This document shows positions 1-51,935 of a DNA stretch of 51,935 bases, in pieces. Each line of letters starts with the position of its first letter. Within the stretch, counting starts at the first letter, position 1. A program made the translations under genes and the position numbers. Under the pieces are notes generated by a model. The model was given only the letters and a program-made list of their open reading frames with translations. It did no database searches and had not been told where the DNA came from. The DNA is from Ferrimicrobium sp. (GTDB taxonomy: Bacteria > Actinomycetota > Acidimicrobiia > Acidimicrobiales > Acidimicrobiaceae), in NCBI RefSeq assembly GCF_027364955.1, contig NZ_DAHXOI010000016.1:1-51935 (forward strand). Direction: 5' to 3'.

Positions 1-639
1 ATAGAGTCCGAGACAAGAACCTTGTAAAAGGTGCATCTATATGAGTGGACTCAGTGTTTATCACTCAGATGCAACGGATGTGCGCACCATTCGCCTCTCC
101 ATCATGAACGGCCCTGGCCTGCAAGATCTGTGTCTCCGGCTGGGACTCCTTCCAATGAGCACCGCGCCCTCGAGATGACCGCGCGCTCGAGATAACAGAG
201 CAAGCAGCAGGAGCTGTTGGTCTACGCCAATCTCTGATTAAGGTCTGTTCACCTTAATGCAAACTCCAAAGGGGCAGTGATCCAAATAGCAGGAACCACT
301 GGCGCACTCGTATCACAACTTCTGATCTGTTCGTGCACCTCGGAACCCCTTGCCCATCCGAATACCGCACACCCACCAATTGGCCAACAGTGTGCTATCG
401 CATCACGCACGGCAGGAGCCTTGGTGAACTGGCTCTGGTAATTCAAGCTTTCCTCCTGACGACTTTGCGTCCCGGGCAAAACCTCTGACCAGCAAGTAGT
501 TCGTTGTCGTCAACGAAGAGGCACGATTGGGCCATTGTTGCCAGACCCGATAGCGTCGTGGCGTGCCGACTCGATGGAGGACTTGGAGCGTCGTGCCGGA
601 GCTCACCGATCAACTACGGTCATGATAAGACCGAAAAAA
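1..639. other. Gene-poor left edge
   Basis: I see no convincing gene here. Short open frames exist on both strands (for example 249-479 and 403-606 on minus), but none has a ribosome-binding site, a recognisable motif or a natural composition. The stretch may be decayed coding DNA to the left of the SDR gene. Its last part must hold the promoter of that gene. Confidence 0.5.
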
Positions 640-669
640 CTGATTCGATAGGAACTGAATCGATAGGAG
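640..669 (+). promoter_or_regulatory. Tandem 15-bp direct repeat upstream of the SDR gene
   Basis: Two adjacent 15-mers, CTGATTCGATAGGAA and CTGAATCGATAGGAG, differ at two positions. They lie immediately before the ATG at 677, and the second copy runs into the purine-rich GGAGAAGGG ribosome-binding site. The placement suggests a protein-binding site controlling the SDR gene or a small leader duplication. The function is inferred from position only. Confidence 0.4.
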
Positions 670-676
670 AAGGGCA

Positions 677-1474
677 ATGGAGACCCAACAAACCATGAAG
701 GGACGAGTGGCACTAGTGACTGGTGGCGGCCGGGGAATTGGCGAGGCGATCGCTCATTCACTCGCGGCCCTCGGAGTTGGAGTAGCGATCTGTGATATCC
801 ATGACGGTGCCGAACGGGTTGCCGCTGCGATCGGTGCACAGGGCCAGCGGGCGACCCCGTATCAATACGACATCTCTCGCCCTGAACAGAGCGCCGAGTT
901 GGTCAGCATGGTCATGAACGACTTCGGACGGCTGGACATTCTCGTCAACAACGCGGGTATCGGTGGCGCACACGGTCTGCTGCATGAGATTAGTGTTGAG
1001 GATTGGGATACGACCATCGGCGTGAACCTGCGCGGCACCTTCCTTGCGAGCAAGTACGCAATACCTCACCTGTTGGGACAGACGCACGCCTCGATTATCA
1101 ACATTGCCTCCACCTATGGCATCATTGGCGCACCACTTGCACCCGCTTATTGCGCTACAAAGGGTGCCATCGTCAACCTAACGAGACAGCTCGCCGTCGA
1201 CTACGGACCGCTTGGCATTCGGGTCAACGCCGTACTGCCGGGCTATATCGACACCGATCTCGGTGGACGACGCGCCAGTTTGCCCAGTGACCAAGCGGAC
1301 GAGATGTTGCGGAGACGCGAGTCGAGTGCCGCGCTACAGCCGTTAGGGCGACAGGCCACCACCACCGAGGTGGCAAGGGTCGTCGCATTCCTAGCCTCCG
1401 ACGACGCATCCTTCATGACAGGGTCAATCGTAGCCGTCGACGGCGGGTGCACATCGACCTTCTATCATGGCTGA
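677..1474 (+). CDS. SDR-family NAD(P)-dependent oxidoreductase
   Basis: This is a classical short-chain dehydrogenase/reductase of 265 aa, the normal length for the family. The Rossmann cofactor motif TGGGRGIG is at about residues 15-22, the NNAG motif at about 91-94, and the catalytic Ser-Tyr-Lys set at about S145, Y158 and K162 in AYCATKGAI. The C-terminus ends with the usual MTGS...VDGG block. An Asp at the end of the second beta strand (ICDIHD) favours NAD(H) over NADP(H). The start at 677 is supported by GGAGAAGGG just upstream; an internal ATG at 695 is possible. Family members oxidise or reduce alcohol or ketone groups in many pathways, including 3-oxoacyl-ACP reduction and sugar or steroid alcohol oxidation. 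The substrate cannot be read from the sequence. The gene stands alone, with no operon partner in the next 1.2 kb. Confidence 0.93.
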   Translation: METQQTMKGRVALVTGGGRGIGEAIAHSLAALGVGVAICDIHDGAERVAAAIGAQGQRATPYQYDISRPEQSAELVSMVMNDFGRLDILVNNAGIGGAHGLLHEISVEDWDTTIGVNLRGTFLASKYAIPHLLGQTHASIINIASTYGIIGAPLAPAYCATKGAIVNLTRQLAVDYGPLGIRVNAVLPGYIDTDLGGRRASLPSDQADEMLRRRESSAALQPLGRQATTTEVARVVAFLASDDASFMTGSIVAVDGGCTSTFYHG

Positions 1475-2714
1475 TCATCTCTTCGTCACATCAATTGACC
1501 GGCGAGTGCAGCCTGTGGCTGACAGAGGCCACCCTTCCCCAACAACTCCCAACCCAACCTCGGCTCCTCCGTTCCACCAGATGGATTGGGCTGTCTATTG
1601 CTCCTTGAGCCAACAGCCAGTTCCTCGATGTGCAACGGTGGTGACCGGCACCTGCGGGCGCCGCACTAACAGCAACATCGAACGCCATCACAGCCTGTCA
1701 CAGCAGGGGATCCCTCACGAGTCGGTCCCTCCACTCACCGACCAACAAGCCCGTTGAACCGATGCGAGGGAAGTCTTGCGAACCCTACCTCTCGACATAT
1801 CGAGCCGACCTAACGGCGCGAATTGGCTCACGCGACGTCTGACCATCTTCCGTGCTAGCTGGTCAAAAGAATCTCCCACGATCTTCTTCGACACCGGCAA
1901 ACGCCACCGGACACAGGCTTCGTACAGATCGACAGACTAGTACTAGAGGAGTGGATATTGTCGATCGAGCGAGTCTCCCGCGCTCCCAACGGCCGTTCTG
2001 GGCCAGAACAGACCGGTCCCCAGTGTGGATTGGGCGAAGTGGGCCAACAGGATCGATGACCGTGTGCGCTCCGAGCGGAGATAGTGCCTCGCCGCTGACA
2101 ACGATCGCGTTCACCGGCGCTATGAGCCTCTACAGTAAACTTCTTGCCGCTCACCTCTGCTCCAAACGAGCCTCTACCAGACCGCACACCTGTGGCGCTC
2201 TACCCCAATATGGCGCTAGTCCATCGCCTCTGGCCGTGCGTAGACAACGTAGACATTCCCGCTCCTGCGGGAATAGCCGTTCTTTTGCACGGTTGTCCGC
2301 CTGCGACCCCCTCCGGCGCAAAAGGCTACCTCTCCCGATACGAATAGGAGTCAGACAGACGTACCTGGTGACAACGCCAGGCGAACGGCTTGTCAGTCAA
2401 CCTCGTTTACCTTTGGCTGACATGGACCTCCACGGAGCAACCGTGTTCGACAAGATAGACCTAGCAGGGGTGTTGCTCCTCAACCACCGACCTTCCGTAC
2501 CGCCAACCGGGTTCGCGCGTACCGGTCCGATCGCAGGTATCCTCATCACCTTGTCCACCCAAGGATCAGCACAGAACCATCACTTGCGCTCGGCAACGGG
2601 CCAGGCTCGACTGCTGCATCGATTTATCCTCGAATCGATAGTGCAAACCCACAACACCCACCAGCGGCATCGCTACTTCACCGCGGCCAAAACACACGCG
2701 TTGCCCATCCAGTC
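1475..2714. other. 1.2-kb stretch without a credible gene
   Basis: A long open frame on plus (1852-2718) would encode a protein dominated by Arg, Ser, Pro and Thr, with no hydrophobic core pattern, no ribosome-binding site and an end that runs into the next gene. I regard it as chance. Several short minus-strand frames between 1491 and 2187 have somewhat more protein-like stretches but are separated by stops. The stretch is most simply decayed coding DNA of unknown origin. Confidence 0.5.
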
Positions 2715-3782
2715 ATGAAACGTGCCTCTCCAAAACGTATCCGTCGAATATTTGGGGTCCTCGGCCTCATTGGCCTTGCCCTTGTCCTCTGGGAGAATCG
2801 CAGCTCGCTCAGCAACTTTGTGCCTTTACTCACAACGCTTCGCTGGTATGTGCTTGTTTCTGTCGTCATCATCCAACTGGGGAGTTACTGGCTGAACGGT
2901 CTCTACTACCGCTCTATATTACGGATTTTTGCGTACGACCTGAAGACATCGCGTCTCTTCGAAGGGGCCCTGGCTACCAACTTCGTAAACTATCTCCTGC
3001 CTTCCGCCGGTCTCGCGGGTGCCGGTTACCTCTCCCAGGTACTCGCACCCGAGGTGCCCAGAGGCGTCAGCGTACTCGTCCAGCTAATGCGCTATGCCTT
3101 TAGCGCTCTCGCGGTGCTCCTCATGATGCCCGTTGGTTTCCTGCTGATCTACGCCGAGAGCAACAAGGGTGGGCGATCGCTGCTCGACGTCACCGTGATC
3201 TCCGCCCTTGGGATCACCGCGCTGGCGGTGGGGCTGGTCGTCCTGGTCCAGCATGAAGCTCTGTTGCGACGAGCGCTGCATGCCACCCTGCGTTTCCTGC
3301 AGCGATTCTTCAAATCCCTCAAAGAAGATAAGGTAACCAACTTCGTCGATCAGTTCTACGTCGGTTATCGCGCGATGACCAACAACAAGCGACGGATGCT
3401 ACAGCCATTCGGATGGTCAATTCTCTATATTGTCGTTGAAATATTGACCTTTTACATGGCATTTCTCGCCTTTGGGAAAACCGTGAACCCTGGCACCGCG
3501 GTCATGGCCTATCTCTTCGCCAATATTGTCAGCATCTTTGGCGGTGTCATCATCAGCACCGGCGTTTTCGAGTTAGGTATGGCAGGCACCTTGATTGCCC
3601 TAGGGGTACCCTTTGCACTCGCGGTGGCGGTGACCACGGTCTATCGCATTATGAACCTTCTCATCGGCTTACCGCCCGGCTATATTTTCTATCGAAAGTT
3701 TCTTCCGATTACGAAAGAGATGTCTGCTGCGCCCAGTCAAACCAAGACGGAGCATCCCACTCGTAGACCACCACAGCAATAG
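2715..3782 (+). CDS. UPF0104 / lysylphosphatidylglycerol synthase transmembrane-domain protein
   Basis: This is a multi-pass integral membrane protein of 355 aa with about eight hydrophobic helices and Arg/Lys-rich loops. It matches the family of the flippase-like membrane domain of MprF and YbhN. The signature elements are a conserved N-terminal hydrophobic segment, the NYLLPSAGLAGAG block near residue 95, and a late GVFELGMAGTLIALGVP block followed by a helix ending in PPGYIFYRKFL. No soluble aminoacyl-transferase domain is attached, so it is the membrane domain only. Such proteins sit in the inner membrane and are linked to lipid flipping or envelope glycolipid processing; the substrate is unknown. 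The tail after residue 330 is hydrophilic (KTEHPTRRPPQQ). It is isolated from neighbours by gaps on both sides. Confidence 0.85.
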   Translation: MKRASPKRIRRIFGVLGLIGLALVLWENRSSLSNFVPLLTTLRWYVLVSVVIIQLGSYWLNGLYYRSILRIFAYDLKTSRLFEGALATNFVNYLLPSAGLAGAGYLSQVLAPEVPRGVSVLVQLMRYAFSALAVLLMMPVGFLLIYAESNKGGRSLLDVTVISALGITALAVGLVVLVQHEALLRRALHATLRFLQRFFKSLKEDKVTNFVDQFYVGYRAMTNNKRRMLQPFGWSILYIVVEILTFYMAFLAFGKTVNPGTAVMAYLFANIVSIFGGVIISTGVFELGMAGTLIALGVPFALAVAVTTVYRIMNLLIGLPPGYIFYRKFLPITKEMSAAPSQTKTEHPTRRPPQQ

Positions 3783-4055
3783 CAACACACTGTGGTAAAA
3801 CAGACAACGTGGCAGGCATGGGCTCAAGCTCACATCACTCGGTCCACCCAAACGGACATCTATCTCGAGACTCGATTGCCATCAAGGCAATTATTGAGAT
3901 CAAACAAAGTACAGATAAAGAGTCTCTTGCTCTCCCTATGCTTTGGGAGCATGGATCTACAACACAACGTCGGATCGCCTTATCGCGACAACTACTCTGG
4001 TTCAAGTCGCATAGGATGACTGCCCAACAAAAGGAGCGATCAAGGAGATACTGTC

Positions 4056-5096
4056 ATGAGAGCAAGCTGGATCAACATCAATACTGCCACGGCTCCACCG
4101 CCACGTTCTGGGGCTTCGCTCGCCTATGACCACAATAGTCAGAGCGTCATCCTCTTCGGCGGTCTCGCTGGTGGGCATGGGCTCAATGACACCTGGAGCT
4201 TTGACGGAACGAACTGGAGAGAACTCAATCCGAGGAGGCGACCCTCTCCTCGTCACTCGTCCCCCATGGCCTGGTCGCCTCGGGGATCTCACTTGGTGTT
4301 GTTGAACGGTATTCGATCACAACCTACAGGTGGTGGCGCTGCCCGTAGAGGCATCAGCATGAGCAATCTCCACGACACCTGGGTCTTTGATGGGAAGGAA
4401 TGGGAGGAGGTGCGACCCTCACAGTATCCCAGTTACGCTCAGCAAGCGTTAACGACCGACCCTGGGTCTGATTTGGTAGTGGCCTTTGGCGGATTGAGGG
4501 CTGGGCCAAAGACGCTGATCGGAGTAATTTGGCCCAAGGAACCGGGGTTAAAACCCTTCATCGATGAGACTTGGGTCTTTGATGGCAGCGTGTGGGAAAA
4601 GCGGGTTCCACAGTTGCGACCACCTGCTCGCAACTTCGCAACGATGGCACCACATCCCAGGGGTAGCGGGGTCGTGCTCTTTGGTGGGCAATGTGATCGG
4701 CGGCCAGGCGTAGATGATCGCTGGCTCAACGACACCTGGGTCTTTGATGGGAAGGAATGGGAGGAGGTGCGAACTCCGACAGCTCCTTCACCACGGACGC
4801 AGCCGGCCTTGACCTATAATCCAATCGTTGGCCGCTGCGTGCTCTTCGGCGGAACGGGTCATCTCGACGATGACAGGCTCGTAGATTTGACGGACACCTG
4901 GGTCTTCGATGGGAAAGACTGGGTGAGAGCGCTAACAGAGTCAGACCCCTCGCCAAGACGTGCGGTAGCGATGACCTATGACGAGATGAGTGGCCAGGTT
5001 GTGCTCTTTGGCGGCAGAGAACACCCTTGGCCATCGACTCCTCTCAACGATACCTGGATCCTCAACATAGAGGAGGAATCCAACCCAACGCCGTAA
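4056..5096 (+). CDS. Kelch-repeat beta-propeller protein
   Basis: The 346-aa protein consists of about six repeats of roughly 50-60 residues. Each combines a PSPR-type turn, a hydrophobic strand ending in LFGG and a DTWVFDGKEWEEV-type strand. This is the bacterial Kelch/galactose-oxidase-like propeller, usually a protein-protein or glycan-binding platform. No signal peptide or membrane helix is visible, so it is probably cytoplasmic unless exported by an unusual route. AAGGAG lies nine bases before the ATG and supports this start. Part of the array is recent: a 44-bp stretch occurs as exact copies at 4372-4415 and 4729-4772. No catalytic residues are apparent. The partner cannot be predicted and there is no operon context. 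Confidence 0.85.
   Translation: MRASWININTATAPPPRSGASLAYDHNSQSVILFGGLAGGHGLNDTWSFDGTNWRELNPRRRPSPRHSSPMAWSPRGSHLVLLNGIRSQPTGGGAARRGISMSNLHDTWVFDGKEWEEVRPSQYPSYAQQALTTDPGSDLVVAFGGLRAGPKTLIGVIWPKEPGLKPFIDETWVFDGSVWEKRVPQLRPPARNFATMAPHPRGSGVVLFGGQCDRRPGVDDRWLNDTWVFDGKEWEEVRTPTAPSPRTQPALTYNPIVGRCVLFGGTGHLDDDRLVDLTDTWVFDGKDWVRALTESDPSPRRAVAMTYDEMSGQVVLFGGREHPWPSTPLNDTWILNIEEESNPTP
4372..4772 (+). repeat. Exact 44-bp internal repeat in the Kelch gene
   Basis: Positions 4372-4415 and 4729-4772 are identical and encode the strand DTWVFDGKEWEEVR in two propeller blades. Exact identity at the DNA level between distant blades implies recent duplication or gene conversion. It makes the gene prone to blade-number change by recombination. 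Confidence 0.85.
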
Positions 5097-5678
5097 CCGC
5101 TCCGACTGTCTTAACCATGACATCCCATCAAGTGCCCAAGGCAACCTACCCACTACTAGCCCTAGACCGAATCAAAGATCGCCATGGGTAGGGAACGCGA
5201 CTGTCGCACTACCAGGCATCCGCTTCCCACGCGCTGTCCGGAATCATCAAGGTTCGTCATACTACCGCTGCACCAACTGCGACACGGATCTCGCTGGCGT
5301 AAGCCACGAGCCGTGGTGCGTACCGAGCCTCTAGCTGACGACCCGACATCGATCTAGCGACCTCACAATAGCTGCTCCATCTTTGGACACACTGCTTAAC
5401 CGTCAGCTGGTAGCGACCTGTCGACATGCCAGTTGATCGAGAGGTACCCCACCGAACCAGATCCGAAAGACCGTATTGCCTAATGCTTTTGACTCGCCGC
5501 TAAACATTGGCAGTGATCTACTACATGGCAAGAACAGATCACCCAACACACCCGCTTGCATCCATCGCCACTCCCAGCGTCGATTAACCCATTTAGGGTA
5601 CCTGGTTGGCACCCACAATTGACGGCAGCAACGACTACCTCGATCGCCACGAGCAGTGCTACAAGTAGCCCGGTTCAC
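5097..5678. other. Gap without a recognisable gene
   Basis: No gene can be named. On minus, a 91-codon frame (5403-5678) and a second open stretch in another frame (about 5280-5420) both read as moderately protein-like. They are offset by a frame change, which fits a decayed gene. I could not identify the family. Confidence 0.4.
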
Positions 5679-5885
5679 TCATCGCTCAGGGTGATCGGGC
5701 GAGGACCGAAGCCGAGACCCCGCAAAACCGAGCGACACTAGTGCAGCAAGGATGAGCACTGCCACCGCTGCATCGCTTGCCGCTGTGCCCATTTGTACCA
5801 GTGGAACAACTAGCAAACCACACGCCACTGCAATGAACGCAAACACCACCGAATGTGGCAAAGACAATTCCGATCGCCTCTTCAT
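5679..5885 (-). CDS. Small two-helix membrane protein, unknown
   Basis: The 68-aa frame encodes a short basic N-terminus (MKRRSELSLPHS), two hydrophobic segments at about residues 12-34 and 38-56 separated by a short polar turn (GTAASDA), and a basic C-terminal tail. A purine-rich stretch (AGGGGGAG) lies about a dozen bases before the ATG, slightly far for a ribosome-binding site. The layout is that of a small integral membrane hairpin protein. No function can be assigned. It could also be a chance frame, since it has no neighbour on the same strand. Confidence 0.45.
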   Translation of the reverse strand: MKRRSELSLPHSVVFAFIAVACGLLVVPLVQMGTAASDAAVAVLILAALVSLGFAGSRLRSSPDHPER

Positions 5886-6174
5886 CTCGACAACAGCTCC
5901 CCCTTCTGCCTACGGCCTAGCTGCTTCCTGTCGATTGTTGGAAGATTCTACCACCAACAGGAAGGAAAGGAAACAGCATAACCCGTCCCCTCAGACAAAA
6001 TATCATAACCTCTAGCACGAACGATCCTCGCAATCAAGAGACAGAGCGCTACTAGCTCCTAGGTCTCAACATCAGTGTGTACGGTCATGGAAATAAATCA
6101 CTGAGGATGAGAAAATAAGGCTCTTGACATGGCTATCTACGAGGAAAGGGTGGACAACCAAAGACCCAAGAGAC

Positions 6175-6218
6175 GACCGTTGACAACGGTCCCATCCAAG
6201 GTGCGCATTGCGCACCTT
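6175..6218. other. Pair of tandem perfect hairpins
   Basis: The first hairpin has a 7-bp stem GACCGTT/AACGGTC with a GAC loop (6175-6191). The second has a 9-bp stem AAGGTGCGC/GCGCACCTT with an ATT loop (6198-6218). They are six bases apart. Neither is followed by a T-run, so a simple intrinsic terminator is unlikely. A structured RNA, a cruciform or a protein-binding site are alternatives. Confidence 0.5.
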
Positions 6219-6498
6219 CCAGACACAGAATCCAGAGTTCGAATCCTACCTCTCCATTCTTGATCAGAAATTAGCATCTTTGCAGGTTCGCAAGGGTTTG
6301 TTCTTCACGGCTAATCATCAATAGGCGTAGCCGGTAACGATTTGGTCATACAAAGTATGCCACGGATGAAGCCGCATCAGCGATCACTCTGCAAGAACAC
6401 GACGCTCTTCCGAAGACCGTTGACGGCATAGGAAAATCCTCTGACAGAGGAGGTATTTCGCCACTCCAGGTAGTTCTACAACCTCATTGTGTGATTTA

Positions 6499-6528
6499 TT
6501 GACACCAAAGAGCCAAGAAAGCTATCGA
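6499..6528 (+). promoter_or_regulatory. Possible sigma70-type promoter for the beta-helix gene
   Basis: A consensus -35 TTGACA at 6499-6504 is followed 18 bases later by TATCGA (6523-6528) as a weak -10. It lies about 100 bases before the GTG at 6631. The call rests on motif matching only. Confidence 0.3.
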
Positions 6529-6630
6529 TTGGACTCAGCCGAGGACCCTTACCATGGTAATGTAGAACCTGGTAGACGCTAAAGCCTTGCCGCGTCGCAG
6601 GGTGGATCCTCATGATCTTGAGGGTAGGGA

Positions 6631-8307
6631 GTGAAGAAAACAATGACTACCTCTCGATCACGAGGGCGAAAGCTCTTTGGGTACTTGGGTCGTATTGGTG
6701 GAGGGCTTGGGTTAGCCCTTGGTCTGATGGTTGGGACTGTTACGGTTTCTCAAAGCGCCTTTGCTGCGGGGAGCACTCTGTATGCTGCCGCACAGGGAAC
6801 GGGCAACTGCTCAACAAGCACTGATGCTTGTTCTCTAAGCACTGCGATCAGGAACGCGGCCTCTGGCGATACCATCGAACTCGTCACACCTGGGACTAGT
6901 GGGACCTATGGTGCTCAGACCATACCCAGCTCCATGACCCTCACCATCGAGGCTGCTCCTGGGGTTGTGGATCCCACGATTGATGGCGGCGATGCGTCGG
7001 GTATCACGCTTGATGGCACCAGCACCAATCCCTCCAACCTTACCCTGATTGGTGTAACAATCTCAGGTGCTACTGTGAACCACAACGGCGGGGGCATTGC
7101 GGATTTTCACAGTAGCCTTACTATCGACGACTCGACGATATCGGGAAATAGCGCAGGTGACGGTGGGAACAAAAACGGCGGAGGAATCTATTCCGACGGT
7201 GGTACCCTCACCATCGACAACTCGACGATATCGGGAAATAGCGCAGGTGACGGTGGAGGAGGAATCGAAGGCTTGACTGGTGTTGTCACCATCAATGACT
7301 CCACGATCTCGGGCAACAGCGCAAACACCGGTGGGGGGATCTATGATGTCGCCGGTACCCTCACCATCGACAACTCGACGGTTGGACGCAACAGTGCCAT
7401 CCTTTCGGGTGGTGGCATCTATCAGATAGGGGAATTCTCGGTCAGCGACTCGACAATCTCCGGGAATAGCAGCGAAGGCTACGGCGGCGGGATTTATATA
7501 GCCAATGGCACTGGCACCATCGACAACTCGACGATCTCTGGAAACAGCGCAAACACTGGTGGAGGGATTGACAGCTACATCGGTAACCTCACCATCAACG
7601 ACTCGACGATTTCTGGCGCCACTGCGAGTGGTGGCTTGAGCTCTGGCGGCGTGATCAATAATTCCGCAAGCCTCAATCTCACTGGTGACCTGATCGCGAC
7701 CCCTGGCAACCCTTCTGGGGCCTGCACCCTTGGAACCGTCGGCTCTGCTGCGTATGTGGTGACCGGGAACCAATCGTGTGATCCAGATAGACCCACTGAT
7801 GTCTATTCCACGACAGCTGGCATTGACCTCACGCCGATTGTTACCAATGGCGTCGTTGGGGCAATCGAACCCACCGCTGATAATCCCGCCATCGGTGCCA
7901 TCGAAACCTCGAAGGGCCTCTGCCCCCCAGCCGATCAGCGTGGTTATGTTCCGGTCTCGGGTGCAACTACCTGTGATGCTGGCGCCTATCAGACGAGCTA
8001 TGTCCAGCCTGAGATCACATTCACCCCACCTTCGAGGGGAGTAGTCGGCACTACGTATACTCCAGTGACAAGCTCGCCGTCTCCTCTGGTGGTGACCTTC
8101 TTGCTCCTTAAGACCCACCCTGGCCCTGACGTCTGTTCGATCTCAACCAAAGGCGTAGTGTTGTTTGAACATGCAGGAATCTGCACTATCAAAGCCAGTC
8201 AGTCAGGTGGCATCGAGCAGGGTTATTACTATGCCCCCGCCCACAGTGTCGTCCGCGAGATACTACTTCACGGACGACCCACCGTACCCGGTAGACCTCG
8301 TCTGTAA
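6631..8307 (+). CDS. Secreted right-handed beta-helix repeat protein
   Basis: The 558-aa protein begins with a basic n-region (KKTMTTSRSRGRK), then a hydrophobic core and an AFA-type signal peptidase site near residue 45. The mature part is a long series of roughly 25-residue coils of the pattern IDNSTISGNSAxxxGGGI, the repeat of choice-of-anchor/polymorphic-outer-membrane-like parallel beta-helices used in adhesins and polysaccharide-binding surface proteins. A small Ig-like module with VCSIS...GICTI cysteines follows near residue 500. The GTG start is preceded by AGGGTAGGGA. The end is abrupt: after the Ig-like module the related protein at the right edge of the window continues into a Thr/Pro/Ser linker and a hydrophobic anchor, while this one stops in a short unrelated tail. 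It may therefore be truncated and released rather than anchored. Confidence 0.85.
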   Translation: MKKTMTTSRSRGRKLFGYLGRIGGGLGLALGLMVGTVTVSQSAFAAGSTLYAAAQGTGNCSTSTDACSLSTAIRNAASGDTIELVTPGTSGTYGAQTIPSSMTLTIEAAPGVVDPTIDGGDASGITLDGTSTNPSNLTLIGVTISGATVNHNGGGIADFHSSLTIDDSTISGNSAGDGGNKNGGGIYSDGGTLTIDNSTISGNSAGDGGGGIEGLTGVVTINDSTISGNSANTGGGIYDVAGTLTIDNSTVGRNSAILSGGGIYQIGEFSVSDSTISGNSSEGYGGGIYIANGTGTIDNSTISGNSANTGGGIDSYIGNLTINDSTISGATASGGLSSGGVINNSASLNLTGDLIATPGNPSGACTLGTVGSAAYVVTGNQSCDPDRPTDVYSTTAGIDLTPIVTNGVVGAIEPTADNPAIGAIETSKGLCPPADQRGYVPVSGATTCDAGAYQTSYVQPEITFTPPSRGVVGTTYTPVTSSPSPLVVTFLLLKTHPGPDVCSISTKGVVLFEHAGICTIKASQSGGIEQGYYYAPAHSVVREILLHGRPTVPGRPRL

Positions 8308-8504
8308 GAAGGTTCCAGCCATTACTGGCTCTGATTTTCACATTGTGTCGACTCGCATATACTTCCGGAGCAGAAGTGTTGGTGCTCGACCGACCGGATG
8401 AGCATGATTCCTTCGGTTGTTATTTGCAGGGCTATGAGTTCACAAAGCATCAGGTAGTCAAGAGGGAGGACTCTGCTCCCGGACCCATCGCGCCGGAAAC
8501 CGTC

Positions 8505-9055
8505 TCAACAAAACTGTTGACGAAGCTTGTACTTTAGCACCTTACCCCCCACTGTCTCTGGCAACGCCTCGACAAAGATGACGGACTTTGGAGTTTCAAA
8601 TCCCGCAAGCCGCTCGCGGCAAAACGCAATAAGCTCTGCTTCGTTGACTTCCTCAGGGTCGCTCGGAACCACCACTGCGGTGACTGCCTCTCCCCAGCGA
8701 TCATCGGGGACTCCGATCACCGCAGCTCGCATCACTCCCGGGTGCTGGGCCAAAACTGCTTCGACACGGATGGTGGAGACATTTTCACCGCCAGACTTCA
8801 CGATATCCTTGAAGCGATCGACCATGACGCGTAGACCTTGCTCGTCATAGACACAACTATCTCTCAAGTGGAACCATCCTCCGCGGAATGCCTCGGCGGT
8901 GGCCGCTGCATCGAGGTAATATCCGGCAGTGATGGCCGGGGATCGATAGATCGCCTCGCCAAGCACCCAGGGTTGACCCTCGAGTGATTGTTCCTTGGCG
9001 TCAATTACCACCGCCCCTAAGTGTCACAGGTCTCCGCCAGCATTGAGTCCGGCGC
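8505..9055 (-). pseudogene. Acyl-CoA synthetase (AMP-binding family), C-terminal fragment
   Basis: The frame encodes the C-terminal 170 residues or so of an adenylate-forming acyl-CoA ligase: YRSPAITAGYY, then TAEAFRGGWFH, VDRFKDIVKSGGEN, the RxEAVLAQHPGV block, and a terminal LPETVGGKVLKYKLR with the adenylation lysine. The family is normally 500-600 aa, so the substrate-binding and ATP-binding N-terminal two thirds are missing. The same frame reads backwards across an in-frame TGA near 9030 into further family-like residues (AGLNAGGDL). It is therefore a decayed gene and not a short functional one. The toxin gene at 9067 marks the break. Confidence 0.8.
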
Positions 9056-9066
9056 CCAGCTGCGCC

Positions 9067-9468
9067 TCATTTTTGAACAAGTGCACGACTTATTGCGGGA
9101 GCCACTTCGAAGATCTTGTCATCGTCGGTCACGAGTAATAGACCTCGCTCCTCCGCCAGCGCCACATAGGCCGCGTCGTAAGCGGTAAGTCCCAAAGACA
9201 CCCAGTGAGCCACCGTCAGTAGCGCTGGCTCAGCTACCTCGAAAGAGAGGTTACCGAGAGCCTCGGCGAGCTGGATAACTGCCTCGCCGTCCCATTGCCA
9301 GCCTCTCCCGGCGACGTTCAGCACTTCCAAGAAGAAGAGTGAAGGAACAACCACCGAAAATTGGCCCGCCTGATAGTCGTTGAGCAGCTTATGAGCCTCC
9401 GGGGATCCTCGCTGCTCGCTGACAAACCACTTAATCACAACCGAGGCATCAAGAACGAGGTCCCTCAA
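9067..9468 (-). CDS. VapC-type PIN-domain toxin
   Basis: This 133-aa PIN-domain ribonuclease has the acidic active-site set: D in LDASV (residue 7), E in FLEVLN, D in TAYDAAYVALA and D in LLVTDDDKI. VapC toxins are Mg2+-dependent RNases that cut tRNA or rRNA when freed from their antitoxin. The start codon overlaps the last codon of the upstream antitoxin by four bases (ATGA), showing translational coupling. Length and motif spacing are normal, and the toxin looks intact. Confidence 0.9.
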   Translation of the reverse strand: MRDLVLDASVVIKWFVSEQRGSPEAHKLLNDYQAGQFSVVVPSLFFLEVLNVAGRGWQWDGEAVIQLAEALGNLSFEVAEPALLTVAHWVSLGLTAYDAAYVALAEERGLLLVTDDDKIFEVAPAISRALVQK

Positions 9469-9710
9469 TGTGCGTCGCGGTCGCTTCGGATCGTCGGCGT
9501 AGCGCTCTCCCCACCAGGTTGAGTGTTGAACAGCTCCTGAAGCTCAGCGATTGCACGTTGGACATGTCGGTTGACCCCAGGGCCGAGATTACCCAGATCG
9601 CGTTCGGCCAAGCGAGACAGGTAGGCACTCCTAGTGAGACCAGCAGACCTTGCGGCATTGTCGATTCTCGCGAGTAACTTGTCGTCAACGGAGACGAGAA
9701 TTTTGCTCAT
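9465..9710 (-). CDS. Ribbon-helix-helix antitoxin of the VapC pair
   Basis: The protein is 81 aa if translation starts at MSKILVSVDDKLL. The N-terminal 45 residues fit a ribbon-helix-helix DNA-binding domain: a strand ILVSVD, a helix LLARIDNAARSAG, then TRSAYLSRLAERDL. The acidic, Pro-containing C-terminal tail would bind the toxin. A longer frame starts at 9797, but the RHH domain and the operator argue for 9710. No Shine-Dalgarno sequence precedes this ATG. Instead a TATACT -10 hexamer ends six bases before it, which points to a leaderless mRNA. It should neutralise VapC and repress its own operon. Confidence 0.8.
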   Translation of the reverse strand: MSKILVSVDDKLLARIDNAARSAGLTRSAYLSRLAERDLGNLGPGVNRHVQRAIAELQELFNTQPGGESATPTIRSDRDAH

Positions 9711-9716
9711 GGGAGG

Positions 9717-9731
9717 AGTATATCCGGATAT
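9717..9731 (-). promoter_or_regulatory. Promoter and operator of the RHH/VapC operon
   Basis: A perfect 12-bp palindrome ATATCCGGATAT (9720-9731) overlaps a -10 hexamer TATACT (9722-9717 on minus). With a standard spacing, transcription would begin at the A of the ATG at 9710. The overlap suits autorepression by the RHH antitoxin. Confidence 0.5.
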
Positions 9732-10073
9732 CCATTCTATTGTCGCTTGGCTGAGCCTTGGCAAGCTCCGGCCGTCACAGCTCGATTCCACCGCCACTGC
9801 GTCGCTGACACTGGAATCCAGCAGGCACTCACGTGCTGAAAACGTCGGTGATCATAGTTTCGCACTGGTCAACAGACTTCTCACTGGAAGACTCCTCGCA
9901 CCGGGTCTTGGAACGCCAACCATGATCTCCAGCCCAGACGTAACTCCCTACTTCTTTTCATTCCCCTGTTTTCGCGAGGGGCGCGGGGCGATTCATGTGC
10001 CGCCCGGACCCCGCAAAGCCTGAAGGGGAACCAACAATGAACAAGGCCATATCGCTTTGAGTCGTTCTTGACG
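9732..10073. other. Spacer between two toxin-antitoxin operons
   Basis: No gene is supported. A plus-strand frame over 9634-10023 overlaps the antitoxin, lacks a ribosome-binding site and shows no domain pattern. The stretch must contain the 3' end of the second toxin transcript. Confidence 0.5.
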
Positions 10074-10493
10074 TTACGTGCTAGCAACGGCTAACCCGAG
10101 GCTCTTGGCTGCCTCGTACAACTGCGCGTCACCAGCTACGAACACAACGTCTTGTCCGCTGATCGTCTCCCCAGCGGCTAAGTGTATGGCATCGTAACCC
10201 CGTAGGGAATGGATCTCGGCCAAGACTCCGGCACGCCGGACCAAACTGTCGGAGACTTCCACAATGTCAATCTGCTGATAGAGCACTTCAAGACCAGTCA
10301 CTGCCATGCGTAACGCTCTCGTGCTCAGTCGTCCGAGCCGGGCCGCCATGGCCAGCGCTGCACAGCATTCGGCGTAAAGAAGACGAACTCCGGCGATATG
10401 ATCGGCCTGGTCCCATAACAAACTGGCCCGTTGAGAGCCTGCTTCTTCCACGAGAAGCGGCACCAGAGAGGAAGTATCGAAATAGGCAATCAA
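10074..10493 (-). CDS. Second VapC-type PIN-domain toxin
   Basis: This 139-aa PIN-domain protein has active-site acids at D6 (YFDTSSL), in YAECCAAL, in GYDAIHLA and in AGDAQL. It belongs to a different PIN subgroup from the toxin at 9067: the FDTSSL start and the GYDAIHLA motif are typical of VapCs paired with Phd/YefM antitoxins. Its ATG overlaps the antitoxin stop codon by four bases. It is predicted to be an endoribonuclease held inactive by its partner. All key residues are present. Confidence 0.9.
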   Translation of the reverse strand: MIAYFDTSSLVPLLVEEAGSQRASLLWDQADHIAGVRLLYAECCAALAMAARLGRLSTRALRMAVTGLEVLYQQIDIVEVSDSLVRRAGVLAEIHSLRGYDAIHLAAGETISGQDVVFVAGDAQLYEAAKSLGLAVAST

Positions 10494-10747
10494 TGACGCT
10501 GATCCGCTATGAGCGGGCTAACCGCCTGTCTCGGACGTACCCGTTTTGTAGGGGCATCCTTCTTTACGACCGGGGCCGGCGTCACGATTCCCTCTGCTAT
10601 GAGACGGTCTAGCGTCCTCTGCGTTCCGATCGGGGTAATCCTGGCGATTGCCCGACCGCGATCAGTGACAATGACCTCATCACCAGTGCCAACCTTGGCT
10701 AGATAGCGGCTGAGGTTGTTCTTCAGCTCCCGAACGCCAACTTCCAT
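10490..10747 (-). CDS. Phd/YefM-family antitoxin
   Basis: The 85-aa protein has the conserved N-terminus of the family: VGVRELKNNLSRYL, then a VxxGDEVIVTDRGRAIARI block with the typical DRG turn, and a basic, Pro-rich C-terminal tail for toxin binding. GGAGG precedes the ATG at a good distance. The N-terminal domain of such proteins binds operator DNA as dimers, and the tail wraps the toxin. It sits upstream of the PIN toxin with a four-base overlap. Confidence 0.9.
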   Translation of the reverse strand: MEVGVRELKNNLSRYLAKVGTGDEVIVTDRGRAIARITPIGTQRTLDRLIAEGIVTPAPVVKKDAPTKRVRPRQAVSPLIADQRH

Positions 10748-10760
10748 GCCTTTCCTCCAA

Positions 10761-10791
10761 GTAGCTACTTATATAGTCGTATTGTAGCTAC
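10761..10791 (-). promoter_or_regulatory. Paired GTAGCTAC operator of the Phd/VapC operon
   Basis: Two perfect 8-bp palindromes GTAGCTAC lie at 10761-10768 and 10784-10791, 23 bp apart centre to centre. A TATA-rich candidate -10 element lies between them. The layout is what a dimeric, cooperative Phd/YefM repressor would use. The left copy is 13 bases before the ATG. Confidence 0.55.
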
Positions 10792-11425
10792 TAGCAGAGA
10801 GTCTCCAGGCTTATACTGGATGCTTGCTCCAAGGGGAGTGTTCTAGGCCCCAGTATCAGTGCGCGCGGCTTGAAGAATCAATCGCCGAGAGCTAGAAGGC
10901 TGAGATGATGGCACGGCTGCCTGTGATGAAACGACAGAAACAATGCTAGCCAGGAGGTGACGATCTCGCCCGAAGTGCAGACTGCACCCATCTCGGACAT
11001 CTGTGTGGAAGGCCCCTCGGGTATTCACTTCTTATCCATAGTCATGTGTGAGCATCACCGCAGTTCAGCGACAGGTTTGTTCATCATGCGTTGTCATGAA
11101 TGAGCAGACTTAGTCACAATTTCGTGATATCCAGAGTGACGCGGGCCGAGCTTCCAGATGGGAGGCCATGTGTCCTAAGAATCAGTGAGGCCGCCCCTCG
11201 ATATCTCATCATTGGTCACCTAGGTTATCACTTCCTCGTCATGGGGGTCTGGACCATTCAGAGGTTCTAGAGCACTGGGTGATGGTGAACCTGGTTTCGG
11301 ATGTGCTGCGGTCGAGATTCGCACGCCGAGGATCTCCCCCGGTACGCCTTCTTCTGACTCATCGTTCCCCACCTTTGGGTTGACTGTGGTAAATCTCACT
11401 TCGAGGCATCTGATGGCAAGGAGTA
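10792..11425. other. Gap between toxin-antitoxin modules
   Basis: Short frames on minus (10843-11028 and 11220-11510) have no domain pattern or ribosome-binding site. I see no RNA gene or repeat. The stretch probably holds decayed sequence and the distal promoters of the flanking operons. Confidence 0.5.
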
Positions 11426-11450
11426 TGTACCCTATCAGTACACTGTAGAT
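11426..11450 (+). promoter_or_regulatory. Operator and -10 element of the DUF1778/GNAT module
   Basis: An inverted repeat TGTAC-N7-GTACA (11426-11442) overlaps a TACACT hexamer (11439-11444) that ends six bases before the ATG at 11451. Transcription from it would start at the ATG itself, so the antitoxin may be translated from a leaderless mRNA. The overlap fits autoregulation by the TacA-like antitoxin. Confidence 0.45.
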
Positions 11451-11735
11451 ATGAGCACAGTGGATGACAGGCACAAAGGCAGAATCAATCTCAGAGTCGA
11501 TTCCGATCAAGAGGCTCGCCTGCGGGCCGCTGCCGAGGCGAACGGGGAGAGTCTGACTGGCTTTCTTCTCGCTGCTGGAGCAGAGCGTGCAGACGTGGTG
11601 CTTGAGCGAAAACGGCGTATTGCTATCGACGCAGATGCCTTCGAGAAGTTTCTTGGCGCTCTTGATGCCGAGCCCGAGCCGATGCCCACCCTCGTACGGT
11701 ACGCCTCAGAACCCGGTCCGATCCCCTCGCAGTGA
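11451..11735 (+). CDS. DUF1778 (TacA-like) antitoxin
   Basis: The 94-aa protein starts with an RHH-type DNA-binding region (RINLRVDSDQEARLRAAAEANGES), followed by FLLAAGAERADVVL. It ends in the family's toxin-binding tail, with an IDADAFEKFLGAL motif that covers the GNAT active site in TacA/AtaR-type complexes. Its stop codon overlaps the toxin's GTG start. No Shine-Dalgarno is visible before the ATG; a -10 hexamer is directly upstream instead. It is predicted to bind the acetyltransferase toxin and repress the operon. Confidence 0.88.
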   Translation: MSTVDDRHKGRINLRVDSDQEARLRAAAEANGESLTGFLLAAGAERADVVLERKRRIAIDADAFEKFLGALDAEPEPMPTLVRYASEPGPIPSQ

Positions 11736-12232
11736 CGGCTGACTCTCTGCAGCCAATTGAGCTACTCTTGACCTCCCACAACGTGGATGGTTTTGACTCT
11801 GGAATGCCCGACCTCGACCGCTGGCTTCGCAGGTCGGCCGAGGTGGCATTCGCCGCAGGTACGGCAGCAACCTACGTGTTGTGTAGGGGCGATGTCGTAG
11901 TTGGCTATTACGCCTTGGCGATGAGTTCGGTGGTTCACTCTACAGCCCCTTCTCGCCTTCGCCGAGGAATGCCCGACCCAGTACCCGTTGTCCTCTTGGC
12001 TCGTCTCGCGATTGATCGGGGCGAGCAGGGTCACCACCTTGGCGGGTATCTACTCGTCGATGCCCTCCGGCGCTGCGTGAGGGGTGGAAAAGAGTTCGGT
12101 GCAAGGGCCGTGGTGGTCGATGCCATCAACGAGAAAGCCATAGATTTCTACCGACACTTTGACTTCCACCCCTTAGATGACCGTCGGCTATGGCGGCGGC
12201 TCAGTGATATCGCAGTCAGCCTCGGCGAGTGA
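11732..12232 (+). CDS. GNAT acetyltransferase toxin (TacT/AtaT-like)
   Basis: The 166-aa protein has the layout of type II GNAT toxins: an N-terminal FDSGMPDLDRWLR segment, the strand VVGYYALAMSSV, then LLARLAIDRGEQGHHLGGYLL carrying the acetyl-CoA pyrophosphate loop, and AINEKAIDFYRHFDFHPL at the C-terminus with the conserved Tyr. Members acetylate the charged amino group of aminoacyl-tRNAs and so block translation. GTG is the likely start, overlapping the antitoxin stop (GTGA), which implies coupled translation. Length and motifs are complete. Confidence 0.88.
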   Translation: MTADSLQPIELLLTSHNVDGFDSGMPDLDRWLRRSAEVAFAAGTAATYVLCRGDVVVGYYALAMSSVVHSTAPSRLRRGMPDPVPVVLLARLAIDRGEQGHHLGGYLLVDALRRCVRGGKEFGARAVVVDAINEKAIDFYRHFDFHPLDDRRLWRRLSDIAVSLGE

Positions 12233-12348
12233 TATCGAAGCTAGGGAACATCCTAAAAAGTGGCTATTCTGCCTGGCAGATCTGTCCCCGGAGGCACCCT
12301 GTCTATCGGCTGAGACGTGGTTGGATACGGTCGGAGTTCGGCTGGACC

Positions 12349-12504
12349 TCATGAATGGGTTGACGCAGTGCGATCACCGTATCGCTGGCAACCGCGGATG
12401 GCACCACACACTTGTCGGATTCTCCCGGTCGCTGAATCGGGGCCTACTTTGAAGCGAAGACACCGACCTTCAGGTTTGATCCAGGTAATGGAGTCTCTGG
12501 TCAT
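12349..12504 (-). pseudogene. N-terminal remnant of a tyrosine integrase
   Basis: Reading on minus from an ATG at 12504, the frame MTRDSITWIKPEG...RFKVGPDSATGRIRQV matches the N-terminus of the intact integrase at 27.9 kb (MAKGSVTEVKPG...RVDAGPDPATGKRRQV) for about 35 residues, then diverges into noise and a stop. The DNA just upstream is also shared: GATTTGCACTYGTGTCACG occurs at 12511-12532 (minus) and 27868-27887 (plus). As at 27.9 kb, a tRNA-Arg 3' end lies directly upstream (12579-12622). This is the stump of a second integrated element of the same family. Confidence 0.75.
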
Positions 12505-12578
12505 GGCCCATCGTGACACAAGTGCAAATCGTCCCTTAAGATCCTGAGGTAAACTCACCTCTGAGCTCGATGTTTGTG

Positions 12579-12622
12579 GCGCGCTCGGAGAGATTCGAAC
12601 TCCCAACTGCCTGATCCGAAGT
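12579..12622 (-). repeat. Partial tRNA-Arg 3' end: left attachment site of the 5.5-kb element
   Basis: This 44-bp sequence matches 18121-18164 (the anticodon loop to the 3' end of tRNA-Arg(UCG)) with one mismatch (12608 against 18150), in the same orientation. The match stops abruptly at 12622, so no complete tRNA is formed here. Directly 3' it reads CCACAAACA, as after tRNA-Arg(ACG) at 27.82 kb. It is best explained as the attachment-site copy created by integration at the tRNA. Confidence 0.85.
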
Positions 12623-12747
12623 TATGTCCCCACTTTGTCATCTGTTGGTAGTCTGTATCTGCTGGATTCATTATGGCAGTTCAAATGGGTCGCAACCAAG
12701 AAGCGATGCCTGAGTATGACCCCACGTGCAAACGAATGACAGGAAAA

Positions 12748-12770
12748 GTTGGGTTGGAGTTGGGTTGAGG
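12748..12770 (+). repeat. Paired GTTGGGTT motifs near the left att site (candidate integrase arm sites)
   Basis: GTTGGGTT at 12748-12755 and GTTGGGTTGAGG at 12759-12770 are 11 bp apart, about 125 bp inside the left att copy. The same pair, spaced 12 bp, occurs at 18044-18066, about 55 bp inside the right att copy. Direct repeats at helical spacing near both ends are the usual form of arm-type sites for tyrosine integrases. Confidence 0.5.
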
Positions 12771-13085
12771 GCACCGCTGGAGATGGGTCTAAAGCATTGT
12801 GATATCTATCGCCGACATGGCGAAACGTTCGGGCGACCTCATTGCTTGACCGTTACTCCAACCCGTACGTTCTCGATAGTATCACTCTCCACCGTTTTCA
12901 CAACGGTGTACAACGACGGCATCTGTCGGTCCTTGAGCAGATGAGTGCGCCCGGAGTCAAGTCACTCCCTCGAACCTCTCTTCCCACGTTATGAAAGTGG
13001 ATCGCCCACCACTGCCCAGCGGATAGACCGGGAACAACCGTTATACCTGAACCCTCGGCAGCCTTGAAGATGCTCCTTTGGATCC
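12771..13085. other. Left end of the small element, non-coding
   Basis: No gene is supported. The stretch lies between the candidate arm sites and the 3' end of the minus-strand surface-protein gene. I see no terminator with a T-run. Confidence 0.4.
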
Positions 13086-15932
13086 CTACAGCGTAATCCC
13101 TCCAATAACCGGAGCTCCAAGGTGGGTGTTGGCATTGGAACCCTCAAAGGGGGCGGTACCGAAGTTAAAGACTCCGCCATCGGCTCCAAAGAGGTAATAA
13201 CCCGCTTGGCTCCCTGGAACATAGGTTCCACCAACGATTGGGGCATTCAAGGGATGGGTGCCTTTGAGACCGGTGATCCCGAGGGTGTAGGTGTTACCGA
13301 GGAACTTGGCATCGCCCAAGTTAAAGACTCCTCCATCTGCTCCAAAGAGGAGATACCCGTTGGCGTCTGGGGTAAGGGTCATGCCAACGATTGGAGCATT
13401 CAAGGGATGAGTTCCCGTGAGGCCAGTGATCCCGAGGGTGTAGGTGTTACCGAGGAACTTGGCATCGCCGAAGTTAAAGACTCCACCATCGGCTGCCACC
13501 AGATAAAGACCCTTGCCATCTGGGGTTGGGGTAAGGCCTACGATGGGAGCATTCAAGGGATGGGTACCGGTGAGGCCGGTGATCCCATAGATCGAGACAC
13601 CGACAAAGCGCATAGCGTCACCGAAGTTATAGATCACCCCAGCATTGGTCACGACCCAGTAGCCATTGTCATCGGGAGTCGCAGCCATGCCGATGACACT
13701 ACCAACTGGGTTGGTGACACTTCCATAGGAGTGAGCGGTTCCAAAGCTCTCAACGGTACCAGACTTAGTGACGAGCCAATAGCCATTGGTACCACTCGCA
13801 GCTCCTCCAACGATGTCACTTGCTCCACTCCCGGTCTTTGAGGAGATCGATGAGACCTCATGGGTGAAGATCCCACCGTTGGCGGTGATGAGGCCAAAGG
13901 GGGTGGGAAGTTGGGAGGTTGGGGAGGTGGAGGGCTGACTTTTGGGTTGAACAGAGGGAGTGATCGGCTGCGACCCAGATGAGCCGTTCGGGGAAACTGA
14001 TGGAGGATTTGGCGCTGACGCTGTCACGGATGCAACAAGTGGTTCCACGGCGGCCTCATAGGTCGACCCTGTTGAGGACGCAGGATGGTACGCCTCAATG
14101 GTACAAGTTCCAGTACCCGTCATCGTCGCTTCATCCGAGTTGCTTACAGTGCACACTCCCGAGGAGGATGGCGTCGGGAGGAACGTGACCGGCGAACCCG
14201 AACTCGTTGTTGCTGACAACGGGTACGTGCTGCCCAAGGTGGTGGTCGCTGGGAGCGATTGCGGGAAGACAAATTGAGACTGATAACCTGCTTGATAGGC
14301 ACCTGCGTAACAACTTGCGGATTGAGCTGGTGCGAGGTAACCCCGTTGATCCGCTTGCGGGCAAAGCTCAGCTCCAGCCACCTCATCGCTCGTCGGGATT
14401 TCCCCAAGCGACGACGAAGTCATGGTGGGGAAAACAAGCGTCTGAGTTGCCCCACCGTTGTTGCTGAGGGAAGAGGCCGCCAGGGAATCGACCTGGGACT
14501 GTTGGCTCGACGAAGAGGCGGAGTAGCTCGTGCTATTCGTTAGATCGCATGAGCTGTCATCAGACACGTTATAGCCGTCGTCGTTGAGTGTTGCTCCAGT
14601 GTCACTTGAGCACTCTCCCCCAACGGGAGGGCCGCCTGCAGTAGCTAGTAGGTCACCAGCAAGGGTGAGGTCACCGTCATTTGCAAGCCCACCGCCATAG
14701 TCCTTTGTTTCTGCACTATTTTTCGAAATTGTTGAATTCTCAATGGTTAGATCTTGTTCATTGAAAACACCCCCTCCAACTTCACTTGATGTATTTCCAT
14801 AAATCGTGGAATCAAGAACAGTGGATGTAGGCGGGATTCCGTTGTTAGTTTCTGCAAAATCAACGCCTCCTCCGTATTCACCGGCCTCATTGTCAGAGAT
14901 GGTGGAATCTAAAATCGTAGAAGAGTTAGCTTCGTAGATTCCTCCGCCAAAACCTATCGCGTAGTTCTCGGTGTACGGCGCGGAGTTATCGGAAACGGTC
15001 GAGTCCGTCAACGTGAACGGGCTGTAGCTCTGAATCCCACCACCAAACCATGCAGTGTTGCCTGAGATCATTGTCGCATCTCCGATTTGGAGGCTATCAC
15101 CGTCGCTGTATATTCCCCCACCATCATCTCCGATGTTGTCAGAGATGTTGGAGTCTAAGACAGTAAGAACTCCATAGCTGGCGATCCCGCCACCGTAGCC
15201 GCCATAATTACCCTCGATGGTCGAGTCAACAACAGTACCTGTACCATCAAGGTCGACTCCTCCACCGTAGTTTCCTATGTTTCCAGCGATCGTTGATGCT
15301 GAGATGTTGAGATCAGTGCTGTCCCCGCTTCGGACTCCTGCTCCTATGCCGCCCTGGCTCGGATCGCTAGCCCCAGTAATTGTCACACCCTTGAGATTGA
15401 GAGTTCCAGGGCCGGACGCCACCAGGGTGGCGTGTTGGAAATCTCCGTTGAGAACAGGGGAGTTGTTCTCATAGTTCTCAAGAGTTACGCTACAGGTGGC
15501 GGTTGTACAGCTGCTTGGGAACGTTAGTGAAAAGCTTTCTGCACTAGATGAACCACTTTGACTAATGTTGTAGTCGTTACCAGAAGGCAAGTAATTGGCT
15601 GGTGGCGAATAGGTGCCAGAAGACTCAGTAAGTTGAATAGGACCGCTCCCATTTGTGATGAGATAGATCACAGTCTGTGTGTTACTGGCAGCGTCACCAA
15701 GGGCTGTAGGGAGGGAGCACGGCTTCGACCGCGAAGAATCTAGACAAGCTGCCGAGTTGGCGGCGGTGGCGGAAGCGTAAAAGATGGTAGGACTATCCAA
15801 GGCCGTCAGCAGAACTTGTGGGGTATTTGCAAGCTCCGCTGCTCCGTAAGCGGTGCCACCGAGCACCAAAGCAAGCGTGACTCCGAACCGGGTGATAAAA
15901 CGCCTTCGGGTGATTGCAACATTTATTCTCAA
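13086..15932 (-). CDS. Large secreted beta-helix protein with C-terminal GYWL/DGGVF repeats
   Basis: The protein is about 948 aa. A Tat-like signal (ITRRRFITRFG, then a hydrophobic core ending at AYGAAELA) leads into some 400 residues of parallel beta-helix coils (STIxGNxGxYGGG pattern). An LCPQADQRGY module and an Ig-like VCTVS...GTCTI module come next. After a Pro/Ser/Thr linker there are five or more repeats of about 51 aa (GYWLVT..GTVESFG, DGGVFNFGDAKFLGN), a beta-propeller-like repeat frequent in actinobacterial surface proteins. Two starts are possible: GTG at 15956 or TTG at 15932. The TTG is preceded at a good distance by AGGGGTAG and puts RRRF near the N-terminus, so I prefer it. It is the main cargo of the tRNA-Arg element and is likely a surface attachment or matrix protein; that role is inference. 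Confidence 0.85.
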   Translation of the reverse strand: MRINVAITRRRFITRFGVTLALVLGGTAYGAAELANTPQVLLTALDSPTIFYASATAANSAACLDSSRSKPCSLPTALGDAASNTQTVIYLITNGSGPIQLTESSGTYSPPANYLPSGNDYNISQSGSSSAESFSLTFPSSCTTATCSVTLENYENNSPVLNGDFQHATLVASGPGTLNLKGVTITGASDPSQGGIGAGVRSGDSTDLNISASTIAGNIGNYGGGVDLDGTGTVVDSTIEGNYGGYGGGIASYGVLTVLDSNISDNIGDDGGGIYSDGDSLQIGDATMISGNTAWFGGGIQSYSPFTLTDSTVSDNSAPYTENYAIGFGGGIYEANSSTILDSTISDNEAGEYGGGVDFAETNNGIPPTSTVLDSTIYGNTSSEVGGGVFNEQDLTIENSTISKNSAETKDYGGGLANDGDLTLAGDLLATAGGPPVGGECSSDTGATLNDDGYNVSDDSSCDLTNSTSYSASSSSQQSQVDSLAASSLSNNGGATQTLVFPTMTSSSLGEIPTSDEVAGAELCPQADQRGYLAPAQSASCYAGAYQAGYQSQFVFPQSLPATTTLGSTYPLSATTSSGSPVTFLPTPSSSGVCTVSNSDEATMTGTGTCTIEAYHPASSTGSTYEAAVEPLVASVTASAPNPPSVSPNGSSGSQPITPSVQPKSQPSTSPTSQLPTPFGLITANGGIFTHEVSSISSKTGSGASDIVGGAASGTNGYWLVTKSGTVESFGTAHSYGSVTNPVGSVIGMAATPDDNGYWVVTNAGVIYNFGDAMRFVGVSIYGITGLTGTHPLNAPIVGLTPTPDGKGLYLVAADGGVFNFGDAKFLGNTYTLGITGLTGTHPLNAPIVGMTLTPDANGYLLFGADGGVFNLGDAKFLGNTYTLGITGLKGTHPLNAPIVGGTYVPGSQAGYYLFGADGGVFNFGTAPFEGSNANTHLGAPVIGGITL
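13240..13560 (-). repeat. 153-bp tandem coding repeat
   Basis: The stretch GAGGGTGTAGGTGTTACCGA and its surroundings recur exactly 153 bp apart (around 13274-13315 and 13427-13468). Each unit encodes the 51-aa block GITGLTGTHPLNAPIVG...DGGVFNFGDAKFLGN. Adjacent units are nearly identical in DNA, so the repeat number is likely to vary by slippage or recombination. Confidence 0.8.
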
Positions 15933-16122
15933 CGAACTACCCCTCTCGAAGCACACATCTTCGATTTGTCGACCAGCTTTTCACTCACAATAGCCGACAA
16001 GCCGACCGTTACAACGTTAGAATTCGGGTTTTCGGCCACCGGAATCTATTGATGTGTTGCAATCCCACCACAAGTGTCTTTCCACACACCCTGAGTGTTG
16101 ATATGAACTCCTCCTGCCAATA

Positions 16123-16368
16123 TTGCCAGTCAAGCTGATGATACCAAAATACGCTGCCGCGAGCTCAAGCCAGAGCATGAACGTGGTTGAGGTTCCATCA
16201 ACTTCCTCCAACTGTGTATTCCTCGACCACACCATCGACTCTCGCTCCGAAGACCCCATCTTCAACGACCAGCGTCTCAACGACCAGGCCTCAGTCAGTT
16301 ACCATCAAGACCGGACCTCTCACTGTCCCAGCACCACGACTCCTTTGGTCCTCATTGGTCTTGGATGA
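16123..16368 (+). pseudogene. Decayed C-terminal tail of a surface protein
   Basis: In two plus-strand frames this stretch reads STTPSTLAPKTPSSTT and PQSVTIKTGPLTVP, then after a frame change STTTPLVLIGLG and a stop. The same order, with the reading frame intact, is found in the protein at the right edge of the window (STTPSTPAPKTSSSTT, PQSVTIKTGPPSVP, NTTTPLVPIGLG). The DNA is clearly similar, for example CATCAAGACCGGACCT in both. At least one frameshift and a premature stop before the transmembrane anchor make it non-functional. It lies inside the 5.5-kb tRNA-Arg element. Confidence 0.75.
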
Positions 16369-16862
16369 GGCGCCAATTTCTGCAATACTGCGGGTGAGTT
16401 GGTCAAGTAGTGCCGAATGATCGATAGCCAACTTGTTTCTCCGTCGATTGGTTCAGGTGATGCACCCGATGCAACCGGAGAGACGAGGTGGCGGAATAGC
16501 CCCGAGTACAATGAGTACATTTCAGGGCTTGGAGTCAGCCCGGCTCGACGGTAGGGTGCCAAAGCACCTGGGCCAAGCAAAGGAATCAAGGAGCGAACGA
16601 TCGGCTGCATTTCGGGACCGGCCAGACACGAGTGACAGAGAGTTGATTGGCATTGGAGTGAGTACCGTCGCTCCTGGGGCGCGAGAGGTTTCGAGACCAG
16701 GAACTCGCAGGCGCCAAGAGGCAAGGAAGTGAGGAGACAAGACGAGGCCTAGGGCCCCAGAGCGCGAGCGATACGCTCGCGCGAAGGGGACCTGGGCTCT
16801 TGATAGTTGTATAGAGAATTTCGACACGCTCATCAACGGTGACCTCGCCTAGATCGATCCTC
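16369..16862. other. Non-coding interval downstream of the integrase
   Basis: Overlapping short frames on both strands show no domain pattern. The only clear structure is a perfect hairpin at 16762-16782. The interval is probably decayed cargo of the element. Confidence 0.4.
16762..16782 (-). terminator. GC-rich hairpin downstream of the integrase gene
   Basis: A perfect 9-bp stem GCGCGAGCG/CGCTCGCGC with an ATA loop lies about 80 bp beyond the integrase stop codon. There is no T-run, so if it terminates transcription it is not a textbook intrinsic terminator. Confidence 0.35.
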
Positions 16863-18023
16863 TCACCGCAGAATCTCCCCGATCCTCTCGGCGGCCCGTT
16901 GGTCCTCCTCGCCAACTGCGTCGGTGTAGTGGCGAGCCATATGGGTGGTGGACCAACCCATGCGAGCTTGCTTCTGACGCTCACTTACCACGGAATCTAA
17001 GACCGTGGCAGCAAAGTGACGGAATGAGTGCAGGTGAATGTCGGGAGCGATTTCGTGACGAGCCCTAAAACTTGCAAAGTTCTTCGAGAACACATCGGGA
17101 TAGGGTGGAGTCTCACCCCCTGGTACAAATGAGAACAAGAAAGCATCCTCGCCTAGTACACATTCCGATCGCGTGGCAAGGTCGAGCTGTTCGTCTCGCA
17201 GTTGTGCCAAGAGTGCAAGGGTTTCGGCATCGACCGAGAGTTTCCTTACCGAAACCTTTGTCTTTGGAGCCTTGACCGAGATCCCGCCAGCTCCAATGAC
17301 GACTCCCTCATCGACTCGGAGCTCCCCAGTCACAAAGTTGATGTCATTGAGTCTGAGTGCTGCGATCTCACCCCGTCGCATACCGGTCGCGATCGCTAGG
17401 CGGACAAAGACATAGAGCCGAAGATCATCTCCCTTGGCAAGCGTTGCAAGAATCGCTCGCACCTCTTCGATACTCGGGGCACGAACTGGCTCACGACGAT
17501 GTCCCTTGGGACGTTCAGCTCCAGAGACGGGGTTGGGGATCATGCCATTGGACCACTTGCCAGCGAGCTTGCAGGCTCGATACAGGATTGCCCTGACCTG
17601 TCTGATTCCAGACTCTCCGAGCCCATGATCTGAGAGCTCACGAAAGTACTGCTCGACTTCGTAGATACCCGTTGTAGCAATGGGTCTTTCGCCGATGCGA
17701 TTGTAGATGTGGCTATCCCAGAGTTGTTGATAGCTCAGTTGGGTCTTGGGTGAGAGATCATCCCAACCGTTTGCCTTCCAGGCTGCGATCGCATCGTTAA
17801 AGGTTGTTCGCTTTCCCCACTTCGATCTGGAAGGCCCCTCAGAGACGGGTTCTGGAATCTCATCTAAGAGGAGCAACTGACGAGCGAGTTCACGTTCGGC
17901 ATCTCGCTTTGGGCCAACGAAGGTGAAATAGCGATGTCTGACCTTACCCGAGGGATCCCTGCCAACGAAGATCCTTAGCTCCCAGACGTTGGGAGGCCTT
18001 CTCAAGCGAATCGACCCTGCCAT
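16863..18023 (-). CDS. Tyrosine-type site-specific integrase of the tRNA-Arg(UCG) element
   Basis: The 386-aa protein has an N-terminal arm-binding region, a SAM-like core-binding domain (about 75-165) and a catalytic domain. Catalytic residues are R216 (TGMRRGE), H332 and R335 (HSFRH), W357 in the position of the second His/Trp, and Y366 (ARHYTDAV). The set is complete. GGGAGG five bases before ATG 18023 fixes the start; the open frame runs further upstream only because it crosses the tRNA. The gene is read away from the tRNA 3' end, about 100 bp from it, the standard arrangement for tRNA-targeting integrases. It should recombine the 44-bp att copies at 12579 and 18121. Confidence 0.93.
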   Translation of the reverse strand: MAGSIRLRRPPNVWELRIFVGRDPSGKVRHRYFTFVGPKRDAERELARQLLLLDEIPEPVSEGPSRSKWGKRTTFNDAIAAWKANGWDDLSPKTQLSYQQLWDSHIYNRIGERPIATTGIYEVEQYFRELSDHGLGESGIRQVRAILYRACKLAGKWSNGMIPNPVSGAERPKGHRREPVRAPSIEEVRAILATLAKGDDLRLYVFVRLAIATGMRRGEIAALRLNDINFVTGELRVDEGVVIGAGGISVKAPKTKVSVRKLSVDAETLALLAQLRDEQLDLATRSECVLGEDAFLFSFVPGGETPPYPDVFSKNFASFRARHEIAPDIHLHSFRHFAATVLDSVVSERQKQARMGWSTTHMARHYTDAVGEEDQRAAERIGEILR

Positions 18024-18043
18024 GGACACCTCCCGTGACAAAT

Positions 18044-18066
18044 GTTGGGTTTTGTGTTGGGTTGAG
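18044..18066 (+). repeat. Paired GTTGGGTT motifs near the right att site (candidate arm sites)
   Basis: GTTGGGTT (18044-18051) and GTTGGGTTGAG (18056-18066) lie between the integrase start and the tRNA. They mirror the pair at 12748-12770 at the other end of the element. Their presence at both ends and their direct orientation support an integrase-binding role. Confidence 0.5.
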
Positions 18067-18120
18067 AAGGATCGTAGCCTGGACCTTGCCACAGTTACTG
18101 CCTGTGAACTGGGAGAACTT

Positions 18121-18164
18121 GCGCGCTCGGAGAGATTCGAACTCCCAACCGCCTGATCCGAAGT
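18121..18164 (-). repeat. Right attachment site inside tRNA-Arg(UCG)
   Basis: The 44-bp direct repeat of 12579-12622 with one mismatch covers the anticodon loop through the 3' end of the tRNA. Integration here leaves the tRNA gene intact. The crossover must lie within the shared stretch. Confidence 0.8.
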
Positions 18165-18194
18165 CAGGTGCTCTATCCGTTGAGCTACGAGCGC
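18122..18194 (-). tRNA. tRNA-Arg (anticodon UCG)
   Basis: A 73-nt cloverleaf folds cleanly: acceptor GCGCTCG/CGAGCGC, D-stem GCTC/GAGC, anticodon stem CCTGA/TCAGG with loop CTTCGGA (anticodon TCG, reading CGA), T-stem GGGAG/CTCTC with loop TTCGAAT, and discriminator G. CCA is not encoded (the next bases are CGC). It is the integration target of the element to its left. Confidence 0.95.
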
Positions 18195-18199
18195 ATCTC

Positions 18200-19663
18200 C
18201 TACATGATAGTCAATGCCGCCGTATCCGGCGCGATCGGGCAACCGAGGTCACTGTTACCCATCAGGTAGGCATCGACGTGGTACGCCACCGATCGCCCCT
18301 CAGCAATGGCCCAGACAATCAGTGATTGTCCACGACGAGCATCTCCAGCAGCGAAGACTCCCTCTAGAGAGGTAGCAAAGCAGTCATCGACTTGGATGGT
18401 TCCCCGTTCCGAAAGAGCCGGCCGTTGTTCGGGATCAAACATCGATAGGTCTGGTCCAAGAAAGCCCATCGCCAACAGTACGAGGTCCGCCTCAATACGG
18501 CGCTCGGAATTAGCTACTCGCTGAAGTTTGCCGTCTTCGCTCATTGCCACTTCGGCAGTGATGAGAGCCGTCACCTGATCCGAAGCGTTGAGTTCGAATC
18601 GAACCGTCTCTCGAGCAAAGACGCGATCTCCACCCTCTTCGTGGGCAGAGGAGATCCGAAAGAGCGGCGGGTACGTCGGCCAAGGCGCGGTCTCTGGACG
18701 GCTATCTGAGGGTCTTGGCATGATCTCCAGCTGGACAACTTCTTTCGCTCCCTGCCGTAGTGCAGTGCCCAGGCAGTCGGCCCCGGTATCACCTCCCCCG
18801 AGAATTACCACCCGCTTGTCTGTCGCCACGGCTGGAGGTTCATAGGAACGATCATGCACTGCACGATTCGCATGAGGCAGATAATCCATAGCAGGGAGAA
18901 TACCGACCCCTTCACTACCTGGTACCTCAATGAGACGTGGGCGAGTGGCCCCTAGCGCGAGAACGACGGCATCAAACTCGTCTCGCAACTGCGCAAATGA
19001 GAGATCGTGACCGACCGTAGTGTTCGGGGAGAATGCAATACCTTCCGCCGTCAACTGCGCCAGCCGACGATCAAGGATCGCCTTCTCCATCTTGAACTCC
19101 GGTATCCCATAGCGCAGAAGCCCACCGATCCGATCAGCGCGTTCAAAGACTGTCACTGCGTGTCCCGCACGAACGAGCTGCTGCGCTGCGGCCAATCCAG
19201 CGGGTCCTGATCCAACGATCGCTACCTTGTAACCCGTAGGGTATGCCGACCGAATCGGTTCAACCCAACCGTGAGCAAACGCCATCTCGCTAATCGACTT
19301 CTCGATATATTCAATGGTGACCGCGTCTCGATTCAAGGCAAGAACGCAGGCCGTCTCGCAGGGAGCGGGGCAGAGACGTCCAGTGAACTCTGGGAAGTTA
19401 TTTGTCGCATGCAAACGTTCAGCAGCACTTGCCCATCGGTCTTTGCCAACCAGTTCATTCCATTCAGGAATCAAGTTCCCTAAGGGGCATCCTCGGTGGC
19501 AGAATGGGATCCCACAGTCCATACACCGCTGGGCTTGCACGATCTGTTCAGCGACGTCATCCTCGGCGTAGACCTCGTTCCAATCCCTCAGGCGAAGCGC
19601 TACCGGACGACGCACTGGATTGCGACGGGTGAATTTGAGAAAGCCTCTTGGGTCAGCCGCCAT
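18200..19663 (-). CDS. Glutamate synthase (NADPH) small subunit
   Basis: The 487-aa GltD protein has N-terminal cysteine sets for [4Fe-4S] centres (C47, C50, C55 and C59 in RCMDCGIPFCHRGCP, then LCPAPCETACV). An FAD-binding VAIVGSGPAGLAAA motif and an NADPH-binding VVILGGGDTGADC motif follow. It passes electrons from NADPH through FAD and Fe-S centres to the large subunit for conversion of glutamine and 2-oxoglutarate to two glutamates. The start MAADPRGFLKF at 19663 overlaps the gltB stop by one base (TGATG), so the pair is translationally coupled. The longer frame to 19783 only overlaps gltB. Its 3' end is six bases from the tRNA-Arg. Confidence 0.96.
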   Translation of the reverse strand: MAADPRGFLKFTRRNPVRRPVALRLRDWNEVYAEDDVAEQIVQAQRCMDCGIPFCHRGCPLGNLIPEWNELVGKDRWASAAERLHATNNFPEFTGRLCPAPCETACVLALNRDAVTIEYIEKSISEMAFAHGWVEPIRSAYPTGYKVAIVGSGPAGLAAAQQLVRAGHAVTVFERADRIGGLLRYGIPEFKMEKAILDRRLAQLTAEGIAFSPNTTVGHDLSFAQLRDEFDAVVLALGATRPRLIEVPGSEGVGILPAMDYLPHANRAVHDRSYEPPAVATDKRVVILGGGDTGADCLGTALRQGAKEVVQLEIMPRPSDSRPETAPWPTYPPLFRISSAHEEGGDRVFARETVRFELNASDQVTALITAEVAMSEDGKLQRVANSERRIEADLVLLAMGFLGPDLSMFDPEQRPALSERGTIQVDDCFATSLEGVFAAGDARRGQSLIVWAIAEGRSVAYHVDAYLMGNSDLGCPIAPDTAALTIM

Positions 19664-22600
19664 CAGTACCCCCGATCGAGTGTCGTAATCGCGTAACGGG
19701 CACCTTGGCGACGGTGAGCTCGATCCTGGAGAACGACCCGTTTGAGATCCTTTGGGTAGACACAGACGAAACTGCGTGACCAACCACCTTGTGCCGCCAA
19801 GATTGAGGACGCCTTCGCAGACCCCGTCAAGCGAGCATGTCGTTCGAGTAGATCCTTCAACAACGACTGTTGTTCCTCATCAATTGGATCGAGGTCAACC
19901 ATCTCCTGATTCACTCTGGCGGCAGCCTTTCCCGTAGGGTCCCAGAGGAAGGCCAAACCACCGGACATGCCGGCCGCGAAATTGCGTCCAATACTGCCGA
20001 TAATCACTACCACACCCCCTGTCATGTACTCACATCCATGGTCTCCGACACCCTCGACAACCGCACTCGCACCTGAGTTGCGAACTGCAAAACGTTCTCC
20101 CGCCCGACCGTGGACAAAAAGTTCTCCTTTGGTCGCCCCATACAGGGCAACATTGCCGATGACAACCGCCTTCTCCGCCACCACACCAACGGACATCGGA
20201 GGAGCAATGACGAGACGCCCTCCCGAGAGACCCTTCCCCACATAATCATTCGCGTCACCACGAAGCTCCATGGTCACACCAGGAGGGACAAAGGCCCCAA
20301 AGCTCTGTCCCGCTGAACCATCAAAGACCAACGAGACGGTATCAGGTGGCAGATAGTCGGAACCATACCGTCGCGTGACGAGATCGCCCAGGGTCGCGCC
20401 TACGGCACGGTCAGTGTTGTGGATCTCGTACTGTAATCGAATGGCTCCTGACCTGTTCAACCGAGGTTCGACCGCCTCAACGATCGCAGCGTTCATGCTG
20501 TTTTCCAGAATATTTTCCTGGGATCCAGGACGAAATCGGCGCGGTGCTCCCTCGTTGCGGTAGGTCAGCCGGTCGAGTCCTAAACGTTGAGCCGCCGAGG
20601 AATCACGTGGTTGTAGGAGGTCCGCACGGCCAATCGCCTCATCGAGTGAGTGCAGTCCGAGTTGGGCAAGATAGGCGCGAACCTCTTCGGCAATGTACTC
20701 AAAAAATGTCTCAACAAACTCGGGCTTTCCAGTGAACTTGCTTCGCAGCTCAGGGTTCTGCGTCGCGATGCCCACGGGACAGGTGTCGAGATGACAGGCG
20801 CGCATCATGATGCAACCGGATACCACGAGAGGAGCCGTCGCAAACCCATACTCCTCAGCCCCAAGGAGTGCGGCGACGATGACATCGCGACCAGTCTTGA
20901 GTTGTCCATCAACTTGTACGACTACTCGGTCGCGAAGCCCATTAACGACAAGCGTCTGCACCGTCTCAGCCAACCCCAGCTCCCATGGCCCTCCCGCGTG
21001 TTTGAGGGAGTTCAGCGGTGCGGCGCCCGTGCCACCATCTCCGCCTGAGATGAGGACAACGTCAGCGTGGGCCTTGACCACGCCAGCAGCGACCGTTCCC
21101 ACTCCGACCTCTGAAACAAGCTTGACATGCACACGCGCCCTAGGGTTGGCTGACTTCAGGTCATAGATGAGTTGCGCAAGATCTTCTATCGAATAGATGT
21201 CATGGTGGGGAGGTGGAGATATCAGACCAACTCCAGGGGTGGAGTTTCTCGTCTTGGCGATCCAAGGGTAGACCTTCTCGCCCGGCAGTTGTCCGCCCTC
21301 GCCTGGCTTTGCCCCCTGGGCCATCTTGATCTGGATATCATCCGCCGCGCTCAGGTACTCAATCGAGACCCCGAAACGGCCCGAAGCGATTTGACGAATC
21401 CTGGAACGCCGGTCAGTACCGTCGGGTCCTGGTTGTGATCGCTCGGGATCCTCTCCACCCTCGCCGGTGTTGGAGCGTCCCCCTAGGCGATTCATGGCGA
21501 TCGCCAGCGTCTCATGAGCCTCCTGCGAGATCGACCCATAGGACATAGCCCCCGTAGAGAACCGACTGATAATGGACTTGACCGACTCAACCTCCTCAAC
21601 GGGGATCGGTTGAACACTATCCGATCGAAGTTCCAAAAGCCCTCGGAGGGTATTCGCACGCCGACCAAGGTCATCTACCAGTGAGGTATACCGTCGGAAC
21701 ACATCTTGTTGCCGTTTGCGCGTCGAGTGTTGGAGCAAAAAGACTGTTTCCGGGTTAAAGAGGTGGTACTCACCATCGCGACGCCACTGATACTGGCCCC
21801 CCGTTGCAAGATTCTGATGGGCGAACTCTTCAGGGTGTTGGGTGTAGGCCCGATGGTGATGGGCCGCTACCACATCGGCGATCTCCACGAGACCAGCTCC
21901 CCCCATGGGTGAACGAGCCCCGGGAAAGTATTCGTCGACAACTTCTTGACTGAGGCCATAGATCTCAAAGATCTGCGCACCGGTGTAGGAGCCGATCGTC
22001 GAGATTCCCATCTTCGACATAATCTTGATAATCCCCTTGGTGGCCGCCTTCACGTAGTTACGGACCGCCACCCGCGGAGCGATATCGGGCAACACGCCCT
22101 CACGGATGAGATCGACAATAGAGTCGAACGCGAGATAGGGATTGACCGCCGCAGCACCAAAGCTAATAAGGGACGCAAAGTGGTGGACTTCTCGCGCATC
22201 GCCGCACTCGATCACCAACCCAGCCTGAGTCCGAAGCTTGGTGCGCACAAGATGGTGATGAATCGCCGATACTGCCAAGAGCGACGGGATCGGAGCGTGT
22301 TCCCAGTCGGCATGGCGATCCGAAAGAATCACCACCGCGAACCCGTCGCGGATCGCCTCCTCCGCTGCCACCCGGATGGCAGCAAGTGCTTTTTGGAGTC
22401 CCTTTGCACCTTCTGCGACGGGGTAGAGGATATCGATGACTTTTGCATTCAGATCCGGGTATTCACCATCGTCATTGATGTAGATGAGCTTGGCGAGTTC
22501 ATCGTTATCGATCACTGGGTGAGGAAGATGTATCTGGCGCACCGAGTTCGGACCAGGTTCAAGAAGATTCTTCTCGGGCCCGATCACCCCTTCGTACGAA

Positions 22601-24204
22601 GTGACCAACTCCTCCCGAATTGCATCAAGCGGGGGATTGGTTACCTGGGCAAAACGTTGATAGAAGAAGTCAAAGAAGGGCCTGGGGAGGCGCGAGCGAG
22701 CTGCCAGGGGTGTATCCGATCCCATCGAACCGATGGGCTCCTGAGCCTGGGTAGCCATCGGCAAAACAATGAGCCGCAACTCTTCCTCGGTATAGCCAAA
22801 CAGCTGCTGGCGTTGCACAACCGACCCGTGCTGGGGAACCAACATATACCGCGGCGGCAGCGAACTCAACGAGACTTGATGCTCGCGTAGCCAGTCACCC
22901 CATGGTCGCATCGTTGCGAGTGACTCCTTGACCTCAGCGTCGTCAAGTATTGTCCCTTTACCGGTGTCGACCAGGAAGATCCTGCCTGGTTCCAACCTTC
23001 CACGCGCGACCACCGACGAGGATGGGATATCGATCACTCCAACCTCTGAAGCGAGCACGACGATTCCTTCATCAGTGATCCAGTAGCGCGCTGGACGAAG
23101 GCCGTTGCGATCGAGCACCCCACCTACCATTTCTCCGTCGGTGAAGACCACTGCTGCTGGCCCATCCCAAGGCTCCATCAGCGAAGCATGGAACCGGTAG
23201 AAGTCACGGACCCTGGTATCCATCGAGGTATTGGCCTCCCAGGCCTCAGGGATCATCATCATGATGGCGTGTGGGAGGGAGCGACCGTGGAGGGCGAGCA
23301 TCTCGAAGACGCCGTCCAATGAGGCCGAATCGGACTCAGAGACATCGACAAGCGGAAAGGCGTCAGCGATATCACCTTCAACTAACTCTGAGGATAACTG
23401 TGATTCACGAGCTCGCATCCAGTTGCGATTGCCATCGATGGTGTTGATCTCGCCGTTATGTGCGATCATACGGAAGGGTTGTGCAAGTCGCCACGATGGG
23501 AACGTGTTGGTCGAGAAACGAGAGTGCACCAGCACAATGCCCGTTGAAAGCTGTGCATCCTGGAGATCAAGAAAGTACTGCTGCACCTGAGGGGCGGATA
23601 GCATCCCCTTGTAGATAAAGGTGCGACCTGACAGCGACGGGAAGTACAGCTCCGGTAGCGATTGCTCAATCTTGCGACGCAAGAGCCAAGCCTTACGTTC
23701 AAGGTGCACCCCCGTCGCTCCTTGACGATCCTCCAAGAACAACTGCACCATGTCGGGTTCACAGGATCGTGAGCCAGCACCGAGGATCTGACTGTTACGG
23801 GGTACTTCGCGACGATCGATAATCCGCCAACTTGACTGGTCAAGGAGTTGTTGCAGCTGCGCAAGCAGTTCCGCTCTGTCGCCATCAAGGAACAGGAGAC
23901 CAGTAACATAGGCACCCGGTGGCGGTAGCTGCCGATCACGTCTCCAAAACCCATCAGGGTTCTGGATGAGGATGCCTGCGCCATCCCCGGTATCAGGGTC
24001 AGAACCCATTGCACCACGATGCTCGAGGTTGACCAGCGCGTCAAGTCCCATCTGGATGAGCTTGTGTGAACCCTTCCCATGGAGATCGGCAAGAAACGCA
24101 ATCCCACAGGCGTCGTGCTCTAGACCTCGGGGGTACAGCGGTGGCATTGGGGTCGGTAACACCTGGCGGTCCTCTCTCGTGTTGTACGGCAGAAGGGACC
24201 CCAT
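19663..24204 (-). CDS. Glutamate synthase (ferredoxin/NADPH) large subunit
   Basis: The 1513-aa protein is the full length for GltB. The class II glutamine amidotransferase domain starts at the conserved Cys in HDACGIAFLADLHGKG (C33 from this start), which becomes the N-terminal nucleophile after propeptide removal. The FMN-binding synthase domain has LISGGDGGTGAAPLNS, followed by the 3Fe-4S cysteines in MRACHLDTCPVGIATQ. The C-terminal beta-helix domain has GERFAVRNSGASAVVEGVGDHG. It forms the ammonia-channelling part of the cytosolic glutamate synthase with GltD, encoded directly downstream. An ATG at 24147 (MPPLYPRGLEHDACG) is an alternative start; neither has a clear ribosome-binding site. 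Confidence 0.97.
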   Translation of the reverse strand: MGSLLPYNTREDRQVLPTPMPPLYPRGLEHDACGIAFLADLHGKGSHKLIQMGLDALVNLEHRGAMGSDPDTGDGAGILIQNPDGFWRRDRQLPPPGAYVTGLLFLDGDRAELLAQLQQLLDQSSWRIIDRREVPRNSQILGAGSRSCEPDMVQLFLEDRQGATGVHLERKAWLLRRKIEQSLPELYFPSLSGRTFIYKGMLSAPQVQQYFLDLQDAQLSTGIVLVHSRFSTNTFPSWRLAQPFRMIAHNGEINTIDGNRNWMRARESQLSSELVEGDIADAFPLVDVSESDSASLDGVFEMLALHGRSLPHAIMMMIPEAWEANTSMDTRVRDFYRFHASLMEPWDGPAAVVFTDGEMVGGVLDRNGLRPARYWITDEGIVVLASEVGVIDIPSSSVVARGRLEPGRIFLVDTGKGTILDDAEVKESLATMRPWGDWLREHQVSLSSLPPRYMLVPQHGSVVQRQQLFGYTEEELRLIVLPMATQAQEPIGSMGSDTPLAARSRLPRPFFDFFYQRFAQVTNPPLDAIREELVTSYEGVIGPEKNLLEPGPNSVRQIHLPHPVIDNDELAKLIYINDDGEYPDLNAKVIDILYPVAEGAKGLQKALAAIRVAAEEAIRDGFAVVILSDRHADWEHAPIPSLLAVSAIHHHLVRTKLRTQAGLVIECGDAREVHHFASLISFGAAAVNPYLAFDSIVDLIREGVLPDIAPRVAVRNYVKAATKGIIKIMSKMGISTIGSYTGAQIFEIYGLSQEVVDEYFPGARSPMGGAGLVEIADVVAAHHHRAYTQHPEEFAHQNLATGGQYQWRRDGEYHLFNPETVFLLQHSTRKRQQDVFRRYTSLVDDLGRRANTLRGLLELRSDSVQPIPVEEVESVKSIISRFSTGAMSYGSISQEAHETLAIAMNRLGGRSNTGEGGEDPERSQPGPDGTDRRSRIRQIASGRFGVSIEYLSAADDIQIKMAQGAKPGEGGQLPGEKVYPWIAKTRNSTPGVGLISPPPHHDIYSIEDLAQLIYDLKSANPRARVHVKLVSEVGVGTVAAGVVKAHADVVLISGGDGGTGAAPLNSLKHAGGPWELGLAETVQTLVVNGLRDRVVVQVDGQLKTGRDVIVAALLGAEEYGFATAPLVVSGCIMMRACHLDTCPVGIATQNPELRSKFTGKPEFVETFFEYIAEEVRAYLAQLGLHSLDEAIGRADLLQPRDSSAAQRLGLDRLTYRNEGAPRRFRPGSQENILENSMNAAIVEAVEPRLNRSGAIRLQYEIHNTDRAVGATLGDLVTRRYGSDYLPPDTVSLVFDGSAGQSFGAFVPPGVTMELRGDANDYVGKGLSGGRLVIAPPMSVGVVAEKAVVIGNVALYGATKGELFVHGRAGERFAVRNSGASAVVEGVGDHGCEYMTGGVVVIIGSIGRNFAAGMSGGLAFLWDPTGKAAARVNQEMVDLDPIDEEQQSLLKDLLERHARLTGSAKASSILAAQGGWSRSFVCVYPKDLKRVVLQDRAHRRQGARYAITTLDRGY

Positions 24205-24376
24205 TGACCCGTAGTCACTTCAGCATAGAGCACGATGACTGTCGGGCCACCCCCAAGATTTTCCTCTGCTGAAAGATCGCGTAACCCCCTCGATCATGGG
24301 CGCATCCTCGCCGCCCAGAGACGGGTCCGCATGCACCAGACCCAGTAGCGAGGCCCAACGTCGGAGATCTTTTCAG

Positions 24377-24404
24377 TTGTTTTGGGGAGTTGAGAACCTA
24401 CACT
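24377..24404 (+). promoter_or_regulatory. Possible promoter of the MarP-like protease gene
   Basis: TTGTTT at 24377-24382 and TACACT at 24399-24404, 16 bases apart, lie about 40 bases before the GTG at 24443. They sit in the 240-bp interval between the divergent gltB and protease genes. The call rests on motif matching only. Confidence 0.3.
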
Positions 24405-24442
24405 GATACCTTGTGCAGTTCTGTGTCGAGGTAAAGCGGTAA

Positions 24443-25648
24443 GTGTCAACCCCGTTCTTAGGTGCCATCTTCGGCTTCAACCTCGTGGATCTGGTCATCC
24501 TCGCTCTCGTTGCGTTCTCCGCTGCTCGAGGGCTGAAGGTAGGCGCAACCATCCAACTCGGCTCCTACATCGGATTTTGGGTTGGGCTTCTCGCTGGTGC
24601 GGTGCTCGCGCCCTACGCGGCTGCACCACTTCCAGCCGGCATCATACGCACGTTCATCTCCCTCGTGATTCTCTTTGGGCTCGCATCGATCACCTCGGCG
24701 CTGGGTAGGAGTCTCGGCAGTAGGATCAGTAGAAAACTGGACCGTTTTCATCTTGGAAAGATTGACGGCGGCGCAGGCGTCATCGTCTCCATCGCGGCGA
24801 CCTTATTGATCGTATGGATCGTCGCCGCACTCGCCCTCAATGCACCCTTCCAAGCACTCTCATCGGAAGTCTCTGGCTCAAGAATTGTTCAGGCTCTCGA
24901 TAAAATTCTCCCTCCCGCTCCAAGCGTGTTCGCCCAGGTTGACTCACTCTTTTCCACGGCTGGTTTCCCCCCCGTCTTTGCTTCGATTCCACCTGCGCTA
25001 GCTGGTCCGGTGCCGCTACCAAACTCCGCTGAGGTCAAAGCGATCGAGGCAAAGGTCTCGGCCTCGGTGCTCAAGGTCGAGGGCCTCGCCTGTTCGGAGA
25101 TCCAGGAGGGTTCCGCCTTTGTGGTTGCGCCTGGGTATGTAGCGACTAACGCACACGTTGTAGCGGGTGAACCGAGTACCTATGTGATCCAGAACGGTTC
25201 ACAACTCGCCGCAACTGTTATCTGGTATAACCCGCATCTCGATTTGGCGGTGTTGAAGGTCCCCGGGCTACAGGCTCCGGTCTTGCACTTTGATACCCAA
25301 GTCCAACCACGTGGCACCCAAGCGGTTGTACTGGGCTATCCCGAGGGTGGTCCACTGACCTATGGGTCCGCCGGAATCATGGCAGGCTTTGACGCCACTG
25401 GGCGCGACATCTACAACAAAGGCCTGACGACACGCCTGGTCTATGAGATCGACGCGATCGTCCGACCCGGTAACTCCGGTGGACCGTTAGTCAATTCTGC
25501 CGGTCAAGTGCTCGGCGTGGTGTTTTCCCGGTCTACTACCAATAACTACGTTGGTTTTGCGCTCGCCGCACCGGCGGTGGCCAAGGAGGTCCATGAGGCG
25601 CTCACCGAGCCACAACATCGGGTCTCCACAGAGGGTTGTGTGCCCTAA
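24443..25648 (+). CDS. MarP-like membrane-anchored trypsin-type serine protease
   Basis: The 401-aa protein has about four N-terminal membrane helices (residues 14-135, CvpA/colicin-V-production-like) followed by an extracytoplasmic chymotrypsin-fold domain. The catalytic triad is H238 (TNAHVV), D267 (DLAVLKV) and S345 (GNSGGP). C217 and C399 fall where the disulfide of mycobacterial MarP sits, just before the protease domain and near the C-terminus. MarP cleaves peptidoglycan-related targets and is needed for acid tolerance in mycobacteria; a similar job would suit an acidophile, but that is inference. GTG start, with GAGGTAA upstream. The hydrolase gene follows, with its start 35 bases downstream of the stop. 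Confidence 0.9.
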   Translation: MSTPFLGAIFGFNLVDLVILALVAFSAARGLKVGATIQLGSYIGFWVGLLAGAVLAPYAAAPLPAGIIRTFISLVILFGLASITSALGRSLGSRISRKLDRFHLGKIDGGAGVIVSIAATLLIVWIVAALALNAPFQALSSEVSGSRIVQALDKILPPAPSVFAQVDSLFSTAGFPPVFASIPPALAGPVPLPNSAEVKAIEAKVSASVLKVEGLACSEIQEGSAFVVAPGYVATNAHVVAGEPSTYVIQNGSQLAATVIWYNPHLDLAVLKVPGLQAPVLHFDTQVQPRGTQAVVLGYPEGGPLTYGSAGIMAGFDATGRDIYNKGLTTRLVYEIDAIVRPGNSGGPLVNSAGQVLGVVFSRSTTNNYVGFALAAPAVAKEVHEALTEPQHRVSTEGCVP

Positions 25649-25683
25649 ACAGGCTTTTCTAGATGGAGCTAGGCTGCTCTGGT

Positions 25684-26652
25684 ATGGCTGAACTTATCGC
25701 GGACAACATCGTTGAGATCGATACCCAACTCGGTGGCTGGGAACACATCACCGCTGGCTATCTCGTTACCGGTGAAAGTCCTGTCTTGATCGAAACGGGC
25801 TCACAGAGCAGTGCTCCACTCCTCATCGCGGAACTCAACAACCTTGGCATTAGCCCCTCGGACCTTGCTGCTGTCGTGCTAACCCACATTCATCTCGACC
25901 ACGCAGGAGGCGTCGGCGACATCGCGCGAGCATTCCCAAATGCGAAGGTCTACGTTCACCCGAATGGAGCCCGGCACCTCGCTGACCCAACACGCTTGAT
26001 CGACTCAGCATCGAGGGTCTACGGACCTCTCCTCGATTCGCTCTACGGCCGACTAGATCCGACTCCCTCCGACCGGATCATCGCCGTGGAGGAGGGTGAC
26101 ACCATTCAGATCACCAAGGGATTGCATCTTGAGGCGCTCTTGACACCTGGCCATGCCAAACACCACCTATCCCTTTGGCATGAGCCGACAGGAACGATGT
26201 TCTGCGGGGATGCGGTTGGAGTGAAGTTGCCAGAGGTGGGAATCCTATGGCCCGCGACTCCACCTCCTGATTTTGACCTCGAGCTCGCAACTCGGAGTTT
26301 GGACGCAATGAAGTCCCGCACCCCATCACACCTCGCCTTCGCCCACTACGGTCGATTTGCCAATGCAGTCGACATCCTCGACGAAGGTAAGGATCTTCTT
26401 CGCGACTGGTGCAGGGTGGCAGAAGAAGCGATGCATGACGGACGCGAGATCGAAGCAGCACTTGAAGAGGCGTTTGTCCCAGATCTGAAAGATCTTGATC
26501 CTATGGCTCGCGACCGCCTCTTGACCTTAAGCGGCGTCCATGCCAACGCGATGGGGATCAACCGTTGGCTCACCAAGCGTAGTGGACACGGGCAGCACAC
26601 ACCTCATCAACATCCAACCCTGCAAGAGGATGGCGGAGGGAGTGGGATTTGA
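25684..26652 (+). CDS. Metallo-beta-lactamase-fold hydrolase
   Basis: The MBL-fold enzyme is about 322 aa. The metal-binding motif THIHLDHAGG is followed by TPGHAKHHLSLW, CGDAVG and a late AHYGRF histidine, giving the full binuclear metal set of the glyoxalase II/lactonase-like group. The N-terminus (DNIVEIDTQLGGW.HITAGYLV) resembles hydrolases acting on thioesters or lactones; the substrate is unknown. I prefer ATG 25684, because the frame before it (from 25663) has no ribosome-binding site. The 3' end overlaps the convergent tRNA-Ser gene by about 20 bp, so the last residues (DGGGSGI) are the antisense of the tRNA acceptor. It is probably co-transcribed with the protease. Confidence 0.88.
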   Translation: MAELIADNIVEIDTQLGGWEHITAGYLVTGESPVLIETGSQSSAPLLIAELNNLGISPSDLAAVVLTHIHLDHAGGVGDIARAFPNAKVYVHPNGARHLADPTRLIDSASRVYGPLLDSLYGRLDPTPSDRIIAVEEGDTIQITKGLHLEALLTPGHAKHHLSLWHEPTGTMFCGDAVGVKLPEVGILWPATPPPDFDLELATRSLDAMKSRTPSHLAFAHYGRFANAVDILDEGKDLLRDWCRVAEEAMHDGREIEAALEEAFVPDLKDLDPMARDRLLTLSGVHANAMGINRWLTKRSGHGQHTPHQHPTLQEDGGGSGI

Positions 26653-26720
26653 ACCCACGGTACCCTTGCGGGTACAGCGGTTTTCGAGACCGCCCGATTC
26701 GGCCACTCTCGCATCCCTCC
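26631..26720 (-). tRNA. tRNA-Ser (anticodon CGA)
   Basis: A class II tRNA with an extended variable arm. The acceptor is GGAGGGA/TCCCTCC, the anticodon stem-loop is GCGGT-CTCGAAA-ACCGC (anticodon CGA, reading UCG), the variable stem is TACCCGCAAGGGTA, and the T-arm is GTGGG-TTCAAAT-CCCAC. The CCA end is encoded (TGG at 26631-26633 on plus). The mature body spans 26634-26720. Confidence 0.95.
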
Positions 26721-26744
26721 GAGCCGAGACCAGTTTACGGGAAA

Positions 26745-27200
26745 TCAGCTCGATCTACGCCGTTGAAAGAAGCTTTGCAGCACGGCGCCGGCATCTTCAG
26801 CAAGAATGTCTGACACTACCTCGATCTCATGATTGAGACGCGGATCGACACAAAGGTTGTAGAGTGACCCACACGCACCTGCCTTGGGATCGCGGGCGGC
26901 GAAAATGAGTCGGCGAACTCGAGCGAGCACAAGAGCACCAGCACACATGGCGCACGGTTCCAACGTTACGTATACCTCAGCGTCTGACAGGTAACGATCT
27001 CCTATCTCTAGCTGAGCTCTTTGGAGGGCAAGAAGCTCAGCGTGCGCCAAGGAACTCTGTTGAGCGACCGTCTCATTATGGGCCTCTGCGACGACCTCGC
27101 TCCCAATGACAACGATCGCGCCCACCGGAACCTCATCACCTTGATCAGCACTCCTGGCGAGCGCTAGACACCGACGCATCCTCTCCTCATCGAGACTCAC
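26745..27200 (-). CDS. tRNA-specific adenosine deaminase
   Basis: The 151-aa protein has the cytidine/deoxycytidylate deaminase fold with zinc ligands H53 and the catalytic E55 in HAELLAL, and the second pair in EPCAMCAG (C83, C86). TadA converts A34 to inosine in tRNA-Arg(ACG). It is notable that this very tRNA lies 550 bp away at 27.75 kb. Length and motifs are complete. Its ATG overlaps the stop codon of the upstream cutA gene by four bases, so both are translated from one message. Confidence 0.95.
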   Translation of the reverse strand: MSLDEERMRRCLALARSADQGDEVPVGAIVVIGSEVVAEAHNETVAQQSSLAHAELLALQRAQLEIGDRYLSDAEVYVTLEPCAMCAGALVLARVRRLIFAARDPKAGACGSLYNLCVDPRLNHEIEVVSDILAEDAGAVLQSFFQRRRSS

Positions 27201-27616
27201 GACCGACCCCCCTGTAGCTCGACAAGGACATCCCGAAACCAGTCTGCATACTCCTTTGACAACACCACAATAGGGCGGGCAATGATCTCAGGGTTGACAT
27301 AGTTATGTGCAGACTTAATGATCGATGCAAGTCGATCTAGGTGAGTCTCCAAGGTGAGGGCAGTGATGACGTACTCATCAGCGTTCTGCCAACCTCCGTT
27401 CCAGTAGTACTTTGACTGGGAACCTGCCAGAATTTTAACGCACGGAGTAAGGTTCGACGCGACAAGCTGATCGCGGAGCATAAGGCTGACTGACGCCTCG
27501 TCCGTCGTCGTCTGAACTTCGAAGACTGGCAGGGAGATCTCTTCTGACACGTATCCATGGTACGTGCTGGCCGCCCGGTCACCCCTCCTTGCACCAAAGA
27601 ACAGCTGTTCACGCAT
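27197..27616 (-). CDS. CutA1-like divalent-cation tolerance protein
   Basis: The 139-aa protein has the CutA ferredoxin-like fold in its C-terminal 105 residues: VFEVQTTTDEASV, LTPCVKILAGSQSKYYWNG, ITALTLETHLDRLASIIKSAHNY, and PEIIARPIVVLSKEYADWF. The HNYxxPEIIARPI block corresponds to the conserved HxYExPEIxxxPI of the family. CutA forms cytosolic trimers and is loosely linked to copper tolerance; its biochemical role is unsettled. GGGAGGGG nine bases before ATG 27616 decides the start over the upstream ATG at 27658. The N-terminal 30 residues are an unusual extension. Confidence 0.85.
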   Translation of the reverse strand: MREQLFFGARRGDRAASTYHGYVSEEISLPVFEVQTTTDEASVSLMLRDQLVASNLTPCVKILAGSQSKYYWNGGWQNADEYVITALTLETHLDRLASIIKSAHNYVNPEIIARPIVVLSKEYADWFRDVLVELQGGRS

Positions 27617-27746
27617 TGATTGGCACCCCTCCCGCGATATTGCCAACAACTTGCCCAACTACGCAGGATCGTGCTCCAGATGGATTCGGATGCCGGTGAA
27701 ACACCGGCCCGCCCTGGTGCCCGGTAAACTAGTATGTTTCCTGCTA

Positions 27747-27822
27747 GCGCTCGTAGCTCAACGGATAGAGCATCTGACTACGGATCAGAAGGTTGGGAGT
27801 TCGAATCTCTCCGAGCGCGCCA
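27747..27822 (+). tRNA. tRNA-Arg (anticodon ACG) with encoded CCA
   Basis: Acceptor GCGCTCG/CGAGCGC, D-stem GCTC/GAGC, anticodon stem-loop TCTGA-CTACGGA-TCAGA (anticodon ACG, inosine after TadA action), T-arm GGGAG-TTCGAAT-CTCTC, discriminator G and CCA at 27820-27822. The acceptor and T-arm sequences equal those of tRNA-Arg(UCG) at 18.1 kb. An integrase gene starts 68 bp downstream, so this is the likely insertion target of the right-hand element. Confidence 0.95.
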
Positions 27823-27880
27823 CAAACAACCAGTTCAAAAGCGGTTTTACCTAAGTGAGCTGAGAGCCGATTTGCACTCG

Positions 27881-27897
27881 TGTCACGCAAATGTCAC
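27881..27897 (+). repeat. TGTCAC direct repeat at the integrase start
   Basis: TGTCAC at 27881-27886 and 27892-27897 are 11 bp apart, one helical turn, between the tRNA and the integrase. One copy of the motif is conserved beside the integrase stump at 12.5 kb. They are candidate arm-type or autoregulatory sites. Confidence 0.35.
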
Positions 27898-29063
27898 AAT
27901 TGTTCATGGCCAAGGGATCTGTCACCGAAGTAAAGCCTGGAACGTACCGCTTGCGCGTGGATGCGGGCCCCGATCCAGCCACCGGCAAACGCCGACAAGT
28001 TTCAAAGGTCGTCCACGGTGGCAAACGAGAAGCCGATCGAGCTCTCCGTCAACTCATAAACGAAGTCGAGTCCGGGATCGAGCGCAACACCAAGCAAACA
28101 GTTGCCGATCTTACCACAGAGTGGTTGGACCAAAAACGTAGAACCCTCTCCCCAAAGTCGATCGAGTACTACGAAGATGCTCTCCGGATCTATCTACTCC
28201 CATCCCTCGGTGCTCGTAAGGTGGCCGCCCTCACGGCGCGGGATCTCGATGGGCTCTATCGAGCTCTAGAGACTAAGGGAGTAAGTCCCCACGGAATCCG
28301 TAAAGCCCATGCCACCATTAGGGCTGCGCTCTCCCAAGCCGTGAAGTGGCAGATGGTTGCTACCAACGTCGCCCTCGCAGCCTCTCCTCCATCACTTCCC
28401 AAACGCGATCCCCGTTCCATGAGTCCCGAAGACGTCGCTGCCTTAATTGATCGAACGACGATGGACTACGGAGCCAACCTGGCACGGTTCTTTACCCTGG
28501 CCGCCCTCACCGGTGCGAGGCGAGGAGAGATCCTAGGTCTACGAGTCAGTGACCTAGACACGGCAACCAACCGCCTTCGCATCACGAGATCGGTGATCGC
28601 CACCAAGGGCCAGGCTTTCGTCAAGTCGACCAAGACCGGACAGACGAGATACGTCTCCCTCGATGAGACCTCCCTCGAGATCCTTCAAGCCGAGATCGGT
28701 GACCAGGAGGAGCATGCTAGCCAAGGTCACTTCACTCGCGTAGAGGATCCCTATATCTTTGCGTCAGATCCAACTGGGGCAAAAAGCCTCCACCCCGACT
28801 GGCCAAGTCATGTCTTCGCAGCCGTCGCTAAGACCCTCAATCTTCCCTATCACCTCCATGAGCTTCGTCACTTTTCGGCCACCCAGCTCATCAGCGCCGG
28901 TGTTGACTTGCGAACCGTGGCTGGGAGACTTGGCCATGCCGATCCCGGGATCACCATGAGGATCTATGCCCACGTGGTTGAGGCCAAGGACCGAGAGGCT
29001 GCGAACATCATGGGGAGGATACTCGATGTGTCTTCTCAAAGAGGAAGAACAGCCGGCGACTAG
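27891..29063 (+). CDS. Tyrosine-type integrase of the tRNA-Arg(ACG) element
   Basis: The protein is 390 aa. An N-terminal AP2-like arm-binding region (KGSVTEVKPGTYRLRVDAG) leads into the SAM-like domain (TVADLTTEWLDQKRRTLSPKS...), then the catalytic domain with R210 (GARRGE), H323 and R326 (HELRH), H349 (GRLGHA) and Y359 (MRIYAHVV). All catalytic residues are present, so it should be active. The start may be ATG 27906 (MAKGS), which corresponds to the start of the homologous stump at 12.5 kb; no Shine-Dalgarno is visible for either. It is read away from the tRNA, and the element therefore extends to the right. Confidence 0.93.
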   Translation: MSQLFMAKGSVTEVKPGTYRLRVDAGPDPATGKRRQVSKVVHGGKREADRALRQLINEVESGIERNTKQTVADLTTEWLDQKRRTLSPKSIEYYEDALRIYLLPSLGARKVAALTARDLDGLYRALETKGVSPHGIRKAHATIRAALSQAVKWQMVATNVALAASPPSLPKRDPRSMSPEDVAALIDRTTMDYGANLARFFTLAALTGARRGEILGLRVSDLDTATNRLRITRSVIATKGQAFVKSTKTGQTRYVSLDETSLEILQAEIGDQEEHASQGHFTRVEDPYIFASDPTGAKSLHPDWPSHVFAAVAKTLNLPYHLHELRHFSATQLISAGVDLRTVAGRLGHADPGITMRIYAHVVEAKDREAANIMGRILDVSSQRGRTAGD

Positions 29064-29372
29064 CGCTGAAGTCGGGACGACATTCCCCAACTGCCAAAAA
29101 TTTCCTGTTCGGAGACCCGCACCAACTTCTCTTGAGAAAACCCCAGCTCAGTGGCAACGTACGCGCTCTTCTGATTTGCGTTAACGTAAGTTTTATTCGG
29201 CAGAATTTTGCCACTCTGTAGGAATTATGGAGAGAAACTGCAAATTTCTTCTTCGGTTTTGAAAAAAGCTGACGAAGCTGAGGGATATAGGACAAGAGCG
29301 GGGCTAGATGCTGACCATTGTGAATGCAATCGTCTGCGGTAAAACCCGGACATAAGAGACAAAGGAGCGAAC
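29064..29372. other. Integrase-excisionase interval
   Basis: No gene is seen. A near-palindrome TTGCGTTAACGTAA is centred at about 29183 and could bind the excisionase-like protein or another regulator. The interval is AT-richer than its surroundings. Confidence 0.35.
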
Positions 29373-29753
29373 ATGGCCCGGAGGAATAAGATCTACAGCG
29401 AGAACCGCCAACCCAATCAAAGGAGATTGTGTGACGGGTGTAGCTCAAGCGGCCTAAGGTCCACTCAAGATGAGTCAGGGCCAAGACAAGGGCAGACAGT
29501 ACTGCCTCTATTTGAGCAAAAGGAGGAGCCTCAGTCTCGAGTGAAGGAACAGGAGTCGGTGGAGAACACAGGGGATGGGATCCGCATAGAAGCCTTTACT
29601 GTGGAACAGGTCGCACAAAAGCTGAATCTATCACCCTCAACTGTTCGTCGCGAGATTGCCGCTGGCAGAATACGCGTGACTCGAACCAATGGTGGTGACG
29701 GACGGATCGTCATTAGCCAGCAAGCGATTGACGAATACTTGGATAAATACTAA
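29373..29753 (+). CDS. Excisionase-type helix-turn-helix protein
   Basis: The 126-aa protein has a hydrophilic, probably disordered N-terminal 65 residues and a C-terminal MerR/excisionase-type HTH: FTVEQVAQKLNLSPSTVRREIAAGRIRVTRTNGGDGRIVISQQAIDEY in outline, the winged HTH_17 fold. Such proteins act as recombination directionality factors or as regulators of integrative elements. AAAGGAG lies five bases before the ATG. It sits next to the integrase and in the same direction, which supports a role in excision of the tRNA-Arg(ACG) element. Confidence 0.82.
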   Translation: MARRNKIYSENRQPNQRRLCDGCSSSGLRSTQDESGPRQGQTVLPLFEQKEEPQSRVKEQESVENTGDGIRIEAFTVEQVAQKLNLSPSTVRREIAAGRIRVTRTNGGDGRIVISQQAIDEYLDKY

Positions 29754-29794
29754 ATCTTAACTATCGCCAATCCCAGGACAAACTCTTCGAGACG

Positions 29795-30079
29795 CTAGCC
29801 CCCATTTAGCCTGCGTCTCACCCGGCTTGAGACTGAGAACCCATTCTCAAGTACGCCGTAGCGAAGGTTACAACCACACTTCACAGGTAGGACCCGATTG
29901 CTCGAGAGTACACCGGGAACTAAAATTCGACTTGTCACCCCAAAACGGGATTTGATCTCGTCGACTACCGCTCTCCTTTGCGAACCCAACCGAGCGGAAT
30001 CACCAGGTCTCCTCCGTGAACTCACCGCTCGCGTGATTAACACCAACTCAACGTCGAATTCGTGGAGTCCTGGACTCAT
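29795..30079 (-). CDS. Uncharacterised 94-aa frame, possibly a gene fragment
   Basis: A short minus-strand frame with stretches such as HEFDVELVLI and VVDEIKSRFGVTSRILVPGVL. These faintly recall the C-terminal domain of phenylacetate-CoA-ligase-like enzymes, but the terminal lysine/arginine motif is missing. It follows the 211-aa gene on the same strand by a few bases. No ribosome-binding site is obvious. It could be a decayed fragment or a chance frame. Confidence 0.25.
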   Translation of the reverse strand: MSPGLHEFDVELVLITRAVSSRRRPGDSARLGSQRRAVVDEIKSRFGVTSRILVPGVLSSNRVLPVKCGCNLRYGVLENGFSVSSRVRRRLNGG

Positions 30080-30085
30080 CTACGA

Positions 30086-30721
30086 TTACAGTGAGACCAG
30101 TTGGGGGCTCCTGGCGAACGTAGCGCTGCTCCTTTGCCCCCAGGAAAACTGCCGACCGGGCACAACGAGGGCACCAGGGCAACCGGCGTCACCAACGAGG
30201 TCATCAAACTCCCACGAGAAAAACATCTGATCATTGCTATGATTGATGTGAGATTTCCCGGGGTGAGTGCTGATCCAGTCGAGAAAGCTTGTCACCCCGA
30301 CGATGGCGGTAGCAAGTAGCTGACCTTCACGATCCATGGCTCCATGGACGAACACAGCCGGCCTCGCTGCACCCTGGAGACCAAAGATGTTCTTCAACGC
30401 CGCCAACTGATGGGCCGAAACCGTCAGAGTTCGGTAGCCCTGTTGGGTTACCCGAGCACTGATGCCAAAGGCTGCTCCGAGACCGTCAGGGCGGAAGTAG
30501 TAGTCAATCTTTGCGGCTCGATCCAGCATCTGTAGAGTCTCCTCATGCCTGTCCTCGACATCGAAGAGCAAACCATCCCCAAGATGGTAAGCGATCGAGG
30601 GCAGGACCAACTGCACAAAGAGACTCCTTCCTTGGCGGATCCGTGCTTCTATGATCTTTCCGTTGACAACCGAGACCTCGTAATGGTCGCTGACACTGCC
30701 ATGCTCGATACGATGGACCAT
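30086..30721 (-). CDS. Unknown 211-aa protein downstream of the relaxase operon
   Basis: I do not recognise this protein. AGGAGG eight bases before the ATG strongly supports the start. It is mostly alpha/beta, soluble, without signal peptide or membrane helix. One block, KIDYYFRPDGLGAAFGISARV, followed by YRTLTVS, has the shape of the central strands of PD-(D/E)XK-type nucleases (Asp, then a strand ending in polar/basic residues), but the lysine of a canonical ExK is absent. That reading is weak. It lies on the same strand as the relaxase and the coiled-coil gene, separated from them by a strong hairpin, and is probably part of the mobile element. Confidence 0.75.
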   Translation of the reverse strand: MVHRIEHGSVSDHYEVSVVNGKIIEARIRQGRSLFVQLVLPSIAYHLGDGLLFDVEDRHEETLQMLDRAAKIDYYFRPDGLGAAFGISARVTQQGYRTLTVSAHQLAALKNIFGLQGAARPAVFVHGAMDREGQLLATAIVGVTSFLDWISTHPGKSHINHSNDQMFFSWEFDDLVGDAGCPGALVVPGRQFSWGQRSSATFARSPQLVSL

Positions 30722-30751
30722 GGTTGTAACCTCCTATACAGGTTCTTCCAC

Positions 30752-30783
30752 GAGCCTCGGAGTGCGCTAACACTCCGAGGCTC
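30752..30783 (-). terminator. Strong stem-loop between the coiled-coil gene and the 211-aa gene
   Basis: A perfect 13-bp stem GAGCCTCGGAGTG/CACTCCGAGGCTC encloses a 6-base loop. It lies 85 bp beyond the stop at 30868 and 30 bp upstream of the next start. It probably terminates or stabilises the relaxase transcript. No T-run follows on minus, so factor-dependent or 3'-end-protecting function is equally possible. Confidence 0.5.
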
Positions 30784-30867
30784 ACTTTGCTACTGCTCTG
30801 CTATAGTACCAAGGCGTCTCGGCTTCAAATTTTTGAAATCATTCTCTGGTCGGCCATGAGCTGGTGT

Positions 30868-31758
30868 CTACTCTGCAGCGAGTTGGGCAAGAAGGTGATT
30901 GAGGTTTGGCAGGTTTAGCCGAATGGGGCGCGGTCGCGAGTCAAGCCAGTCGACAAACTCATCACGGTTGATTCTCCTTTGCTGAGAAACACCCATGATC
31001 CTCCATGCGTGAAACGACCCCGTCTGAGGTATGTCGTAGTCACTGGTATCCTTCGGCCACGATCCTCCGAGTCTCCTGACGAAACTATCGACGTGGGTCA
31101 GCCAATTGGCCAGCGTCTGATTGTTGGTCGTAAGTGCGAGATACTCAAGGCAAAGCGTGAGGCATTCATTGGCGACGCCAGTGTACTTAAACCAATACGC
31201 CGGTAAATAGACTCCGTAATCGCCTACAAGGACCTTCTCTACCCAGACAAAGAGTTCGCCGAACTCAAACCGGGTAAGCTCACGACAACTCGATGGCATC
31301 CTAAAACCCGAAGCCGAAGCCTCCTGGTTTGGGGACTTCTTGGGCGACGTCCTCTTCTCGCGACTCTTCTGGAACCCAACCATCGATATCGTGTACATGA
31401 TCGCCTGGATACGATCCTGTTGGATCGTTTTCGAGAACCACGCCCTCCAAGGCATCTCCATCGCTTGCGAGTCCGATTCCAGAGCTGTCATCAACTGCAA
31501 TATCTCGTTTCTGATCTTGTTCAACACGCCAGAAGTCTGTTGTCTCACGAGTGCGAGTTGCTTCATCGCTTGCTGATCCTTTGGTGACTCCGGTAACACT
31601 TGGGTCTGTATGTACCCGTCTAGCCTCTCGATCGCCTGAAGCGAGTTGAGATAGTGATCCACGAGTATCGTGATCTGCTTCTCCCTTTCCAGAAGCTCTT
31701 GGAGATGGGGAGATTTCTGCGCTTGATTGGCTGTGTAATTGGGTGATTGAGAGTCCAT
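30868..31758 (-). CDS. Unknown coiled-coil protein overlapping the relaxase 3' end
   Basis: The 296-aa frame starts at MDSQSPNYTANQ. Residues 15-110 form a heptad-like helical region (LLEREKQITILVDHYLNSLQ...). A basic hinge (SREKRTSPKKSP) and a helical C-terminal domain follow, with an aromatic core (VYLPAYWFKYTG, WLTHVDSFVRRL). The second half faintly recalls DUF4913-type plasmid proteins. Its first 458 bp overlap the relaxase frame out of phase. Over 31321-31740 a hand tally of G+C by codon position gives about 51/34/70% in this frame and 70/51/34% in the relaxase frame, so the coding signal there belongs to this gene. The open frame extends to 31812, but 31758 is the first plausible ATG. 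It is likely a mobilisation accessory protein; that is inference from position. Confidence 0.7.
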   Translation of the reverse strand: MDSQSPNYTANQAQKSPHLQELLEREKQITILVDHYLNSLQAIERLDGYIQTQVLPESPKDQQAMKQLALVRQQTSGVLNKIRNEILQLMTALESDSQAMEMPWRAWFSKTIQQDRIQAIMYTISMVGFQKSREKRTSPKKSPNQEASASGFRMPSSCRELTRFEFGELFVWVEKVLVGDYGVYLPAYWFKYTGVANECLTLCLEYLALTTNNQTLANWLTHVDSFVRRLGGSWPKDTSDYDIPQTGSFHAWRIMGVSQQRRINRDEFVDWLDSRPRPIRLNLPNLNHLLAQLAAE

Positions 31759-34700
31759 GTATTCTCTCTTCGACAGCCGCTTGCGTGCAGTTGAGCGCGG
31801 AAAAGTCATCAAGATTGATCCATGAATCGAGAGCCGATCGAATCTTTGGGGGCTTTGGTGTCAGATGATTAGCAGTGCTAACTGATGACGATTCATGAGG
31901 CTCCATAATCGGGTGTTCATCGATCGTAGACTTCTCATAATCGGGCAGAATTTCCTCGAGACTTCTTCGCTCAGAGTCGGGCGAATGGGATGTGCGATCA
32001 CCAGCAGGATCAACGGAGAGCCACTGTGGTGGGCTGGGCTCAAAGGCTTGTTGCGTCGGCGCATCATCGGAAGGAGTGTTCACAGGGCGAGGCTCGGATC
32101 GATTGCCACCAGCGGCACGAGAAGGTTCAGGAGGGCTCGTGTGTGTCGGCGTTGGCAACCCGGAACAGTCTTGGTTGACCCCAAGTGAACCCGAATGAGT
32201 CCCAGTCGGGCTCGAGGTGCTTTGAGCTGGTCGAGGAGATGATGATGGGGTGGCCAACTGGGCGTCTGTGTCTGGGACAGGGACGCGACCTTCCAAGACG
32301 CGAGCAGGTGACTCAGGGATCTTTAGATGGATCGGCGGCCGATCGTTGCCTTCTCCTTGTACAGCAGTTGTAGCCGGTGTCGGCTCCGAAGGTCCTCTGG
32401 GTGGCTCTGGGTTCGCTGGGGACGGGTTGGGCCCGGGTACGCCTCCTGAGGGCGCGATAGCGCTTCTTTCAGGTTTTGGCGGCAATGTCGGTCCAGACGC
32501 TTGAGCCCGTGCAAAAGTTGGTTGGTGTTGCTCGACGCTGGGCCGGGGCCTATCAGGCTGAGGCTTGCTCTGGGCCGTGGAGCGGTCTTGTTGCTGATCT
32601 CGTCGCAGCACCTGGGGGTTCATTGCCGGTGGCTCGGGCCGGATGTCGCGTGGGGCAGCTTGCCGATCTTGTACCAAGTCCCTTGGTGCCAACATCTCTT
32701 GCAACGTAGGGACAAGATCGTCATGGGTGAGCGCTTGGGCTAGCACCTCCTCGGGATCAGTGCCCTCAGTCTTGACGAGATAGATCGGTGCCTGCTTGCC
32801 TCTCGTAGCCCCAGAGTAGAGTTGGGTGTTGCCAAGTCCTTCGTCAACGAGTACCACGACACGATCGCGAGTCTGGCCCTGCACGGAATCAATCGTTGAC
32901 GCATAGGCAAGTTCGACCCAGTCACGGGCATAGTCATAGGACACCACGATGGGGACATCTCCCGGGTGACGTTCGAGCCTGATGCCCTCTCGGGTGAAGC
33001 CAGCAACCCTAAACCTATCCCCGTTGGTGATTCCTAACGCTCGAACATTTAACCTGGTGCGGACTTGATCGCCGATACCACAGCGTTGTTCTTTGGAAAT
33101 CTCGTGGGTCCCCTCAATGCCGAGTGACTCTTGAATCGCGCTCGCGAGATCGGCAGCGGTTTCATTGTCACGTGCGAGCACGACGAGATCCTCACCTTGT
33201 GCCCGGTGCTCTTGGTAGATCTTGGCACCCCATTGAAGAATCTCTTCGCTCGCAGCGCCAATGATTCGGCCCTCGACCTTCGCCTTTTCCATGACTCCTT
33301 CTCGGTCGCCTTTTCGCAGTGCCGTCGCCTCCGCCACCCAGGCTTTGTTGCGAAACGTAGTTTCAAGTTTGCCAACGGCACCCATCGCTTCAAGTGCGCT
33401 CGTAATAACCGCAAAGGTAGCCCGTTGGTCGATTGGCTGGGCCTGACGACGGTCACCGACGGCAACGATCTGGACCGGGTAATCGCGGGCAAGCGTGAGG
33501 AGCATCTTCCAATCCCTATGATCGATGAGTCCAGCCTCATCAACGATGATTATCTGAGGGGTGTCAAGATCAAAGCGCTGGTTCTCGAGTGCTCGCTTTA
33601 GTCCAGCAAGCGAATACTGGTGAGCTCCGAGTTCATCGCCTAAGTCTCTGGCCAAGTTTGCATTACGAGCCACAACCGTCACGTTGAGGTTGGCTCGCTT
33701 GGCGGCCTCCGTTACTGGCCGTAGGACAAAGGTCTTGCCCGAGCCCGCGACCCCACTGATGACACTCAGGGCACAACCTTTAGCCATCATCCCGATCACC
33801 TTGGCTTGCTCGAAGGTCTCAGTTTGGGGGAGCGCTGGCTTTAGCGCGACACGCTGGATCTTGGTCGCCTCAGTGGCACGGTTTCTCATCGCGTTCTCCC
33901 GTGCGATGGCATCGGTTGTGGTGATGCGATCGTGCTTTGCAATCCCATAGATGCGAATAAGGGTGGCGGTATCGACGGGCTCGTCGCGTTCACTCATCGA
34001 GAGCCAAGATCGATAGACCTCCTTGAGATCCTCTGAGGCCACCAGGTACGGGTCATCAAGGACCTTCCTTGCAGCCGCCCGCAAACCTTCCTCTCCACTC
34101 ATCGTTGGGTCCCCAAGTCGAAGCTGGTTGGCGAGGTCGGCCAAGTTGAAGGTGTACCATCGAGCGAGCTCACGCTGGAGGACCGCACTAGAAACTTTCA
34201 GAGTCGCTTCGCTCGGCGCAAGTAACGTATCTCGAACGCGAAGCCTTCGAAGGACATCGGCCTCACTCCCCATCTTTGTACGCCAGAGTGCCCGCAGTTT
34301 GTTAGCTCGCTCTCCCCCCTCTGCGAGCGCCTCATCGAGTTCATGTTCAAGGCGTTCGGCGAGTTCCTTCTTCCCTTTACGATGTCTGGCCCAGGCGATC
34401 TGATGTTGGCGTGAGGAGAGTCCCTGGATGACACCGCGCCCGCTGATCTCCTTCCAGGCCTGGACCATGGATCGTGAGGCTGAACTCAACGCACTAGACG
34501 CCGGGGCGAGGGCTCGAAAGCTCAACATATAGGTAGAGCCGACCTTGGTGAAGGCTGGCTCAAGCGCGTCAAAGTCAAGCCTCCGCGCGAGCTCGATCCG
34601 GAGTTGATTCTGGAACTCCTGGGTCGCCATTCGAATCCCTTGGGCAAAGAGCTGACGACCATCGAGGGTTATCCATTTGCCATCGGCTCCTTGGGCGGTG

Positions 34701-35224
34701 GCCAGCATCATGAGATGGAGGTGAGCATGGGGGTCCCCTGCCGAAGAAGCCTGATGAAGGAAGCGCAAGCCCGTGAGCCCCATGGGACGCTCGGAGCGAA
34801 CCCCACCTTTGCCTCGCCGAATGCGAGCCTGCTCCTCAAGAAGCGTGAAGGCCTTGGCGATCGCAAGATCCATCGACTCAGTCAATGCCTGACGCACGCG
34901 TTCGTCGGGATGAGCGAGCAACATCGAAACGGTCTTATCGACATCAAAGACCATCGAGTAGAACGACTTGTCAACGCTGGGTGAAAGCACAGGTTGGTTC
35001 TCCGGTCCAACGCCGTGGATGAAAAGACGACGCGCGTCGATCAAGTTACACTCGGCGCTCAGTCCCATCCTGGTGGCACCGGCACCTAACCAGGTCCCAG
35101 GAATCGAGGCTCGATCAAGGCCCATGCCGAGCGCAACTCCGCCAGCCAAGGCGAGCTCGTTCGCCTCAACCGCATCGACCCGAGAGATCCAGTCAAGGAC
35201 CGCACGAGCCTGGCTTCGACTCAT
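31301..35224 (-). CDS. MobF/TraA-type conjugative relaxase-helicase
   Basis: The protein is 1307 aa from MSRSQARAV; AGAGGAG five bases upstream fixes this start. The TrwC-like relaxase domain has FYSMVFDVDKTVSMLLA and the metal-binding triad HAHLH (H166, H168, H170). The RecD/TraI-type SF1 helicase follows, with Walker A GVAGSGKT near residue 490, Walker B IIIVDEAG, and STIDSVQGQTRDRVVVLVDE near 780. After that comes a long Pro/Ser/Glu-rich disordered tail ending PGGFGFGF. It would nick and unwind DNA for transfer. Two oddities stand out: there is no tyrosine before Y89, so the usual N-terminal catalytic Tyr pair is missing, and the last 450 bp overlap another gene whose frame carries the codon bias. 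Confidence 0.88.
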   Translation of the reverse strand: MSRSQARAVLDWISRVDAVEANELALAGGVALGMGLDRASIPGTWLGAGATRMGLSAECNLIDARRLFIHGVGPENQPVLSPSVDKSFYSMVFDVDKTVSMLLAHPDERVRQALTESMDLAIAKAFTLLEEQARIRRGKGGVRSERPMGLTGLRFLHQASSAGDPHAHLHLMMLATAQGADGKWITLDGRQLFAQGIRMATQEFQNQLRIELARRLDFDALEPAFTKVGSTYMLSFRALAPASSALSSASRSMVQAWKEISGRGVIQGLSSRQHQIAWARHRKGKKELAERLEHELDEALAEGGERANKLRALWRTKMGSEADVLRRLRVRDTLLAPSEATLKVSSAVLQRELARWYTFNLADLANQLRLGDPTMSGEEGLRAAARKVLDDPYLVASEDLKEVYRSWLSMSERDEPVDTATLIRIYGIAKHDRITTTDAIARENAMRNRATEATKIQRVALKPALPQTETFEQAKVIGMMAKGCALSVISGVAGSGKTFVLRPVTEAAKRANLNVTVVARNANLARDLGDELGAHQYSLAGLKRALENQRFDLDTPQIIIVDEAGLIDHRDWKMLLTLARDYPVQIVAVGDRRQAQPIDQRATFAVITSALEAMGAVGKLETTFRNKAWVAEATALRKGDREGVMEKAKVEGRIIGAASEEILQWGAKIYQEHRAQGEDLVVLARDNETAADLASAIQESLGIEGTHEISKEQRCGIGDQVRTRLNVRALGITNGDRFRVAGFTREGIRLERHPGDVPIVVSYDYARDWVELAYASTIDSVQGQTRDRVVVLVDEGLGNTQLYSGATRGKQAPIYLVKTEGTDPEEVLAQALTHDDLVPTLQEMLAPRDLVQDRQAAPRDIRPEPPAMNPQVLRRDQQQDRSTAQSKPQPDRPRPSVEQHQPTFARAQASGPTLPPKPERSAIAPSGGVPGPNPSPANPEPPRGPSEPTPATTAVQGEGNDRPPIHLKIPESPARVLEGRVPVPDTDAQLATPSSSPRPAQSTSSPTGTHSGSLGVNQDCSGLPTPTHTSPPEPSRAAGGNRSEPRPVNTPSDDAPTQQAFEPSPPQWLSVDPAGDRTSHSPDSERRSLEEILPDYEKSTIDEHPIMEPHESSSVSTANHLTPKPPKIRSALDSWINLDDFSALNCTQAAVEERIHGLSITQLHSQSSAEISPSPRASGKGEADHDTRGSLSQLASGDREARRVHTDPSVTGVTKGSASDEATRTRETTDFWRVEQDQKRDIAVDDSSGIGLASDGDALEGVVLENDPTGSYPGDHVHDIDGWVPEESREEDVAQEVPKPGGFGFGF

Positions 35225-35293
35225 CGCTGCTCCTCTTCCGGCCATCGGGGTCCTTTCCGCACCCATGGGGTGCATATGTCCATTCACCACAAT

Positions 35294-35428
35294 AGCAGAC
35301 GAAAACCACCACACAGACAGACAACCGCACAAAGACAGAGAGAACCAACAGAGGAAAGGGGAAACAAAGGACAAGGAAAGGGACAAAGGGAGACAAGGAG
35401 AAAAGAAAGGAACAAAGGACAAGGAACA
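35294..35428. other. 135-nt T-free, purine-rich tract
   Basis: The plus strand contains no T at all for 135 consecutive bases (35294-35428). It is dominated by GGACAAGG/GAAAGG-like repeats in its right two thirds. The minus strand is correspondingly A-free and pyrimidine-rich. It lies in the divergent interval between the relaxase (minus) and the truncated helicase (plus), where a transfer origin would be expected. It could form triplex DNA, give an unstructured 5' leader to the relaxase mRNA, or be part of oriT. There is no evidence here to choose between these. Confidence 0.75.
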
Positions 35429-35496
35429 TCAGGGAGACAACAACGCCATCTCCAGGTTTCTCCTCCCTCCCCTCACCTCTGTTAAGCTCTCACCCA

Positions 35497-36057
35497 ATGG
35501 CTCGTCTCGAAGATCTCAAACCCGGTGCCCAAGTTGAGGGAGTCATCCGTCAGCAGATCGCAACGGTGGTCGATGCCACCTGGCACGGGAGTGACTGTGT
35601 CGAGTTGGTCTATAAGCGCAGCGAAGGATCGGTTGAGAATCGGTTGCTATATCGGAGCGACGAAGGAGCACTCGTCATTGTTTCTGGCGGTCGAGCCTTT
35701 GAGTTCAGCGGTGATGGAGCTCGGTATCGGTTGGTTGCTGAAGCTCAACGCATTCATCTCGCCCATCTCTTTGATCCGTTTCTCGCGGTCCATGCCTCCA
35801 TTATCGAGCCCTTGCCCCACCAGATCACCGCCGTCTATGAGGAGATGATTCCGCGCCAACCGTTGCGCTTTCTCTTGGCCGATGATCCAGGGGCTGGCAA
35901 GACCATTATGTCGGGTCTGCTCATCAAGGAGTTGATGGCCAGAGGCGAGGTCGAACGCTGTCTTGTTGTCGCTCCGGGATCACTCGCTCTGCGGTCGCAG
36001 CGACTTGATAGCAAGGATTCATACCATGTTGACAGCTCTGGTGACTGCACGGGATGA
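35497..36057 (+). pseudogene. SNF2/DEAD-type helicase, N-terminal fragment
   Basis: The first 165 residues match the start of a large SNF2-family helicase found in defence loci: ARLEDLKPGAQVEGVI, HLFDPFLAVHASIIEPLPHQITAVYE and the Walker A segment FLLADDPGAGKTIMSGLLIKEL, then LVVAPGSLA. After about 35985 the frame turns into unrelated sequence and stops, so some 800 residues, including DExH and motif VI, are missing. The family is normally about 950-1100 aa. The break near 35985 marks a rearrangement between the relaxase module and the R-M operon. The start ATG has no clear ribosome-binding site. Confidence 0.8.
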
Positions 36058-36695
36058 CCAAAGCTACATCGCTTACGGGCTGGGTTCCGGTTCACGCAGC
36101 TCAATAATATTGCACCGGCCACGACCTCGTTTGGCAAGTTGAAGTAGAGGTTCGCAGTCTTAACTTCATCTGGGTGGCTTCAGCTCCACCAACTCGTGCT
36201 CCGACACAATGACATTAGACGGTGAAGCCAGACAAGGCCAGGGTCGGCGCAGACTAGGGGGAGCTCTGAATTGCACTCAAAGGGTTTCATATACCTAAAC
36301 CCTGCAAGGGTATATGGTCAGGAGCAGCCGCGATCAACTCACCAAGACCACTAGTGCGAGTTGGTGAAATCATTGAATCAATGGGAGGGTTACCACAGGC
36401 TGAAGGTCGAGTTGCAATAGCGAGCGGCAGGACGAGATCGGAACGGCAGGCAAAGGATGACCTCGTACGGAGCTATTGTAGGGAGTGTGAATGAGCGGTA
36501 TACCTCTGCTGACGCAGTCGCGCATGAACTCGATCTATGTGGGAAGGGTCCCTACCTGGGTCGCGCGACACGACGCACTGTACGTGGTTTTGACAGAATC
36601 TGGGGGGTTCATGGCTACTCAAGTCGGCCAGTGGTGATCACAACGAACGCCTTTCAAACCGAAAAGTCCTTCATCCGCGTAAAGCTGAGCCAGTA
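36058..36695 (+). other. Interval before the R-M operon, with possible small ORFs
   Basis: No established gene is recognised. Three short plus frames deserve mention: 36354-36494 (GTG start, 46 aa, including VGEIIESMGGLPQAEGRVAI), 36491-36637 (ATG overlapping the former by four bases, 48 aa), and 36457-36696, whose stop TAA overlaps the ATG of the helicase gene (TAATG). They may be remnants or a tiny leader operon. None has a good ribosome-binding site. The promoter of the R-M operon should lie here. Confidence 0.35.
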
Positions 36696-39600
36696 ATGGA
36701 ACTTATCGACAACCTCAACAAGCGGCTGGGAGACGACCTCAAGGTTACACTAACTCGCGGTTCCAAGCTCCGTATTGCCGCATCGACCTTTTCCATCTTT
36801 GCTTTCGAGGCGCTCCGCAAGGAACTCGAGGACATCAAGGAGCTAGAGTTCATCTTCACCGCACCAACGTTCGTTGCCGGTCAGGCGACTGATCGGGGCA
36901 AGAAGGAGCGACGAGAGTTCTACATTCCTCAGACAAAGCGGGAGTCCAGCCTTTACGGTTCGGAGTTCGAAATCCGGCTCCGCAATAGGTTAACCCAGCG
37001 CGCAATTGCCAGGGAATGCGCTGACTGGATCAAACGAAAGGTTACATTTAAGTCCAATAGCACTGGTGCACCGATGCAACAGTTTGCCATCGTTGATGGT
37101 AGTGTGGCGTACGCACCCCTCGCAGGCTTCACATCAGCCGACCTTGGTTACCAGAGAGGTGATGCCCTCTCCAACTTTGTGCAGAAGATCGATGAGGTTC
37201 CACAGGTGTCAGCCTACCTCCAGATGTTCGACAAGATCTGGTCTAGCTCCCAGCAGATCGAGGACGTCACACGGACCGTCTACGAGCACATCGCGAGCGT
37301 TTACGCCGAAAACAGCCCTGAATGGATCTACTTTCTGATCCTGTACAGCCTGTTCTCGGAGTTCCTCGAAGATGTCAGCGATGATGTGCTCCCCGACGAC
37401 CTCACGGGATGGCGCGACTCGGAGATTTGGAAGAACCTCTACAACTTCCAGCGCGACGCCGCAGTGGGAATCATCAACAAACTGGAAACCTACAACGGCT
37501 GTATCCTAGCCGACAGTGTTGGCCTTGGAAAGACGTTCACCGCGTTAGCGGTCATCAAGTACTACGAGAGCCGCAACAAGTCGGTTCTGGTGCTTACCCC
37601 GAAAAAGCTCGAGGAGAACTGGACAACTTACAACAGCCCGTACGTCACTAACCCGTTCTCGGCCGACCGTTTCAGCTACCACGTCCTCGCCCACACGGAC
37701 CTATCCCGTGACCGTGGATATTCCGGTCAGCTCGACCTCAGCAAGGTGAGCTGGGGCAATTTCAACTTGGTGGTCATTGACGAGTCTCACAACTTCCGCA
37801 ACGCCGACTACGCCGAAGAGAAGGAGAGCCGATACCAGCGGCTCATGCGTAAGGTTATCCAGAGCGGCGTGAGGACCAAAGTCCTCATGCTGTCAGCTAC
37901 GCCTGTCAATAACAGGTTCCTCGACCTGAAGAACCAGCTCGCGCTCGCCTACGAGGGCGACTCAACGAACCTATCGGCCAAGCTCGACATCCAAAAGTCG
38001 GTAGAACAGGTCTTCCGTGAGGCGCAGGTCGCCTTTAGGAAATGGTCCGAGCTGCCTATCGAGGAGCGCACCACTGACGCGATCTTGCGGACTCTCGATT
38101 TCGATTTCTTCGAGCTGCTTGACGCGGTCACTATCGCCCGTTCCCGCAAGCACATTCAATCGTTCTATGACACTACCGACATTGGGGCATTCCCGAGCCG
38201 GCTCCCGCCCGAATCGATCCGTGAACCGCTCACCGATCTTCCGCAGGTTCCGAAGTTCAATGAGATCTTCGATCAGCTCCAGGAGCTCACCCTCGCCGTC
38301 TACACACCGCTGTCCTACGTCTTCCCCAGCAAGATGCAGAAGTACGTAGACATGTACGCCATCCAAGCTGGTACGGCACGTGGTAACCTTGGAATGTCCG
38401 GCCGCGAGCAGGGCCTCAAGACAATCATGACCATAAATTTGCTCAAACGCCTTGAGAGCTCCGTCGAAGCCTTCCGGATGACGTTGCGCAAGGTCGATGC
38501 CGCGATCAACCTCGCCTTGGGGGCTCTTGATCAACAGAACCTTAGGACCGCAGATATCGGGGCGGTCTTCGGCGACATCGAGGCCGATGACGATGACTTC
38601 GATGTCCCCGTAGCGCCGTCGGTCGGCAAGAAATACCAGATCGACCTCGACGATATGGACACAACATCGTGGCGTAACCACCTGTTTCACGACCACGAGA
38701 TTATCGGTGAGCTCATGGAGAAGATGGACCTCATCACGCCGGAGCACGACCTGAAGCTACAGCGGCTCAAGAAGGTCGTCGTCTACAAGACCGAGAACCC
38801 GCTCAACGCCGGGAACAAGAAAGTACTGCTGTTCTCGGCGTTCGCCGACACCGCTCGCTACCTTTACTCGAACTTGGAACAGACCGTCTGCGCCAATAAC
38901 TTGCTAGAAATAGGCCTAGTTACGGGCTCTACCCACCCGAAGACAACTCTCGGGGATGGTTTTAACTTCCAGAAGCTTCTGACGTTCTTCTCCCCTGGGT
39001 CGAAGAACAAGGCAGTTGTCTTCCCAGAAGAGTCGGGTGAGATCGACATCTTGATTGGCACAGACTGCATCTCCGAAGGGCAAAACCTTCAGGACTGTGA
39101 CTACGTCATCAACTACGACATTCACTGGAACCCGGTGCGGATCATCCAGCGCTTCGGACGCGTTGACCGCATCGGCTCGAAGAACTCTGTGATCCAGATG
39201 GTCAACTTCTGGCCCGATATTAGCCTCGACGAGTATATCAACCTCAAAGAGCGTGTCGAAAACCGTATGGTCATCGCTGACCTAGCCGCCACCGCCGACG
39301 ACAACCCGCTTACCCAAGAGAGCAACGACACCAAGTTCCGTAAGGAGCAGCTCCGCCGCCTCCAAGATGAAGTCATAGATCTTGAGGACGTCCGCGCTGG
39401 TGTCTCCATTACCGACCTAGGACTCAATGACTTTCGTATGGACCTGCTCAAGTACATGCAAGACTACGGCGACCTCACCTCGGCCCCAAGAGGGCTCCAC
39501 GCGGTGGTTCCTGCGAACCCCGCACGGGGCCTTCGACCAGGCGTCATCTTCGCGTTGCGCAGCCTAGAGAAGCGTACGACGATTAACCGCCACAACCGGT

Positions 39601-39956
39601 TGCACCCAAATTACCTGATCTACCTCGATGATGACGGTAACGTTATCACAGCTCACACCGAAGTAAAGCAGCTCCTGGACCTAATCCGGGCGAGCTGCCA
39701 GGGAGCAGACGAGCCAGTTCACGCCGCTTTCCAGGTCTTCAACGATCTCACGAGCGACGGCGCAGATATGAGTACATACTCTCGCTTGCTCAACGAGGCC
39801 ATCCGTTCAGTGATCGATGTCACTGAGCAGCGCGACATCGACAGCCTATTTTCTGGAACAAGGACAACAGCGTTGCAGCAGGGCTTCCAGGGGCTCGACG
39901 ACTTCGAGTTGATTGCCTTCCTCGCCATCGTTGAGCCAAAGGCAATCGATGGCTGA
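36696..39956 (+). CDS. SNF2-family helicase with N-terminal PLD-like domain (R-M-associated)
   Basis: The protein is 1086 aa. Residues 1-165 look like a phospholipase-D-like fold (LRIAASTFSIFAFEALRKEL, then FAIVDGSVAYAPLAGFTSADL) but lack an HKD catalytic motif. The SF2 helicase core follows: motif I DSVGLGKTFTA at about 272, motif II VVIDESHNF at about 360, motif III LMLSATPVNN at about 398, and in the second lobe GTDCISEGQNLQDCDYVINYD and IQRFGRVDRIGS near 790-830. A long helical insertion sits between the lobes. It is the first gene of a tight four-gene run with a DUF4391 protein, Mod and Res, so it is predicted to be an ATP-driven DNA translocase serving anti-phage restriction. Its last codons overlap the next start by eight bases. 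Confidence 0.9.
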   Translation: MELIDNLNKRLGDDLKVTLTRGSKLRIAASTFSIFAFEALRKELEDIKELEFIFTAPTFVAGQATDRGKKERREFYIPQTKRESSLYGSEFEIRLRNRLTQRAIARECADWIKRKVTFKSNSTGAPMQQFAIVDGSVAYAPLAGFTSADLGYQRGDALSNFVQKIDEVPQVSAYLQMFDKIWSSSQQIEDVTRTVYEHIASVYAENSPEWIYFLILYSLFSEFLEDVSDDVLPDDLTGWRDSEIWKNLYNFQRDAAVGIINKLETYNGCILADSVGLGKTFTALAVIKYYESRNKSVLVLTPKKLEENWTTYNSPYVTNPFSADRFSYHVLAHTDLSRDRGYSGQLDLSKVSWGNFNLVVIDESHNFRNADYAEEKESRYQRLMRKVIQSGVRTKVLMLSATPVNNRFLDLKNQLALAYEGDSTNLSAKLDIQKSVEQVFREAQVAFRKWSELPIEERTTDAILRTLDFDFFELLDAVTIARSRKHIQSFYDTTDIGAFPSRLPPESIREPLTDLPQVPKFNEIFDQLQELTLAVYTPLSYVFPSKMQKYVDMYAIQAGTARGNLGMSGREQGLKTIMTINLLKRLESSVEAFRMTLRKVDAAINLALGALDQQNLRTADIGAVFGDIEADDDDFDVPVAPSVGKKYQIDLDDMDTTSWRNHLFHDHEIIGELMEKMDLITPEHDLKLQRLKKVVVYKTENPLNAGNKKVLLFSAFADTARYLYSNLEQTVCANNLLEIGLVTGSTHPKTTLGDGFNFQKLLTFFSPGSKNKAVVFPEESGEIDILIGTDCISEGQNLQDCDYVINYDIHWNPVRIIQRFGRVDRIGSKNSVIQMVNFWPDISLDEYINLKERVENRMVIADLAATADDNPLTQESNDTKFRKEQLRRLQDEVIDLEDVRAGVSITDLGLNDFRMDLLKYMQDYGDLTSAPRGLHAVVPANPARGLRPGVIFALRSLEKRTTINRHNRLHPNYLIYLDDDGNVITAHTEVKQLLDLIRASCQGADEPVHAAFQVFNDLTSDGADMSTYSRLLNEAIRSVIDVTEQRDIDSLFSGTRTTALQQGFQGLDDFELIAFLAIVEPKAIDG

Positions 39957-40650
39957 GCTGATCCAGTGGCCAGAGGTGGCGAAGGTCGACCGTCTGATCC
40001 CGAAGGAGCGACTGTATGCCGAGACGAGTGCCAGTCTCGCCCTCAAGCAACGGTTCGTCGACGAGGTCCAACGAGTTCGTTGGGCGTACAATCTCAGCGA
40101 GGATTCGCTGCACTTTGCACCCGGCCAGACCGTCACAGAGATTCAGGTATTTCTTATCGACCTGAAGGGCCCCGATCTGGACAACTCCATTCTGGCCTCC
40201 ATCGACAGGGCAATCCCGAGCCAGGTCATCTTCGAGCTGCGGCGCAATAACGGCCCCGCGACTGAGCAGGCGATGACTGCGGCCTACAAACACAGCGGTG
40301 TCAAAACCAAGGGCAGCGACTACTTCCGCACCGCATGGATCGGGTCAGAACAACCACGGGCACCGCTGCCGGTCACATTGGACTTGGATAGCCTGTACAG
40401 CCAAATCCTAGGCCGTCTACTACCCTATCAGATGTGGACTGGAGAAGAACTGTGGGATACCATCAACAGGGTGGGCCGCATCCGCAGACTCGCACGCGAG
40501 ATCCCGATGCTTGAGAAGCGTGTGCGGGCTGAGGCACAGTTCAACTACAAGGTGGAATTGCGCATCCAACTGCGGATCAAGCAGGCCGCGTTGGCTGGCC
40601 TAACTAGAAACGAGGACGGCATGACAGAGGACGCCGCGTGGAGAAGCTAA
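39949..40650 (+). CDS. DUF4391-domain protein of the R-M operon
   Basis: The 233-aa protein (MAELIQWPEVAKVDRLIPKERLY start) belongs to DUF4391 by its layout: RLIPKERLYAET, LKQRFVDEVQRVRWAYNLS, a VTEIQVFLIDLKGPDLDNSILASIDRAIP core, then ELRRNNG. The C-terminal 60 residues are a basic helical region. No catalytic motif is visible and the function is unknown. The ATG at 39949 overlaps the helicase stop by eight bases; the open frame to 39913 has no separate support. It is encoded between the SNF2 helicase and the methyltransferase in a pattern repeatedly seen next to type III R-M genes, so it may bridge the helicase and the Mod-Res complex (inference). Confidence 0.85.
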   Translation: MAELIQWPEVAKVDRLIPKERLYAETSASLALKQRFVDEVQRVRWAYNLSEDSLHFAPGQTVTEIQVFLIDLKGPDLDNSILASIDRAIPSQVIFELRRNNGPATEQAMTAAYKHSGVKTKGSDYFRTAWIGSEQPRAPLPVTLDLDSLYSQILGRLLPYQMWTGEELWDTINRVGRIRRLAREIPMLEKRVRAEAQFNYKVELRIQLRIKQAALAGLTRNEDGMTEDAAWRS

Positions 40651-40652
40651 AG

Positions 40653-42521
40653 ATGCACTCCCCTGACTTGACCAAGCGCAACATCGACCAGATTGCCGAG
40701 CTATTCCCTCAGGTCATCACCGAAACCCTCGACTCGGAAGGCAACCTCAGGCGTGCCGTCGACTTCGACCTGCTCCGCCAGGAACTCTCGGACCACATCG
40801 TCGAAGGACCACACGAGCGTTACCAGCTCGACTGGCCCGGCAAGCGCACTTCTGCTTTCGCTGCCAACGCACCCATCGCCAAGACACTGCGACCGGTACG
40901 CGAGGAATCGGTCGACTTCGACACGACGAAGAATATCTTCATAGAGGGCGACAACCTTGATGCACTCAAGCTACTTCAGGAGTCGTATCTCGGCAAGATC
41001 AAGCTTATTTACATCGACCCGCCCTACAACACGGGCAACGACTTCATCTACCGTGATGACTTCTCGGAGTCGAACGAAGAGTATTTAAAGCGCTCGGGTC
41101 AAAAATCTGACGCTGGTGAGCGCCTAGTTGCAAACACAGGGACCAGTGGGAGGTTCCACTCCGACTGGCTGTCGATGATGCACCCGCGGCTGAAGTTAGC
41201 GCGCAATCTACTAACGCCCGGTGGCTTAATCTTCATCTCGATAGACGAAGGTGAAGCTTCAGCCCTCAAGCTCATGTGCGACGAGATATTCGGCCACGAC
41301 AACTTCGTTGAACAGTTCGCATGGAAGAACAAGTATGGTGGAGGTGCGCTCTCGCGCGGCATTGCTAACGTTCACGAGTATGTGCTTGTGTATTCACGAA
41401 CTCCCATCGAGAGCCTCGCAGCGCCTCTCGATGAAGATCAGCGTGCCAGCTACAAGCTACAAGATGAGAAGTTCGCCCGGCGCGGAGGATTCATCACACA
41501 GCCACTGGCAACACGCAGCAAAGATCCCCGGCCGAATCTCGTATATCCGATTGAGTGGGAAAAGCGTGAGGTCTGGCCAGACAAACAGTGGGTTTGGTCT
41601 AGGGAGCGGGTCGAACAGGCGCGCGAGAATAACGAGATCGTGTTCTCGGAGGCGAATGGCAAGACAAGTGTTCGTGTAAAGCAGTATCTTCGCGACGAGT
41701 CGGGTGTCGAGCGTCTCGGCAAGCCCGTATCAGTGCTGATTGGCCCCTACAATCAGGCCGGGACGCGAGACCTGGAGACACTGTTTGACACGAAGGTATT
41801 TGATTTCCCAAAGCCCGTCGCTCTCATCAAGTACTTCGCGTCGTTCGTCGTGAATGGCGACACGGAACAAGGCTTCATTACTCTGGATTTCTTTGCCGGA
41901 TCAGGATCGGCAGCGCACGCTATCATGCAACTCAATGCCGAGGACGGCGGTCAACGACAGTTCATCGCAGTCCAAGCTCCCGAAGTCACACCACCCAGTT
42001 CCGAGGCTCGTCGCGCCGGATTCGAAACGATCGCAGAGCTATCCAGAGAGCGTATAAGGCGCGCTGGCGCTCAGATTCGAGCCGACTCGGGACGACGGCT
42101 CGGCGATCTTCTCGATACCGGTTTCCGGTCGTTTCGCGTTGACATGACGAACATGGCTGAAGTGCATACATCACCGGATTTGACCGCCCAGTCCGAACTA
42201 CCTTATCATGTCGACAGCATCAAGCCTGGCCGTAGTGCTGACGACCTTGTATTCCAGGTGATGCTTGACTGGGGGCTTGAGTTGTCGCTGCCAATTGAGC
42301 ATGAGAGAGTCGCTAGTCACGAGCTGCTGACGGTCGGTGAATATGCGTTGATCGCATGCTTCGTGGACGAAGTGTCCGATGACATCGTACGAGCGATCGC
42401 CAAGCGTAATCCGCTGCGCGTTGTATTTAGGGACTCCGGCTTCGCCAACGATGCGGCCCGCATCAACACGGAGCAGATCTTACGGGAATTGTCTCCTGAG
42501 ACGGAAGTAAGGGTGATCTGA
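40653..42521 (+). CDS. Type III restriction-modification DNA methyltransferase
   Basis: The protein is about 622 aa, a normal Mod length. The beta-class amino-methyltransferase order is clear: IEGDNLDALKLL, catalytic motif IV LIYIDPPYNTGNDF near residue 120, a large target-recognition region between about 200 and 400, and the AdoMet motif DFFAGSGSAAHAIM near 410. It should methylate adenine in an asymmetric site and also specify the target for Res. GGAGAAG precedes ATG 40653; an upstream in-frame GTG at 40638 overlapping the DUF4391 stop is an alternative. The Res gene starts four bases after its stop. The target sequence cannot be predicted. Confidence 0.93.
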   Translation: MHSPDLTKRNIDQIAELFPQVITETLDSEGNLRRAVDFDLLRQELSDHIVEGPHERYQLDWPGKRTSAFAANAPIAKTLRPVREESVDFDTTKNIFIEGDNLDALKLLQESYLGKIKLIYIDPPYNTGNDFIYRDDFSESNEEYLKRSGQKSDAGERLVANTGTSGRFHSDWLSMMHPRLKLARNLLTPGGLIFISIDEGEASALKLMCDEIFGHDNFVEQFAWKNKYGGGALSRGIANVHEYVLVYSRTPIESLAAPLDEDQRASYKLQDEKFARRGGFITQPLATRSKDPRPNLVYPIEWEKREVWPDKQWVWSRERVEQARENNEIVFSEANGKTSVRVKQYLRDESGVERLGKPVSVLIGPYNQAGTRDLETLFDTKVFDFPKPVALIKYFASFVVNGDTEQGFITLDFFAGSGSAAHAIMQLNAEDGGQRQFIAVQAPEVTPPSSEARRAGFETIAELSRERIRRAGAQIRADSGRRLGDLLDTGFRSFRVDMTNMAEVHTSPDLTAQSELPYHVDSIKPGRSADDLVFQVMLDWGLELSLPIEHERVASHELLTVGEYALIACFVDEVSDDIVRAIAKRNPLRVVFRDSGFANDAARINTEQILRELSPETEVRVI

Positions 42522-42525
42522 GTCG

Positions 42526-45500
42526 ATGAAGCTCCAGTTCAAGGTTCAACAGTACCAGACGGAAGCCGTCGATGCGGTGGTCGATGTGTTCGCTGGTCAG
42601 CCATTCGCAGACGGGGTCAGATACCGCATCGACCGAGGTCGGGTTGCTGCATCAACCCTGCCAGAGGACGCCGGCCTTCGCAACAGTGAAATTGCATTGA
42701 CGCCGACGTCACTTCTAGAGAATGTGCAGGAGGTCCAACGTAGGCGCGGCTTGCCGTTATCGCGGGGTCTCGACAGTTCGCCGGCCGCTCCGCTCAACCT
42801 TGACATCGAAATGGAAACCGGCACAGGGAAGACCTACGTATACACGAAGACGATCATGGAGCTGCACAAGCGGTACGGCTGGTCAAAATACATCGTGGTC
42901 GTGCCGAGCATCGCGATCCGCGAGGGCGTGAAGAAGTCCTTCGACATCACCGCAGACCACTTCCAGCAACTCTACGGAACTAAGCCCCGCACATTCGTCT
43001 ACAACTCCTCGAGCCTGCCCGAAGTGGAACGGTTCTCATCCGGCTCCCTTGTGCAGGTGATGATCATCAACATTCAAGCCTTTAACGCCACCGGGAAGGA
43101 TGCCCGCAGAATCTACGAGGTGCTCGATGACTTCCAGTCGCGCAGACCCATCGACGTCATCGCGGCAAACCACCCCATCCTAATAATCGATGAGCCACAA
43201 AAGATCGAGGGCGATGACAAAAGGCCGTCGAAGTCGCTCCAAGCGCTGAGCCAGTTCAACGCACTGTTCGCACTTCGCTATTCGGCTACCCACAAGATCG
43301 AGCGTACGAAGGTGTATCGACTCGACGCGCTCGACGCCTACAATCAGAAGCTTGTAAAAAAAATCGCCGTGCGCGGTATCACCGTTAAGGGGCTCTCCGG
43401 CAGCAGCGCCTATCTATATGTCGACGGGCTCGAAGTCGGCAAAGGCACCGAGTTCCCGAAGGCGCGGATCGAGCTGGAGTTTCAGACTAGGGGCGGGCCT
43501 ATTACGCGCAAGACGATTCGAGTCAAGAAGGGCTCCCGACTGCACGACCTGTCCGGCGAGATCGAGGCATACAAGAACCTCGTCGTGGTGGACGTCGACG
43601 CTAATCGGGACATCATTGAACTCAGCAATGGAGATATCATCACCGCAGGTCAGGTGACACAGGACGTCACTGACGACGTGAAGCGTCGCATCCAGATTCG
43701 AGAGGTGATCCGAGCTCACCTCGAAAAGGAACGCGAACTGTACGCCCAGGGCATCAAGGTGCTCTCTTTGTTCTTCATAGACGAGGTCGCAAAGTACCGC
43801 GACTACAGCCGAGAGGACACCCTCGGTGAGTACGCTCGTGTCTTCGAGGAGGAGTACGAATCGCTCCTCACTGACTTCCTCTATCATCTTAACCTAGACG
43901 ACTCGAGGCGCTACCGGGAGTACTTGGAGTCGATCCCTGTAACCAAGACTCATCAGGGATACTTCTCCATCGACAAGAAGACTGGCCGCAGCATCGATGG
44001 CGCTATCAAGAAGACCGGGGAGACCGCAGGCCAGTCCGATGACGTGGATGCCTACGACCTAATCCTGAAAGACAAAGAGAGGCTGCTCTCGTTCGAAGAG
44101 CCAGTGCGTTTCATCTGGTCGCACTCCGCCCTTCGCGAGGGCTGGGATAATCCTAACGTCTTTGTGATGGGGATGCTCAAGAAGAGCGACAACACGACCA
44201 CTCGACGACAAGAGATCGGCCGCGGTCTGAGACTGTCTGTCGACCAGCACGGCGAACGGATGGACAACCCGGTGACGGTTCATGACATCAACGAACTGAC
44301 CGTGGTGACCGACGAGTCCTACACCTCCTTTGTAACAGCGTTGCAGAAAGAGATCGTGGAGTCTCTGAGCGCCAGCCCGCGTAAGGCAACGACCGAGTTC
44401 TTCGTCGGAAAAGTCGTCTACGACCAGTCTGGTACACCACACACCATCACGCTCGATGACGCTAAGAAGCTCAAGTTCTGGCTCATGAAAAATGACTTCA
44501 CCGATTACGACGACCATCTCACCGATACATGGATTAATCGCGGAGCCCTATCCGAAATCCCGGAGATGCTACCGGAATTGCAGCCATTCTTCTATCAAGT
44601 GGTAGACCTTGTCGACTCACTGAACGTCGCGCTTCCGTCAGTCACTGACGGCCGCAAGCCCAAACGCATTCCGCTCAACGAGACGAACTTCGCCAAGAAA
44701 GAATTCCAGGAGCTGTGGGAGCGAATCAACCACCGCACGGTCTACCAAGTTGAGTTCGACTCTGCGGAACTAATCGCGAAGTGCATCGACACGCTCGACG
44801 AATCACTAAACGTCGCTGTCATGCAGTATGTCGTCCAGAAGGGAGTCCAGCTCACTGCTATTGAGGTCAAAGACCTTGAAGCCGGTGAAGCCTTCGAGGT
44901 CACCACGACCAAGATCGAGGAGTCGTCACTCAGCGCAGGGTCAACGGTCGAGTACGACCTTCTCGGCGAGATTGCCGAGAAGACACAGCTCACCCGTCGA
45001 ACCTGCGCCGCGATCCTGACTGGCATCAACCCGGACACATTCGCCAAGTTTAAGCGGAACCCCGAGCAGTTCATCACCGAGACCTCCCGCCTAGTCAATG
45101 AGCAGAAGGCCACTGTCATCGTCGAACACCTGGCGTATGATCCACTCGACGATCGCTACGACGCCTCAATCTTTACGGAGAACCAAACCGCTCAGGATCT
45201 GACAAAAGCCGGCGGCAAGCTCAAGAAGAGTGTATACGAGTACGTCGTCACGGACTCGAATATCGAACGATCCTTCGTCGAGATGCTTGACGTCAGCGAC
45301 GAGGTAGTCGTGTATTCCAGGCTGCCACGAGGGTTCTTCATCCCCACTCCGGTCGGCGACTACCATCCGGACTGGGCTATCGCCTTCGTGGAGGGAAAGG
45401 TTAAACACGTCTACTTTGTCGCTGAGACCAAGGGCTCGATGTCCACGCTTCAGCTCAAGGGCATCGAGAAAGCCAAGATCGAGTGCGCCCGCAAGTTCTT

Positions 45501-45591
45501 CGCCTCGCTCAGCGAACGAGCCGAACGCGCCGGCGTGAAGTATGATGTCGTCGACAGCTACGATTCGCTGCTCAGCCTCGTGATGGCCTGA
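42526..45591 (+). CDS. Type III restriction endonuclease subunit
   Basis: The 1021-aa protein is the full length for Res. The helicase core has Walker A METGTGKTYVYTK near residue 95, motif II ILIIDEPQKIEG near 220, a FIWSHSALREGWDNPNVFV block near 530 and RRQEIGRGLRL. The C-terminal nuclease has the PD-(D/E)XK set: PDWAIAF followed by VYFVAETKGS near 970. It would form the ATP-dependent cutting complex with Mod. All key residues are intact, so restriction should be functional. It is the last gene of the four-gene operon, which ends at the decayed IS110 element. Confidence 0.94.
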   Translation: MKLQFKVQQYQTEAVDAVVDVFAGQPFADGVRYRIDRGRVAASTLPEDAGLRNSEIALTPTSLLENVQEVQRRRGLPLSRGLDSSPAAPLNLDIEMETGTGKTYVYTKTIMELHKRYGWSKYIVVVPSIAIREGVKKSFDITADHFQQLYGTKPRTFVYNSSSLPEVERFSSGSLVQVMIINIQAFNATGKDARRIYEVLDDFQSRRPIDVIAANHPILIIDEPQKIEGDDKRPSKSLQALSQFNALFALRYSATHKIERTKVYRLDALDAYNQKLVKKIAVRGITVKGLSGSSAYLYVDGLEVGKGTEFPKARIELEFQTRGGPITRKTIRVKKGSRLHDLSGEIEAYKNLVVVDVDANRDIIELSNGDIITAGQVTQDVTDDVKRRIQIREVIRAHLEKERELYAQGIKVLSLFFIDEVAKYRDYSREDTLGEYARVFEEEYESLLTDFLYHLNLDDSRRYREYLESIPVTKTHQGYFSIDKKTGRSIDGAIKKTGETAGQSDDVDAYDLILKDKERLLSFEEPVRFIWSHSALREGWDNPNVFVMGMLKKSDNTTTRRQEIGRGLRLSVDQHGERMDNPVTVHDINELTVVTDESYTSFVTALQKEIVESLSASPRKATTEFFVGKVVYDQSGTPHTITLDDAKKLKFWLMKNDFTDYDDHLTDTWINRGALSEIPEMLPELQPFFYQVVDLVDSLNVALPSVTDGRKPKRIPLNETNFAKKEFQELWERINHRTVYQVEFDSAELIAKCIDTLDESLNVAVMQYVVQKGVQLTAIEVKDLEAGEAFEVTTTKIEESSLSAGSTVEYDLLGEIAEKTQLTRRTCAAILTGINPDTFAKFKRNPEQFITETSRLVNEQKATVIVEHLAYDPLDDRYDASIFTENQTAQDLTKAGGKLKKSVYEYVVTDSNIERSFVEMLDVSDEVVVYSRLPRGFFIPTPVGDYHPDWAIAFVEGKVKHVYFVAETKGSMSTLQLKGIEKAKIECARKFFASLSERAERAGVKYDVVDSYDSLLSLVMA

Positions 45592-45769
45592 GGAGGCTTA
45601 TACGGATCTTCGAAAATAATGTGGTAATCTGGAATCAGGGTTCACTAGGAATCGGTGGGTCGTTGATCGTTCCGAGGGTAGTTGACTGGAGTGGATCTCC
45701 CTTCAAGGACTCAGATGGTTAGGGCCAGGCTCTAAAGTGTAATGCCTCCTACCAGGAGAAACAGGGACG
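45592..45769. other. Interval between the res gene and the IS110 remnant
   Basis: No coding frame is seen. It could contain the right end of the IS110-family insertion, because the transposase is read toward it. I cannot identify the element boundary. Confidence 0.35.
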
Positions 45770-45814
45770 ACAAGACCTAAGCATCCCACGATGCGAGAGT
45801 GGTATAGGTCTTGT
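45770..45814 (-). terminator. Bipartite stem-loop just beyond the transposase stop
   Basis: A perfect 10-bp stem ACAAGACCTA/TAGGTCTTGT (45770-45779 with 45805-45814) encloses an inner 5-bp hairpin GCATC/GATGC (45781-45794). It starts 13 bp past the IS110 transposase stop and lies between convergent genes. It may be a bidirectional terminator, or part of a structured RNA encoded in the element's non-coding end. Confidence 0.5.
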
Positions 45815-45826
45815 GAATCGTTCGGT

Positions 45827-47068
45827 CTAGGCGACCCTCCCGGTTATGGTGACCTCGAACCCGAGAGCTTCGATCCGTTTGCTAAGTCGCTTTACCTGAG
45901 CTTCGGGATCATTGTGGGTCTCAAAGTAATCAGCCCCTAGATCTTGGTAGAGTTCTCCATTGGTAAGGAGATGCCAGACGACGTTTAACATGGAGTTGGC
46001 TACCGCAACGGCTGCCTTGTTGGGCCCTCGCCGTCTGGCGATTCGCGCATACTGGGCAGATGAGTAGGTTCCTTTTGTACGAGCCGCCGCCCGAGCAGCC
46101 TCTATCATCGCACGCTTTAACGACGTAGATCCATGTCTGGTACCTGCTGGCTTTCGCTTACCAGCTGACTCATAACTAGCAGGGGCTAGTCCAGCCCACG
46201 CACACAGATGTTGGGCGGTTGGAAACCTCGACATGTCACCCCCGGTCTCAGCGATGATCACCTGAGCTGTGATGGTAGAGATACCCGGAATGGATGATAC
46301 CAGAGCGACGGCGGACTCAAAAGGGTGCGAGACGCTCACAGATCTCCTCGGTGAGTGCCCCGATCGCAGCATCCAGATAATCGATGTGGTCAATGATCTG
46401 TCTGGCGACGAAGGCATGGTGGGCTCCGAAGTGTCCATAGAGTGCCTCCTCGAGTTGAGGGATCTTGGCTCGCATCCTGGACTTGGCCATCTGGGCCAAG
46501 ACTATGGGATCCCTTTCACCCGCGATGAGTGCCTCAATAATCTGTCTCGATGAGGCACTCCACACCCCAGAGGCTACCGAGGTGAGCTTGATGCCAGCGT
46601 CTTTCCAGAACCTTCTCTAGGCGTTGGATCTCTCTTGCCCTAGCGTCCACTTGGGTCTTGCGATATCGGGTCAACTCACGAAGTTCACGAATCTCAGGTG
46701 GAGGTACAAAGCTTGGCCGTACCATGCCATGGGCGGCAACGTCTGCGAGCCATTCGGCATCTGCGAGGTCCGTCTTTCTGCCAGGTACATTCTTAACGTG
46801 CTGTGCGTTATGAGAGCCAGAGCTTGTCAAAGAGTCCCTCCAGTGCGTAGTACACCGGCTTCCAGTACACACCTGTTGCCTCCATCACCACGGTTGACGC
46901 TCCGGCAGCAATGAGGAACTGGGCTAAGTCACCTAGTCCTTTACGTGTGGTGGCAAAGGTCTCCTTGGAAAGGGTGACCATGCCATCTGGTTCTCGAACT
47001 CGCGTGCATGCGACGACGGTGTCACGGTGCACGTCAAGACCACCTACCTTCTCTGCTATCTCCTTCAT
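45827..47068 (-). mobile_element. IS110-family transposase, decayed by three frameshifts
   Basis: Reading on minus from ATG 47068, four successive frames together encode one IS110 transposase. The N-terminal RuvC-like DEDD part has GGLDVHRDTVVAC, MEATGVYWKPV and, in the next frame, KTDLADAEWLADVA. A coiled-coil middle follows, then the Tnp IS116/IS110/IS902 domain with SSIPGISTITAQVIIAE, LCAWAGLAPASYESAGKRKPAGTRHGS and VWHLLTNGELYQD. Shifts occur near 46825, near 46609 (an extra A in AAA) and near 46321 (an extra T in TTT); two are single-base homopolymer expansions. The transposase is therefore inactive unless these are sequencing errors. IS110 elements use a bridge RNA encoded in their non-coding end. 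Element termini were not identified. Confidence 0.85.
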
Positions 47069-47076
47069 CTCACCAC

Positions 47077-47096
47077 CTCCCTGGTGTTTCAGGGAG
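47077..47096 (-). promoter_or_regulatory. Hairpin over the transposase ribosome-binding site
   Basis: A 7-bp stem CTCCCTG/CAGGGAG with a 6-base loop lies 9-28 bases before the transposase ATG. Its 3' arm contains most of the GGGAGG Shine-Dalgarno sequence, so folding would hide it and limit transposase translation. It could also belong to the element's non-coding RNA. Confidence 0.45.
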
Positions 47097-47523
47097 CCGT
47101 CTCGTCAGGGGGACTACGATAAAGCGAAATCTAAAGTTCGTGCTCGAAGCGACAATAATTAGTCCTCCTGATTCCCCGCATCAGACTAACCGCGCGCAAC
47201 CAAGGCTGCAAGAAATATTCGATGACTCACGAGACGGCCCACCGCAAGCATTACATACATTTGTGGTGTGCGCTCGTTCATCAGGACTAAGAGTTTAACG
47301 GAAGACAGTGGAAGCGCCCTTTCTGATTCGATGATGTGCTGCGCGTTGTCTTCATAAACGAATTACATGAGGACCGCATAGTTGGCAAGAATGGGCGACA
47401 GTCATCACCTCGGAATAATGCCTATATCGAACCAGAGACGAGGGGACCCGCGTTGATCGTTGGTGACGGAGTGAGCCGGCGTCCTCTCCCCTTGCCAGGG
47501 GCTATGGGCTTCTATATCTCGTT
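47097..47523. other. Interval between IS110 remnant and hamB
   Basis: No gene is seen. A plus-strand frame (47336-47824) overlaps hamB antisense and is not credible. The part nearest the transposase is where the left non-coding end of an IS110 element, and any bridge-RNA gene, would lie. Confidence 0.4.
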
Positions 47524-50079
47524 CTATGAAGACGAGGAATACCGATCAAAGACCATCTCTATCTCGCGCCGAACCAGCGCTGGCAGTTCGTTGAGCACAT
47601 CGCGATGTTCGTTCACCCATGATGTAACTTCTTCTCGGCTGAGACTGTCGGGAACAATGAATTCGGACAGTGCAACTGCGCTGGTTCGTGAAAGCCCGAG
47701 CACCATGAGTGATACTTCCGTCACCCGCGAGACACCCAATTCCAGCATCATGCTAATGTCAGGAAGATCCGAAGTCACTTCGCGACCTTGTTGTCGAAGA
47801 TGTAGGAAAAGCACGTCAGTGTAGCAGGCGAGATACTTCGGTCCTTGGAATCGGGCAACCTGTTCAACGTCGTGCATCACATCACGAATCTCTTTTGGCA
47901 GCTTGTAAGGGCGATTATTGCGCTGAAGGTAGCCAATGCGACCATCGATCAATTTCGCAAGCGATGTTCCGCGCATCCAGTTGGTGATCAATATAGCAAG
48001 CGCTATCTGGCGTGAATGCTCTCCGAAAGCCGCTCCGAGTTCCTGATTCGCAAGATTAAGAGCCAGCTGATAGTTATCGACAGCGTCACTACTCTCAGGT
48101 GGCGCAAGAACAAGATCATCGGGGTTGTCATAAGTTCGGAACCGCTCTAAGAGCCGTTGCATTGCAGCGGGGCTGATTCCCGAGTGTCGTTCCAATAGTA
48201 CGACGTCAATGTCAGTCGGCTCCACCGCGGTGCGGATCGCCAATTCGAGTCGCTGAGCGTCTGCGTCAGTAAGCTTAGGGAGATTCGACAGACCAGCACC
48301 AGATATAACTCGCGCAGCGAGGTAGCTGTAGAGAGCTTCCAGCATAGGGTTAGCCCTAGCCACATCGAGCGGCGCCCCACCATCAATATAAGCGACCACG
48401 GCCCCGACGTCAGCTAACGCCTCTTGAGTCGCACGTGTCATTGGTTGTCGCTTGCGGCTGGTAGGGAGCTCAGTCCAGCACCTAGGGCGGTTAGCGTCTA
48501 CGCAAACGATGTTACCCTGGAACTCTTGACCCCAACGCCCTGCACGGCCGGCTAGGTTCCAGAAGTCCGCCGCACTCATTGGAGTGCCGTTGCCTTTCTT
48601 AGGGTTACGTGCGAACAGGTTACGGCATGGCAGATTAACGCCCTCAAGTAGAGTTGACGTGCACACCAAGTAGTTAAGCGTACCGCTGCGGAACAGACGC
48701 TCAATCTCGGTTCGGACAGGCAACGGCATGTTGCCATAGTGAAATGCGACGCCACGCAGCACTACAGTTGCCAACGCATACTGCGGGTGGATAGTCTTCT
48801 GAATGAGTTCTCGGAGGTCGACAATACCTTGTTCATAGGAAATGTCTGCGTCCGATCCCAACGCCTCATAGATCTGCAGGGCCGTCCTCTCGGCATCGGC
48901 GGCTCCATTGACGTAAACTACATTCCCCCCTCCAGATTTGCCCAGGGCTACGGCTACGAGTGGTAATCGTTTGCTATCTGGCTGAGGGCGAGCAGGAAGG
49001 TCGAACTCGCCGATGTCGCTTGGCTGGCTATCGAGCACTAGCTGAAGCTTCCAGAGCGTCGGACGACGCGGAACCTGATCGACCCAGATCAAATTCTGAT
49101 TAACAGTAATCCAGTCACTACTTACCGTAGCGATATTCGCATTGTATCCGGCACCCTCCAATAGCAGCTCTGGATTGGAAGACAGCGGGCTCGCAAAAAT
49201 GACCTGGCTTGCAGGGTTCCGACGGACACCTTCCTCAATGGTTTGTTGGAGCAAGACACCCCGTGCTCCATCACCAAACTTCTGCGCTTCATCCACGAAT
49301 AGCAGGTCGGCACCTTCTGCGGGCAATCTCTGTTGCAGTAGATGGAGCCGCTCCTGAGTGAGCACGAGGATCTTACGTCTTCGCGCTTCAATTTCAGCAT
49401 CCCATGGGACTGAGTAGATCCCCACATCCATTGCCACAAACTGCTCGCTAAGATCACCGCTCACTTCTTCTATAAGCGCACGAGTTGGTACAACATAGAT
49501 CCCCGTAAACCGCTCCCGATCGGCCATGCATTCCTCGAACCATCGACGCACAATATACGATTTGCCGGCTGACGTCGGTGCAGAGACACTAACCCAACGA
49601 GCCTCCTGTGCGGCATCCCAGAATCGTCGCTGAAACGGGTTGGCCTTCACCACGCCGCTACCGGTGACAGGGATTGTCAGCTCTAGGCGTCGACGTACCA
49701 CGTCTAGCTGCAACGTGGTAGGTGCCCGTGTCCAGGAATCCGATGGAATTATTCCGCGATCGACGGCGAGACTGAGCGACGGCAGATTTCCCATCCGTTC
49801 AAGCAGAATCACCGCTGCATTCCGATGGTGACTCAGTGTGTCATCGGCGAGCAAACAGCCTTGCGCTATTCGCAAGGCGAGATCCTGAGCAGCTTCGTCG
49901 TCCTCGGCTGTTAACGCACTCGCGAGCGACAGCGCTCGCGGCCAATCAATTGGGAACTGCTCGCCGGTAGAACGCACAACGCCAAAATCGTGTAGAACAC
50001 CGTGTCGTGCTATCTCCATGCGTATTGTCGCGGTGCTCTCGTTGCTAAGGATAGCTGCAGCGATTGGGGATACCGTCAT
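47524..50079 (-). CDS. Hachiman helicase HamB
   Basis: The 851-aa protein is a Ski2-like superfamily 2 helicase. Motif I is SAPTSAGKSYIVRR near residue 170, motif II LLFVDEAQKFGDG near 265, and in the second lobe LVCTSTLLEGVNLPCRNLF and motif VI FWNLAGRAGRWG near 490-520. About 150 N-terminal helical residues precede the core, and an alpha-helical region follows it. In Hachiman, HamB senses damaged or phage DNA using ATP and releases the HamA nuclease. It follows hamA with a four-base start-stop overlap, the standard Hachiman order. All core helicase motifs are intact. Confidence 0.92.
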   Translation of the reverse strand: MTVSPIAAAILSNESTATIRMEIARHGVLHDFGVVRSTGEQFPIDWPRALSLASALTAEDDEAAQDLALRIAQGCLLADDTLSHHRNAAVILLERMGNLPSLSLAVDRGIIPSDSWTRAPTTLQLDVVRRRLELTIPVTGSGVVKANPFQRRFWDAAQEARWVSVSAPTSAGKSYIVRRWFEECMADRERFTGIYVVPTRALIEEVSGDLSEQFVAMDVGIYSVPWDAEIEARRRKILVLTQERLHLLQQRLPAEGADLLFVDEAQKFGDGARGVLLQQTIEEGVRRNPASQVIFASPLSSNPELLLEGAGYNANIATVSSDWITVNQNLIWVDQVPRRPTLWKLQLVLDSQPSDIGEFDLPARPQPDSKRLPLVAVALGKSGGGNVVYVNGAADAERTALQIYEALGSDADISYEQGIVDLRELIQKTIHPQYALATVVLRGVAFHYGNMPLPVRTEIERLFRSGTLNYLVCTSTLLEGVNLPCRNLFARNPKKGNGTPMSAADFWNLAGRAGRWGQEFQGNIVCVDANRPRCWTELPTSRKRQPMTRATQEALADVGAVVAYIDGGAPLDVARANPMLEALYSYLAARVISGAGLSNLPKLTDADAQRLELAIRTAVEPTDIDVVLLERHSGISPAAMQRLLERFRTYDNPDDLVLAPPESSDAVDNYQLALNLANQELGAAFGEHSRQIALAILITNWMRGTSLAKLIDGRIGYLQRNNRPYKLPKEIRDVMHDVEQVARFQGPKYLACYTDVLFLHLRQQGREVTSDLPDISMMLELGVSRVTEVSLMVLGLSRTSAVALSEFIVPDSLSREEVTSWVNEHRDVLNELPALVRREIEMVFDRYSSSS

Positions 50080-51053
50080 TTAGCAAGACCAAGACTTCGT
50101 AGAAACTCATCACGAAAGTCCTGGACTGACGGAAGAGGAACGAGAAATATCTCAAGCTCAAACCTAGTAAGCCTCTTGTTTGTAATCGCCGTTACAAGTC
50201 TGGCACGCCACCCGTTCATCGCTTCAGCAACTTCGCCTCGAATCGAGGCATCTGCATTTTGTGGAGAGGAGTAGTCGCCCAATGAGAATCCCACAAGACA
50301 GGCCCCACGTACCACAAGCTGCGATGCCTCCATAGCACCCTCGGTGAAATAGCGAGCCAAGGCGGCAGTAAGCTCTGCATCACCTGCATCGAGATTATCA
50401 CGCAATAGAAGGATATCCCGCTGAGCCATCCCGTTACCAACATCCAAGAGATACGGAGCGAGGCTCTCGAGTACTGCGTCGATTGCGGTAGTGACAGTCC
50501 TATGCATCTTCGCTTCGCCATAATATACGGCCAACTTGCCATCTGGGAGGGCTCGGGCGTGCACCCCATCCACGCCATGGGAGTGCATCTGCGAATTCGT
50601 CTTTAATGGCATCTTGCATAAGATCTGTGGCAGCCCAAGGGACATCTCGAGCAGCGCATAAAGCAACAGCTCTCCACCTTCTCCTGTGGTACTTACGTTC
50701 GCGAACAATTCTTTGGCTTCTCGCTGCAACTTGAGGAAACTATCAGTCGACTTAGTGATTTCTGCGAGTCTAAAGGCCTCGTTGATGCGGCTCCGGGGCA
50801 CACAATAGTCGACAATCCTATCGGTTAGCATATTGACCAGTGCTTGTACCCTTGGGTTACCTTGGGGGTCAACTCTTACATAGTGGAATCGGCATGTCGC
50901 CAAGGTATTTGGCAGCGCGGTCGCTTCACCCACCAAGGTCAGGTAGGGTTCAAGAGATTGCTCATCTCCCCGCGGCAATCGCTCAAGGGCACTTACAAAC
51001 CAAGGTTCAGCTCCATCATCGCGAAGGTCTTGGACAACGTTTGCAGTGCTCAT
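50076..51053 (-). CDS. Hachiman nuclease HamA (DUF1837)
   Basis: The 325-aa protein has the DUF1837 layout. The PD-(D/E)XK-type active site can be read as E128 (TGEGGELLLYALLE), D162 (HGVDGVHA) and E180-x-K182 (YYGEAKMH). HamA is a DNase kept inactive in complex with HamB until the helicase meets damaged DNA; it then degrades cellular and phage DNA. The N-terminal 100 residues form the family's HamB-binding region by homology. The ATG at 51053 lacks a strong ribosome-binding site. Its stop overlaps the hamB start. No active-site residue is missing, so the system should work. Confidence 0.9.
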   Translation of the reverse strand: MSTANVVQDLRDDGAEPWFVSALERLPRGDEQSLEPYLTLVGEATALPNTLATCRFHYVRVDPQGNPRVQALVNMLTDRIVDYCVPRSRINEAFRLAEITKSTDSFLKLQREAKELFANVSTTGEGGELLLYALLEMSLGLPQILCKMPLKTNSQMHSHGVDGVHARALPDGKLAVYYGEAKMHRTVTTAIDAVLESLAPYLLDVGNGMAQRDILLLRDNLDAGDAELTAALARYFTEGAMEASQLVVRGACLVGFSLGDYSSPQNADASIRGEVAEAMNGWRARLVTAITNKRLTRFELEIFLVPLPSVQDFRDEFLRSLGLAK

Positions 51054-51456
51054 TTGTATAGCCCACTGGCATTAGGGAAGTCATCAGAGGATCCAGTGCC
51101 TGGAAAAACGACCGTGCAAGAGCAACTTCCTGCCCCGTTGATAGTCCAGGTATTCAGGTTGGACTGGTGCGGTATCGTATTTTGATGCCCAACGAGATCG
51201 GCTGATGATAGCGCTGATCGACGCCTTGGTGCAGACACGATTATGTTGATATGGAAGAACACTCGCTTGTTATGCTACTTCATTTCGTGGCATCTGTTCA
51301 GTCGTTGGTATGGAAAAATGGACTTCCACAGTTATGCGACCTAGGGACGTATGATGAACACACCCGTTCTGAGCTGCACTGATGCTAATCTATGACTACA
51401 TATGAGTGGTTAAGATTCGAACTTCGAATTAGTTACCAAGCTACCTCTCGTAGCCC
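51054..51456. other. Interval between hamA and the surface-protein gene
   Basis: No gene is supported. It should contain the promoter of hamAB and could contain the right boundary of the mobile region, but I find no second copy of the tRNA-Arg(ACG) 3' end here. Confidence 0.4.
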
Positions 51457-51935
51457 CTAACTCGCTCGTCTCCTCTTTCGGTTGAGACCAAAGAGGCCTA
51501 GGACTCCACTGCTACCGAGGCCGAGACCAATAGGGACCAAAGGTGTCGTGGTATTGGGTACAGAAGGAGGTCCGGTCTTGATGGTGACCGACTGGGGCTT
51601 GGTGATTGGAGTACTAGTTGTCGATGACGAGGTCTTTGGAGCTGGGGTCGATGGTGTGGTTGAAGTTGGTGTAGTTGAGGAGGTTGACGTAACCGAAACC
51701 GCGACCACATTTACGCTCTGGGTTGTGCTCGCAGGAGAGTACTCGCTATTGCCTCCCTGACTAGCGGTTACGCTACAGGTACCAGTCCCCGTGAAGGAGA
51801 CTACTCCGCTCGAGATACTACAGACATTTCCAGGAGAGACGCCAAAGCTCACCCCTAGTCCCGAGCTACTCTTTGCAGCTGGGGTGTAGGTCTGTCCCAC
51901 TTGGGCATTGGTAGGAGCGGTTGAGGAGAAGGTGA
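51457..51935 (-). CDS. Cell-surface protein, C-terminal part (cut by the window edge)
   Basis: The frame is open to the window end, so the N-terminus lies outside. The visible 159 residues comprise an Ig-like module (VGQTYTPAAKSS..., VCSIS...GTCSV), a Thr/Ser/Pro linker (STTPTSTTPSTPAPKT), the stretch PQSVTIKTGPPSVP, and a C-terminal anchor. The anchor consists of TTTPLVPIGLGLGSSGVLGLFGL followed by NRKRRRAS, a membrane helix with a positive cytoplasmic tail. PNTT before the helix might act as a sorting-type signal, but no LPxTG is present. The same tail, broken, is found at 16.1-16.4 kb, and the Ig-like module recurs in the beta-helix proteins at 6.6 and 13.1 kb. Confidence 0.75.
   Translation of the reverse strand, partial: TFSSTAPTNAQVGQTYTPAAKSSSGLGVSFGVSPGNVCSISSGVVSFTGTGTCSVTASQGGNSEYSPASTTQSVNVVAVSVTSTSSTTPTSTTPSTPAPKTSSSTTSTPITKPQSVTIKTGPPSVPNTTTPLVPIGLGLGSSGVLGLFGLNRKRRRAS

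What the first reader, a model, noticed from the sequence alone, without database searches (positions are those of the whole stretch)
36696..45591. Four-gene restriction operon: PLD-like/SNF2 helicase, DUF4391, type III Mod and Res
Seen: four same-strand genes with overlaps or gaps of at most about four bases, encoding an SNF2 helicase with an N-terminal PLD-like domain lacking HKD, a DUF4391 protein of unknown function, a beta-class Mod with DPPYNTG, and a Res with METGTGKT and PD...ETKG. Known: ordinary type III systems need only Mod and Res. Inference: the two extra genes are functional parts of an enlarged restriction system, perhaps a translocase that loads or remodels DNA and an adaptor. 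I do not know of a mechanism for DUF4391 here.
Basis: partly seen in the sequence, partly recalled or inferred. Interest (0 to 1): 0.72.

Follow-up and report, generated by a model that had tools for sequence, protein, structure and literature searches.

The report
Four-part bacterial DNA-restriction system, extra motor
A common type of bacterial DNA-cutting defence here carries two extra partner genes, a DNA motor whose own cutting site has died and a small linker-like protein, and the same four genes recur together in many bacteria and an archaeon, so they most likely work as one enlarged machine whose workings are still untested.

Summary
Four same-strand genes at 36696-45591 encode an SNF2 helicase, a DUF4391 protein, a beta-class type III Mod and a Res. 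It is a conserved operon: in 80 DUF4391-seeded genome loci SNF2 lies upstream in 80, Mod in 76 of 76 with room, Res in 62 of 63. SNF2-seeded viral contigs give DUF4391 55 of 63, Mod 49 of 55, Res 44 of 52. Most sampled type III Res loci lack the pair: 3 of 13 readable ones have it, one being the seed. The helicase N-terminus is a PLD relative by profile (E 4.8e-33). None of 159 type III-linked copies keeps the catalytic H and K; all 7 sister copies do. The sisters pair with an Eco57I-type methyltransferase whose N-terminus is weakly DUF4391-like. Best reading: a motor-nuclease plus methyltransferase system lent its motor and DUF4391 docking domain to a type III enzyme, and the motor's nuclease died once Res did the cutting. 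Contacts and function are inferred. New variant of a known kind; nine searches of the held library found no description.

The parts
36696..39956 (+). SNF2 (HepA/RapA-like SF2) motor with N-terminal degenerate PLD domain, 1086 aa; PADLOC C3a139 'HKD+Snf2'
   Evidence: 441.6 bits, residues 2-1076; best PDB relative RapA, E 1.8e-11
36696..37433 (+). N-terminal PLD-like domain (residues 1-246) with catalytic H and K lost (Met127 and Gln129 in the aligned places)
   Evidence: (hhalign 99.9%, E 4.8e-33 to HKD-intact sister); AlphaFold model too poor to use (pLDDT 48.9)
37437..39218 (+). SNF2 helicase core, about residues 248-841, with ADSVGLGKT, VIDESHN and QRFGRVDRIG motifs intact
39949..40650 (+). 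DUF4391 protein, 233 aa: alpha/beta domain followed by a long helical hairpin
   Evidence: PF14335, 142.5 bits; AlphaFold pLDDT 86.3, pTM 0.80
40531..40563 (+). DUF4391 hairpin-tip stretch, residues 195-205 (family consensus EKQFNRKVEIN), the densest cluster of invariant residues
   Evidence: E195, Q197, F198, N199, K201, V202 invariant in 81 sequences, 6 of 15 invariant columns; the loci were found by a pattern in this stretch, so its conservation is partly by selection; helices 168-194 and 198-219
40638..42521 (+). type III Mod, beta-class DNA methyltransferase, 627 aa, GTG start
   Evidence: PDLC03634, 709 bits; EcoP15I Mod 4zcf_A E 5.7e-102
41343..41822 (+). approximate target-recognition region of Mod (residues 236-395), fastest-varying part
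   Evidence: mean distance 0.77 against 0.42 for the rest of Mod; boundaries chosen by eye
42526..45591 (+). type III Res, SF2 motor with METGTGKT, 1021 aa
   Evidence: PDLC03647, 1043 bits; EcoP15I Res 4zcf_C E 2e-100, the only PDB match at E 0.001
45223..45555 (+). Res C-terminal endonuclease domain (RE_endonuc)
36457..36696 (+). small ORF that ends on the SNF2 start; only part of it faintly resembles the HTH gene that precedes SNF2 in some relatives; uncertain, perhaps decayed
   Evidence: HTH-like ORF in 17 of 73 genome loci with room (the profile of four sequences included the window ORF)

Best explanation
A type III restriction-modification system with a built-in second motor. Mod and Res form the usual site-specific methylating and cutting enzyme. 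The SNF2 protein descends from an HKD nuclease-translocase whose nuclease site is dead; it keeps its ATPase motifs and probably uses the inert PLD domain to dimerise or hold DNA. DUF4391 is a docking subunit that ties this motor to the Mod-Res complex, as a similar domain appears to do in cis on the sister methyltransferase. The motor then drives or clears Res along unmodified DNA (pushing aside bound proteins, or making movement directional), so that Res meets a partner and cuts. Shown here: intact genes, conserved order, co-variation, absence of HKD on the type III-linked branch and its presence in the sister group, one clade of type III-linked motors in the tree made. Supported but remote: DUF4391-like domain in sister methyltransferases. 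Inferred: physical docking, translocation, effect on cutting.
For: Neighbourhood: SNF2 80/80, Mod 76/76, Res 62/63 in the best 80 of 287 DUF4391 loci; SNF2-seeded DUF4391 55/63, Mod 49/55, Res 44/52; 15 of 17 clostridial-class DUF4391 loci; in the window's class 3 of 296 genomes have DUF4391, each with all four genes. Co-variation in 66 operons: partial r SNF2-DUF4391 0.72, SNF2-Res 0.34, Mod-Res 0.33, DUF4391-Res 0.21, DUF4391-Mod 0.09, SNF2-Mod 0.00; the recognition region against SNF2, DUF4391 and Res r 0.05-0.08. SNF2-Res exceeds SNF2-Mod although Res is the farthest gene, so linkage alone is not the cause. HKD: 0 of 159 type III-linked, 7 of 7 sister; in a 32-row tree type III-linked motors form one clade 99/98 and the sisters another 98/98. 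DUF4391-like methyltransferase N-termini: PF14335 E 8.6e-5 and 9.9e-5 in two of four checked; in a 274-genome scan the two weakest hits, E 1.5e-5 and 6.9e-5, both lie in the frame next to an HKD-SNF2; hhalign 77%, E 2e-5.
Against: No experiment and no complex model. The DUF4391-to-methyltransferase match covers only about residues 36-124, is under Pfam's cut-off (23 against 29.9 bits), was only 24% probable with narrower alignments and at best E 0.0039 with the narrower profile; two of four methyltransferases gave no PF14335 hit; the best of 210 controls reached E 0.0022, close to the weaker true hits, and one of seven true ones (L248, E 0.017) is worse than that control. On the Res tree the pair needs 5 changes, and some Res close to these have no SNF2/DUF4391 (L141, L148), so Res can exist without the pair. 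One locus has SNF2 directly followed by Res without DUF4391 or Mod between (L238). Two DUF4391 proteins stand alone (L169, L175). Distance correlations also reflect common descent.
Confidence: 0.57

Rival explanations
1. The pair is a brake or safety device: the RapA-like SNF2, guided by DUF4391, strips Res or Mod from the cell's own DNA (or resolves stuck complexes) and so limits self-damage, rather than helping restriction.
For: Best solved relative of the motor is RapA, which recycles a DNA-bound enzyme (recalled). Co-variation with Res fits equally well. 43 of 68 loci with the three genes in view carry extra DNA in the DUF4391-Mod or Mod-Res slot, often defence or toxin-like genes, where control would be useful.
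Against: The sister motor has an intact HKD, which points to an attacking ancestor; most type III Res loci sampled manage without the pair.
Confidence: 0.2
2. SNF2 plus DUF4391 is a separate two-gene defence system that merely shares the operon.
For: These operons do host other defence-type genes in the DUF4391-Mod and Mod-Res slots (SIR2-HerA, RhuM, YhcG-like, PtuA-like, Fic).
Against: Unlike those guests, the pair is present in nearly every locus and was seldom found away from Mod/Res; it co-varies with Res; its nuclease site is dead, so alone it would lack an obvious effector.
Confidence: 0.08
3. DUF4391 is itself catalytic (for example a nuclease-like alpha/beta domain) and the SNF2-DUF4391 pair cuts DNA independently of Res.
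For: AlphaFold gives an alpha/beta core before the hairpin; E64 and D86 are invariant and K73 nearly so in 81 sequences, so a catalytic set is not excluded; the related methyltransferase N-terminus is where type IIG enzymes carry their nuclease (recalled).
Against: The invariant residues are densest in the hairpin tip, not in the core; no PDB fold match was found, though the hairpin filled the list; Res already has its nuclease domain.
Confidence: 0.06
4. Ordinary type III system beside chance neighbours.
For: Mod and Res alone match ordinary type III families.
Against: The neighbourhood counts, and the same order in plasmids of Bacillota, Pseudomonadota, Actinomycetota and an archaeon.
Confidence: 0.02

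Closest known systems
Type III restriction-modification (EcoP15I, EcoP1I)
   Same: Mod beta-class methyltransferase and Res SF2/endonuclease enzyme; profile matches to EcoP15I chains 4zcf_A (E 5.7e-102) and 4zcf_C (E 2e-100)
   Different: two further co-occurring genes, SNF2 and DUF4391; EcoP15I moves by ATP-triggered one-dimensional diffusion (PMC4490356, abstract and passages); EcoP1I named from recall
PADLOC C3a139 'HKD+Snf2' (PDLC01075)
   Same: full-length match of the SNF2 protein, 441.6 bits
   Different: the label implies an HKD nuclease; this branch has lost it; the output does not tie the model to DUF4391 or type III
Sister HKD-SNF2 plus Eco57I-type methyltransferase loci (L230, L232, L236, L239, L248, L329, L330)
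   Same: motor 38-41% identical to the window's in the five found; partner has a DUF4391-like N-terminus (remote)
   Different: HKD intact, no Mod/Res seen; methyltransferase, recognition domain and DUF4391-like domain in one chain
DISARM DrmD / BREX BrxH-type / Dpd DpdE SNF2 helicases
   Same: same HepA-like helicase core
   Different: 139 bits against DrmD's curated 610; none of the other three operon proteins is a DISARM, BREX or Dpd partner
SauUSI (type IV, PLD nuclease plus SF2 motor)
   Same: nuclease domain fused to an SF2 translocase; its nuclease domains hold a dimer together (PMC7913695, abstract), which suggests a use for a dead PLD domain; that the nuclease is of PLD type is recalled
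   Different: active nuclease, single protein, recognises methylated targets
CxC-ABC-ATPase / PbeABCD systems
   Same: HKD+SF2 helicase with a methylase and a fast-evolving small partner (PMC10853773, passages)
   Different: built on an ABC ATPase and a DndE-like protein, neither among the four operon genes

Membership tests
Type III restriction-modification | beta-class Mod, motif IV (DPPY) before recognition region before motif I (FxGxG) | tested here: met
   EcoP15I Mod profile match E 5.7e-102
Type III restriction-modification | Res with SF2 ATPase and C-terminal endonuclease domain | tested here: met
   ResIII 46.8 bits and RE_endonuc 106.9 bits; EcoP15I Res E 2e-100
Type III restriction-modification | Mod2Res1-2 complex, ATP-dependent cutting that needs two inversely oriented sites | not testable with these tools
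   needs biochemistry; property of EcoP15I seen in passages of PMC4490356
Type III restriction-modification | system made of mod and res alone | tested here: not met
   two extra co-occurring genes; so filed as a variant of type III, not as a plain member
PLD (HKD) nucleases | homologous PLD domain | tested here: met
   hhalign 99.9%, E 4.8e-33 to HKD-intact sister and 97.4%, E 1.4e-11 to four SNF2s, three of which were scanned and match PLDc_2; single-sequence Pfam misses it in 70 of 70 and the model was too poor to show the fold
PLD (HKD) nucleases | catalytic HxK | tested here: not met
   0 of 159 type III-linked copies; window has Met and Gln there
DISARM | DrmD helicase over its curated score | tested here: not met
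   139 bits against 610 (NF038317)
DISARM | DrmA, DrmB, DrmC partners | tested here: not met
   among the four operon proteins none: best PADLOC models are C3a139, MTase_III and REase_III, and none for DUF4391; the rest of the genome was not searched
DUF4391 (PF14335) | score over the curated cut-off | tested here: met
   142.5 against 29.9 bits

The most novel reading that the evidence does not exclude
A separate restriction-modification subtype: the DUF4391-docked SNF2 motor turns passive type III sliding into directional translocation, so that the enzyme may cut DNA with a single site or clear protein roadblocks. It arose when an HKD-SNF2 plus DUF4391-methyltransferase system, itself perhaps an undescribed two-gene restriction system, handed its motor and docking domain to type III enzymes, after which the motor's nuclease died.
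Probability: 0.3. Interest if true: 0.78.

Novelty: new variant of a known kind. Interest (0 to 1): 0.62.

Why it matters
EcoP15I, the model type III enzyme, restricts by ATP-triggered passive sliding between two sites. A widespread lineage with a near-obligate second motor of a directional kind would change how that class is thought to find and cut DNA, would give DUF4391 a role, and makes a direct test possible: does a dead-nuclease SNF2 motor set the site requirement of a type III enzyme? It also suggests a clean evolutionary switch, a nuclease lost where another nuclease joined, and gives annotators a four-gene rule for loci now labelled only as type III.

Tried and rejected
Chance neighbours: rejected by the counts. 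Independent embedded module: considered, kept as a rival. DISARM, BREX, Dpd or Hma membership of the SNF2: rejected by scores and partners. Solved-structure matches of DUF4391: none by sequence (best E 0.078, a kinetochore subunit), Foldseek none at E 0.001 or less, VIA-align 2 only helical matches of the hairpin, Z up to 7.4; this neither shows a new fold nor excludes a known one, since the hairpin filled the list. Structure of the helicase N-terminus: AlphaFold pLDDT 48.9, unusable, so the PLD claim rests on profiles. The first PLD test, by Pfam, failed and was replaced by profile comparison with relatives. The DUF4391 profile against methyltransferases gave weak scores with the narrow profile (best E 0.0039) and better with the wide one; both are told.

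Literature: nine searches. One paper holds the word DUF4391 (PMC7784981), as a row in a table of enriched functions (passage). PMC9122601, PMC10952713 and PMC5644110 were looked at by passages only; the passages seen describe no such operon. The other papers were seen as listings, except those cited with their calls.

The HKD regular expression alone is misleading (it misses true relatives and finds one chance match), so aligned positions were used.

Counts mended on re-reading: the Mod count, 50 of 55, includes L248, whose 'Mod' is a 20-bit hit 7.8 kb away, so 49 of 55 is given. Of the 20 type III loci fetched, L152 and L157 begin too near a contig start to show the pair, so 10, not 12, readable loci lack it; in the Res tree these two rows were still labelled 'none'. 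The genome-wide DUF4391 scan found no match in the genomes of the 17 loci without the pair.

Rows dropped before counts: one search counts Mod only in 76 loci with 1.5 kb of room and Res only in 63 with 6 kb; one search sets aside 13 of 76 loci for DUF4391, 21 for Mod and 24 for Res that are too near a contig end; one search drops 9 divergent loci of 75; removes duplicates and SNF2s under 800 bits or 900 aa, and leaves 15 of 181 without HK and without type III genes in view (14 at a contig end, plus L249, which has DUF4391 and a Res piece at the other end of its contig); one search uses 21 type III-linked rows (the window, 10 drawn at random, 10 divergent ones chosen by hand); one search uses 22 type III loci drawn at random plus chosen ones.


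Full report
What is there. The window holds four intact same-strand genes with tiny overlaps or gaps: SNF2 36696-39956, DUF4391 39949-40650, Mod 40638-42521, Res 42526-45591. Pfam, PADLOC and PDB profile searches identify a HepA/RapA-type SNF2 motor, a DUF4391 protein, a beta-class type III methyltransferase and a type III Res with its endonuclease domain. The helicase, Mod and Res motifs are intact. The DUF4391 protein has no match in PADLOC, NCBIfam or PHROGs at the thresholds used.

Is it a system? A degenerate-pattern scan of one genome per species found 287 relatives of DUF4391; the best 80 were kept. With profiles made from ten or eleven loci, SNF2 lies upstream on the same strand in 80 of 80 (78 within 400 bp, two with an insert), Mod downstream in 76 of 76 with at least 1.5 kb of room, Res in 62 of 63 with at least 6 kb. 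Nine plasmid regions and one phage-labelled contig opened from 40 DUF4391 hits show the same order, some with guest genes in between; Res is reduced to a piece in one (L009) and an IS1 element splits Mod in another (L006). A scan seeded by SNF2 in viral contigs, so not biased towards DUF4391, gives DUF4391 55 of 63, Mod 49 of 55, Res 44 of 52. Of the eight DUF4391 misses, two have a frame-broken DUF4391 (L180, L193), five are the sister system described below, and in one SNF2 is directly followed by Res (L238). In a sample of 291 genomes of the class of a clostridial locus, 18 have DUF4391; of the 17 other than the seed, 15 sit beside SNF2 and/or Mod and Res and two stand alone (L169, L175). 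In the window's own class 3 of 296 genomes have DUF4391, each with the four genes.

The reverse question. In a 274-genome sample of the class around L031, 31 genomes have the type III endonuclease domain and 8 a DUF4391 match: five with the operon (one the seed), one broken remnant (G501), and two weak ones in the sister system. Of the 20 strong endonuclease loci fetched, 3 have SNF2 and DUF4391 (one is the seed), 10 readable ones do not, and 7 lie too near a contig end to tell. So the pair belongs to some type III lineages, not all. On a Res tree of 46 rows the pair needs 5 changes against a shuffled mean of 12.2, 0 of 500 shuffles as low: clustered, but with gains, losses or transfers. One type III locus without the pair has another SNF2 next to a GmrSD gene (L159).

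Do the parts move together? In 75 complete operons the pairwise distances of SNF2, DUF4391, Res and the Mod backbone correlate at 0.82-0.95, but with the Mod recognition region only at about 0.10-0.14. In the 66 closer operons partial correlations are SNF2-DUF4391 0.72, SNF2-Res 0.34, Mod-Res 0.33, DUF4391-Res 0.21, DUF4391-Mod 0.09, SNF2-Mod 0.00. The recognition region is free to change while the motor side stays matched to Res; the order of coupling does not follow gene order. Shared ancestry contributes to all of these numbers.

The dead nuclease. The helicase N-terminus matches no PLDc model in Pfam (0 of 70) and folds poorly. But its profile matches that of a sister group at 99.9% probability, E 4.8e-33, and of four more distant SNF2 proteins, the three of them scanned being PLDc_2-positive, at 97.4%, E 1.4e-11. 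At the aligned HxK positions 0 of 159 distinct type III-linked motors keep H and K (the commonest pair is M and Q, 64), whereas 7 of 7 sister motors do. In a 32-row tree all 21 type III-linked motors form one clade (99/98) beside the HKD clade (98/98); the tree is rooted at the midpoint for drawing only, the four outgroup rows have long branches, and the branch that parts them from the rest has 84/82.

The sister system. Four HKD motors are followed, directly or after a KilA-N gene (L230), by a large Eco57I/N6 methyltransferase, with a TaqI-type specificity domain in three of the four. In the other three (L239, L329, L330) the next frame is cut by the contig end; its N-terminus aligns with those methyltransferases. 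Two of the four methyltransferases match PF14335 weakly in their N-termini (E 8.6e-5 and 9.9e-5). Independently, the PF14335 scan of 274 genomes had two sub-threshold hits, and both lie in the frame next to an HKD-SNF2. A wider profile finds 6 of 7 sister methyltransferases at E 0.0012 or better and the seventh at 0.017; the best of 210 reversed or shuffled controls reached 0.0022; hhalign gives 77%, E 2e-5 over 89 columns, against 24% with narrower alignments. I read this as remote homology between free DUF4391 and a domain that sits in cis on a methyltransferase beside the same kind of motor, i.e. a docking domain between motor and methyltransferase. It is suggestive, not conclusive.

DUF4391 itself. 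AlphaFold gives a confident model (pLDDT 86.3, pTM 0.80): an alpha/beta domain and a long helical hairpin, whose tip holds 6 of the 15 invariant columns. The loci were found by a pattern in that stretch, so its conservation is partly a matter of selection; it is also strong in the eleven sequences gathered before the scan, where N199 is invariant and E195, Q197, F198, R200, V202 and E203 nearly so. No solved structure is convincingly similar.

Mechanism. EcoP15I slides passively on DNA after ATP hydrolysis and cuts on collision with a second enzyme (PMC4490356, abstract and passages). SauUSI, an ATP-dependent nuclease with a helicase-like motor, is held as a dimer by its nuclease domains and translocates actively (PMC7913695, abstract). 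The simplest joint reading is that the SNF2 protein brings active translocation or roadblock clearing to a type III enzyme, its dead PLD domain serving structure rather than cutting, and DUF4391 linking it to Mod-Res. A brake role is the main rival. Neither has been tested.

A platform for guests. In 43 of 68 loci with DUF4391, Mod and Res in view, more than 450 bp of extra DNA lies between DUF4391 and Mod or between Mod and Res. Representatives of ten guest families match SLFN/AlbA_2, YhcG-type PD-(D/E)XK, PtuA-like ATPase, DUF2130, HerA, SIR2, Bro-N, Fic, RhuM and UvrD-like models. Five loci have two full Mod genes. The window's operon has no guest.

Literature. Nine full-text searches of the held open library found no description of the four-gene system; DUF4391 occurs in one paper, in a table of enriched functions (PMC7784981, passage). 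Most subscription papers and preprints are not in that library, and REBASE could not be consulted.

Odds.

Noticed in passing
window 35497-36057 (+): N-terminal 164 residues of an HmaA-type SNF2 helicase (PADLOC PDLC00659, 237 bits, profile positions 1-164 of 1176) cut short: a relic of another defence system just upstream.
   Followed up: partly
window 47524-51053 (-): DEAD/DEAH helicase and HamA (PF08878, 155 bits): by its gene content a Hachiman defence pair, so the operon lies in a defence island.
   Followed up: partly
window 27747-29063 and 31301-35422: tRNA-Arg with a tyrosine integrase right beside it, then a TrwC relaxase/helicase gene: possibly an integrated mobile element carrying the island.
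   Followed up: no
window 45827-46872 (-): Transposase-like frames resembling IS110 (by eye, from recall) in two pieces downstream of Res.
   Followed up: no
L230, L232, L236, L248, L329, L330: Possibly undescribed two-gene restriction system: HKD-SNF2 motor plus DUF4391-like/Eco57I methyltransferase, followed by an SMC/AAA-type ATPase in three (L230, L236, L248).
   Followed up: partly
L159 1606-8678: A type III Mod preceded by a GmrSD-type gene and a different SNF2 (Res follows, L139): another SNF2 motor at a type III locus.
   Followed up: partly
L169 9157-9951 and L175 9171-10013: DUF4391 proteins without SNF2, Mod or Res nearby; by eye they lack the conserved hairpin-tip motif.
   Followed up: partly
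L005 and E. coli collection: The operon of L005 is found in 10 of 5426 complete E. coli genomes, 9 with at least 80% of it; 10 of 11 places are on plasmids, of 111-179 kb in the rows listed.
   Followed up: partly
L148/L160: Res close to the window's type with several Mod copies or pieces in tandem and no SNF2 or DUF4391: perhaps a loss of the pair.
   Followed up: partly
L012-L091, DUF4391-Mod and Mod-Res slots; also L004, L010: Guest genes of many defence-type families sit inside this operon, among them SIR2 with HerA.
   Followed up: partly
L238 5858-12111: SNF2 of this family directly followed by Res, without DUF4391 or Mod between.
   Followed up: no
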